Below, piece by piece: positions 1 through 64,000 of a stretch of DNA of 64,000 nucleotides (the stretch's first letter is position 1; the number at the start of each line of letters is the position of its first letter). The stretch is from Riptortus pedestris (lineage: Eukaryota; Arthropoda; Insecta; Hemiptera; Alydidae), in assembly GCA_019009955.1 (NCBI GenBank), contig CM032231.1:92091001-92155000 (forward strand), given 5' to 3'. A model generated the notes under the pieces. It saw only the letters and a program-made list of their open reading frames with translations. It was not told the DNA's origin and did not search any database. The translations under genes were made by a program, and so were the position numbers.

Positions 1-2090
1 GGCTTACTAGATAATGCCAAGGACGGAGCTCCTATTTGATTAGTAATCTTAATTTTTAAGAAAACAATACTAAATGAAGTTGGTAGATAAAATTATTAAT
101 AAGTGGACTTTCTTTTATAAACCAACAATATAATTTTCCTCACCATTACATACAAGTATTGATTAGATATGGAATAACTCCAATAAACTGTATAAGCTGA
201 GCTCGATGATGCATGAGCTAGATTTTTATGTTTTTTTTTTTCATTTAAATGCAAGCAGGAGAATTCTAATAAATATTCTGGTTTTGATTTTAAGAAACAT
301 TTATTTAATATTTTTTCTGTGAAAAAATGCTCTCTAAGAAAACTAATTGCATTTGATAACTTTAATGAATATCAATGCTTTCTTAGAGAATAACAATATT
401 AAATTTATCTGGTCAATTTTATTTTAGTTCTTTGTAGTTTGCAGCTTTCATCAAAGAAATATCTGTTCAGGGTCAATAATTTGAAACCTTAATCTCATAC
501 ATGCATCTACCATAAGAAACAAATCCCTAACAAAAATAATTAAATCTGTTTAAGACAATGATTACTAAATGAGCCATAGCTAAAATTTTAAGAATATCAG
601 CAGAATTATCCAATACTGCCTATAGCAATACAAAAAGAGTGCACATCATAAAGCAGTTGGCAATAATCAAGTAAAAGAAAGTAATTAAAATGTATGAGAC
701 TATGATAAAAACATAAAAAGTACCTATACTAAATATATTTTATATAAATAAATATTAACAACACTACTTGTCTGAAACTCAGTGACAGCTCTGTACAATT
801 AACAAAACAAAAGGTTAAACATATTTATAATTAAAATTAATTATACTGAATTGTCACAAAGTTTGCAGGTTTTACTAATAATAGAAACTTAACAATACTA
901 TCACAGTCATGCGAAAATGTGACTACTTCAATAATAATTAAGTACCAAAAAAAATATAATAGGAAAAAAATATCTTTGTAAAAATATATATTTATACATA
1001 CATATTTATATTTATATCATTGAACAATTTAACATCTAAATTCATCTATAATATAAAAAGAACACAAACACTTTTTTTCCCAATTTAGGTGGATAATATA
1101 TTAACATAGCAAATTGTGCAGAAATAAATATCAATATAAATCTTTAACATATACTTCAAATAAATTATTAAATACATGGTGCTTTAAAATATTCAGCTTT
1201 ATATAGTAGTAATGAATAATACTAATTATTCATGATTAAGGCTATAGCTAATTCATGGGTCGTAATACCTTAAAAAATATTCTGCTGACTAAGTAACTGA
1301 ATCATATTAATCAGGATCATTTTGTACCTCTAAGAAATTTTCACTAAGGGTGTGAAACATTCCGAATTTATAAAAATGTCTACTGTGCATAACAGTTTTT
1401 TTTTATCCATGATGACTCACTTAACACAATTTCTCTAATATAATTAATTATATTATACAAGAATTAAGCTCAGATGAACCAACACATATACAGAAAACCT
1501 TTTATTCCTTCAACGTCTTTGTGTCTCATAAATTGGCTACTCTTCAAGGGCTCTCAAAATATTATTTATAGAGAAGTAAAAAAAAATCACTAGTGTAAAT
1601 TTTACCTTATCTAAACTCAGTTATCAAATAAATAAAAGCTCTAATGCCATAAAAAATAAAATAACAGAATTTTTAATAATAAAAAGAAGATTGCCAGACA
1701 AGTGAGAAGGGGAACGGATGGCTAATGCATAATCAATTCTACAATATTCTGTAAAAAGAAACAAAAAATGACTATTCAAAATTTCTATTCTTCATATTCA
1801 TGTAATTTCATTAAAATGGTTTGTCTAAGGCCAGAAACCAGTTTGATACATCTCTTACTGTAATACTAATTATAGAAAACAGAAATTTTGTATAAATCTC
1901 ATTCTCACTAAACTACGGTGTGGAAAAATATTGTAAATTTGGAAAATAAATAAGTAAGAAATAAATAAATAAAATGATATTAAGTAAATATTATAATAAG
2001 CAATAACATGTTAAGTAATCACAGTATAGATATTGAATAAGTAAACTTGAAAAAGTAATCAAAGAAATTCTTCTCCAATGCTTTAAATCA

Positions 2091-2150
<60 letters not shown>

Positions 2151-5100
2151 ACCATTTTTTGTGAAAATAAATTATGAACAATGCAAACAAAGTTTGGAGA
2201 CAATTCAAATGAATAGTTCGAAAAAATAATCATAGCTGACCATAGGTACTCAAATACAAATAATAGAGCAAGTTGAGGAATGAAAGTTTTATGTAGTAAA
2301 AACATATCGCCAATTGCACTATGAACTAAAATGTACATGTATTTATGTGTACATATTGTTTGCATACATATATGTATGCATGTACACACATATATAAAAT
2401 ATATGTGATATGTCACTTTTCACTCTTTCATCTTTGTCACTGGGAGTTGACAAATAGTTTGAAAGAAAAGAGAAAGAATATAGAGAAACATACCAGTAGG
2501 AGTTTCTCAATAATCTTTACTATTCTTACAAGTGCATCCAGTGAGAGATTTTTACAAGACCTCCAAATAAAATTAAATACTCCTTATAAATATTTATGTT
2601 TTGCGGCATGAAATGTGACACTAACTAATTGTTAACTGGTTATTTGCAAATTTATTTTCCCTATTTGTAAATTTATTTTTACATATAGAAATACAGATAA
2701 ATTTATTCTACTATGATTCCTTCTATATTTAATTTTGAATACTAGTGAGTCATGTATACCCTGGGGCATAACGTTTTAAACTAAATAAACTTAATGCGAA
2801 CCAAAAGCCTTCTTAAGACTAAGTTACACTATAACAGGATATAATTCGCTTAAATAGTGGTTTCCTCTTTATTTCACATTTTTTGGTACAAAATATAAGA
2901 CTATAGCTTCCATTATCCTCATTTAACATTGGATCAATAAGAAGACAACTCATGTCATTAGATAGTTCTAAACTTCACATGACTGTATAGCTCTAAAATA
3001 AATTCAATAATTTAAAAGATATTAAAAACCTAGTGTGGTTCTTATGAATTTCAAAATATCGTAATGTGAAAAGAGCTTCTGAAAGAACACAATAGTTGCA
3101 ACTACAAAGTGTAACCTTTAGATCATGATGAATGTGTGGTTAAGATTTTTTTTTTTTTTTTTTATCAGAAACAGGATTGACTCTTTGCAGTCTTTAGTTG
3201 GACCCACATATTCTCTTATAGTTTTAATTCTGATTGATTCTCTAGGTTGTTTGTTCATTTCTAGATTCAGCCAGATTACTTTCTGCAAGGAGATAAAAAT
3301 ATAATCAGTGTGACTTACAAGTAATGTTAAGAAAAAAAATCCTACTACAACCACTTTTATAGCCTGATTACTAATAAAATTTTAAAACTTAAGCCCCACA
3401 TTAGATAAGCCTCTGGGCATCTTCATTGGAGTTTCCCTTATTCAATCCGATCTGGGCATTGCAGCTCCATTGTTTAAAAATTCATGATATCCTCAATTAT
3501 CAGTCAACTTTCACTGAGATGTTTAAATATCAATCCCACAGCTGAGAAATGCCTCCAGGTGAATCTATATACAACTTCAAGAAGCAAATTGGAGTTAGGA
3601 AAGTTTAATTGTAGATATCAGATTGAAATAACAAAAAATATGTCTGAAAGAAAATGAGTCATATTATTGTCAAGCCAAATATAATAATTTAATAGAGTTC
3701 AGCTAATTTCCAATGATACTATCAAAGAGTCATCTCCCTAAATTATTTGTATTTATTATTTTTTTCCCTTTAAAATTGGCTTATCTATTGACATACAGAC
3801 AAATTAATTCAAAGCACCATGTATAAAATGATAAAAATACTTCATGCATTGATTTATCAAAGAATTTTAAATAACAACTTTAACAATGAATAAAATATGA
3901 ATCAAAAAGTATTTTTTTTTTATATAAAATAATCTTTGCTCAAACATTATCCAACTTATTTAAATAAATTCTATAATTTATAATAATTATAAAATACTGT
4001 CCATTTATAAAAGCAACAATATATGCTATGAAGCTAACAAATTTTATAAATATTATTAAAAGGGACAAGATGTTTATGTACATTGAAGAATTTATCATTC
4101 AGACATAAATGTAGACTTATACATATGTATATTTGTTAAAAGAAATTCTCAGTAGCGGATTCCCTTATGTTTTCAATATATATGCTTTTTTGCTCTAAAA
4201 AACACTCAAGGTTCAAAACCAACCACTTAAGGCTTTGAAATGATGTATTGTTAAAAAAGAACTCCTTCAGGATTTACAATTCACACAAGCGATGTTGCCT
4301 AGTTTCTACTTATATACATGCAACAATTGAAATTATATATTTATCACAAAAAATTACGATTACAGTGAATAAATGGTGCCAGGCCAAATTGAATATCACA
4401 TTATTCATAATAAACGCTTAATATACTCAACTTACTTTTATTAATGAGGTGTAATGTGACCTGTTTCATTATTTTTCAAATTAAATTAAGTAAATCCTAT
4501 CAAGAGTTTTAAAGCAATAACTCTTAAATTTATATTTAAAAAATGATACAAAATTTCTATTTTTCTTTAAGTTACTATTATGATACATAGTATTAATTAT
4601 ATGGTGAAAAGTTTATAAAAATTATTCGTTGTTTACTTGATCATGCCTCAAGACAGAGAAATATTAGCAATTTTAGATTATAGATCTATTTATATTATAA
4701 CAAAGACCCAATAACACTCAAATACATTAACCTTTGAATGTGAATATTAGGGGGAAAAAATTACTAGTCAACCTTATTTAAAACATATTATTTCATGACC
4801 CTTTCGGAGCAATTCAAAGTACTTACAGACCATTTCAGCCAGCCAAATGCCTCGGGAACAGATGAGATACAAAACTAAGCAGAATAGTTATGAAATTATC
4901 CACAAATAAGAATTAAAGAATAGACCACATAAATATAGAACTTCATTTAAGACTCATCTATATAATTAAAAGGCTTTGGATTTGATAAAAATATATTTGA
5001 TCGATAGTTTGAGCGAGTTGAAAATATTTATAGCTGATGTAGTGCATAGACAGTGAGTTGGGAATTAGATAACTTAAGTAATTATGCAGATCTGTACTGT

Positions 5101-8100
5101 GGGATTTTTCTAAACTTCTTCAGTAGTACATATCTGAAAGCACAGTTAAACTCTCACAGAACATTCTTTATCAATTCTGTATCAAGGATATCATTTCTTA
5201 TCTGCTTTATAATATGAGGTGAAATAAATGTTCTGCTTAATTGTAAATATTACTTTAAGTCTGTCTTCTTACATCAATAAGCATATATGTGCATTAAATT
5301 GATTTCTAGTAAACCAGTCAATATTTGTCTCTTTTATATATTTTATAAATCAATAGCTAATTATATATTCATAATTTAATTTGAAAATGATAATGCACAT
5401 TCTTACTAACATCATAATCATTCTGATACTTCTTCATGTGATGAATTATAATTCTATGACCTGAAGAAGTATAAGTATAATAGTGATAGATCTGCACCTT
5501 GGTCATTAGGCTGAAAGAATTTATAAAATTTGCTCCAAAAGAACTATTTATAAGATGATTTTAGACCAGTTTAATAAAATTGACTTCAATGACTAAGTGA
5601 TTCAGATTCATCTCAACTTTCAATCAACATACTGATTTAGATATGGATGATATTTAATGCCCTTTCTTGAGTCTGCAATCAGCAACATTCTTGTCATTTG
5701 ATTTGAAAAATGCAAAACCATGAACTCTTCTCTTCCATCCCATTTTCAAGTTAATAAGACAAAACATTTCTAAATGTTATTACATATAAGATTATTTTAA
5801 TTTTGGAAAACTTCCAAAATAGATGCATGATAAATTCTCTATATTGAGTATGATATGCAGAATTGGATAGATGGGGATAAACATTTCATAAAGTTTTTAA
5901 AAAAAAATTTCAATTTCATTTTCAATTAACGTTGAAAAAAAAACGTAATTTCAAAATATTTTCATTTCTTATTTTAGATTCAGGTGTCATGTCGTCATGT
6001 TCTTATGCATACAGGTGTCAACATAAGTCTAAATATAGCAGTGGAAATAAAATTTAAGAATGATTAACTATTGTTAACTATAATTAAACATACATTAATG
6101 ACAAAATTAATTCTTAAATTTGAACAAAAATGGCTGCAGTACAATAAATATAAATGGAAGAAATACCGTTCTCATATGTTAATGAAATCATGAATGTACA
6201 AACTGAAATTAAAAGAAACTTTTTATGAAGATGAAGAGGGTGGATCATTTAACAGTAACCAGTAAATCATATTTATTTGAAATATAAATGGATAGAGTAA
6301 AAAAAAAACAGTAAGACTTTAGGCATTTTATTTAATGTTCAAAAATAAGAAAAGCTAATAACAACCAACAATTAATCTAATTTTAAGACTAAATTTACTT
6401 GATGGTTGGAAAAATAAACAATTAAATACCCATCTGCTGTCAAATACAGCAGCATAATGTATGTATGTATCAGAAATTTATTTATATTAACATGGTTCAG
6501 AAATAAAACCATTTTAAACCAATTATATTGATAAACTTTTCAAATTCAAAAGATATATTAAGTTATTACTACATGTACAGAAAAAAATAAATATCGAGTT
6601 TAAGTTTCTTTACAAATCAAATTTAATTATTCTGAATTTCCCTAAGAAGTTCAAATAGGTCAACATTTACAAGTAATTTCTAATATATTGACTTTACTTG
6701 TAAGGAGAGATAAAAAATAGCCAGGATAAAATCTCAGAAGACAGTGTTTTCTTTAGTCTTGGTAAGTGCTTGAAAAATTGAATGGTAGCAATTTCCTAAT
6801 TCAGATTGCCAATTTAACAGGCAAAGGGATGAGATGAGGGGAGGCATGACCCATTTTCACTGATTTTTTAGTTTTTATTTATCAATATATTTTGTATTCT
6901 AATAAAATGCTAGTTAAATTGGTGCCTATATGTTACATAGCGTTTTATATATATATATTTCTTTTTTTTTTTTGAAGTTACCTTTTATAACTTCAATATT
7001 TTATTCTACGTATTTCAGTCTTGTTTCATATAAATGGTAATGAAGGTCTGATGATCAAAAATATTCTGTTTTGTCAATGATAATAGACTAGAGGTAATTT
7101 GATTGAAAAAATAATTGAAACAATATAGAGCACAATCTTTTTTTTTAATATGACTTCCCCATTGCTATTAAACACAACACGAAATGAAAAACAAAAATAA
7201 AATACAATTTTTGTGAATGTTGATTTCAATTAATCAGAGAACTAGAAGTTATTTATATATACCCTGCTCACTAACCATTATGAGGATATCGAGTATCTAC
7301 TTGTATAAAGAAGTAATATCTTTGGTCTGTTATGACACCACAATATGGTGGGACATGTTTCAAGCTGACCTCCCTATATTATATGTATATATAATATGTT
7401 TAAGATCATCCATTCTGACTAAAAAATGGCTTTTTCTATAAAAAGGCTGTCCAACAAGAAAACACATTGCCATTACAATTCAATATATTAACTGGAGATG
7501 CCATTACATTACTCAAAAAAATATATATATATCAATAGCAACATAACTACTATTATTAGTCCATAACAAAACAAATATTAGGAAACATTCATGAGGACCT
7601 AGAGGTTCCTGGTGTTCTGACACGAAAGGCTAGGCAAAAATATGAGTACAACCTATTTCTTTTCTTTTAAAAAAAGCTATAATGGAAATTCAAAAGTAAA
7701 AAAATGTAAACCAAATACATTTTTGGCTCTGAGAAATCATATTTTAGTTTATATTAAAAAATAAAGTTGATATTATGTCCCATAATGCCAAGTAAAAACA
7801 AACATCAATTGTACACTCTGAGGGCATTATTAAAAAACCAGATGGACTACATTTGGATCACTTATTTTTGAAATTACTCAACCATAATCACTGAACTTTG
7901 TAATTTTGCAATCTCTGAAGAGAAAAATGGAAATAGGGAGGTCATGTAGGGAAAGCATCTCCTGAGGGTATGGTCACTAAAGGGATTTAGATCAAACATG
8001 CAACAATTTTTAAAGAACATTATTTATATAGTGAGAGAAGAAATAGTATTACATGAAATGAGAACTTCTAGTCTTTATTTGACTTGTATTATATAATACT

Positions 8101-9859
8101 CTGGAGGCATAGATTTTGCACAAAAGCAAGCTAATTGAACACTGAAAACCATTTTCTGCAATGATCTTTAGTATAAAGGCATATTTTGAAGGTAAGATGA
8201 AATAAAATACATAAAATAGTCACATTGAAGATAGCAAATGAAAAATTGTTTATAGTTCTGAAAGCTTATATTTTACTTACTTACTTTTTCTTCCTTCTAG
8301 GACTGATAAGCACAAATATTTGATCGTATCATTCATTCTTAAAAATACAACCAAATATATATTCGAAATAACAAAGCTAATAAATTATGATTTTATTATT
8401 TCACTGTTATTAATTAAATAAATTATTGTTTATTTATAACATGTAAATATAAGAATTTCATAACTATTTCTGCTTAATGACTTGTCCAGAGAACCAATAC
8501 ATAAATAAAAAAAAAACTTAACAGGGACTACCACAATTTTAATATAAGAGCACAGAGGGATCAATTAAAGATAAGAAATTTAAATGAGTTACAACCTCCC
8601 AATACTTAATGCTCTATGCTTATCTTACACTTTCGGTCTCTTAAGATTACCAGCTAACTTTAGACTTCCTTTCATTCTATACTTTCAGTTGATTTCTTTT
8701 TAAAAAACATTCAGAGTAGTCGCAGTTAAGGTTTAATGAAAAGATAAATATTGTAAATAACATGTGTTTAATGGGGTGGGAAGGGGGGCACCCAATCCAA
8801 CAGCCACCTATACATAATTTTCATAAACACAATTTCACATTTTTATAATTACCTATCAGAGTTATAATGTCCACCCCACTTCATCTCATACATTCAAATT
8901 CTTCATAAGATATCTAAGCCATATAGTACAAATATATCACAAATTATTCAAGAAAAAAATATTTTCTTATAAAGCGCTAAATAGTTCAGAATTTCTAATG
9001 AAATAATGTATCTACAAGATCTACTATATTTTTTCATTCATCCATGAATTTAATTCATTTTGAATGAGATAGATACTAGAAAATGTTCAGTTATTTACAT
9101 ACATGTAATGTATGGGAACTGGCAGTGGGGAAAATTGAGATATACACAGCACATACTACACCAATGAGCAGACTAGTAATGCAGCTGTCAATTCCACTCA
9201 GATAGCGTCAATATTTTAATCAATTAAAGAATAAATAACAAAATTAAATTAAATTCCCCATAACTCAATTAACTTAATATTCTTGAAGACATAAACTTTG
9301 CAAAGCTATTTCTTAAACCTAAAAACAATAACAATTTTAAAAGGCACTAATATATTAAATTCAAACCAAAATAAACAAACCAAGATATTTTCTTCATTCT
9401 TTTATCACACTGATTATAAACAAGTTTGTAAATTCCAAAATATTCATTTTATAATATCTTCAATACTAGGTAGAATACAAATTTAGCTAATGCTAATTTA
9501 AATTAAAAAATAATTAAGTACATCATTAACAATAAAAGTAGAAGGATATTGTTTGGAAGAAACATTTCAATATACATACAAATATATTATATATAATGAG
9601 AAACTACCTGTACAATTAATTATATTAATTTCTTTTTAAGTAGTTGCTGTGTGGTATGCAAAATATATGACTGGGGAGTGACTAAGACCGGTCCTAACAT
9701 ACTAAATGAGTAATGAAAATGACTAGAAGAAATTTTCCTGCTGTTCTCTTCACAAAAGGCTCCTGGAAAAAAAGAAATATAATTTTTAAAGTAATAATAT
9801 GAATATCTTATTCAAAATTGTTTTTAGTTGAATCAATGATTGAAAATATAAAATTTATT
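1..9859. other. AT-rich sequence downstream of the syntaxin gene, no gene seen
   Basis: About 9.8 kb of AT-rich DNA in which I see no conserved coding segment, RNA gene or clear transposon. Open frames here are short and low in complexity; the longest (about 140 codons, near 2000-2400) owes part of its length to a TA microsatellite read as Tyr-Ile. The 3' end of the syntaxin transcript, if it has a 3' untranslated intron, may lie in its upper part. Confidence 0.7.
2095..2148. repeat. (TA)n microsatellite
   Basis: An uninterrupted run of about 27 TA units. Its flanks do not resemble the TA-bearing repeat family found beyond 43 kb, so this one looks independent. Confidence 0.95.
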
Positions 9860-11182
9860 CGTGATGTGGCTATTAAATAACGAGACTGACGCTGTAAAAC
9901 ATTTTATTTTTATTTCATACATTTTTACTTATTATCACCTTCAATATACACCCCTCCTTTATCCCTACAACGCTCCATGCGAACCGAACCTTCCATTGTT
10001 CGAAACAGTGCTGGAAGTCTTTTTCTGTCAGCTCCTTCAGAACGCGTGCCGCTTTCTCTTTCACAGCTTCAACAGACTTAAATCTTGTTTCTTTTAATGC
10101 AGATTTCACCTTAGGAAACAGATAGAAGTCGCACAGTGCAAGATCCGGCGAATAAGGCGGATGGTCTAACACTGGGATGCTGAATTTGGCTAGAAGCCTC
10201 TTAACAGACAATGCGGAATGAGCCGGCACATTGTCTTGGTGGAGAACTCATGACTTGTCCTTCCACAATTGAGGTCGTTTTTTCCTGGTTCCCGGAGTTC
10301 AGCAAGAACGTGAGGGGTAGTAATGTTGATTAATCGTTTGACCTTCAGGAACCCAGTGAAGGTTCACAATCCCATGAATATCGAAAAAAACAATCAACAT
10401 TTCTTTGAATTTTGATTTGCTCATTCGAACTTTTTTGGCTCTCGGTGAAGATGGGCTCTACCAGTGCATGGATTAGCGCTTTGTTTCAGGATCATACATA
10501 AAAAACCATGATTCGTCACATGTTATTATCCTTTCCAGTAAGTTTGGGTCATTTTCAATGGCATTCAAAGTGTCAGTACAAACATTTTTGCGAGCTTCCA
10601 GTTGTTCAAATGTGAGAATTTTAAGCACCATTTTGGCCCACACTTTTTGTATGTTAAAATTGTTATGTAATATTTGCCGTACGGATTCTTTATCAATTCG
10701 TACAGTTTCAGCAATCGCACGAATACTTAACCGACGGTCAGATCGAATCAGATTACCGATTTTTTCGATATTGTCATCCGTTTTCGACGTGGAAGGGCGA
10801 CCCGGGCGTGAATCATCTTGAACATCTTCTCGGCCATCTTGAAAACGCTTAAACCACTCAAAAACACGTGCACGCGATAAACATTCATTGCCATACACTT
10901 CTTTCAATAAATTATAAGTTTCAGTAGCGGTTTTTCCAAGTATCACATGAAATTTCACAACAATTCGTTGCTCTACTGTGACACTTAACATTTTTCCGGC
11001 GAAACAAAAAAATAACTCTAATGCAAACGAAGGCTACGGCTGTACTGATTTGTTTACAGAAGCGAGAGGCACTATATTCGAAAGAGGAAGCTTCACGATA
11101 ACAGCTGTTAGTTGCTGGCGTTTGACGCATGCGCACTTCTTCTGTAGCAGCGTCAGTCTCGTTATTTAATAGCCACACCCCG
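9860..11182 (-). mobile_element. Nearly full-length mariner-type DNA transposon
   Basis: A 1.3 kb element with a perfect 30-bp terminal inverted repeat (9865-9894 and 11148-11177), beginning TGTGGCTATTAAATAACGAG. Similarity of the ends extends a few bases further out, with a TA dinucleotide at the right edge (11183-11184) and TT where TA is expected at the left. It contains one broken transposase frame on the minus strand. Length and organisation are those of a standard mariner; the stops show it cannot move on its own. Confidence 0.92.
9915..10991 (-). pseudogene. Decayed mariner transposase (D,D34D type)
   Basis: From the ATG at 10991 the frame reads a helix-turn-helix N-terminus with LSRARVFEWFKRFQDGRED and GRPSTS, then the first catalytic Asp in ITCDESWFF. 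The second catalytic Asp (HQDN) lies near 10240, and the third is in SPDLALCDFYLF close to the end. The whole span is 359 codons, the usual size for mariner. It is broken by a stop at 10473-10475, another shortly after, a stop inside a short stretch that appears shifted by two compensating indels (around 10290-10340), and a Trp-to-stop change before HQDN. The catalytic Asp codons survive, pointing to fairly recent decay. Confidence 0.92.
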
Positions 11183-12769
11183 TACAAATTTTTATATGTA
11201 ACTCAGTCTTCCAATACTTTGAAGTTGATTGCTCAGATATACGTACTTGTAGAATACATTTTTCTTCCTCAATAAACAACAAATACCAAGTGATGGTGTA
11301 TGCCTATGCACATGCATATGTGTGTGTCTATATATATATAAAGGCTGTAAGATTAAATTAATTGCAGTATATAGGGTATACATTTGGACTGTAAACACAG
11401 ATTCTATACAACTGCTCTAAAAAAAAAAAAGTTTCTTTTCTAATGTCTGTTTAGGAATCATTAAAGTTTTTTTTATTAATACAGCTGCAAAGCTAGGCTT
11501 CAAAAATTGGTAAGTTTTTACTTTAGTTTTTTAACTGATAATATTATGCCATTATTAGAAGTAACTCTCCACTACCAAAACAAACTGTTTGGAATAATAT
11601 GAATGGTTTTATTTCAGGATGTTTTGACTGCTCATGACAGTCTTTTTTAACTAAAGACTAGAAGAGGTACCAGTGAGAAGGACTATATAATAACCAAGTC
11701 CTGAAGTAGAGAAACTCTTTTTACAAAAGAGTTCGTTTTTTCATTACTCAAGCCGATTCCCAACAACCATCAATATGAAGTATTTCAATTAATACTGCAT
11801 TATAATTTGCGTTGTGTAATAATAGGCCAATAACCTTTCTAGTATCTGTTTCCAAAAAATGGATCAAAGTCATATCCACATCATTATAGTCAAAATTATT
11901 AATGTCAGCAGTACATCAGAGGTCAAATAAATAGTTTGCACAGAAAAGAGGAGAACCTTTTTTATTAGTTCCAACTTTATATTAGTTCCAAAATATTTTG
12001 GAACGAATAACAATTATTCTTAGTGACTATAATAGCCTCTTGAATTGATTACTGAGATGCAATGAATAAATCTAATTTTGGGAAAGTTTAAGGATTAATA
12101 ATATTTTACAAATAAAATAACATTATAGAAATGTAAATAACCCATTAAATCTTATATAAGCTACTCTACAGATTTTTGTCACCCTTTTTGATAAGCCGAA
12201 TCACATTAAGGGCAGATAACAATCGTGTGTATGTCATAAATATTTTTAAAAGTATAAATTTTATTTGTAAAACTAGATTTGTTATTATTGATGTGGATTA
12301 TCAACTAAAATAATGATGTATTATTCACGATAAACAGATATGTTATTATTCAACAATACTATTTTTAATATTCTTTTTATGACCTTTCTCTCATTATTTG
12401 TTGGGAGTCTGTAGGTGGAAACAACTGATTTAAGAAACAAACGTTTATTCAGAAATTTACTATTTGTAGCTACTATCAGCTAAAAAATAAAGTAAAAAAT
12501 AATTACAATTTCTTTAAAGCCAAAAAATAACAACAAACGAATTCAACTAAATTAGTTTGAGGGAGACAAAAAAAAAAAGGAAAAAAAAAGAGAATGAGAA
12601 GGAATAACTCATAGCTCAAGGGAGAATGTATCTGCTAACTAAAAGTTAGTAAATGCTGTACTATTAAAAATGGTAGATGTGCTTATGAAAGTTGTCATAT
12701 CTTGGTTTCTCTTAACCATCTCATTAGTTACATAAAAAAAGAAGGAAAAATGTGTTTTTCTCTACTCAC
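11183..12769. other. AT-rich sequence between mariner and the last syntaxin exon, no gene seen
   Basis: Low-complexity AT-rich DNA. It may include the 3' untranslated region of the anchor-A transcript. I could not choose among the many possible AATAAA signals on the minus strand. Confidence 0.6.
12764..12769 (-). promoter_or_regulatory. Candidate splice donor just after the stop codon of anchor A
   Basis: On the minus strand GTGAGT follows the TAA stop by two bases. If used, it would remove an intron from the 3' untranslated region. Supported only by the match to the donor consensus; no acceptor has been assigned. Confidence 0.45.
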
Positions 12770-12853
12770 GTTTTAAAAGTCAAGATATCCAACGAGGGTC
12801 GAGGCAACAATGAGGCCGAGAACCGTAAGACATATTATGATCATAATCTTCTT
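12770..12853 (-). CDS. STX1A: Syntaxin-1 terminal exon with canonical anchor A
   Basis: This exon has acceptor CGAGCAG, preceded by a 15-nt T/C tract, and 27 codons including TAA (12773-12775). It encodes [18 protein letters not shown] followed by TLVGYLDF and stop. This is very close to the standard syntaxin-1 anchor of insects and molluscs ([13 protein letters not shown]). A single Cys sits at the cytoplasmic edge. Directly after the stop the sequence reads AAC then GTGAGT, a good donor site. The exon may therefore end at 12770, with further 3' untranslated exon(s) downstream. With the donor only two bases after the stop codon, such a junction should not trigger nonsense-mediated decay. Confidence 0.93.
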
Positions 12854-15800
12854 CTGCTCGACAAGAAAAAAAAAAAAAGATAAAAGATAATAAATGTTAT
12901 GAAGGAATATACATGCATTTTTATGATATTGTTGAAGAATCAAATTTATATAAATAGTAATCATTCCTTTGAATAAGTAACAATGAAATATATCAATAAT
13001 TTTTTTTAAAATTATTTTCAAAGAAGATATGAATATGAACTCATTTCACTAAAACAAAAATAACACATTAAATCAATTTTAAATTTTATAGCAGTTAATT
13101 TAGTTGAGTCAATCCCAACTAAAAACCAAACCTTTTACCTTTTGAAGCTAAAACTGTAATCTTTTATTTCTAACAGGATCTACTAAATTGTAAAATTTTC
13201 TTCCAACAAAAGTTTTCTTAATAAAATCCGAATGGTGATTAGGAGAGATATAATTTAATGTTTAAATGTCTCCAGTTTGCAATGTGCCCATGCATTTTCT
13301 TCGAAGCACATTTGATATAATTTAGTATGCGTGTTACAGATATCTTACAAGTTAAAACAGGATAAACAGTAGATACTTATGTTTTTGAATCACGGAAGGT
13401 TCATGTTTAATTAATTATATGGATTATTTTGTTGATGTATCTATAAGCTTTCCCATGTTTTCTGGAACAGAAGTCCCGATTTTTAAGAAATGAAACAACT
13501 TAATTTTAAAAACCAAAACTTTCTTTACTTTGGGTGTGATAAAGAAATTCAAAGCTATTTCTTAAAAATTGGAAAACATAGCAACGGATAGATGTAAGTA
13601 ATGTCCACCATAGAGGAGATAATCAAGAATGTTATAATGTTAAGTCTCAGATTAGATCCCATGTGAATATTTCGTTGTGGGTAGATTACTCGTGTGGGAG
13701 CCAAATTGTTGAAATAAAAAAAAAGACTGTTAATCTGTAAATAACCTAAATCAATGAGCCATACTTGTTTTAAGTAAACATAGAATACAATAAATTATCA
13801 ACATCTTTTTAGGCCATTAAAAGGAAACATTAATATATTCTCAGGAACCATTTTATTTTTTTCTCGCTAGTTTAATTGCACAAGCTTTTGATGTGAGATG
13901 TGTTAAATGAATAATATTTCATTTTTAAGACTTCTTATCTTGAAACTGGACATTCATATGGCTTGTTCCAGCATTGTCATTGCTTCATTCACAATATTTT
14001 TCAACTTGCCAGTTGTCTCCTTCAGGTGGCTATTTTTTATTTAATTGTAGAAACACAGCTCAGTGCAGCTTGGGATCAAGGAAATGATTGATTATGAAAA
14101 TATAGCACCCTGAAGAACAGCTGGAGCAATCAGTTTACTCAATAATAAATATTTCTTAACTCACATTAATAAAGCAAATTAAAATTATCCCTTCACCTTC
14201 TCTATCTTGAAAGACTGAATTTTGATCACTAGAAGATCATAATAATTACAGCAATAATATATTTGAAACAGGTCACAGAATAAATTTTTATAGATCTATA
14301 ATATTGTTGAAAATATTAACTAACTACATTCTTAATTTATGTATATTCTGAATGTTTAATCAATTAAATGTAGGGAGAATTTCTTAAATATGTACTTTTC
14401 ATTTCAACTGTTATTATCAATTCTCGAAAAAATATTTGTAACATAACACACATAAATGTTAAAAAATTGAAAATAGAAATTATAAGTAACATGAAAATGT
14501 CAAAACCTAAACAACAGAATGTATATAAATTAAAATAATTAAATAAAGGGAAGGAAATAAGGAATTATTCTATCAGAAGTCACCTTCAGCTGGAGAAAAC
14601 ACTTAACAGAGTTGTCAATTATTTACTGATAAAGTATAGTAAAAAGGTACTCTGTAAAACATTTATCCGACATTATCATGTAAAATTATGGATTATTAAA
14701 AAACTTGGTTAAAGTTTCTGTTTTTCATTGAACCACCAAAAACAGAAAAATATTACTACTAGTATATAATCCTGCCTAAATTATGTAAGTATTAACAAGA
14801 TTTTTAAAATGGTCCTATTGTATACTAGATCAGCCTTTAATTATGGACTAAGTTATAATGGCAGAAGTATAGAAGATTATTTTAGCTTAAGTGTTATAAG
14901 AGATGTATAAAAAAGATGAAGTAGCAATCTGATTTTTTGGGAGGATTGAGCAAATACATAATTTTATTGTGTGCGCATCTGTTGCAATTAGTGACTTGAC
15001 TCTATTAACACTATGACTGTCTGTTTTGGCATACCTAAGTAAGCATGAATTGTGAAATAGCTACTATCCAGATATACAGGTAAGGGTATGATCAATACAT
15101 GAAAACCCAAATAGTAATGTGAAAGAAAGTTTATCAAAACATATGATATAATGTCTTTTACTTATGTCATTCCAACATTGCTACACCCCATGTCTTAATG
15201 AGTACAGATTGGTTACAGAAAATACACACACTTTCATCATCATGGGAATGGAAAGCTGGAAATAAACTAATTTAATTTAAGTAAGAACAAATTTCATAAT
15301 TACTTATCATAGAAGTGTAATAACATAAAACAATAGTGTAAAACTGAATAAATAAATAAAGCTAGAATGGTTAAATGTCCAGATTTTTCTATGCACTACA
15401 GAAAACCCTCTAATAGTGAAGCCCTCCAATGAAGTTTCAAATTTATAAGGAGACCATTCCAAAGTTTATATGTGATTGTGAAATGAGGTATCCTGCTAAG
15501 TAGAAATGGAAGACAATAGTTATCTCAAAGAGGAGAATCTATGAAAACATTTTTGAGTCCATTTAATAGTAACACACATGGAATATCAAAAACAATGTAC
15601 CGAAAGACTATAGGAAACCTTGCATCTACATAATACCTTCCAGTAAGAAGTTTAGTGAGTAATTAAATGACCAAAAAATCAAATAAAAAATGAAACCCTG
15701 CATAATATTCAAATTGATAAATATCAGGAGGAAGAGACTAACTGAGGGAGAGATGTCCAAGAATTAGTAAACAGACTTACAAGGATAGAAAAGTTGTCTT

Positions 15801-18800
15801 TTACTGATCTAGCAGGAAAGTGTAGTGAATATTTTAAGATGTCTACACAACCCCAGCTAACATAATTTTGTGCTAGATCTTCTGTTTTGGCATGGTTTAA
15901 CCCCAAACTGTATAACTGTGGAAATGTGTAGACAACACTTATTACACAAACTGAACTGTTGTATAGCAAACAAACAGCAGAATAAACTAAATATATGCAA
16001 ATCACAGTCAAAGTGTTAAATAGAGTAACGAATAAAAAGGAAGTTTTCCTTTACTTAGTTCTTAAAATAAAAGGACACATTGATACTATGAAAAATAAAA
16101 CTTATTATACCACTTTTATTCGGTATTAACAATCCATTAAATGAAATAGGTATTTTGAGAAAATCTATATTCATAAACAAAAAGTCTAAAAATTCCTAAT
16201 CAAACAGTATAAATAATACTTCAATTATTTAGTAGCTGAAGATGAATTTGAGAAGAAAAAAATTTGATTTATATGCCTAAAACAAAATGATGATTAAAAA
16301 TAAAAAGCAATTTTCTAGTTCCTCATGGTTTCAGAGTTTTTAGAGTTCACCAATTTTACATTGTCATACTTTTATAAAGATTCTTAACAATATAAAATGC
16401 CCATTTCTTTAGGTGGGTAATTATGAGAAAATATACTTACTGAAATGATTAAAATAATGCTTACTACCTAACAAATACATTACCCATTAAGATATAATTA
16501 CCTTATGTGTTTCTGTATTTTGTTCGTAAATGCCCTTGGTACCAATTAATATTTCGTGTTTTTAAATGCTTATATACAATCAAAGTGATAATAAAAACAT
16601 TACTAAGAAATAACGAGTATTATATAAAGAGATAGCAAAAAAGAAAGTTTAATAAAATTTAAGTGTGATTAAAATAATTTAAAAATCAATAAAATAAAGT
16701 GTATTTTGCTAAATAAATAAATAACTATTTATATAGATCTAAATGTTTAATCAATAATAAATAATTCAAATTAAATAAATAAAAACAAAAATATTTTTAC
16801 AGATACAGAGCAAGCTCTTAGCTTGAAATTGTTCTAGTATTGATATCAGTTCTAAAATACTGTCAGTGCAGATCTAAGAGCTTGCATTTAACATTCAACT
16901 ACTTATGTACATATTAATACATATAATACATAATACTATAATTTTTTCTTTATAAGTTTAGTATATCATACAAAATATCATACAATAGTAAATTTATAAA
17001 TATTTGTGGCAGTTGAATTTTTTTAATTATTCTGCCTAGCACCATAAATGCTCCCAAGCTGAAATGATTAACATAATAATAACTTTTTAATAAGAAAAAG
17101 GAACACATAATACCTTTAATACTTGAACTTAATAGTCACATTTTTGTCAAAAAGGACATTATAAATAAATAATACTTGCAAATGAACTCTTTAAAATAAT
17201 GAGTAAATCAAATGAGAAAATAATTAAATCGATTGACTAAAATTTTTTCAAAGACTCAAGACTACGATTATTTGCAAAAAGTTTCTGACAACTAACTTGG
17301 TAAAAGTTTTATTTTTTAATGGGGTTTTCACTATTATGATAACATTAATGGTTGAATAAAAGCATTCCTATTTGTATTCAGAATACATTATCTAAAAGGG
17401 AGAGAGTGAGAAGGAGAGAGGAGAGAGGGGGAAGGGAGAAAGATCAGTACAAAAATTTATTGCTTATGAATAAAAGCTAAAAATAAAAATTGTCAAAGGG
17501 TAACTCAACCCTTAATGATTTATAAAATTCTGGGAGTAGCTTTTGTAGGAGGTTGCTAGAAAAGAATGAAAGAAATAAAAGTGCTTGTCGTAGAAGATCT
17601 ACCGTAGAACACATTTTTGATGAAGCACAATACATCAGTTCAAAAAATTCAGACAAAAAAATGTGAGTTTAATGTGGATCTGCATAACCTTATTACCTCA
17701 GCATTGGCTTAGAGATTGAAACATTGTTGGATACTTATGGTTCTAAGGAAAACTGAGAAGTTCGTCAGATTGAGATAAAGATTGGGTGGGAAGTAGAATA
17801 AGTTGAAAAGTCAAAAATCAAAAAATGTCCCTGAGTATAAGAACAGAGACTAGGATTATGTGAATAAGATACTCCTTCTAAAGAGGTTACAGAGGAAAGC
17901 TGAGCTCATAAAAATCATCAGATGAATATACATGAATTGTAGTAATACATTCACCAAGAACAGGAAAGTAAATTAAAATAATGTTATTAATAGAATATGC
18001 TAACAATTATTGAAAATTAAATTTTCAATGTTTTGGAATAAAACATAAATTTTTCCAATAAGTAAGTCCAAATATTGGAAATCCTAATTATTTTTTAATA
18101 AATAAGTTCCTATCATTACTTATATATTTTCCTTTAAATAAATAATATCTTTGGATTCATAGTTGTTAAAGCAGGAGATTTCATTCTCATTTAACATCCG
18201 AAGAAGCAACAATGTGTGTGATTGCAAGCACTTCAAAGATTCGAACTGCATGATCCAAGTTAGTTGCAGATTTAAAAAAAAGTATAATTTAAAAACTATT
18301 TGAAATTTCAACTTTGTTTCTGGTGCTCGCATACTACATAATATTTGGTAATGCAACGTCCCTTTTCATTCAATTGACTAATACTTCTCAGAGAGAATAG
18401 ATAAAAACTTTTGTTTGAACTAGCTAAATACATGTATTTATACAAATAGAACAAAGATATGTTCTTAAGAAACCTTAAAGTGCTATGTTATTGTCTCTGA
18501 CAAATATCAAAGATTACATTGAATATCATAGCAAAATTCTATAGTGCTACAGGAAAATACATTTCGTAAATATGACAATTTTCCTAAAAGAATCAGCATT
18601 AACACATCTTCATAGTCATTTTGGTCGGAAGAAAACAATCAGCAGAACAAGATTTACTCCTTGTTTTTCTTCATTAGCCATCAAGCACCTAACTGCTCCC
18701 TTTGCAGTTAAGAGTGGGACGAGATTCCGTAAAATACTTGTCTTAAGTATTGATTTTTTCATTGATGTTCATAATATAAATACGAAGAGCAGAATAGTTA

Positions 18801-21800
18801 ATATCAAGAGACTTAAAACGAGGCAGATGATGATGTATATTTTTTTCTGAAAGCAAACAAAAAAAAAATTAATTAAAAACTTAATAATGAAGTAACTTTT
18901 GTTAGATGTATAACAAATTCTAGATCATCATTAGAATTTTAATCTAAATCATGTTCATCATAAATAATGGAGCAGTTTCACATAACATAAGAAATCAATA
19001 TTCCTCTAGGCAGAAAACCTGGATGCTTAACAAATTTCATGCTGAATATAGTTTTCAATAATTCAAGATTTAGATGGAAATTTTCTTAGAGCAATGTCAA
19101 GTCGATAATTTTATACTTATGATAATGAAACTCATTATTTAACTTTTTGAAGTAGCAAAATATTAGGAGTTTGTTGACCATATAGAAGAGACAACTTAAA
19201 TGGGGGCCCAGTAGGAAGTTGAAAAACAATATCTTAATTTCTACACATCAGGTCAAAAAATATTATACAATTTACTAGGTGAAATTATTAAACATGAAAA
19301 ACAAGGCAAAAGCTCTGTACCTATTTTATGTATCCTTAATAGGAACAAAGATATTTGACATTTTGTGTGAACGTCCCCTGAAAACCATTTTCCCCTAAAC
19401 ACATATATGTGCAGACACGCATGTGTGCATGTGCATACACACACACAAAATATATAAAAAAGAAGCTGATGTATTGGATTTAACTTGCATTCCTTAACTC
19501 CAAAAAGGAGCTTTAATCTATAAATTATGTCCCTTTCTCGAAACAGCTGTTTCAACTGATTTACAAACCTTTCTGATGATCATCAATTTCTGGTACTTCT
19601 ACTTCTAACTGTCTGTGAAGGTTGATCCTGTTCATTTCTGGGCGGTATCATTTCTTCCATCAATTTTGGTAAAGCAACCTAAAGTAAATGATTTCTCTTG
19701 AGTTGTGATCCATTGTCCAGAATGACTAAGTTTGATTGAGTTATTTGGAAGTTCCACAAGAACATTTCCAATGGCCAGCTCCTTTAGCTCTAAAATACTC
19801 TTTCTTTAATCATAGTAATTCTTTTGTCAATCTATAATTTACCTCTCTTTTTCTTTGAACTGTTGAATATCCACCTGACTGACAATTTTGAAATCTTTCA
19901 TGAAGCATAGGATGTTCTTAAATTCCTTCCGTACAGCAACTCGGTTGAGGATACCCCAATAGTTTTAGTGCACACCAATAATCCAAGGTTTCAGTTCATG
20001 TTCTTAAGCAGAATTCTTTAGTTATGACTTCAGCATTCATTTTGGATGGACTGTTAGTATACGTCAGATCGAAAAATTGTATAGAAGCAATCTTATTGCA
20101 AATTAAATTTACTATAAATATTGTTCTATACGCATTTTTCGTATACTAAGTATTAACCGAGATATTTGGATTTTATAGCATTACACTTTCAGTAAACCAC
20201 CACTCCTACTAGTGTCATATTAATGATAAGCTGTTACTACATGAACGACTTCATTACAAGATTAAATGCCAAATATTGTTTTCAACAAAGCTTTATTATA
20301 CGAGATACAAACAAATACTTTCTGTTGACCCCCTCCCCTTTTTATTTGTTCTTGGATTACTGAAATCTGAGTGATTGAGATAGAAATTATTCAGATTAAT
20401 TTCAAATTACTCCACTAGTTATAGCAAATAGCTTTCAACAAAATTAATATGTCATATTCTGATATATTTCATTAATTGTTTGTTCCGGTCTAGAGTAATT
20501 CTATCTATTCAGCGCTGTGTAGTTGGCTGCACTGTTTGTTTACAATTCAGATACTTTCCGTTTTAGATATTATTAACTTTTAAAATGAGTTAATGATTTC
20601 TTATTACCGTTTGTATTTATTCCCTTAACATTCACAGTGGTGTTACCAGTATGTAGATTTATCTGATGTAAACCTTCCCGTGGGAAATCTGCTTAGTTTA
20701 CACATCCCCTGCATGACGGACTTTTTCAATAGAACTCATAATAATGGAGATATTATGAATTGAAAGAATTCCCCCTCTGACACCCCCCCCCATTCCTCGT
20801 TCAGCTTCAGCCATTAACACATATGATCTTTAGTATTGAATGAAACAATTAAATATTGAGTAAGGTATAGATCAAATAAACCTTTTTTTTTAAATTAAGA
20901 GTGTAAAATCTTATACAACGCCTTCATCACACAATATACGTAGGTGTGTGTACCTCACACAGAAAAAGGACGATGCCAATATTTGGTATTTAAGCTTCAA
21001 ATAAAGTGGTTCATGATATAACAGCCTATTGTTAATATGACGTTAGTAGGAGTGGGGTTTACTGAATACTCAAAACTAAAAAAATGCAAGTTTCTCAGTT
21101 AATATTTATGATAGAGAAAATACATATATGACAACATTTATAGACAATTACATTTGCAATAAGATTGGTAATAACAATTTTTCAATCCAGAGATATTTAG
21201 AATTTTCTAAATTCTTCCCATATGATTTCAGCTGTTAATGAACTTGATGCTTAGTTTTACATGGAACATTTATACATCGAGTTTGGTAATGATTAAGTAA
21301 AAACTGCTACTGCTAGAGCAGTAACAGACAATATTTTCATCATCTACTAAGTAGGATCAATAGACATTTGAAGAAAAGTTTTGTAAATCATGTCATGAGT
21401 ACATGATGATAGCCCAGTTACTCAATAGCTGATTTCCCTTTTGAAAATCTGCTAAAACATCAACAGTCACCCAATTATCAGTATCTTTTCATGTAACTTT
21501 CTACTGTACTCTGAGAAGTTTTTTTTTCAATTCCTTGAAAGCTTTGAGTTGCTGTGTAAGTCAATATTTTCTTTAGAAAACCCTTGCTAGGTCTGTGATC
21601 ACCTAAATTGGTCACAAATCTTATCGGCTGGTTTTCCATGCCTAGGAACTGTCGCAATTCATGCACATTTTCTGGGGCTTACATTTCTCAAAAGGGTTAT
21701 CCTTTCTCAGGATTGGGTTTTAAGGCTTGGTCTGAGTTAATATTTCTAAGAAAACCACACTTTGTGATTTATGTTGAGTACTAGATTTCTTCCGTTGAGT

Positions 21801-24800
21801 TTCATTACTTCAGCTAACCTTACATCATGTTGTTCCTCTGCTCTACCTACAAGTAATTTGTTTGGCTATGGAAATCTGACAAAAGCTAACTAATCCTTTT
21901 CTGATAAGCCTCTGACCCATAGTAGACGCCAAAAGATGAATGAATGAAGCAAAACCTCCCAAATAGAGTTATGAAGATAGTCCCCTTGAATGGACCCTCA
22001 CAAAAGGAATCTGTCAAAATCCACATTTCAATCGTTTGCTTCTTCTAATTTGGACAACAATTCTTCAACTTATGGAAACTGGAGATGTTCCCGCTTCACA
22101 AACTGATTGGGTTTGGTGTTTTCAATGCAAAGCCTTATTAATCCTCATTTTCTCAAAACTGCCATAATTCATTCACCCCTTTACTAAACTTCCTTTAGTA
22201 ATTCTAAGTTCTACTTGGACTTTCTTGTGTAGTGTAAGTACTCCTTGGCAAGGTGTAATTGCAAATAAATGGGCATGTTCTTACAGTACAATCTTGAATG
22301 TTCCCGTTCCTGAAAATACGTTTGGATATCATCTTAAAAATTTTCCCCATCCACTAAATTCAGACTGAATAAGAGAATTTTTAGTTTCAATATAGCATTT
22401 TGACCAAAGAGAAGAATGTTTTGGTAGTGGGGAGCACCAAAATAACTTCCAAAAATTGATTTTCCTTATGTGTGATTTTGGTTGAATTAACTTAGTATGT
22501 CCAAGTCCACAAAGTTTCTTTCCTGTTTTCTGGGCATGCAGGTCAAGGGTCTCGGCCAATTGCCTCCCCCTCACTCTCACAAACTTGCATTCGGAATCCA
22601 TTTTTAACTTACCTTACCCCTTTGATGGCTACATCAAGAGTGAAGCAAAAGTGTGGTTTAAATGGGAATGATAATTCACCCAAGTAATTTGAATCAGATT
22701 TATCTTTAAAATAGACCCTTCACAACCAATTTCAGGAAAAAAAGATACTTAATGCCCCAGATTTTTACATTTCTCATTATAGCCAAAATGTGATAAATTT
22801 TGCTAATAATTTTGGTCAACCTAACACCAAATTCCTTTGTTCCAATAAGTAAACAACACTTGTTTGATGTGTGTTAACACCCAAGAAATCATCTGTGGTG
22901 CCAGCCATTACCTGTCTCACATACCTGAGCTGTGGTCACCATCTGAATATGACTTTGATCCTTTATAAACAAAGAGTATGAAGATGGCAAACTACCTTAT
23001 CCTCTCCTTTCAGTTGTTGTCCCCTTTAATACTTGTGTTGAACAACAAATTTTAATTTATTACTTTTGTACTTATTCCTTTTTATTTACACCCTGCTGTC
23101 TCCCATTTCCTTAATTTTTTTACAGCGGAGTATCCATTCAAGGTATTTTGAAAGAATTAATGAATAATAAACGGTAATGTTACATACTGAGGCTTAGGGG
23201 TTAACAGGGGGTAGAGTAGGTGATAGCCAAGCCCTACTCCCTGTATGTCTACTTTGTTTTGATTAGAAACTCACTTCAATTTAGCTTTTAATAACATTAC
23301 ATTTTTTTCAATAAGGATAATTCACAATTTGCTTAAACAACCCACTGTCATATTATGTCTTTCATTTTTTTCTTTTTTTATTCACCATTTTAGAATTTTC
23401 TTCAAGCAGACACTCTATTTTGAGAGCCAATTTCATTTCAGATGGCGATATTGTAAAACAACTATTTTATTAGTAAAATTATAATAAATATCCATTATCA
23501 TGATTGATAATGAGAAAAAAAAATGGTTCAATATTTTTACATTTAAAATTACAGTTAAAGACCTTAAATCCTACACAATAATTTGGCGAAGCACCTTCAA
23601 AGCACTTTCTTAGAGTCAAGCACTCAGGTTTACAGTGTCCTTGTGACTCTTTGGAATAGTTGGATCTCCTTTTGTGGCACATTGTTAATTCGAGGAACAT
23701 AGTGAGTAACCTGTGTATCTACAAGATTCCATTAAATGCTCTTACTGTACATATTTAACTCAATTCAATTGAACAATATTTTAATAGCAATCAAAACTTT
23801 ATATGCATATTAAAAACAAGTACATTACTCTGCTATTTACATACATTATGTAACAAAGCATAATAAAATGAGTGGTTGGCTTCCTACAAAAATTGCTTAT
23901 TTCACAACCTGTTTGGAGGCTCAATGGATTACAAATAAACAACATATGAAGGAAGACAACCTCCTTCTTCTGTTGTATTTGGAGTAGACACTGTAAAATC
24001 ACCAGAACGAATTTATATTATACTGCACGCGTACACTTAAACTAATAAATACAGTTTCAAAGATGAGTTGATGAAATCTTTAATTTAAAAACATTGATAA
24101 CCAGAAGTATAATGAACCATTTACATAGCTTGGAGTGTATTCAATTAGCTCATTTGGGTACACAGTTCTGCATGATTTATTATTCATGACAAAGTGCGAC
24201 AGAAAAAAGTTGCACTCCCTAATTTTCAGGCTGTATTAATATTGGGTAATGACCAATTATAGGTAGAAGTAGTAGACCAATAAACTGATATTTTTATGAC
24301 TATCCCTACTGAGGTGTTATTTATATTTTTTATATGTCATATTTATATGTCTTTCAAATATACAAATATATTTCTAGCTTTATGAATACTTTTATAAATG
24401 TATGTATAATGCAGAGCATTAGTTTGAAATATATGAACAATATTTCCTGGGTTAAGGTGCAGCAATCATTAACGTGCATGCTCTCTAAGAGGAAGTAACC
24501 GCAGGTCGAATCCCAACTCAGCAAGTACATTATATTTTCCTAAAGTAAATCAATAGATATATTCCATAAAATAAAAGAATAAAAATAATAAATGTTATAT
24601 ACAAACAATTAATATATCTAACTATTTACAACTCCATAATACAAATCTAATGGGCAGACATACAATGAACAGTATAAATTGATTTATTCAAAGACATTCA
24701 TGACAAAATATGCACATTTAGGCATAACCGACTGGGGTTACAACTAGAACATGCTGGTGACAGGGGCGGGTGCTAACACACTGAACAAACAAACCTTCGC

Positions 24801-27800
24801 TGACCACCTTCTCCTCAATGAAATAAGGTATTGATTCCAGTTCTGATGTTCCAAAAATAAAAATAACAACATCAACAACAATAAAGAAAAAAAAACTGTT
24901 TTTTATATAAAATACTTTAAAAAATCGACAAAACATTCAGAAATGAAAAAACAAAATAAAAAGTCAAATAAAAAAGAGAGAACAGACTGTTGTGTGCATG
25001 TGAAAAAGATTTTTTGCATTTAATATGTTGAAAGATGCTATCAAAGTGAGCATTGTTTTTTTATAGAAATCAAGTGCCATGAATATTGTTTTAAAACAGA
25101 ACCTGTCAATCAACTAATTATTTTCATTAATACATTTAGGGTGGATATATATTTATAAAAGAAGTAACTGAAAAACTATGGTTTCTCAGAATAATTCATT
25201 AATACTAAATATGTTCAACAGTTTTAAACCATTATCCCTGGAACTCAGAATATCCAGATCTCTCATGGTAATGTTTTAAAATTGTCATAAATGCTCAAAA
25301 CTAAAAATTAATAATGAGGAGCATTGGTCCTCAAAAAAAAATACCCCACAGCCCTAATATTTAAACTTGTAGGTTACTATAAAAAACCAATAAAACAATA
25401 TTCTTTTCTCAAAAAAAAGTTTCACAAAACAATGACCAGGAAACTATATTAAGGAAAAATCCTTATAAGATAAGAAAGCAACTACCATATAATAAAATTA
25501 ATAATAAGAAATCAAAGGTGTTTGTATTTCAAGATTGTTGTCTAAATTTTGTGTCCTGTGGAGATAGTTACTGAATATTAGAATAAGAACAGAAACGTGC
25601 AGATATTTTTCACAAAAAAAAATGTTTAACTCAATATAGTTTAAGTTATAGTTATTTATTTTTTTTTTTTAGTTTATCTGGTAAACTACTACAATAGTAA
25701 TAGATATTACGATATGAGAGAAGTAAATGATTAGGTCAACAATACAAATACACACTTTTTGCATCAGATATTATAAAAAAAGGAAATAAAAAAATAATTA
25801 TGAGAGTAAATTTGAAGGAGAAATAGTAAGTTAAATTTCACCTGTTTATATTAATACTGGCTGAACTGAACAAAAAAAAAATGAATCCCTCTATTTGTCA
25901 TTTTTACACTTATGAATTTCAACAAGAAAAAATTAATACATCAACATATATTTTCAAGAGACTAATAACAAATCCATAATAGCTCCTGCGAAAAGTGAAA
26001 ATCACAATCTTTTTACTTCAATCAATCATGTCAATATTTCAGTTTGATCCAATGCCTTAATATAAGCTCTAATCTCAACTTCATATGAATTCAAACTTAG
26101 TTGAGAGTATTAAGCAATTTGCTCAGATAGTCATATTAAAAGAATTTTTTGGTAATAGAGTTTTGAGAAACAGGAGCAAGTTTGTACTGTTTTAGAGCCC
26201 TAGATATCTTTTGAGAAAAGGAATTCAATAAAACAGCCATTATGTAGCTAAAGAAAGAATAATATGAGAAATAACTGAGTATAATAACACAAATTTTATA
26301 TTAGAATCAAACTCAGCAAAATAGTTTTCTTTTAAAATTTCAGACTTTTATCTTACAAGTCACAAGGAAATAAAGAAGGGACAAAAAAAATTTGATGGCA
26401 AATTAAAATGTCAAAAATAAATGAGAAATAAAAATAACCAAGTTATTAGAGAAGGTGCAAAATAATATTAAAGTGAAAACAGAAAGTATGTACCTAAACA
26501 GCTCAAAAGTTAGATGGAAGCAATGGAAGAAACTTTTTTTTTTTTTCAGAGCAAGGAGTACAAAGGATTTTTGGTGCAGATGTGGAATTTTAACAATAGA
26601 CTATGGCAGAAATTATCCAATGGATAGTGAAAATGCATGTGTTCAGGAAATAAAAGGCGGTGTTTTTTAGTCTAAATTTATATGGTTCTATGTGAGTATA
26701 GGTCATTCCAAGATTTGGTTAAACCAAATTAATATAACAAAATATATGTATATATTTTAATTAATGATTATTCTGTTTCTACCAAGGTCGTTAGCAGACA
26801 AAAATGTTTTATTACATTAAAAATGTTTACAGTATTATGGAGCATTAAAGGCTTTGAACAGTGCATGTGTGTGTGTGTGTGTGTGTGTATGTGTGTATGG
26901 ATGGATGTATTATTTACATATATATTCTCTAGAATGTTCTGTAGAGAGGATCCAAAAATGTACATTCTTCTGACATTGTAGAATAGGCAATGTACTAAAA
27001 CATGTTCTGCTGTTAATTTTGAATTACCATTTCGGCAGGCTGGATAAAAATATTTTTTAGGAGATATGTATGTGGGAGTCTTGTGTGACCAATTCTTACA
27101 CGAGTCAGTAAGATTTCTTCAGATCATTTACTTCTGGGTGTTGTTTCCCAAATCTCAAAATCTCAGTTCCCACTTCTGATATTTATGAGTAGTTTAAAAA
27201 GTGTGTGATGATAATTGAATAAATTTAAATTCTGAAGATTAATAGGGTGGAACACTGTGATATAACATCTAACTCTTATAAGCCACAGGCCTGTTAGAAA
27301 GAACTCATATTGATATGTACATTAATAAGTTCAAACTCAGAGAGCATAGTCTTTGTTTAGTTCAAAATAACCTTCATGTCATTAGTAGTACATATTACTT
27401 GAATGAAACCTGCCTTTGGAGTTTTAAATATACCATGAAAACATTGCATTATTTATTTGCACATAAGTTCAACACACTTAGGAACCATCCTTAATTGGCT
27501 TATACACTATCTCCAACTTATCCTCACCAGAATTCAAAATTGAAAGTGCATAATTCTATAGACAGCTTTCAAAAGAGCCTCAATGCATTTAACTCTTTCA
27601 TAAAGTAATTTACATTCTTTTACATTCAATCCTTTTAGACTTTGTCATCAGCTTTGAATGTCTGAATTGTGGACTGTCTGTTGATAAAGAGGATCGTGCT
27701 ACTTAAACTACATTACAAAATCCATTCATTCATCAATCGAAAATTTAGTTTCCAATTATGAGACAATACTATCTATTTCATAGAAATTCAAATTTGAATG

Positions 27801-30800
27801 CTACTCTGATTGCTGATGTAAATCACACGGAAGCTAATTAATGTAATGCCTAATCACAGAATTAAGCTTAGCTTAAAGGTTTTCAGCCTTTATCAAAGTG
27901 AAAGTGTTATTTATACACGAAAGATAAACAGCAGATAGAACCATTTATCTACCTAAGAGGACAAAAGGTAGGTTATTATTGTCTTTTATTCATTAATAAT
28001 AGAATTAACAAATAATAACAAAAATTTTAGTAATTTTCAAATTACAAAAGGATGAAGAGAAAATTATAAATTATTATTTAAAGAACAAATCTTGGAATGA
28101 CCAGAAGGTTTGGCTAAGAATAAAAATAAAATAAAATAAAATGAAAAAGAAATGAAGTTGAATACTGCTTACCTGTCGTGCACTCCGCTGGTATTCTTCT
28201 GCCATATGAAGCTCTCCTTTTCCTTGAAGAACAGCATCAGCAGAATTTTCAACATTGTACTGAATACTGTCGATGAGCTCTCCCTATTTGAATAAGGTGA
28301 AGGGGAAAGAAGGCACAGAGAAAGAGAAGAAACAAGCAAAACACCACAAGCATACGCACACACCAATATGTTATATATAATTAATAAATGCCAAAAAATA
28401 TTTATAATTATTACAAAAGAAAAACCCATGTGGGTTAATTGTAACAATGAAACCATGAGAAACAGTGTTGTTAATAACAGAAAGACAGATTACAACAAGG
28501 ATGAAGAATGTGTAAGAAGGGAAAAGGGAGGAAAAAATAAAAACAAAATTAAAATACTGCCTTATAAAGAAAATAAAACAGAAATATTAAAACTTAAATT
28601 AAAAAAAAAAAAAACACAGATGTCACTAAAGTGACAGTGACGCACTAAACACAAAACATGTCTCGCCGTGCGTGAGGACACTCACCCGGCGTGCTTTGCT
28701 TTGATATTTCAGGGCTTTCTTTGTATCTTGCGTTGCAGTCTGTACATAGTCCACTGCGTGTTCAACATGGTATTCTATACGGTCGATCATTTCTCCCTAT
28801 TTTCAGTATGGTGAGAAGGCATGGTGAAAGAAAGACAAACAAGAAAATGTTAGTAAATAATTAGTCAGATTAGAAACAAAAATATACCTAAAAGCATTTA
28901 TTACAGAAAAATACCAACCACCTTTTAATAATAGATGTACAAAATTAATGTGTTAATATGTCAATGTGAAATGTTACCTTTGTAATAACTGATAACCCAT
29001 GCAACCTTATTTTTAAAATTGTAGGTAGAACCAGAGGAAAGTTTTGCACCACATCTTTATTTCTGACAAATAATCAAAGTAATTACTAAGGCATCATAAA
29101 TTTCTATATTCTAAGGTGGGGCAGAGAGGGAGTAAGTATATATCAAGTAATTATTAAAACATCATTCATGTCTATATTCTCTGAAAGGGGGGAAGCCAAC
29201 CAGTTTGGAATTAAAATGAATAACAATTCACAAGAAATGATGATGAGGCTTTAAATAAGAAAATTGAAAATCATTAGTTGCCATCATCCTATCATCGTCA
29301 GATAGCAATAGTTATAATATAAACACTTCAGACTAAAAATATTAATCATTTTATGTTTATGGTGGGAATCTGCTTCACCTGGTGATACAAATGTATTTAA
29401 AGCTCAACTCGGCACAATGAAGTTTTATGACTCGAATCATAAGGGAGGCCTGAAATTAAAAATAGTGATATTTTGTTTCGTATTGGTTTTACGGCAAACA
29501 TGCACATGAAAAAAGTTGTTTATTTTGTTATTTAGAGTAACTTTTGTTATGTTCACTTTTGTTGTATACTGAAATATAAACGAGAAATACACTAAAAACT
29601 AAAGCTGGAGCCACCAATTTTATTGGGCACTAACGATTGAACCGAAATTAACATAACTCGGTATGTGAATTAGCATTAATTCTTCCATGATTATAAGCTA
29701 TATTATAACTTTTAGGTTCAAACGGGAGTGGGGGAAGCCTGAAATAAAAATCGCGATATTTCATTTTCTATTTGTTTTTCCACAAACGTGCAGATAACAA
29801 AAGTTGTTTACTTAGTTATTTAGAGTAACTATTGTTTTACACATTTTTTCATATAACAGTGTATGTAGCAAGTATTTTGCATAGAAATATTGATATGCTC
29901 AACAATTCTTTCCAATATGAACTACCTGGTACCTCACCTGGATAAATTAATTCAAATCTTTGTTAATATTTTATCCTTAATAATTCAAATCTGTGATATT
30001 TTTTTAACACCAGTAACAGATTGCACCAAGGAAAGTATACTGCCCCTCCCCCTCCCTTCTCTTCTCCCAAAAATTAAGTCATGAGAAACGCCATTTTGCC
30101 CTAAAGTGTATTAAAAACTTTATTTAATTAAAACGTGAAAAATGATTTGTACAAACAATATAGTATTGTGAAGACAATGTAATCAGATTTGTTAATATAA
30201 TTTAATGTATTACAAGATTGAGATCCTAAATGCGTGGTAGGTTGGCACCACTCGGCCAAGGGTGGGTTGGGGATACTTCCTTTGTCCTATCAGTTCAGCA
30301 GCTTCCCACCATAAATATAAAAATATTGAGGACAGTGAAGCCTTACATAACAAATAATTTTATTATTAACAAATCCACAGCAACGACGGGTATAAACTCC
30401 CCCCTGGGATGGGGAAAGGTCAAAATATTGTGCAAAATAAAGCCTTACCAAAAAAATACCATCACTCAGCCTCAAATGAATTACTGGCCAAAGCCGGGTA
30501 ACTTAGCTAGTATATATATTAGGTGAATCAAATATAAACGAGACTTTTTTTTTTTTAAATTTATTTTAATTTTAAATGCAAAAAATAATATAGCTTATTT
30601 TTCTACATAATCCCCTGACTTGGAAACACATTTTTCCCAACGGATTGGTAGCTTTCCAATTCCTTCCATGTAGAAAGATGCAGGTCTTGTCTGCAGCCAA
30701 TTGCGCAATAGGCTTCAGCCTCACCATCACTGTCGAATCTTTCGCCTCCTAAAGCTTCCTTGAGAGGGCCAAACACATGAAAGACACAGGGTGACAGGTC

Positions 30801-33800
30801 TGGACTGTAAGGAGGGTGTTCCAGTGTCTCCCACCCCAGTTGCTCCAATTTTTCCCTAGTCATGGCTGCTGTATGGGGGCGAGCATAGTCATGGAGAAGA
30901 ACCATTTCTCTGATCGGTAGGTCTCGTCTTTTGCGGCGATATGCAAGTCGGATTTGCAACACGATCACGACCCCCCACAAACTGTTTATGGCATGCAAAC
31001 ACTCTGGCTCGCGAAAGTGTCTTTTCCCCGAACTGTGCAATCAATCTCCTCAAGATTTCGGCCGGTTTTACACCTTCTGCGGCGAGATACTTAAGTACGA
31101 CACGTTGCGCAGTCGACGGGGGTACCTCTTCCTCCAACATCGTCACGGTGGACACCGAGACGATCGAGGTGGCGAGATCACGTGCTTCCCCTACTCCTGA
31201 CTAACCTACCCAACAACAAAAATGGCGGGAACGTTCTCCCACCACTACTGTGCCCGAAAGGCGAAAAGTCTCGTTTATATTTGATTCACCCACGTATTTG
31301 TCTGTTAATGCTCTAGCGGTCACAATTGTTGTTTGATCGTTACCAAACTAGGTATGTGTTAATTTTATATAAAACTAAAGATCGGGAGGGGAAAGATGTC
31401 TTATTACTGCTTGTAATTATTAATATTCATAGTTGTGTTGTGATACCAGTATATAGATTTATCTATTGTTAACTTCACAAGGGAAATCTGCTTAGTTTAT
31501 GCAGCCCCTGCATGAGGGACTTTTTATGAGAAACACAGTCTTTGTTTAGCTTCCAGTTAACACATCTGCAAATCTAGAAGCTTTGTAATATTTTAATTTA
31601 GTGTTTGGCTAGGCTGAGAATGGAACCTAGATCCAGGATATTTCTCTTCAGTTATAAGGGTAGACATCTCAGTGAATATTGTGTGCTTGAATTAATTCTA
31701 GTATTTTTATTTATTTATTTTATTTATTTTTTTTTCGAAAATTGAGGTTTTATTTTAGAGAATTGGTTTTAAATATATATTATTCAAAGAATTGTCCAAC
31801 ATTAGCAACTACCTTCTCCCATCTTTCTGCCAGCATACACACACACACCCTGCTTCATGGGTCGGGAAGGCCCAAAAAAAATGCCTCTAAAATCTGATTG
31901 CACAAACTCTTTTCTTGATTTTCTAGTAGTTAGAATTCGCTAAATGGGAAACTGCAGCAGATCGTCTACAGTAAATCTATTCTAATGTCCGGCCATGACA
32001 TCTAAACACACAAGTGGCAGGATGTGATAATATAAATAAATCGATGAATAAGAAATGAATTTTTATTAAAGGTGTCTACACCTCGTACTCAAAAAATTGT
32101 TTGCTGTGTTAAAACAAAATTACTATTTAATTAATGATAATTATGATAAACTTATAAAAAATTAATGACCAGTTTAACAGATCTAATAAAAGGTTTCCCA
32201 GGAGCATTGAAAGCTGTTATCGCACCTACAGTGACATTACCTCGTTAAAAATTCATATCCCTCTCAATCACCTTGAACAGTGATATACAGGATTTAGCCG
32301 GTGATGTGTTTGGAATATGTCAGAGAAAGCTGAAGAATCTGTATACCTAGAGTAAAAACATTTTAGGGAATGCTACAAAATCCAAATATCGATGATCCGA
32401 CATACATTGAAAGATTCAAGAAAGCACTCTTCGAATTTTCATTCGAACATTTGTGATTATTACAAATAGTGTATTTTCAAAAAAAATCATGAAAAATAAT
32501 GCTGTGTAGTTTTTTAATGTATGTGTGTGTGAGTGCACACGCTCATATATTTGTTCAGTGTTTATATATGTACACATAATCATGTCCGGTTGTGTGTGTT
32601 TACATGTAGTGGCCAAACATTAAAATTGATTTATCACTGATTGTAGCCAAAATTCAGGAAATTGTGGACAGAGGATCTGCTTGGATTTTCTGGTTGATGA
32701 ATTCTGGCTCCTAGAATGTCAAGAAAAGGCTTAGAGCAATTGGAATTTGGAGGCAATTTTTAGACCTTCCTGATCCTCAAAGGAGGGTGTGGGAAGTAAG
32801 ATTTGTCTTCATAACAAGCAAAATGTTGCTCAGAGATTGATCGAAACAGGCGGTAATCAGATAGAGCAATGAGGGGTAGGACCTCCTATTTGGTCGTTTT
32901 TATGTATGTTTTGGCAGGTTTTGACAGCATGGACATGGAGGAAAATGATTTTAATATCACCAAATGATGAGAAACTATCACCATTTATATATTCAGGCAT
33001 TTTTTTCTTTAATGCGTGGGTGAAACGCATTTGTTGATCACAGTAACGCTCCCCCATGATTGTTTCATTGAGTTTGAGCAGCTCATAATATATCACACGA
33101 TGCTGATCCTATCAAATACAGAGCATAAGCTTGGTTCCATGGATATTTGATTTCACTATTGATGTTACTGGTTGACCAGGCTAACCTAAGACTTCCACTG
33201 TTTGGGATTGTCATAATTGATCCACTTTTTGACTCGTCACATTTTGATGAAAAAAGTCCTTTCCTTTTCTGCCTGTTCAAGCAGCTGTTCACAGATGCAG
33301 AAAATCCTTTCCCATCCTTTATTTTTAATTCATATGGCACCATATTTCCCTGCTTTTGGATACTTATTCTCATGTTCAGGCATTCGCTGACTGTTGAAAA
33401 GTTAACTCCCAATGATTCAGTCAAATCTTGGCTTTCATTTGACAAGGAAAAGACTACTAATTATATATATATATATAAAAATAAGCTAACTATTAATCAA
33501 TATATGAAATAAATTGCAAAACTTTCCTAGTTCTCAAATATATTATAACCAAGTCACCAACAAAACACCTCATTAGTTCATTGAATTAATTAGAAATCAA
33601 CAAAAAGCATGTGTTAAAGTTATTGTGCATATAAAACTGTCTATTATGTTCTTAGTCAGTTAGTTGTATTGTCCTCATCATGAAAGTTAGCCCTCAGTAA
33701 TTAAATCAATTTAACCAAATAGAAATAGTCAGAGCATTCGCTCCATCATTACAGTGCCTCCAGAGTTGTTGTCGATAAGGCTGTCACCTGCTTACCCCTC

Positions 33801-36800
33801 AGAGTAAGCTGGACACTATGCCACAGCACTATAGCTGCACTGGTGTTGAGCACTCTGAAAGCACTGCACACTAACCTAAACTGGTAGTAGAGAAAACGTG
33901 GCATTAATTCATTCTGTCATTAAGAAATACATCGATACAGAATAAATGAAATGATAGGCAATAAAATTCAATCAAAAATCATTCTTCTTATTCTGGACCC
34001 AATATTATTTATATATTCTTCAAATTTTATGGTAAGGGTCTCCAATTAAAAACCGTTTTCTTTGGAGGAAACTTTATTAAAACTGCCCTACATGTTTTGT
34101 GGCTTATTTGTCACCTCTTCAGGGGCTATCCCTTTTAAAAAAGAAATAATCGATTTTTAATCAGCTGACTTAACCTACCTCGGGAATCTCTCACTACCAT
34201 TTACCTCCACTGTGAGGACAGTCGCAACGTAATGTAAAAGGTAAACGAGCACTTCAGAAATGTGAGTAGAAATTTATAATAAGATTTAATAAGTATATCA
34301 TTGATGTAGGCACCTACTAATACATTATTTAGCAAAATAATTATTAAGGGATGTGGTAAATTAATGTTATTAATAATAATTTTTTATATAATTCTTTTTT
34401 AAAAGGGATTGCCCCTGAAAAGGTGGCAAATAAGCCACGAAACATGTTGGGCAGTTTCAATAAAGTTTGCACCAAAGAAAATGTTTTTTAATTGGAGACC
34501 CTTGCCATAAAATTTGAAGAATATATCAAAAATCATATTAACACTATTTTAACATGAATCATCTTAATATTCCAATTTTGTCTCAATAAAGAATTAAATT
34601 GAATAAAGAGAAATATAATTCTGTTTTGGCACAAGAAACAGTAATAAAATGGTAAAAGTAACTAACATAAAATGGAATATTAAATAGAATTAATTAAACA
34701 TCAATATAGTAACATTCGCAAACACAACGCTTAGGGAAATTTGCTAATGTCTTGAAATGATAAGCAATGTTGAACGAAACATCAAAGAAGATAGAATGAT
34801 ATTTAAACAATAACAAATTGATGCCTTGGAAGCAAGCAGCAACAAAAGTTCTATTATATGTAATAATTAATTTGAAAATTCTACAATGGTTGTGATCAGC
34901 TATACGTAAAGCAGTTATATTTATTTAGTGCTTTCCTTGGTTCTTTTCTGTTTTCATGTAATTTCCAGCATATTCATCAATAGATAAGTCATCAATATTT
35001 AATTTAACCAGCAATAAAATATAATGCTGAAATAACATCATGTGAAAAATTATATTATTCACTCACCATGTTTGAATAACACTTGATAAAACAATAAAAA
35101 TAAATGAGAGTTGGTTTTTAAAGGATTTATTAAAAATTAACAAAGAAGTTTTGATATATATCCATAAACTTGGGAGGGGAGAATCAAAATAACAAGTTTG
35201 TTTAAGAAAATTTAAGTTAAAGTTTTTATAGTATCAAAAATAATAGACTTTTTTGTAAAAATTTTATTGTTTATTTGTACCTGACTTTCAACAAGCATGG
35301 CCATGTCCATGAACATGTCATGGAGTTCTCGAATAGAGTTTTCTAATTTAATGATGTCTGCATGTCTCGCTTCGATGTCAGCCAGCGTCTGCTTTGCTTG
35401 TTGTGTTTCCATTATTATCTAAAACAAAACAGATAATTAGTAAGTTTTTTTTTCCATTAACATTACATAAATAATTTCTAAGTAACTAAAACTACCTACA
35501 CTATCCTAGAGTAGTAACCCTATTACTGGGTATTTTATTACTACTAATATATTACACCTTTTGGTATAATAAATTGTTTATAGATGTAATATATTTTTTG
35601 TAAACAACTACAATGTCTAGTGAAAAGGTAATTGTATGCCTAATATTTGGTAAAAACTTAATACCAGACAAATAATTGTGCTTGAAATCAAGCATCTATT
35701 ATTAGCCTATTTATATTAATGCTCTTGAAACTAGCTACAATTTATGAATTTTCATAAACTATTTGAAACTGCATTTTGGCTCTTCTCTAGGGGTAATGTA
35801 TTTTGTTCTCTTCTATTCAATGTTGCACTGCATTTCACATCAATGTAAACCTTGATTTGCACCTCTAAACGTACAATAGAGAAGATGGTTTGGCATCCCA
35901 AAGACAGTTTAAGAATGTCTGTTCAATTAATAATAAAAATAAAATTACAACAATGAGAAATATACATACTCCTTGAGTAAAAACTGCTGGATTTCCTTGC
36001 TCCAACATCTCTTCTAATTCTTCATTTGTTGTAGTCCTCCCAGCTGAAATAAATCAAGTCATTTGATGATCATAAATCCGTATAACAAAATGATGACTGT
36101 GTTTAGTTGTAAATTCAATAAAAAATAATTTCAGCTATTTTATTAGAGATATGAGCAAGCCTAAGAATTGCTGAGAGCCAGTCCCACAGAAGCCATTATT
36201 GTTTAGTGTCTTATAGGTTTCCAAGGAAATCAAAACTCCAGTTAGTTAAATACCTGCAATACTAAAGAATTAGCATGTACAATTCAGAAACATTCTATCA
36301 AAAGTCATTCCATCCACTTTTCTTTATGGAAGCAGTATGAATTTTACGCACTTGGATGATGATAGTCCTATTTTGTTAGCTCCTAAGGAGCCTACTGGCA
36401 TTTTATTCAGATTATTATTCCACTTGGAGCAAAATTTTTGGTGAGCATGCCCTTCATAAATACAGTGTTTTGAGTGATTTAAAAAGTCCAAAAGTAGCGA
36501 TTTTGACATTGTTGGATGACGATGACGCCTACATCCATGGAAAAACAACTTGCTATCTCCATACTTTTGAAAGCATAATATGGAAAAAAAGTTCCAACTG
36601 AACTTTATAAAAGACAGCAATAAAACTGAAAAATCAATTCAAAATAATGCTCGTCCGTTACAAAAAAAGGTCAGTCCTATATCAAATTGTGACTGTTAAT
36701 GAAACTTGAAAAATGGATATATTTCAAGCCTTTGCATAAAAAAAGAAAATGGTGATGGCACAATATCTAAAACACAGTTTTGTCAATCTGGGTAGTCACA

Positions 36801-39800
36801 TGTGTTAATGCATTGATCAGAATATTCTTGAGAAAATCGGTGATTAGATATCACGTGAGAAAAGAGTATTTACTTCTTTGGGACTATCTCACAATCCAGC
36901 TCAAATGATATAAGGAATGGATGGTACTGTGCAAATAACCCATCCAAATTTCTAAGTTTAACATTAATTCAATCTTTATTTATGGAGTACTTTCACATGG
37001 TAACTCAAGGTAAACCATCTACAATAATTGCAAATCCAAATCACTATAGAAAGAAGACAATACCCAGTGTTAGGTAGGATCAGAAGGGTGTCCTACACCA
37101 TACCACACAGCAAAACCTTTCAACAAAAGAATTGATGCATTCAATTGGGAATTACTTTTGCATATAGCTTAATAACTTTGGCTCCGTCTGACTACTATTT
37201 ATATGTATCGATTGGGGAACAATTGCAAAACAGTGCTTCATTTCTTATATAAATATAAAACAATTATGCTCAAAAACTGGTACTGGTTTGCTTCAAGAGA
37301 GCATCAGTTTTTTTTTAGTGGTATTCCTGAAGTGTCAGTGAAATGGAAAAAATGTATATATAGTGAATAAAAAATAATTACACACTATCATATATTTCCT
37401 TCCTTTCAAAAAAAAATTAAATATACTATGTATTTGTATTATAAATCTGTCCTTCCTACTTCAACTCTGATATGGAAGATAATAGCTGCAATGTACAGTT
37501 GATTTTATACAAGTCTGTTCTATTTTTTCAACTCCTATCGTTCCTTTCCTTCAATTAAATGTTAAAGACTTGTATATGAAGTATCAATTTATCACAAATA
37601 AAATGTCTAAATGATTATCAAAAACAAAAGCTAAAAAATGGTTTCCAAATCATTCTAATTGCTCTGCCAATTTCTTACATAGTTCTCCAAGATATTCAAA
37701 TCGTGGAAAGTTGAAAAACATGAATCAAAAGAATAGAAATCTCTTGCTACTCTGGCCAGTCTTGACAATCTTATGTATTTTTTATCATCCCGACCCTGAA
37801 CCATAAGTCTTGCACTTTACATTCAAAATCTTTTACCCCACTGGCTAATGCCATAATATTTTCACCAGGATTAGTTTGGGTCCCTCAGATTAGTCAGATC
37901 CTCAAGGCAGGGTAAATAGCACCAATAATAATAGGTCTCCTCACCTTAGGCCCTAGGACACTAGAAGCCATCATACTAATATGCCCAAACTGTTTTTTAT
38001 ATAATATTACATTCATCGTTGTTGATCTGACCTGCTTACTAGCTATTTCCAGGGATTGCAATACCTGAAGCATTAATCTGTGTGCCATAAGCCTCCTGGA
38101 AGGCAGTGAAAAAGTGATGCAGGTCCAAATAACACTTATACGCTTTGTCTAATACCTAGTTATTGAAGAAGAGGTCTGTTCTTCAGAACACACCTAAACA
38201 TAATAGCTTTGGTATGCGCCCAATAAACTTCATCGTTCTCAAATCCTCTAATGAATAGCATCAGACAGAATATTATAGATTAGGAAGCACAATGCACATC
38301 TCTATGCATTAGTGCAATAGTGATCTACATTCTACAGACAATACAAAAGCCTCTTGATGAACTCCATCCACAATTTTACTTCCTTCAGAAAAGACCCAAA
38401 AGATTTTCTCAGTCCTGAGATACTAATAATGGAATCATTTTAAAGAAATGTTATTATCTCTTTATCTCCTCTGTCGAGTGGCATAAAAGTACATTGCTGT
38501 TGGGTGAACTAAATATAGTAGGGTCTGTCTAACAAGCCTCTATTCCTTATTAGACCACTCGTATTGAGGCTACCTTTGATGATGCTGATAGAATTAAATG
38601 AATCTCTGTTGAATGTATTTGTCAACCTTACATAACTTTTGAGTCTCTCTAACTCAGAAAGAAAAAATTATAACAAATAGTTTAATTCTAGATTTATAAT
38701 GTAATTAACAACAAATGCAAGTTTTCAAAAATAAAAGGTTAAATGCTGCTCATAATGCCCTAAATAATGAAACTTGAATATCCCTTACTAACATGACAAA
38801 AGGTAATTAAAAGAGTTCAAAGTCATCAAGACCATGCAAACATTAATTTATCAATTCTCAATTTCTATAAAAAGAAAAAAACAAGTAAAAGGTGAGTCTT
38901 GTATAATCTTAAAAAATATCTCTGCACCTCAAGCTTCATGTGCTTCTTAGAGCAAATGACTTACTACACTTGTCTTCACTCATCAAATATTCACCATATT
39001 TTTTTACAATTTCTTTCATGAAATATTAGGATTTAAATGGTCATCCTTAATAAAATAAACTACAAATCAAAAATGTCATAAGAGTAAAAATAAACATCCT
39101 GATCATACAACTTAATGGAATGGATGATACTGTAGTTTTCTATTTTTGAATTCTTCAGATTTAAAAAATATAATGTATCTCAACAGGTACAACCATTTAG
39201 AATGTAAAATCAAATACCTAAAGAAAAAAAAAATTCTTGAGAATTTGAAAACGATTCACTCCAGAAAAGTACATAAAATAATTCTGATTTAGACATAATT
39301 TTAACAAACAGAGGCTTTCTTCTCCCTGTCTTCCTTATATTTCCACATCATTCAGTGAGAGACAGCAACTTTAGAAATGGAAGGTATGAAGTAATAATAA
39401 TAAAAATAATGATAATTTCTCCAGGAACTCTTTTATAATGCATATTATATATATGTATGTGCACGAGTATATATTTCATTAATACTCACAAAATCTAATT
39501 ATTTCAATTTTAACTTTATTTAAACTAGAAACATGCTCTTATTATTATTTATTTAACAATTAAATTGAATTATTATTATTTATTAAAGTTTCAAGTAAAA
39601 ATCAATTGTGTTATTTTATTTTTTATAAGAACAAAATGAATATTTAATTTTGTGTTTAGAATCAGAAATTACACAGTTTTAAAAAATATAGCAGATTTAT
39701 ATATCTAGTAATTGTCAGGTGGATTAACAACTTTTTATTTTAGCCTATTAAAAAAATATATCTGTCTGTTAGATTTTCTAAAAACTTTTCTACAAAGCGC

Positions 39801-41122
39801 TTAATTTAGAATTTTTATCATTTAATAAATAAAGCTTTTGAAAGTCCAAAAAAATAGAAACCATGGGAATTATCTCATAAAGAAGCTAATTACTTACGAG
39901 AGTTTCAATAAAATAAAAACAGCCCCAATACAAAACTAAAACCCAAAAATATTTTCCAATTAAAAAATAGGAATTTTATGATAAAATGGGATTTTTATGA
40001 TCCAAAGCCTGATGAGATAAATTGTTATAAACACATGAAGCTATTGGTGACAGCACTCGAAAAAACAAAAACAAAATCAAAAGTACTTTTAATAATGTAA
40101 GAGAAGCATACTAATTTCCAGTTGCCGCTGTATCCTTCCTTTACATCTCTCCCTGTAGTCAGTTTGCGTTCTATTGTATTCTGTCATTACCTCTACAAAT
40201 TTCCTAGATAATGTAGAATGCTGTGTTTTACGTATCCTTAAGTCAGCAGAAGATTTATTCGTATGCTCTTCTTGCTCTATGTTTTGTTCAATAACTGAAA
40301 ACCAAAGCAAACAACATAAGAAAACATAGTACAAATGTAATCTATAATTGGGGTAAAGATAATTAAGGTGAATTAAACTGGGTAAATTAATTTTTAGAAT
40401 TATCTTGTTTGATAGCATACTAATTTTTTGATATATTAAAAAATGCATTAGTATAATTAGTACAAATTTTCATATGACTGGGTTTTCTTGGTGAATGATA
40501 TATCTTTTATAAATACATGCAAGTCTAATTTAAATTTTTATTGAGATGATTAAATGCTTAAGATAAGTAACTTTTGTTGTAAGAGAACTCAAAATGTTAT
40601 TTGCATTCTTAGAATTACACTTTGTAAAAGAAGCAAAAATAAAGACTTGATAAGTCCATCGTGCAGTGGCTGCATAAATCAGATTTTTTTTTATTTTTTC
40701 TGAAGTAGCTAAAAAGAGGGATCACTAGAAAAAGAGCAGCCTGATTTTATTTGACATATTGGCAACAAAAGTTATTTCCTAAGTATTATAATAAATTAGT
40801 ACTGTTTTGCAATATTTTGTTTGATAAAGAACATTATTAATTATTCAATTAACTGCAATTCGTTTTCTAAAACACCTCAAATATACAAGATCTTTGTTTT
40901 GTCATGAAATGAATCTTGTACAAGACTTGACAGTCTTCTCTTCATATGAGATTAAACACATTTAAAAAATTATAATTAAACTCTGAACTCCAATTCTTTA
41001 TGAATTGTTACAAAATATTATATAAAAATAATAACAGAATCAGTTACCTTTAAGTTTGGCACGAACTTTATTTGCAGCTCTTTTAATATCAGCCATAAGG
41101 TCTTCCAGCTCTTGTTTGACCT
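12773..41122 (-). CDS. STX1A: Syntaxin-1 gene, 3' part (residues ~70 to C-terminus), with alternative exons
   Basis: Eight exons on the minus strand together encode a plasma-membrane t-SNARE of the syntaxin-1 family, which pairs with SNAP-25 and synaptobrevin to drive synaptic vesicle fusion. Using one SNARE exon and one anchor exon, the spliced reading frame is open for about 220 residues. It covers the Habc domain from helix b, the linker, the whole SNARE motif and a single C-terminal membrane anchor. Rat syntaxin-1A is 288 residues, so about 70 N-terminal residues are missing. I found no exon for them between 41123 and 64000, so the gene probably starts beyond the window. Every junction is AG/GT and the phases agree. 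Two 37-codon exons offer alternative second halves of the SNARE motif, and two terminal exons offer alternative anchors. Family identity rests on near-verbatim motifs such as [19 protein letters not shown] and [19 protein letters not shown]. Closely related syntaxins 2 and 3 are less likely, but paralogue naming cannot be settled here. Confidence 0.95.
12854..18768. other. Region between the two anchor exons, no gene seen
   Basis: This 5.9 kb stretch is intron for anchor-A transcripts and contains the 3' untranslated region for anchor-B transcripts. Apart from a purine-rich tract it holds no recognisable element. Confidence 0.65.
17397..17442. repeat. GA-rich purine tract
   Basis: About 46 nt of almost pure purine (GAGA and GGGG runs) on the plus strand, hence a CU-rich tract in the syntaxin transcript, about 1.3 kb downstream of anchor exon B. 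Polypyrimidine-binding proteins could act here; that is speculation. Confidence 0.8.
18769..18846 (-). CDS. STX1A: Syntaxin-1 alternative terminal exon with hydrophobic anchor B
   Basis: This terminal coding exon of 26 codons including the TGA stop has acceptor GCTTTCAG preceded by a T-rich tract. It encodes [18 protein letters not shown] followed by LLFVFIL and stop. The KK-I-x-III-C opening matches the other anchor exon, but the segment is more leucine-rich and ends on hydrophobic residues with no lumenal tail. This is a typical tail anchor. It is phase 0, so it can follow either 37-codon SNARE exon. The 3' untranslated part must run to lower coordinates; I could not fix its end. A chance hydrophobic frame is possible, but the match of KKI-III-C together with a precise acceptor and phase makes that unlikely. 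Confidence 0.85.
   Translation of the reverse strand, partial: KKIYIIICLVLSLLILTILLFVFIL
19560..20040 (-). other. Possible 3' remnant of a retroelement
   Basis: Less AT-rich than its surroundings. Minus-strand fragments such as [19 protein letters not shown] resemble the C-terminal tail that follows integrase in Ty3/gypsy elements, where a repeated NR-x-HLR-type motif is common. The stretch is separated from the clearer pol remnant at 21470-22600 by two copies of the ~0.7 kb repeat. A single retroelement split by those insertions is plausible, but the call is weak. Confidence 0.3.
20058..20727 (-). repeat. 0.7 kb AT-rich repeat family, reverse copy (5' part of unit)
   Basis: Reads, on the minus strand, the family's left end (GTCATGCAGGGGATGTG then AACTAAGCAGATTTCCC), the GAGTGGTGGTTTACTGAAAG module and the core segment down to the GATCTGACGTATAC box. 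The part of the unit that carries the TA microsatellite and the right end is absent. Confidence 0.8.
20741..21452 (+). repeat. 0.7 kb repeat family, forward copy with partial second core
   Basis: Begins inside a core (GGAGATATTATGAATTG, the CCCCC box, CAGCTTCAGCCATTAACAC). It then has a joining segment with CTCACACAGAAAAAGGACGA, followed by a second complete core and the right end ACTCAATAGCTGATTTCCC. The joining segment is shared with the copy at 45486-46088, so this head-to-tail arrangement was probably copied as a unit. There is no TA microsatellite here; the expected position (about 21325-21330) has only ACAGACAATATTTTC. Confidence 0.8.
21470..22600 (-). pseudogene. Decayed Ty3/gypsy-type pol remnant (RT / start of RNase H)
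   Basis: The minus strand shows pol-like blocks in the usual order: an N-terminal stretch before reverse transcriptase with the [15 protein letters not shown] motif, scattered RT fragments, and then a clear connection motif [11 protein letters not shown] with downstream [12 protein letters not shown]. Many stops and shifts interrupt it and no active-site motif survives intact. It is old debris of an LTR retrotransposon; LTRs were not found. The 20741-21452 repeat copy abuts its downstream side. Confidence 0.7.
24450..24560 (+). repeat. Possible worn tRNA-derived SINE
   Basis: The sequence has a B-box-like CAGGTCGAATCCCAAC preceded by tRNA-like GTTAAGGTGCAGCAATCATT. It then runs into AT-rich sequence with AAATCAATAGAT. 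It does not match the SINE copies beyond 46 kb in detail. Low confidence. Confidence 0.35.
26866..26897. repeat. (GT)n microsatellite
   Basis: About 13 GT units with a few ATGT interruptions at the 3' side. Confidence 0.9.
28173..28283 (-). CDS. STX1A: Syntaxin-1 alternative SNARE exon 2 (divergent second half)
   Basis: This 111-nt, 37-codon, phase 0-0 exon has acceptor AAATAG before GGAGAGCTC and a GTAAGC donor after CGACAG. It encodes [18 protein letters not shown], then [19 protein letters not shown]. It aligns without gaps to the sister exon at 28686-28796. Layers +1 to +3 (I, I, V), +5 (V) and +8 (A) are kept; +4 is Ser for Ala, +6 is Gly for Ala and +7 is Leu for Thr. The basic end KARR is replaced by SARQ, so the polybasic patch is weaker. 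It follows a long pyrimidine tract (minus strand, about 28285-28330). The frame is open with no stops and both splice sites are intact, which argues against a dead duplicate. It would be in frame whether used instead of, or together with, the sister exon. Confidence 0.9.
28284..28372 (-). promoter_or_regulatory. Pyrimidine tract and TG/CA element upstream of alternative SNARE exon 2
   Basis: On the minus strand a GTGTGTGCGTATGCTTGTG stretch (about 28345-28368) is followed by a ~45-nt pyrimidine tract and the AAATAG acceptor. UG-rich and CU-rich motifs next to an alternative exon are typical binding sites of CELF-type and PTB-type splicing regulators. The role here is inference. Confidence 0.45.
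28686..28796 (-). CDS. STX1A: Syntaxin-1 alternative SNARE exon 1 (canonical second half)
   Basis: This 111-nt, 37-codon, phase 0-0 exon has acceptor AAATAG before GGAGAAATG and a strong GTGAGT donor after CGCCGG. It encodes [19 protein letters not shown], then [18 protein letters not shown]. Heptad positions after the zero layer match neuronal syntaxin-1: I, I, V, A, V, A, T, A for layers +1 to +8. It ends in the basic juxtamembrane run SKARR, which joins KK of either anchor exon to give KARRKK, the region known in syntaxin-1 to bind PIP2. This is the conventional exon. The sister exon lies 402 nt downstream. Confidence 0.95.
28797..29440. other. Intron upstream of alternative SNARE exon 1
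   Basis: The ~45 nt just upstream of this exon (CTTTCTTTCACCATGCCTT and the AAATAG acceptor) resembles the matching stretch upstream of exon 2. This suggests the exon was duplicated together with its splice acceptor. Otherwise no feature is seen. Confidence 0.55.
29442..29862. repeat. Pair of ~130-bp direct repeats
   Basis: Segment 29442-29570 (GGGAGGCCTGAAATTAAAAA onward, with AAAGTTGTTTATTTTGTTA and TTTAGAGTAACTTTTGTT) recurs diverged at 29731-29862. The two are separated by 160 bp of unrelated sequence. Family unknown. Confidence 0.75.
30230..30515 (+). repeat. Dispersed repeat tail with CCGGGTAACTTAGCTAG end
   Basis: GC-richer segment ending in AAAGCCGGGTAACTTAGCTA. The complementary motif TACTAGATAAGGTACCCGGT starts the segment at 41228, so both look like ends of one dispersed family in opposite orientations. 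It contains two copies of a phrase near AATATTG-GACAGTGAAGCCTTAC and AATATTGTGCAAAATAAAGCC. Class unknown. Confidence 0.5.
30522..31290 (-). mobile_element. Internally deleted mariner (non-autonomous derivative)
   Basis: A 769-bp element bounded by 27-bp terminal inverted repeats starting GGTGAATCAAATATAAACGA (30522-30548 and 31264-31290). On the minus strand it keeps the transposase start ([21 protein letters not shown] and [13 protein letters not shown]; 31155 to about 30950). It then jumps to [19 protein letters not shown], and on through [13 protein letters not shown] to the C-terminus at 30603. The middle of the transposase, including the first catalytic Asp region, is missing, and the joined parts are in different frames. 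The right side continues directly into a copy of the 0.7 kb family at the place where that family normally has its TA run, so the element appears to have inserted there. Confidence 0.9.
31294..31527 (-). repeat. 0.7 kb repeat family, partial reverse copy
   Basis: Contains the TTTGTCTGTTAATGCTCTAG box, the GATCGTTACCAAACTAGG box and the family end CTTAGTTTATGCAGCCCCTG. The core between them is shortened. The deleted mariner lies immediately to its left, at the position where other copies carry the TA run. Confidence 0.8.
31780..32000 (-). pseudogene. C-terminal fragment of another mariner transposase
   Basis: On the minus strand the last codons read [17 protein letters not shown] and stop (31833-31780), the standard C-terminal signature of mariner transposases. 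A poor match with stops continues upstream to about 32000. It could be the displaced end of the element at 32640-33445. Confidence 0.7.
32416..32640. other. AT/GT-rich spacer within mariner debris
   Basis: TG-rich low-complexity sequence (TGTGTGTGTGAG and similar). No feature supported. Confidence 0.4.
32640..33445 (-). pseudogene. Old, heavily decayed mariner transposase (middle and C-terminal half)
   Basis: Starting at 33445, the minus strand reads the second helix-turn-helix ([18 protein letters not shown]), [11 protein letters not shown] and LNRQKRKG. The position of the first catalytic Asp is reduced to [33 protein letters not shown] block lies at about 33090-33030, and [13 protein letters not shown] near 32850 is the third-Asp region. 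At least one frameshift and several stops are present. The N-terminal ~100 codons and any terminal repeats are missing. It belongs to a different mariner lineage from the copies at 9.9 and 30.5 kb. Confidence 0.8.
33446..34010. other. Intronic sequence, no gene seen
   Basis: AT-rich. A short TA run is at 33463-33477. No conserved coding segment. Confidence 0.5.
34011..34526. mobile_element. Foldback (long inverted repeat) element, MITE-like
   Basis: Two ~135-bp arms, 34011-34145 and 34392-34526, are inverted copies of each other with a few mismatches. Shared landmarks are AATTTTATGGTAAGGGTCTC / GAGACCCTTGCCATAAAATT and ACATGTTTTGTGGCTTATTT / AAATAAGCCACGAAACATGT. A ~245-bp AT-rich spacer separates them. 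There is no coding capacity. A transcript through it would form a long hairpin in the syntaxin intron. Confidence 0.88.
34527..35280. other. Intronic sequence, no gene seen
   Basis: AT-rich DNA directly downstream of the first-half SNARE exon. Nothing recognisable. Confidence 0.5.
35281..35418 (-). CDS. STX1A: Syntaxin-1 exon, first half of the SNARE motif up to the zero layer
   Basis: This 138-nt, 46-codon, phase 0-0 exon has acceptor TTTTAG before ATAATAATGG and a GTACAAAT donor. It encodes [20 protein letters not shown], then [20 protein letters not shown] and MLVESQ. The last residue aligns with Gln226 of rat syntaxin-1A, the central ionic zero layer of the SNARE bundle. The splice junction therefore sits exactly at the middle of the coiled coil. 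Everything C-terminal to this point is supplied by one of two alternative exons. Confidence 0.96.
35970..36043 (-). CDS. STX1A: Syntaxin-1 exon, linker before the SNARE motif
   Basis: This 74-nt exon has an ATTTCAG acceptor and a GTATGT donor. With the base carried over from the previous exon it encodes [20 protein letters not shown] and then VFTQG. This matches the acidic linker of syntaxin-1 (GRTTTSEELEDMLESGNPAI in rat), which includes the LE residues (here LEEMLE) associated with the closed conformation and Munc13-dependent opening. The exon ends in phase 0 after Gly. Confidence 0.95.
36044..40111. other. Intron between the linker exon and the Habc helix c exon
   Basis: A 4.1 kb AT-rich intron. 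The 37.6-38.7 kb part is less AT-rich and may be an old, unrecognisable repeat. No feature can be supported. Confidence 0.5.
40112..40294 (-). CDS. STX1A: Syntaxin-1 exon, Habc helix c and linker
   Basis: This 183-nt exon is bounded by a TTTCAG acceptor and a GTATGC donor. It encodes [19 protein letters not shown], then the strongly conserved [17 protein letters not shown] block, a [19 protein letters not shown] stretch and LEI. This corresponds to helix c of Habc and the start of the linker in neuronal syntaxins. The split codons at both ends join cleanly to the neighbouring exons, giving Val at the 5' side and Thr at the 3' side. No frameshift or unusual residue is seen, so this looks like a functional exon under strong constraint. 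Confidence 0.96.
41048..41122 (-). CDS. STX1A: Syntaxin-1 exon, Habc helix b
   Basis: This is a 75-nt exon. The acceptor reads TTTTCAG before AGGTCAAAC and the donor is GTAACT after AAACTTAAAG. It encodes [20 protein letters not shown] and then AKLK, matching rat syntaxin-1A from about residue 71. The first two bases complete a Lys codon split with an upstream exon that is not in the window, and the last base starts a Val codon finished by the next exon. This region forms part of the N-terminal Habc three-helix bundle, which folds back on the SNARE motif in the closed, Munc18-bound form. It is the most 5' exon I can see. Confidence 0.93.
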
Positions 41123-41227
41123 CTGAAAACAAAATGATTCTTAGTAAGTATACATATAACATGTTATATGAATTAAGTTATAAGACTTTATGATTTATTA
41201 TAATACGCATGTGTGTGAGTTTATACT

Positions 41228-42420
41228 AATACTAGATAAGGTACCCGGTGTTGCTCAGGATATCCTAATAATAAATTTCATATAGAAGATTTTATAATGT
41301 ACAATATTTTTATAATTCCTGTTTCCTGTGTTTTTTTGTAAGTATCTTCTTTCAAAGATCAACAACATATTATTCATAATCATGAATATTATTTCGAACA
41401 GTGTAAGAATAAAAGTTTCTTTCTGGGAAAGCAGTTCAGCAAATCAATGATGGCAGGCAGCTATTTTATGTACATAATAACCATTAATAGAAATTCTATT
41501 TTGTACGTCTAGAGAGTAGACTTAATATTCATAATAGTATATAATATGTTCAGTAAAGTAGAAGAAATAACTAGGTATACCTCCCTAGGACTTTCACTCA
41601 CCCAGCATTCATCCTTTTATTTATGAGAATTAAACAAATTCATATTTATGAGAAAAACACTAAAATATTTTTTAGTAATGCAATAAGCATCAACTGAAAT
41701 GTGAGCATAAACCAATGTGAGGTCAGGAGGAGTGGGGCAGAAGCAACAATAACTATATCTGTGCATTCCCGCCAAAATACGGCAGACACAAACGTTGTAC
41801 AAACTGGGAGTTTTATCATTTCTCTTGTTAATATAAAATAATTTATCCTCACTTCAAATCCTCCCAGTATTAAAATGCAAAAGTTTTATGCATGCACTCA
41901 GAACATTAACTGTAAGAAGCTAATACCTTAAATAACTCACAATGATGTAAGGTTAGCTGTTTTGAGGAAGCTCCTCTTCTCCCAATACCTAGTTTGGCCA
42001 ACCTATTTACTCATTTAAGATCTCAGTGTTTATGTTAACAATACTCATTACATTATCTTCATACTATTAATAGTGTAGTTAAATTAATTAATGTCTGGCA
42101 CCCACTCCCGTCCTTAACAAAGAATGTTAATACAGCTTATAATCTATTAAAGGTTAGAGAATGTTATCAAATCAATTGAGCCCTTTAAGTTGTTCACACC
42201 TTCTTCACTATTTAGTCTATATCTCTGAGAACATTAGTATAGTCTAATATTGGGTTAGAAGTAATACAGGTACCAAGTTTCATAAAATTTGGTTCACTAA
42301 TTTAGGCGTGAAAAGGTAACAAACAGTTTGCTAATTGTTGGTCTATAGAACTTCTACCTGCCTATCTGAACAATGAAGTCGTCTAATACGAATTTGGTGT
42401 TTCCATCTCTACTAGATAGG
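41228..42420 (-). repeat. Dispersed repeat beginning TACTAGATAAGGTACCCGG
   Basis: The left edge (TACTAGATAAGGTACCCGGT, GTTGCTCAGG) is the inverse of the end seen at 30490-30515. Further right, ACCAAGTTTCATAAAATTTG and GGCACCCACTCCCGTCC look like worn parts of an invertebrate dispersed element. Right border uncertain; possibly a LINE tail. Confidence 0.4.
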
Positions 42421-43800
42421 TATATAAGGATTCTTTCAACTCATATTCCGCATCTTACAAGATACAAGCATACTGATGAATGATAAATTACACCAGCACA
42501 GTCTCAAAGTTATACTTGCTCCCAATTTAATTTTATTTGTCCAAATTATTTATGTTATATAATAGCTGAAATACAGTAGGTGACGGATGTACGACCTCCC
42601 AGCAAAGTTAACCAAAATAAATACCCTAAGGGGTTCGAGGATAAAAAATGAAATGCAAAAAACCAGCTTCTAAATAGTGGCAAGAATAAATTGGCAAAAT
42701 AGAGTTGTAAAAATTGTTTTCTAGAGGAGTAATGTAATAACAGTAAGGGTGGGCAGTAGAGAAAAGTAATGAATTTAACTGATATGCCTGAACAATCTTT
42801 ATTTCTGAACAAAAGAGCCAAAGGGACAAAACACCTATTGTTTTGGATAAGTAAGGATTATTCTTGATCCCTGCTCTCTTTGACAGTTAACAGAGAGTAC
42901 AAATTTATGTATGTTCTACCAAATTAGCACTCACTTGTGAATCATAGCAATACGAAACAGTTATAAGTAAACAATAGCTATCAGTTAACAAGGTAGTTTT
43001 GATTTTTAATTTTAGTTTTGTATTTTCGAAGTAAAAATAATAAATGGAAATTGTGAATGGAATTTGAAAACTAAAATAATAGTAGACAAAACCGCGAAAG
43101 TAAAAATGCACTGAGTAGTCTTACTCTTGCAACATATTTATTATTATTGAAACCATAATCTTGTGCTTTTGGCTAATTATTTTGTTATAATTTTACTAAC
43201 ATTTAGTTTTTTATAAATAACAGACTGAAAAGCAAAGGAGGAAAATTTTGCTGCATACCAATTCCTAACTAATAATATACATTTTTTCTGACACGAAATA
43301 TCAAAACCTAATGAAATTATGAAAGTTTATTTTAAAAATATCGATACAAGTGAGTTTCCTTTTTAATAAAATATATTTTCTATCTTAATAAGAAAAAAAT
43401 TCAGAGCTCTATAAAAGCATTAATTATGACTTCATGAAGTCAAAAATATATATCTACAAATGTTCACAGGTAAACATATGTGCACACACACACGCACACA
43501 CTTTAAACACACACTCACTTCACTGAACATAAATACAACAGTATAGTCTGTTAATTTGAATTGGAATTGGTATTCATTGTTACTGAGAGGAGGAAGAGGA
43601 TTTGGGCAGAAAAGATATCTGCTCAGTGGTAATGCATGAGAGATATACAATATTCTTCAATAAAAAAATACTGAGTCAGAGTCAAGTATATTTAGTACTC
43701 GAGAGAAGTATTTGTTATAATAACATTTCTAAAAACAAAGGAATATAACAAGCCATAATAGCTTATACAATTTGTCTTTACTATCATGAAAACCAAATTA
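42421..43800. other. Intronic sequence, no gene seen
   Basis: AT-rich with a short CA-rich patch near 43483-43515. Open frames on the minus strand are hydrophobic and non-conserved. Confidence 0.5.
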
Positions 43801-44752
43801 AAAAAGTCCGTCAAGCAGGGGCAGCAAAAACTAAGCAGAATTCCCATGCGAAGGTTTACAATAGATAAATATACATACAGGTAACGCTTGAATGTCAAGT
43901 GAATAAATACAAAAAGTAATGGGAAACCTTTCAGTCAATCTATAATACAAGTTACTAATCTCTACAACGGAAAGCGGCAGAATTGTAAACAAACAGGCCA
44001 GCCAACCTTATAGCTCTGAATAGATAGACCGGAAAGACAAACAGTTAATGAAATATATCTGAATATATAACTCATTAATTTCATTGAAAACAATTTACTA
44101 AAGCTAGAGCTGTAATTTGTAATGAATCAGAAGCAGTTTTATCTCAATCACTCAACTTTTAGTAATCCAAGAACAAAAGAAGGGGGGATCATCAGAACGT
44201 ATTTGCATATATATCATAAAGTGAAGTTCAATGAAAACAATATTCCTTATTTAACAATGTAATGAAGCTTTTCATGATATAAAGGCTTATTATTAATATA
44301 ACATGAGTAAGAGTGGGGGTTTACTGAAAGCGGAAAACAAACTCCAAATATCTCGGTTAATATACATTATACAGAAAATATGTATAGAACAATATTTATA
44401 GATCATTTAATGTGCAATAAGATTGGTTCTATACAAATTTTCGATCCGATGTATAGCAACGGAGATATTTCGATTTTTCAAAATTTCCCCCCTCTAAATC
44501 CCCCTCCCATTTGTCCGATTTCGGCCATTGACGAACTTGACCATTATATTTGCATAAAACTATTAAATATCGAGTTTGGTAACGATCAAACAAAAATTGC
44601 GACCGCTAGAGAGCGTTAAGAGACAAATATCTATATATATAATGTTGGACGGACCTCATTTTCGTTATCTGGGTAGGAACGATGGACATTTGAGGACATT
44701 TTATAAATATCGCGTCGTACGACTCAACGACCTCAATAGCTGATTTCCCCTA
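43801..44752 (+). repeat. 0.7 kb repeat family, long forward copy
   Basis: Starts AAAAAGTCCGTCAAGCAGGG, continues with ACTAAGCAGAATTCCC, the GAGTGGGGGTTTACTGAAAG module and the core (CTCGGTTAATATAC, TCGATCCGATGTATAGCAAC, GGAGATATTTCG, AATTTCCCCCCTC). It then has the box GTTTGGTAACGATCAAACAA, a very short TA run (44632-44640) and the right end CCTCAATAGCTGATTTCCCC. It is longer than 0.7 kb because of extra sequence after the left end. Confidence 0.85.
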
Positions 44753-45104
44753 AGTTACTGTAACGACCGAACTAGCTAGCCAGAAACTCAGGACTGCAAC
44801 CGAAGTTGGCCGATTTCATCATGTCCGTTACGCTCAATAAATGCAAATATCTCGGTTAATATTCAAGGTGGAGAATAAACGTATATAACGATATTTATAG
44901 TAAATTTAATTTGCAATAATATTGGTTCTATACAATTTTTCAATCCGACGTATAGTAACGGAGATATTTCGAAAATCCCCCCTCCCACTGCTCCGATTTC
45001 AGCCTTCAAAGTCAACGAACTTGACCTTTAGTTTTACATTAAACGTTTAAATATCGAGTTTGGTAACAATCAAGCAAAAATTGCGACCGCTAGAGCGTTA
45101 ACAG

Positions 45105-45139
<35 letters not shown>
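44753..45139 (+). repeat. 0.7 kb repeat family, forward core with CA/TA array
   Basis: A second core follows directly in the same orientation, from CAAATATCTCGGTTAATATT to CTAGAGCGTTAACAGACA. At the TA position it has a compound (AC)n(AT)n array (45104-45139). The right end is missing. Confidence 0.82.
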
Positions 45140-45485
45140 ATTGCACAAACAAGTGCACCTTCCCACAAACACATATCAAGAACATCAGCTGAAAGATCCA
45201 TATTAAGTAAACTAACAATTATGTGGCGCGGGTTTAGATATGACAATACCCATTCTTAGTAATCTGAATACAATCATACCTGTCAACTGATTAAATTGAC
45301 TTAATCTTTTGTTTATAGAAGGAGTGATTCCATCAGCTGTTCAAAATGGAACGGTTCTATCACGTACTAACTAATTTCCTGTCAGTGGAGACGTCGCCGT
45401 TTGGCCAGCTGTTGTCTCTTTATTCTAAATATCAGTTTTTAAGATTAATGAGTAACAGTGGACTCCAAGAGGCGTAATGTTAAAA

Positions 45486-46088
45486 AATGTCCGTTACGCA
45501 GGGGCTGCCTAAACTATGCAGATTTCTCACTTATTGGTTATGACTTTCCCGCTTCCACCTTATCTCACCACGTATTCAGTATTTATATGTAAAAAAACGA
45601 TGAGTAGAAGGAGGGGGTGGGGGTTACTGAAGGTTGAAAACAAGAAAGTATAAATAACTCGTTTAATACAAATTACGAAAAAATGTACAGAACAGCAAAT
45701 TGTAGAGCATCAATAGCTTAACACGAATGGTTCTATAACATTTTGCGGTTCAAAATAAAGGCAATATTTTCAATTTTCAAAATTCCCCTGCCCTATTCCA
45801 TCCCTGGTTTCAGCCATTAACTAATACAATTTTTAGTGTGACATGAAAAAGTTAAATATCGAGTATGGTATAAAAGAAATATATATATTCGATTCAAGAC
45901 CTAAAAATCTTAATTGATGACGTCATTGCACAAGGTATTTGCCAGTATCTCACACAGTAAACGTTAATGAAAACAATAGTTGGCATTTAAGCTTGAAGTT
46001 TGGAAGTGGTGGAAATACAAATATCTCCAATAATATTAAAGATAGAGAATAAGTGTATATATAACATTTGTAGTACATATAAACAAGA
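45486..46088 (+). repeat. 0.7 kb repeat family, forward diverged copy
   Basis: Starts TGTCCGTTACGCAGGGGCTG, includes the GGGGGTTACTGAAGG module and a diverged core. It then has the joining segment GATGACGTCATTGCACAAGG ... CTCACACAGTAAACG, also seen at 20900-20990, followed by the start of another core. Confidence 0.75.
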
Positions 46089-46651
46089 ATAACTTCATGA
46101 AGTTTATTTGCTGAAAGTCACAGAGAAATCAACTTTATTTTTATGATTTCGGTAAACAGAATGCTAATTAATTTTACACAATTTCTTTTAAACGGCACGC
46201 AAGTTTGATTTCTGTTCATAGCTTACATTGCGGTCCCATAATTGCAGACCAGGAAAACTATTTGCGCAGCCCTATTGATTAGTCTGTATAGTTAAAATTT
46301 CTGAATCAACATAAGACGATAATTGATAATATTACAGTAAGTAAGCCACTGAAATAGGAAATGGATTCAGAACCATTTGGTTGTAGGTTTGCGTGCGGAG
46401 GTCAAAGGTGATGGCACAAACCGTGGCCATTGATCCACACAATTACCTTCTATCTCTTTACCCTAAACACTAGAGCTTATCAACATTTGATGATTATTCA
46501 ATGCAAAACTTTTTTTGGATAAAGACAATTAAGAAAAGATTTTAAATAAAAATGGTTCCTATTTAAAATCCCTCTGTTAGTAGACCTTCTATTTTTGCTG
46601 CATTTCCGTCGTAAGCACTGATGAAGTGATAGATTACCTTCAAATCGAAGG

Positions 46652-46871
46652 GCTCAGGTTAGTCATGCGAGTTAAAGCGTTGACCTTTATCTCACATGGT
46701 AAACCTAGAGTGGCGAGTTCGATTCTCGCCTGGGCAAAGGAAATTATTTAGTGACGAAATTGATTAAATAACGTCCTATAATCCCACCCTGGCTAGAAAA
46801 GGGTGGTAACCTGTAGATAACCCGTCCCGATTAGCCTAAGTTTCAAAAAGTGGACGTTAATAAATAAAAAG
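46652..46871 (+). repeat. tRNA-derived SINE, near full length
   Basis: The first 84 nt fold like a tRNA: acceptor strands GCTCAGG and CCTGGGC pair, and the T arm GGCGAGTTCGATTCTCGCC holds a good RNA polymerase III B box. The long segment before the T arm suggests a Leu/Ser-type tRNA. The body follows (TTTAGTGACGAAATTGATTA, CCCACCCTGGCTAGAAAAGG, TGGTAACCTGTAGATAACCC) and then a TTAATAAATA tail. Other copies at 47964, 53183, 57817 and 62661 share the body, confirming a SINE rather than a tRNA gene. Members of several cephalopod SINE families have this layout; I do not name the family. Confidence 0.85.
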
Positions 46872-47225
46872 TAAATAGTGAAGTCTTCTTTGTCTTTTGA
46901 AAGATCACCGAGTATAATTAGCATAATCACACCCATCTTTACGCAAAACCTCCCAAGTAACTACCCCACCTGTATCTTATACCTCCAACAAAACCCTAAC
47001 GTAAATCATCTGAAACAATCAAAGTCAGTCAATCCTTTTCCACTACCTAAATACATAGGATACAGGGTGTTTCAAAAAGAATATACGTATTACAAAGTAT
47101 TATTTTGTCCAAACTATCGATTGCTGCGCATCGGCTCGGGAGAAACGAATACATCGTACAGTTTGTGTTATAGCCACTAGATGTCAGTTGTCTTGTATTT
47201 TGCTTGGTAACCGTCATTTTTTAAA

Positions 47226-47436
47226 ATGGCTACTCCGCAGCAGAAATCATTTTGTGTTCTCGAATTTGCAAAGTGCAATTCCGTGATTACAGCGAAGACG
47301 TTTCAAGTAGATGCCAAGTTGATGTACCAAATTGGTTCTCCGAATGAGAGGAACAAACTAGATGGTATCGCCAATTTATAGATACAGGATGTGTATGTAA
47401 AGAAAAGAGTCCTGGTCGCCCTCTTGTTCACGAAGA
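47226..47436 (+). pseudogene. N-terminal fragment of a mariner-type transposase (DUF4817-like helix-turn-helix)
   Basis: An ATG at 47226 opens MATPQQKSFCVLEFAKCNSV and continues to a stop at 47381. The next frame carries FIDTGCVCKEKSPGRPLVH, so one indel has shifted the frame. MATPQQKAFCVLEF-type starts and the GRP motif are typical of the DUF4817 domain in this transposase group. Cut off at about 47436 by the repeat insertion. Confidence 0.8.
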
Positions 47437-47902
47437 AAAGTCAGTCACGCAGGCAGATAGCTAAGCAGATTTCCAATGTGTGCCCCTTATTTGCATTTAT
47501 CTCAAAACGTAAAAGTTCAGTAAATGTTAGGAATTTATCCTTCAAATAATGTGCTTCACCATACAAGAGCTTATTGTTAATATGATATGAGTAAGAGGAG
47601 GGGTTGACTGAAGGTGAAAACAATAAAATGCAAGTATCGCGGTTCAAGATAGTGATAGTGATGCACATAACAACATTTATAGAACATACCATTTGCATTA
47701 ACAATGGTTCTATACAATTTTTCGATCCGACACATAATAACAGACATTAACAATTTTCGAAATTCCTCCTCTTTAAACCCCCCTTTCCCATTGGTCGGAT
47801 TCCAGCCATTAACGAATTTGATGTTTCTTTTAACATAAAACGCTATTATACGTCGAGTTTGGTAACGATAAGACAAAAATTGCGACCGCTAGAGTAGGTA
47901 AC

Positions 47903-47958
<56 letters not shown>

Positions 47959-48048
47959 TTTAGGCCCACCCTGGCTAGAAAAGAGTGGTAACCTGAATAT
48001 AACCCGTCCGGATTAGCCAAAGGCATAAATTGGACGTAAATAGTAATA

Positions 48049-48119
<71 letters not shown>

Positions 48120-48226
48120 GAAGGACCTCATTTTCGTCATCAACTAGGTAGGATCAATGGACATTTGAAGAAATTTTTCGAAAATCGCGTCATGAGTACT
48201 ACCTGAATAGCTGATTTCCCTTAAGG
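47437..48226 (+). repeat. 0.7 kb repeat family, copy nested in the mariner-type element
   Basis: Runs from AGTCAGTCACGCAGGCAGAT through CATTTATCTCAAAACGTAAA, the GTTGACTGAAGGTG module and the core, to AATAGCTGATTTCCCTTAAG. Its TA microsatellite is split in two (47902-47957 and 48052-48110) by a SINE tail. Confidence 0.87.
47902..48110. repeat. Split TA microsatellite with SINE tail inside
   Basis: TA runs of about 55 and 59 nt flank 47964-48051, which matches the 3' body of the tRNA-derived SINE (CCACCCTGGCTAGAAAAG to TAATAAACAAA). A 5'-truncated SINE therefore inserted into the TA run of the repeat copy. Confidence 0.9.
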
Positions 48227-48408
48227 ATATTAACCTATGAAGATTCAAACATATGACGGTTAACATGCAAGTACAGCAGACAACTGGCATCTAGTGGCTA
48301 CAATATAATCTAGACTATGTATTTGTATAGCCGAGCCGTGGTGTAGCGATCGATAATTTGGACAAAATAATACTTTGTAATACGTACATTGTTTTTGGAT
48401 ACACCCTG

Positions 48409-51088
48409 TATAATCTATAAATTCATTCACTGAATTACAATATTTTATACCAAGGTATGGGATGTCTACAGCAGCGTTTTTCCGCCATAGTGTTATGAAT
48501 GCAAGTGGGTAACTATGTCCAGTGAAGTATAAGTCCCGCACCTCATTTTGGATTGACTTTGATACGTATTCAATCAATTATCATTGTCTACAAACCGGCA
48601 TGGGACTACAGTCCTCCTAGGGCTTCGACCTCTGACACATTCTAAACTACATACTTCTAATCGACTTTGCCTGAGCCCACCTCTCCTCCACTACCACCCT
48701 ATATATCCACAAATGTATATGTAAGTATATATATATACACACACACACACACACATATATAGGTGTGTGTGAGTGTGTTCATGAGTGATGCTGTTCTGGA
48801 GTGGTAGTCTTGTAGTACATTCAAGATATTATCTATATAGGATATCTGATAGGGAGGCTTGGGGACCTTATTCGAAACAGAGTGTTGACTGTAACATCAT
48901 CAGATGATGAGTAAGCTGCAAGGAGCTCCAGCTGTGTAAACTCCCCGACACTCGATATCTACAATCTCTCCCGCTAAACCCGTCTGGCCCAGCACGAAAT
49001 AATTTTAGTTTCTTCAAACAATCAACAGGATGGCACAAATAAGCAATTAATGGTGTTTAGTATTACAATCAAAACATATACTCATTCATTATTTTTATCA
49101 ACGGTAAGTGAGATGGAAAACTAAGCGGATTTAATTTCGTCAAACTAATATAAAGATACATTACAGATAGCTAAGTTATTTAATTGGCACAATAGCTTCA
49201 AATATCGACCTCTTTTAGCAAAAGAAATTCAAATATTTTGAAGATATTTTTTTTCTAACGCAGCCAAAGTAGTATTTCAAATTAGTACAGAAATTTGCTT
49301 AATTAGCTGACGATAGTTGTGGGCGGTAAGGTGAAGGTCTTGAAGAACTCTGTGGCATGATTTCCACACAAGCTTTGGACTTTTATTAATGTTTTTATGT
49401 ATGTTTAGGGCAAAAACTGCAATTGTTATCATTAACATAGCCTCTCTTCTTGTACTCACTACCTGCATCGGATCATATTTATAAGGAATTTATTAGGAGT
49501 TTGCATATTTATTTAGTGACCAAGTCAGTAAATAACATATTCCATCCCTCTTAGCCTAAAAATTAGAGGCTAACTGTGTAAAACCCAACCTTATAAGTTT
49601 TGGAAGCATACTGAGGACATAAACCAAAATATGTTGAAACATTTGGCAATACAAAGTCTCGGGCAATTGTAGTAGTTCCAAGAAATACTTTTCTAGTCTA
49701 TTTAACCAGGAATTTAATATATTAAATTAAATAAACGTTCTCGTCTATTTATTCAAGAAAAATTCTCGGGATCGGTTCTAGAGCTGTAGTGAGAGTTTTA
49801 AATCTAGAATATTCAGTCAGCTAAATTTTGAAGGGATAAACGTATGTCTAATTATCGAATACAATTCATTATTTGGGACCAAATTTAGGTGTTAAATTAT
49901 GAAAACATTAAAAATTCATTGGCAAATTTCCAATCTTTTGAAAGTGTTACAAATAATCATAAACTTGCTCTTAAGTCAATGTAATCATGAAAAGAAAATT
50001 GGCATATACTTAAAGAAAGAGGTTGTCGTTGGAGCGCCGATTTTGCTTCCCAAGTTCAATTTAGGTTAAATAGATTTTCTTTTGCACGAACTAAGTGAAA
50101 TGGAAATATCAAAAACAGATATCAAAGATTTTGAAGTCTAGCCAAATAAAAGTTGTTACGCATTCGCACATGACCTCGCATAAAATATAAAGTCAGCAGA
50201 ATGCATGAATGAAGAGATGATGTGATTATTTTACTAAATAATATAGGGACATATTAACATCGAGAAAAATGCGGTCATTCTAATATTAGGTGGCAAATAA
50301 GCAACACCTGTCAACAACTATGAATGGCCCTGAAAGGATAAGTAGTCCTACTAGATACGGAAAAGGTCACCAACAAAATTTCAGCAATAGCTAAGCAAAT
50401 TAACCACAACATATTCAATAACAACTGATCAAAAGCTGTATCTTTAATAAGTCAATTCTCCACTATGAGCTCCAGCAAATGATTTCAAGGCAGGTTCTTC
50501 CACAAAAGAGGCAGATGTAATGTACGTACATTAAAGAAAGAAGAAACCCTTATTTACTGTTTAAAAGGGGCGAGGCGAGAAGGAAATCATTCTCGAGAAA
50601 AACTACACGAATGTGAGCAATTTAATTATTCAAACATCCTCAAAGGGCAGCGCTAGGGGTGATCCCAGGAACAGTCATCTCTTCCGCTACAAGGAAAAGG
50701 AGTTGAGTCATTCGAAGAATGGAAGCCAACAACTCATCGGTATGACTGATTCTGGATAATCTACAGGATTAAAAAAACTTGATTTGTACTCAACGTGGCT
50801 TTTATGTAATCGTACTAAGTATACAGACAATGCAGTAACCGATGTGTTTCATTTAAAAGTAGAATACATGTTGAAATTATCCATCTGATAGTGTACAATA
50901 AAACCAACAAATTGGCAACCTAGTATAACTTATCAAATAAACGATAATTGTGTGAAATATTTACTAAAGAATTATTAAGAAGATTCATGAATTTTAAAAA
51001 TTACCAATAGCAATATATGATCAATATCAACTGGTCATATATAGCATCGTATGATAATTTAAAACTTCCTTAGTTCCAAAGCAAATAT
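48409..51088. other. Intronic sequence, no gene seen
   Basis: Contains a TA/CA patch (48720-48760) and a moderately GC-richer stretch (48590-48980) that may be an old repeat. 49500-49600 resembles a worn SINE body (AGTGACCAAGTCAGTAAATA) but is too diverged to call. Confidence 0.5.
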
Positions 51089-51796
51089 AAAAAGTCCGTC
51101 ACGCAGGGGCTGCGTAAACTAAGCAGATTTCCCACGTGAAGTTTTACAATAGAGAAATCTGCCTAGTAATAACCTATTCTCAGGAGGACGATTAGTTAGT
51201 GAAACGGCCACACTAGCGCTAGTGCGCTCGGCGGAAACTCCAGAACATAGCCGACCACACTCACAATATAAATCCAAATATCTCGGTTAATATTAAAGAT
51301 ACAGAATAAATGTATAAAACAGTATTTATAGTAAATTTAATTTGCAATAAGAATGGTTCTATACAATTTTTTGATCCGACGTATGGTAACGGAGATATTT
51401 CGAATTTTCGAAAATCCCCCCTCTAAACCCCACCTCCCACTGGTCCGATTTTAGCCATTAACGAACTTGATCTTCCTTTTTACATAAAACGATTAAATTC
51501 CGAGTTTGGTAACGATCAAACAAAAATTGCGACCGCTAGAGCGTTAACAGACAAATATATATATCTATATATATATATATATATATAGATATATATATAT
51601 ATATATATATATCTATATATATATATAGATATATATATATATAGATATATATATATATAGATATATATATATAATTTTGAACGGACCTCATTTTCGTCAT
51701 CTCCTGGGTAGGATCGATGGACATTTGAAGAAATTTTTCGAAACTCGCGTCATGAGTACGACCTCAATAGCTGATTTCCCTTAGGGGAAATCTGCT
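51089..51796 (+). repeat. 0.7 kb repeat family, well preserved forward copy
   Basis: The best example of the family in the window. It has left end AAAGTCCGTCACGCAGGGGC with AAACTAAGCAGATTTCCC, and the core from CTCGGTTAATATTAAAGATA through TTGATCCGACGTATGG, CGGAGATATTTCG, the CCCCCC box and CATTAACGAACTTGATC. GAGTTTGGTAACGATCAAAC and GCGACCGCTAGAGCGTTAAC follow, then the TA array, GAACGGACCTCATTTTCGTC, GGATCGATGGACATTTGAAG and the right end CTCAATAGCTGATTTCCC then GGGGAAATCTGCT. The ends share AGCAGATTTCCC in inverted orientation. Confidence 0.9.
51555..51673. repeat. TA array with regularly spaced GATA/TATC interruptions
   Basis: About 119 nt of TA units broken by C on the left side and G at intervals (GATATATATATATATA). 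It occupies the same place within its host repeat as the plain TA runs of the other copies. Confidence 0.92.
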
Positions 51797-52079
51797 AACT
51801 GAACTATCGTCACAAGAACAACAAATCTGTCGACACGAAGGGCCTGTTTAAACTAACAGTTCCGACGCCCAGGAAAATGATGTCATGATATTTCGCAATG
51901 TCAAACTACCAAAGATGACAACATCAACATATCCTACACTTGCTTATTTTAAGTGATGTAATACCTTAAATGGAAAATCACATAAATAGGAGTTTGGATT
52001 TAATAAAGGCTTAAATTAAAATTAAAAATTCAATTGACTTCATTAATTTTCGAAGTACTTCACTTAACAATTTAACGAA
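51797..52079. other. Region after repeat copy, no gene seen
   Basis: At 51830-51870 GTCGACACGAAGGGCCTGTT then TAAACTAACAG resembles a diverged left end of the same 0.7 kb family, suggesting a tandem junction. Confidence 0.4.
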
Positions 52080-52345
52080 AAACATCAGCTTCTCTAAATC
52101 TCAACTAAGCCTGATCCGACTGCAGCCATTACCGAATCAGATCTTTAGTTATGGACTTAACTGTATTATTTTTGATATAGAATTTGGAAGAGACCAAAGG
52201 AAAATAGCTCGGGCGTTAAACACAAACACACACAAACAGGTTTGAGCATACTTTACTTTCGTCATCTCTTGTGTAGGATCAATCCATATTAGAAGAAATT
52301 GTGTAATGATTACTGCCTCAGTAGTTGATTTCCTTAAGGAACATC
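52080..52345 (+). repeat. 0.7 kb repeat family, decayed forward copy
   Basis: Recognisable from GCAGCCATTACCGAATCAGA, GAATTTGGAAGAGACCAAAG, CTTTCGTCATCTCTTGTGTA, GGATCAATCCATATTAGAAG and AGTAGTTGATTTCC. Instead of TA it has a short (CACA)n at the microsatellite position. Confidence 0.65.
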
Positions 52346-53182
52346 TGCTAATTTGTGGAAAGTTCGATCCTCACCAAGGGAGAAATTTAATTCAAAAGAT
52401 CGTGACCAGACTACTGTAGTGTCGCAGGGCTTGTGGATTAGTGGAAGACTAGCTTATGTATGTATGGCAGCACATAGGAATGGCGCAAACGACTTTGACT
52501 GTATTAGATCTCGCACAAAGTCAAGCTGACCGCAGGCCTCAGATCCCCGGATACAATGAACCCCATCATTGTCTACTGAAGACAACTTATTCCTGGTCCT
52601 CCCTGGTTACGGAGATCGAAGTTGATCACTCTCTACATAAAACACTAATCGCGCATCCCCTTCAGAGGCGACTAAACACCTTCAAGAACAACAATACCAA
52701 CCGAAAAAAATAAAATAATATATATAGAAAAATGCATATTATAAATTTGGATACAACCTTGAAAGTTGATTTCCCTTAAGTGAAATGTACTTAAGTTGTG
52801 CGAATTAGTAAGACAACCGGTTGAAACTGTAGTAGAGTATTGAAGGGACCAGGAGGACGTTGATTAAATGGAGGTTGTAAACTAAGTGTTGCTTATTGAA
52901 CAAACAAGATACTGAACTAATTTAGCATATGTGAGACATGATCAAATTTAGCAGCAGGCTTGTGTACATTCACTCCTAATACCCCTGAGACATGTCGAAA
53001 CAAACACATCAACATCTCCCCTTCGGATAATCGTAAGGGGCCATCTACTCCGAACACTACTGGTTAACCTCTATCCTCAATTTGTTTTTCAGATTTCAAT
53101 GACTGCCTCCACCCCATTTATATTATCACTCTATGTAATAAAATTACATTTATTAGTACTATTGCAATATTCATGTAAGATT
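52346..53182. other. Intronic sequence, no gene seen
   Basis: GC-richer stretch at 52360-52690 with a B-box-like AAAGTTCGATCCTCACC at its start, possibly an old SINE. An 85-codon frame here shows no family resemblance. Confidence 0.45.
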
Positions 53183-53333
53183 ACAGTTCGATTCCCGCCT
53201 GGGAAAGGAATTTATTTAGTGACGAAATTCATTAAATAAAATCATCAGTCCCAACCTGGCTAGAAAAGGGTGGTAACCTATAGATAACCAGTCCCAATTA
53301 GCCTTAGTTGGAAAAAGTGGACGTTAATAAATA
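53183..53333 (+). repeat. tRNA-derived SINE, 5'-truncated forward copy
   Basis: Begins at the B box (CAGTTCGATTCCCGCCTGG), then the same body and tail as the 46652 copy, ending GTGGACGTTAATAAATATT. Confidence 0.87.
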
Positions 53334-54697
53334 TTAAAATTACATTTAATCGTGGACTCTTTCTTAAAATAAAAGTTATTTACATGTATTAGGGGCTGAG
53401 GTGAGCATCTCTTAGGTGTATCTAAATCACATATGGTAAACAGAGTGACCCGATTTGTTATTGTACATTTTGTGCAATGTATACAATATGTTGATACATA
53501 TAATAGCTATGCGTCAATCAAATAAATCTTTAATAAACAATACTTCCAATAAACGATTTGCCCAACTCTATAGAATTACTCAGACTAACTATCCAATTTC
53601 ATTAGCAGAAAGCTTCATACTAAGTATCTCCACAGCAGCTCAAGACTACATGTCACTAAAACATACCACTATCAGGTGTTGAACTTATCAACAAACTACT
53701 AAACGTATAACAGATACAGAAGCAATTATCTACACCACAGAATTTCGAAAATAATATATTGTCAACATTTTTAAACACTTATTAACTGTTATTTGAATCA
53801 GATATTTAAAACTAATTAACTACCTATGGGGCATTTAATAATCGGGGACAATGAATTATTTAGATAGTTTAAACTATCTAGATTTACAGTCCTAACACTG
53901 TTGAAAATGCATTAACGTCACACTAATTGTAATGAATGACAAAAATATATTATGTAGCTTTCAAATCTCATTTTCTTTATTCTTCTGTAATAAGGACTCG
54001 AAAAAACAATAAGTGAAATTGAAGATAGAAATAATAGGTCGTATGTTCTGTATGTTAGAATACTGAGAAAATGAGAGAGGGAGGTACCATTGGATTGATT
54101 ACTAGGAATTCCAAATGAATCCCTTAATATATTATTCGTGTTATAAAGAAACGTGTAGAATGCAGAGATATCACAATTTATCTCCCCCCCCCACACACAC
54201 ACAATTTTTGCCTCATCTTGTTCTCTTAGTAATGCAGGGCCTTATGTCGACCAGTTTCTTGTTCTTCAATGAAAAAAAAGTTATGTCGGCCAGTTTCTTG
54301 TTCTTCACTGAAACCCAGCATAATTTGTTTACGCAAAAAATGGATAACTTTCGGCGAAAAATGGCTAAATGAGCCCACAAGTCGATGATTTTAAGATTCA
54401 TTAAGGCAGATATCTACAGGGTATTCTTCTAGCCAGGGTAGATTAAGGATTTTAGATACTGAGACCAAATAATATATACCTATTCTAAAGATTTGCCTTT
54501 GCTATGTACCATACTTCAAATAGGAAAAGATCGAGAGACAGAAATTCGATCTAACGAAGTCAAGGATTCGGTCAGTGGAGACTCCGAAAGGCCCAAACAA
54601 AAATCCGTGTTCTAACTAAAATCAACTACATTGCTTCAATGTAAAATAAATGAATAAAATTCGACCTCTATATGAAGTAAAGTAATCTAATAATAAA
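53334..54697. other. Intronic sequence, no gene seen
   Basis: Contains a short direct duplication at 54244-54310 (the phrase CCAGTTTCTTGTTCTTCA occurs twice, ~49 bp apart) and a worn SINE-like AGCCAGGGTAGATTAAGGAT on the reverse strand near 54432. No gene. Confidence 0.5.
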
Positions 54698-55186
54698 AAG
54701 TCTGTCAAGCAGGGGTTGCTTTGACTAAGCTGATTTCCCACGTGCGTCACGTTTTTGCATTTATCTCAAAACGTAAAAGCTCAATGAGAACATTATTTGG
54801 TAGTTGGTCTCCAAATAAAGTGTTTCATAGTATAACAGCTTATTGTTAATATGACAGGAGTAGGAGTGGGGGTTTACTGAAGGCCGAAAACGAAAAAGTG
54901 CAAATATCTCCGCTAATACTAAAGATAGAGAAAAAATGTATATAACAATATTGATAGTACATTTTATTTGAAATAAAATTGGTTCTATACAATATTGCGA
55001 TCCGACGTATAATAACGGAAATATTTTTAATTTTCAAAATTCCCTCCCTCTAAACCCCCACTGATTCTATTTCAGCCATTAATGAACTCGACCTTTAGTT
55101 TTATATGAAACGGTTATAGGTATATCGATTTTGGTTACGATTAAATAAGAATTACGACCGCTAGAGCGGTAAATGACAAGTGCATG

Positions 55187-55249
<63 letters not shown>

Positions 55250-55370
55250 CTTTGAACCGACCTCATTTACGTAATCTCCTAGGAAGGATCGATGGACAAT
55301 CCAGAAAATGTTCGAAAATCGCTTCATGAGTACGGCCTGAATAGCTGATTTCCCTTAACGGAAATCTGCT
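54698..55370 (+). repeat. 0.7 kb repeat family, forward copy
   Basis: Left end AAGTCTGTCAAGCAGGGGTT, GCATTTATCTCAAAACGTAA, the GGGGGTTTACTGAAGG module, core, CGACCGCTAGAGCG, TA run 55191-55248, then GGATCGATGGACAATCC and the right end AATAGCTGATTTCCCTTAAC then GGAAATCTGCT. Confidence 0.88.
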
Positions 55371-55900
55371 AAAACGTCAATTAAATATTGTCACTGCCTC
55401 TTTAAAAAATAATAATAATAGTTAATAGCCACTCCTTAATGTCTTGAGCCTCTTTGGCCTGTTTGGTATTAAATGGCGGGAGGTATAACTCTGTTCCTTC
55501 AGGCTGACACACTGAAATATATGTACGAGTCCTACCTGGGGCAGTCCCACATAAGTCTCTGAGAAATGCAGAATAGTGTATGACTACGAGAGACACAAGG
55601 CCCGACACTACGGTAAACAGACATCAGTGCTGCTCAACAGGACCTCCTAACTCACACACTATCACTGAGAGCAGCTCATACGTAATTGTTGATTATCGAT
55701 GTTGCCGACTCAGAGGTAGGAGAATCTCCGCTACAGGTCGCTAAGCCGATTTTGATCCGCTCGCCTATATACTATGTGTACATTTGCAAAGCAATGTAAT
55801 CATATCGGAAAACTTTCTTCAAGGCCTCTATGGCCCTACCAAATAGATGAGGAAAGTGAAATCCATATTGTGTTGCTTGCGCAAGCGCTCACCAGACTCG
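55371..55900. other. Intronic sequence, no gene seen
   Basis: Moderately GC-richer than its surroundings, with no recognisable element. Confidence 0.4.
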
Positions 55901-56125
55901 GTATTAAAAAGTTTAATGTCAAAGGAGAGAAATTCGTCAATGGCCGAAATCAAATTAGGAGCAGTGAGGGTTTATGGAATGGATGTATTGTAAATTTGCA
56001 CATAAACATTTTCGGATACATGGGATCGAAAAATGTTACGTAACTGATCATGTCGAAAATTTAATTTAATAAAACATTCCGAACATACTTCTTTAACTCG
56101 CGTATTAACGGAGTTATTTGTATTT
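55901..56125 (-). repeat. 0.7 kb repeat family, decayed reverse core
   Basis: Matches the reverse core at CGTCAATGGCCGAAATCAAA, AGTGAGGGTTTATGG, GGGATCGAAAAATGTTACG and CGTATTAACGGAGTTATTTG. Confidence 0.55.
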
Positions 56126-57816
56126 TGATGTTTCCAATCTTAAGGGAACCCCTTTCCTGCTCATTGAATTTACAAATTAGTCTTACAACACAGAAATTAT
56201 TATGACCACCTTATGTTTTAAGTACAGTTTACATACAGTGCCCACTAAAAGAGAGAAAGGAAATAGAATGTGCTGATAGCATAAACTCAGTATTATTTCT
56301 GCGCATGGAAAATCCTCTCAGGCACCACATGGTGGCTATTTGTGTATTTCTTTGTTTTTGTGATATTATGAATCTTATAAAAAATTTAGTGTCTTGATGT
56401 GTCACCCACCCCTTCATTTCAGTAAACATCCAACAATGTTAAGTGATGGCTGATGTATTAATAATGTCAATAAAGTAATAACATTTTATATTCTCACTTC
56501 TTGAATATTTCCCATGAGAATATACATTTTGGAAGCGAAACGAACTAAAAGGATAATCAGCGAAGCATATTGGTAAAAAGGCTGGCATAAAATAATGGAA
56601 TAAAAGAGAGGGAGCGCGGCTTAAGAGGAGGGAACAAATAAATTGAATGAGATACAGGTTCATTCTGCCTCAAGTCGCCATTTGTAAAGTTAACAGGTGG
56701 CTAGGGCCCAACTAGCCTGCCTCAACACCAGCCATTCCCCCATTCCCTCCCTACATAGTCAACAAGTTTGCTGAAAATATGAAAATAAAAACCAACACTC
56801 CCTACTCAATTCGATTTATATTAAAAACTATCTAAAACTGAGCTAATACCGTGGCAGTCTATAAAAATCTAATTCATACTTCTAAAAATCAAGCATCGTT
56901 CAGAATGACTTGCTGCTGCATTAAAAAGTTCCAGAAAATGTAAATAAATTATGGACGGGTTTTGGGTCAATTGACCTGTAAAGACGGCTTTGGTGGGAAG
57001 TCAATTTGGGGCATTTCCTGCACTATTATAGTGGCATTCTTTATTAAATAACGACTGTATCGGCTGAAATGTTGAGTGCACATTGGGAAAATGGATAGCC
57101 AACCTTGAAGTCTAGTAATCGCACAATAACGAACGAATGGTCAGAGTGCCGGAAAATAGCCATAGAGGGGAGGGTGCATTGGAGAGGAACTATCTTGAAC
57201 ATCTCGCGAAAAACTAAGGTGTGTGTGTACGACAAGATAAGGTGGTGATTAATGGGCCGGGTCTTTCAATAGGCCTAAAAATACTCAACCAAATAAATAA
57301 AAATCAAATGAATAATATCTTCTTTTTAACAGCAAGTCTATGAGATCAATTTAAAATTATTTTTGTTTCAAATGATCTCAAAGACTGGCGCTCATAAAAT
57401 TTAGTCTGCCAACCCTGGTGTCCAACACGACACCAACAGCACACTAATTGACTACGTAACCACTTAAAGCCCTCTCCAGAGTAATCAATTATTTTTTAGA
57501 ATAAACATTCATATTATAAAATGTAACAAAATTTATGTTACAATATAATGTTAAAGAATTACTATATTTTTAGCCAATTTGTATTACAATTAGTGATGGA
57601 AAAAGAAGCCTGTCAGTACTCTGTACGAAACCTGTTGACCACCAAGCTTTGCGGGATGGGTATACACTGCTCGCCGTACCACAACAACAAAGCTCCCTTC
57701 AATTGGCACCCATTTGTAACCCATCGAGGTAACAAGACTTCAACATCTTCATACACGTTTACAGTAGCCTTTGTTTGCCGAAATGTATTTCTAGATGTAA
57801 TTATTATTATCATTTG
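56126..57816. other. Intronic sequence, no gene seen
   Basis: No coding or structured feature supported. Confidence 0.5.
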
Positions 57817-58040
57817 TTAACGCCCACTTTTTGCAACTCAGGCTAATTGGGACGGGTTATCTACAGGTTACCACCCTTTTCTAGCCAGGGTGGGACATAG
57901 GATGTTATTTAGTGAATTTCGTCACCAAATAATTCCCTTTGCCCAGGCGAGAATCGAACTCGCCACTCTAGGTTTACCATGCTCACATGGTCTCAATCTC
58001 AATTAAGGCTAACGCTTTAACTCACGTGGCAAACCTGAGC
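57817..58040 (-). repeat. tRNA-derived SINE, near full length, reverse copy
   Basis: On the minus strand: GCTCAGGTTTGCCACGTGAG, GTTAAAGCGTTAGCC, the B box GAGTTCGATTCTCGCCTGGG, the body and the tail ending GTGGGCGTTAAC. The head is close to the 46652 copy and includes an extra stretch (TTAATTGAGATTGAGACC) between A- and B-box regions. Confidence 0.87.
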
Positions 58041-59274
58041 CCTCTAGATGTGATTAGATATGGATTGAAACTACCTACAGTTCCAACAAGGTATTGCTTG
58101 ATATAACTGTATTTTTCGTCACCGGTTGATATAAAAAATGGTTTCTAAAAATATTTCTTGGATAAACGTAATGACTGAATAATCTATAACGTTCCCGCAC
58201 GCGCCTAAAATAACCATTCTGATTAATCGTTCTGTTAATGCAACAGAGAAGTCTGAATCAACTGCTGACAGATTTATATTCACAGTTCTAAGTAAACACT
58301 CATGTAGAGAAAACGGGTTGAGATACAAAGATCCAAGCACAATTCGAAATTCCGTTTTTTAACCGAAGAACCCAGAAAAATATTGATCCAACGGCGCACA
58401 AACAAATCCCTGTTTCTTGCTTAGTAAAGGTACGTCTAATGTAAACACTATTACATTAATAATTAAGATATGTATATAAAGCATATATTATAGTCAGCTC
58501 ATGAGAAAATAAATGAGTACGAGTAGGGTTTAATTTTAACATGAACCTAAAAAACAAAACGAATAATTCCATTAATTACAGCGTTAGAATAAAAATAAAA
58601 ACAATAAATGCAGGAAATAACTTGATCAACAAATTTGCGAGTAGACACATCGAAGAATCGAAAGAGCAAAAACTTTCCTTAGTGACTACTGTTGAACATA
58701 TAAAGATAAATGAGAGGCAGACCCAGGCCGAGGTGGCTTAACAACTTAGGTAAAATTAGAGAATTCCAAATAAGGACCACACTGATTAGTATGGACATGA
58801 AATCCTACAAGAACTATAGCACCTAAAAGTAGTAAGTCCTTAGGCCATGCTGCTTTATGAGGCGGCCTTAATCGGCCAATACTCATTGATTACTCATCGA
58901 TTACTAGTTCTCAATTTCTTTTCTTGAGACACCTTGGTAATCTGCATTAGATGAATGTTTACCCAGGATCTGTGTTCGGTGAACTCTCGCCCAGGATCTA
59001 TTTTAGGATGAGTAGGCAAACTTAGAAACTTCCATTAAATTTCAGATTGGAAGAGCATGCGGGGCGACATCATACTGTAATTTTCAAAAACACGGTTCCT
59101 TATTGTTTGGTCCAAATCCCGCGCAGATAAAGGCCAAAGAACAAATTACCAAATCAGTCGGAAGATGCAGTCATTACTGGTTGTTCATCGAGTGCACGTT
59201 GCAAGAGCACCAAGCCACCAATTTAAAACCAGTAGATTACCAGTGCTGAGCAACTGCTCCATGGTGTCTGTTTT
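58041..59274. other. Intronic sequence, no gene seen
   Basis: No coding or structured feature supported. Confidence 0.5.
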
Positions 59275-59392
59275 AGCAGATTTCCATTAAGGGAAATCAG
59301 GTAATGAGGTCGTACACATGACGCGATTTTCTAAAAATTTCTTCTAATGTCCATCAATCCTACCCAGGAGATGACGAAAATGAGGTCTGTTC

Positions 59393-59458
<66 letters not shown>

Positions 59459-59921
59459 TTGTCTGTTACCGCTCTAGCGGTCGCAATATTGTTTGATCGT
59501 TACCAAACTTCATATTTAATCGTTTTATGTAAAAAGAAAGATCAAGTTCGTTAATGGCTGAAATCGGACCAGTGGGAGGGGGGGTTTAGAGGGGGGATTT
59601 TTGAAAATTCGAAATATCTCCGTTAATATACGTTGGATCGAAATATTCTATAGAATCAATCTTATTGCAAATTAAATTTACTATAAATATTGTTCTATAC
59701 ATGTATTCTGTATCTTGAATATTAACCGAGATATTTGCATTTGTATTGTGTGTGCGGTCGACAGGACGTGGGCTATGCGAGAGCTCTGGCGGCCGTTGCA
59801 GTAACTATTCGTCCCTCGTGTATACACTACTGCCGTTGTTATTAAGCAGATTTCTCTATTGTAATACTTCGCGTGGGAAATCTGCTTAGTTTACGCAGCC
59901 CCTGCGTGACGGACTATTTTA
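59275..59921 (-). repeat. 0.7 kb repeat family, reverse copy
   Basis: Complete reverse unit: AGCAGATTTCCATTAAGGGA at one end, TA run 59399-59452, GTCTGTTACCGCTCTAGCGG, CGTTACCAAACTTC, core, and GGGAAATCTGCTTAGTTTAC with GCAGCCCCTGCGTGACGGAC at the other end. Confidence 0.9.
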
Positions 59922-60119
59922 TATAGTCAAATAGGCAGCTGCTGGTAGTTTATTACTCAAGACGTAGCTGTTTTCACACCGTATAGAAAAGCTGTTCATT
60001 TCCATCTATTGTATGGGCCAATCCAATGCAGGTAATAAGGCCATATTTGGGTCTCTTGTTGGATATTCAATTGGTATATTTATTTTCATTTTATATTTTG
60101 CTAGCAATAAAATACTGAC

Positions 60120-60428
60120 CCGTTATTATGAGTAGGATCGAAAAATTTTATATAACCAATCTTGTTAAAAATTTAATTTTCTACAACTATTGCGCTTCAT
60201 GCATGTTTTCTGTAACTTGATATTTTTTTTGGTTCAGCACCCAGTATGCACCACACATTATCAGAGTCAATGAATATCTCATGTCTAACTAACTTAATTA
60301 ATGGTGTCATAGGTTTCTTACTACGATAGGAATAGAGAACAGATAGTGAAATGTAATAATCAGCGCATCTCATTCCAGTGTGTGAGGAAATTTGTTTAGT
60401 TTACGTAGCACCAGCTTAACGGATTCTT
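60120..60428 (-). repeat. 0.7 kb repeat family, partial reverse copy
   Basis: Part of the core (TAGGATCGAAAAATTTTATA, CAATCTTGTTAAAAATTTAA) and the left end GTTTAGTTTACGTAGCACC ... GCTTAACGGATTC, both diverged. Confidence 0.65.
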
Positions 60429-60453
60429 GATGCTTATTTATGACCAGCATTTT

Positions 60454-60577
60454 TAGCAGATTTCCCTCAAGGAAAATAAGCTATTGAGGATGTACTCTTG
60501 ACGCGAATTTCAAAATTTTTTCTTCAAATGTCCTTCGATCCTTCCCAGGAGATGACAAAAATGAGGTACGTTCAAAA

Positions 60578-60632
<55 letters not shown>

Positions 60633-61137
60633 TGTTAACGCACTAGGGGTCGTAACGTTTGCTTGATCGTTACCAAACTAGTAACCGAATAATAATAATA
60701 AACAAACTCGATATTTAAACGTTTTATGTAAAAATAAAGATTAAGTTCGTTAATGGCTGAAATCGGACCAGTGGGAGGGGGGGGGGGGAGTTTAAAGGAA
60801 AAGATATTCGAAAATTCGAAATATCTCCGTTACTATAAGTCGAATCGAAAAAATGTATAGATTCAATCTTATTGCAAATTAAATTTACTATAAATATTGT
60901 TATACACATTTATTCTCTATCTTGAATATTAACCGAGATATTTGCAGTTTTATTAAGTGTGTGCGGATAACGGACGAGATGAGATCGGCTAACTTCGGTT
61001 TAAGTAGTGAGTTTCCCCCACAAAAGCTAGTTCGACCGTTTCCGTAACTGTTCGGCTCTCGTGAAGTTTCTCTACTGTAAAACTTCACGTGGGAAATCTG
61101 CTTAGTTTACGCAGCCCCTGCTTAGTGACGGACTTTT
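60454..61137 (-). repeat. 0.7 kb repeat family, reverse copy
   Basis: Complete reverse unit with TA run 60584-60628, a short internal change around 60680-60710 (ATAATAATAATAAAC inserted), a G-run at 60777-60788 where other copies have 5-8 G, and the end GGGAAATCTGCTTAGTTTAC then GCAGCCCCTGCTTAGTGACG. Confidence 0.9.
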
Positions 61138-62660
61138 AGAATTATAGGCCTGAAAAAGGCGCATCCTAACAATTCCACGAGAACGTTTAAACACCAAAAG
61201 TAAATGAAATGATAGTTTCATTTCATATCAGCAACTAAGAAAATTACGCGGGACAAAAACACGCGAGGGATATATTAGCTAACATTAATATTATTCATAG
61301 ACATGTCTGCCATTGACAGACGACAGTTTGACATAAATTAGTTGGTCTGTACAAGAGAAGCAGTTAAAGGTCGATCATTTACACCCATTGCAATGTGTTT
61401 TACAACATCAAAGTATGACTAGTCATTAAATCCCTTCAGATCATCTGTATGTCCTCTCGTCAGAGAATTATTGTTGTGTAAGACTGTTCTTATATTCATG
61501 TAAGATGCATATGTCTTCAATCCATAATAGGTGGAATCCACTCTTCATTTAACTCGAAATCTACTGCTGGCTCGATCTGGGGCCATGAATGGGAATGGGG
61601 GGGGGGGGGACCAGAGACATACAACGAAATAACTCTTCTATATCGAAATACATCTAAAATTGAAATAAAACCGGCTTCTAAAAATCATAGGCTCAAATTA
61701 TATTTTCTATATTCATGACAATCGAGGGATTCCTGTGTGTGTATTGGTGCGTAGGCGTAAGTGACTGGAGAGGGAAAAAAAAGTGACTGACCTACCATCA
61801 TAAACGCTAAAGTTGTATTTTTCTGCTCTTCTCTTTACTACTGATTTAACATGAAAGAGAAATTATATAAGCTATAAATAAGTTAGAATTCCCAACAGTG
61901 AAGAAAGAAATGGAACCAAAATTGAATTAGCAGGATATACTAATGACTGAGTCGTGGTTTTGATTTCCAAAGACAATTTGTTTATAAGGGATGTCAATAA
62001 ATAATAAGTTCTTACTTCTCAGCTTTCCTCACATTTCTGTTAAAAGGGGGGGGGGGCTTAAATCTGGCATATCTTATCCTTTGTGAAATTTAAAAATTAG
62101 AATCATTTAATTCTAAAGAGTAATTCAAAGTTGCAACTAAGAGAAATCGCATTTGTTGCAGGCCTCTAGAACAAACCCTAGTCCCTCTACTCCTACCTCT
62201 ACCTATAATATATTAAAACGTAGGTGTTATGAAGAAATGGTTTCTAGCCCCTCCCCCCTCAATCCAATTTCTGGCTCAGCAAATTGGACTAGCCAAGTAT
62301 AATGAGGTTTTATACAAACTAAAACTGTTGTGCGCTTTATTTAGGTCTTATGTGTGCATTATTAGTTTGGATCTTTGTTGGATAATTATCCAACAAAGAT
62401 GAGTGCACACAACAATTTGAGTGCAAGATAGAGACTTTTTTGAGGGTTCCTACAAATAAATAATGCGGGTGCTAATATAGAAAGACCTAAATTCCAATCT
62501 GTGCTATTGAGTCCAATTTTCAGTTCTCAATAGGACAGCAAATTGGACTGTAGATAGAATTTTTAGTTGAACTTATCTTACAATTTCATTTTACTTACAG
62601 TAGAAAAAAAAATGCATTCACGTTTTACGGAATTATTGTTATTCTTTTTATGCAACTATG
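61138..62660. other. Intronic sequence, no gene seen
   Basis: Several G runs (near 61600, 62046) and a short inverted repeat at 62373-62400 (TTTGTTGGATAATTATCCAACAAA, given here as two 12-nt halves). No gene. Confidence 0.5.
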
Positions 62661-62750
62661 CTACTTGGGGCGGGTTGTCTACAGGTTAACTCCTATTTCT
62701 AGCCAGGGTGGGATTAAGGATTTCATTTAATAAGTTCGTAACTAAATACA
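62661..62750 (-). repeat. tRNA-derived SINE body fragment, reverse
   Basis: Matches the SINE body (CGGGTTGTCTACAGGTTAAC, TCTAGCCAGGGTGGGATTAA, ATTTAATAAGTTCGTAACTA). Head and tail missing. Confidence 0.75.
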
Positions 62751-64000
62751 TTTATACTGCCTTGAGGGAATCGTTTCAGCACACAATAGAGTCGGAGGAA
62801 TTACATAGGCTGTATATATTGAAACTTCAGAAATATTGTTTCAGAGAAAACGTTTATACCCAGCAGGAATACACCCAGTAATGTCAATAATTTCTTTGAG
62901 AGTATTCCATCCTTCAATACATACAAGCACAAGAAATGCACTTTGTACAAGTAACCTAATAAATTCGGCAATAGTTTCAGGCGATTATCTTCTCCAACAA
63001 CTTTGAAGCTTAGGTCTGAGGAGCGGCTATTAGAGTAAAGGTTTGGTACAGAACCAATCTCTGGGTAGATTTGAAGGCGAGATCGTAGGCATACAGAACG
63101 GAAGGACCAGAGTTCGAATTCTACCGAGTCAAAGCATTTCCATACTTCAACGCTAAGTGATTTGCACATAAAAAAATCCATGCTACTCAATGACGTATTG
63201 GAAATTTGTAATTGCTTTGCAATTAGGAGAAATAAAAGCTATTGGAGATTGGAATTTAAGTGTGCCCATACTAGAACTCACGTTATTTATTTGAAGCAAC
63301 TCCCCATAAAGCCCGCTACCAACCTGCAAAGACCTGAACTAGTAACGCACACACACAAAACGTAAATAAAGCTTATATCAGTTATAATTAGCCTAAATTC
63401 AATTCGAGACCATAAAAAAGAAGAAGAAAAAAACTCATTATACTTGACGAGTCACAGTGAATTGGGTTAAGGCCTTCAAATGCCGGCCGTATCAATGAAA
63501 TTGTCATGCTTTCACCCTCCAGAAGCTGACGACACATAAATCGCCAACTATCAACTTAGAAAATGAAGATGACTAGTATTCATGTATCCTAGTTTTCGAT
63601 GACTCAACCTATTTCAATTTAAGGAAAACAAAATAATTTAAACAGCAACTTGAAATATCCAAAGAGTGTTGAATGACCTAAAGATTGAACTGGGAATGAC
63701 CTTCTAATTTGACTTATTCTCGTATGTCTTATAACATATAATTGTAATTATTTTAAAAGGCTTCAAATTAAATCTATCCGTACTAAAATATTTTAAAAAT
63801 ATATAAAGTGGGAACAATCAGCCGTGAGTAAATGGTTTTAATACGCAAGTTCTTTCAACGCAAAACTCTTAAACGCCATCCTTCACATAATACTAAATTT
63901 TCGTTTCCATTTGATCATTTCTCCATTTCCATGACCTTCAGTATCAAAATTTTCACCTCCCCTCCCTTCAGCTCATTTAAGATGTGAGTTCTGTTCTCAT
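62751..64000. other. Intronic sequence to the window end, no exon found
   Basis: A B-box-like CAGAGTTCGAATTCTACC at about 63109-63126, preceded by tRNA-like sequence, may be another worn SINE. No upstream syntaxin exon was recognised here. Confidence 0.45.

Follow-up and report, generated by a model that had tools for sequence, protein, structure and literature searches.

The window analyzed here, a 64,000-nucleotide stretch of the Riptortus pedestris genome (C4:92091001-92155000 in a genome of 1.08 Gb), carries on its minus strand the 3' part of Syx1A. The product has a Habc domain, a SNARE motif with a zero-layer Gln, and a C-terminal anchor, and the gene is a syntaxin-1 (Syx1A, Qa-SNARE). 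Coding exons 4 (41048..41122, 75 nt, placed by its boundaries and translation), 5 (40112..40294, 183 nt), 6 (35970..36043, 74 nt), and 7 (35281..35418, 138 nt) all lie on the minus strand, and exon 7 encodes the first half of the SNARE motif, with the zero-layer Gln as its last codon and phase 0 at its end. A search of the own genome placed coding exons 1, 2, and 3 outside the window, about 78-80 kb past its edge (C4 92235437-92235405, 92234731-92234645, and 92232606-92232507, respectively), and in that genome the coding sequence spans 131,665 bp. Exon 7 is followed by two exons of 111 nt, both open and in phase 0-0: exon 8A (28686..28796, minus strand), which encodes the second SNARE half in its canonical form, and exon 8B (28173..28283, minus strand), which encodes an alternative version of that half. 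They are separated by an intron of 402 nt (28284..28685, minus strand) with ordinary GT-AG sites. Each is entered in phase 0 after ...VESQ and has good splice sites (acceptor aaaatag and donor CGG/gtgagt for A, acceptor caaatag and donor CAG/gtaagc for B), such that the replaced segment starts immediately after the zero-layer Gln and ends before the anchor. Two anchor exons lie further downstream on the same strand: exon 9-T1 (18769..18846), encoding a 25-residue anchor and a stop, and exon 9-T2 (12773..12853), encoding a 26-residue anchor of the canonical type and a stop. The initial annotation had described the tandem, length-matched A/B pair, and its coordinates, spacing, reading frames, and splice sites are confirmed here; its exon set was incomplete, in that T1 went unmentioned although it lies within the span of 35418-12773 that the annotation itself named. 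All four combinations of A or B with T1 or T2 run from ATG to stop without an internal stop and encode 292-293 residues. A GTGAGT at 12764-12769 (minus strand), three bases past the T2 stop, may mark an intron in the 3'UTR.

The A and B exons of the window align without gaps over their 37 residues, with 15 identities (E 7e-6 within the window). Searching the window with 13 B exons, five A-type exons, and the exon of a Syx4-like gene as queries, the window's own A and B among them, we found no further tandem copies, as only A and B matched at E below 0.1. With core layers and positions numbered as in rat syntaxin-1A, the two exons have layers +1 (Ile), +2 (Ile), +3 (Val), +5 (Val), and +8 (Ala) in common, while layer +4 changes from Ala in A to Ser in B, layer +6 from Ala to Gly, and layer +7 from Thr to Leu, exactly as first proposed from the sequence of the window.

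To look for exon B elsewhere, we searched a set of 5.8 billion proteins clustered at 90% identity, in which clusters may hide combinations such as B with T2 or others. When the query was the B segment extended by five residues of flanking sequence, three proteins were returned from three candidates, all full-length syntaxin-1 with exon B: P0005 (Nezara viridula), P0003, and P0004. A second search with the Nezara tail returned five proteins from 46 candidates, with P0006 (Phaedon cochleariae) and P0007 as new entries, and a third with the P0007 tail returned 13 proteins from 135 candidates. In this third search, exon B was present in P0007, Periplaneta americana, Cryptotermes secundus, Colias eurytheme (P0010), Aethina tumida, Callosobruchus maculatus (a protein of 209 aa), Galleria mellonella, Bicyclus anynana, and P0017, an open, genomic-looking frame that lacks an anchor, while P0011-P0014 combined exon A with a T1-type anchor. 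In total, exon B was found in 13 database records (P0003-P0010 and P0015-P0019), Hemiptera, Blattodea, Coleoptera, and Lepidoptera among them; the search was word-based, and its record list is not to be read as showing absence from flies or bees. The second exon, for which the initial annotation had suggested a search of other mollusc genomes, is present in these records of the protein set and is not an accident of this genome. The B isoforms are already catalogued in the NCBI annotation, where five of the records bear isoform names (X3 in Periplaneta americana, Cryptotermes secundus, and Aethina tumida, X5 in Galleria mellonella, and X4 in Bicyclus anynana). The exon-B proteins P0005, which is named Syntaxin 1A in its record, and P0007 match the Pfam Syntaxin and SNARE models above cut-off. 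Over the part common to all forms (230-231 residues), the window gene shares 227 identities with P0003, 225 (of 230) with Nezara, 219 with both the cockroach and the termite, 210 with Aethina, and 203 with Galleria. These values, together with the grouping of its exon B with that of Nezara (94/97 in the tree described below), place the DNA in an insect, probably a true bug (Heteroptera), rather than in the mollusc that the initial annotation had assumed. The exon order of the window recurs in Phaedon (A-B-T1, P0006) and in Colias (A-B-part of T1-T2, P0010).

The two exons differ in how freely they vary. The 37 residues of the window exon A are identical in P0011-P0014 and in Colias P0010, and five insect A exons are identical at 35-37 of 37 positions, whereas the 13 B exons average 20/37, which indicates that B is looser, yet constrained. 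The window B shares 41-92% of its residues with the 12 B exons of the other records, the closest being P0003 (34/37) and Nezara (29/37). When the window and 12 records were tallied (n=13, with P0017 left out), Leu was found at position 3 in all 13, in place of the Met at 229, and the Thr at +7 was replaced in all of them, by Leu in 12 and by Ile in one. Ala at +6 was replaced by Gly in 10 of the 13, layer +4 varied (Ser in seven, Ala in five, and Thr in one), and layers +1, +2, +3, and +5 remained Ile or Val, as layer +8 remained Ala. In P0017, a 14th and genomic B exon, layer +7 is Val and layer +6 is Ala. Over its last ten residues A carries a net charge of 4 and the window B one of 0, but the value ranges from 0 to 5 across all B exons, and so a loss of basic charge near the membrane is not a general feature of B. 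A simple sum of helix propensities did not show a weaker helix in B than in A. AlphaFold predicted, with moderate confidence, a single continuous helix from the SNARE motif through the anchor for a B isoform, and a similar structure for an A isoform save for a low-confidence break at 259-262; the alignments behind these two models were shallow (9 and 4 rows).

Several records speak for expression of exon B. P0003, P0004, and P0007 come from contigs of at most 2331, 1689, and 1209 nt, respectively, and encode B proteins without introns; P0011 comes from a contig of at most 1095 nt. Since the Syx1A coding sequence spans more than 131 kb, such short, intron-free contigs should be spliced cDNA, and we take the source code 'lgn' on the contig records to mean that they are read-archive assemblies. 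P0007, with B, and P0011, with A, agree at all but 17 of their 290 residues; the first difference is at 232 and the last at 266, none lies outside the exon, and the anchor is the same. Judged from the two sequences, this is what alternative exons look like within a single species or between two very close ones, and it comes near to proving alternative splicing directly. In all ten records that hold B alone together with an anchor, the anchor scored higher against T1 than against T2, by a margin of 10 to 57 points. The margin was small (10 to 12 points) for P0007, P0008, P0009, P0015, and P0018, and in plain identities the anchor of P0018 has 14 to T2 and 13 to T1. No combination of B with a T2-type anchor was found among the records from the 90%-clustered protein set. 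Exon A with a T1-type anchor occurs in four records (P0011-P0014), which shows that T1 is not private to B and that the choices of SNARE half and anchor are not strictly coupled.

Few fusion proteins have been studied as well as syntaxin-1, in which the second half of the SNARE motif drives the last step of fusion. Known systems resemble the arrangement in the window in part. In vertebrate STX3, as described in PMC11476516, exons 1-8 are common and exons 9-10 differ, making the C-terminal SNARE half and the anchor alternative between an epithelial or secretory form (STX3A) and a retinal synaptic form (STX3B). In the window gene, too, both the C-terminal SNARE half and the anchor (T1 or T2) come in two versions, and the likeness to STX3A/3B first drawn from the sequence, a swap of exactly this half in a syntaxin-1 gene, holds for the layout given there (PMC11476516). 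It differs from STX3 in being an insect syntaxin-1, in the non-canonical core of B (Gly at +6 in 10 of 13 and Leu or Ile at +7 in 13 of 13), and in that A also occurs with T1, the SNARE half not strictly dictating the anchor. The syntaxin-1 gene of C. elegans, unc-64, also has alternative 3' exons and two anchors, but according to PMC4946901 its exons 8a and 8b exchange the last 14 residues only and leave the SNARE motif unswapped; UNC-64A is described there as mainly neuronal and UNC-64B as non-neuronal, with conflicting rescue data. The duplicated exon 5 of SNAP-25, which gives two mutually exclusive splice variants according to PMC2581893, is likewise a pair of tandem exons in a SNARE of the same complex, although in another protein and another segment. 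In the open PMC literature, searched by titles and the beginnings of abstracts and with most subscription papers falling outside it, none of the matches listed described A/B exons in the syntaxin-1 of insects or other invertebrates.

We propose that in the 3' half of this insect Syx1A gene exon 7 is joined to either 8A or 8B and then to T1 or T2, with A+T2 predicted to serve the synapse and B+T1 other secretion, a reading that we hold to be very probable. As every splice choice is in frame, one gene could thereby encode as many as four proteins, each of 292-293 residues. All would have the Habc domain and the N-terminal half of the SNARE motif in common, and splicing would exchange the anchor and the half of the zipper next to the membrane, with A and B presumably used in a mutually exclusive manner in the cell. 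By analogy with STX3A/3B and UNC-64A/B, A+T2 would be the synaptic form, and B+T1 would be a second plasma-membrane syntaxin acting mainly outside fast synapses, in epithelial or gland secretion. The B zipper, with Leu at +7 and often Gly at +6 near the membrane, may alter the choice of partners or the energetics of final zippering. Most likely, the gene yields one syntaxin for the synapse and another that acts at the plasma membrane, probably outside neurons; the parallels with STX3A and UNC-64B would favour a non-neuronal form at least as strongly as a tuned synaptic one, fusion speed or partner choice being what the initial annotation had thought might be tuned by splicing. A natural, long-conserved swap of a SNARE half within an otherwise identical protein offers a ready-made test of core layers +4 to +8 and of the anchor, and where insect syntaxin-1 has been treated as one protein, two may have been conflated.

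That B is instead a neuronal variant, spliced in by certain neurons (photoreceptors, tonic, or peptidergic neurons) to change the speed or the Ca2+ dependence of release, is possible but rather unlikely. Syntaxin-1 is the neuronal syntaxin, and STX3B provides a precedent for such an exon at a special synapse, but according to PMC11476516 the retinal form of STX3 is the one closer to syntaxin 1, whereas B is the one further from the canonical A. We consider it very unlikely that both exons are included to give a doubled C-terminal SNARE half. Double inclusion would be in frame, as A and B are both 111 nt, a multiple of three, in phase 0-0, and the translations of P0006 and P0010 do hold both. 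These two are probably prediction errors, given the unrelated N-terminus of P0006 and, in P0010, the extra residues and the truncated T1 followed by T2; moreover, all other records with an anchor have one exon only (B in ten, and A in P0011-P0014), and an insertion of 37 residues would break the register between zero layer and anchor. Less likely still, to the point of being hardly credible, is that exon B is a decayed duplicate without function: it evolves much faster than A, but it is open, has the same length, aligns without gaps, conserves its core positions over four orders, and occurs in transcript-sized contigs.

The origin of exon B was approached with a midpoint-rooted tree of 37 columns, in which one of 19 inner branches is well supported and which included the exons of STX1A, STX2, STX3A, STX3B, STX4, and UNC-64. 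All 13 B exons cluster together, separate from A (92/79), and within this cluster the window B groups with Nezara, P0003, and P0004 (94/97) and the moths and butterflies fall together (98/92), and the vertebrate and UNC-64 exons are all placed with A, which separates B from both forms of STX3. This topology suits, though not firmly, a single duplication predating the divergence of Blattodea, Hemiptera, and Holometabola, and suggests that B would have arisen independently of STX3A/3B. The alternative that the A/B pair was inherited from the bilaterian ancestor in the same event as STX3A/3B appears improbable. The replaced segment is the same as that reported for STX3 (PMC11476516), but STX3A and STX3B both fall with the A-type exons in this short tree of 37 columns, and B is no closer to STX3A (on average 15.2/37) than to A (17.6/37). 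A Syx4-like paralogue (L007 and L010) lies at about 41.736-41.740 Mb of C4 in the own genome, with GDLINRIESHVGNTTEYVYEAHREMKKAVEYQRKSRT as the corresponding exon and, seemingly, an intron in the matching position behind the zero-layer Gln. That exon B was copied from the Syx4 gene is conceivable but not supported: although the tree places the Syx4-like exon beside B on a long branch (87/86), the window B shares 14/37 residues with it and 15/37 with A, and a profile of B has syntaxin-1A as its best match among solved chains. The window B resembles STX4 in carrying Ser at +4 and Gly at +6, but B is an exon of syntaxin-1, and the own Syx4-like gene has Thr, Ala, and Met at +4, +6, and +7. Returning to the reading of A and B as alternative exons of Syx1A, we offer tentatively, as an idea with slightly less than even chances, that winged insects inherited a splice switch older than the divergence of cockroaches, bugs, and Holometabola. 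Through it, the syntaxin-1 of neurons would also be made as a second syntaxin of the plasma membrane, with its own anchor and an altered, partly STX4-like zipper near the membrane, and it would have been invented independently of STX3A/3B. If true, this switch would explain how a single gene serves both synapses and general secretion, and would suggest that the same answer by splicing was arrived at twice, once in insects and once in vertebrates.

With regard to splicing control, 21 tests of the sequence around the exons for motifs of the CELF, Fox, Nova, and PTB type and for U-rich motifs gave no significant result (lowest shuffle fraction 0.085), and none of the four named types was significantly enriched in the 402-nt intron. 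Docking and selector pairing of the RNA appears unlikely for 27600-29400, where the 12 inverted pairs are short (12-23 nt) and mostly AT-rich, and we judged them to be probably due to chance. Fragments of transposable elements also occur on the minus strand of the window. At 10473-10991 lies a transposase piece with the HTH domain of the Mos1 transposase, and at 9915-10229 a further transposase piece without a Pfam match, which, judged by a sequence motif, looks like the tail of the same mariner-type protein. A fragment at 30603-31040, in the intron before exon A, has a weak match to DDE_3 (21.1 bits against a cut-off of 28.6) and looks like a Tc1/mariner-type remnant.
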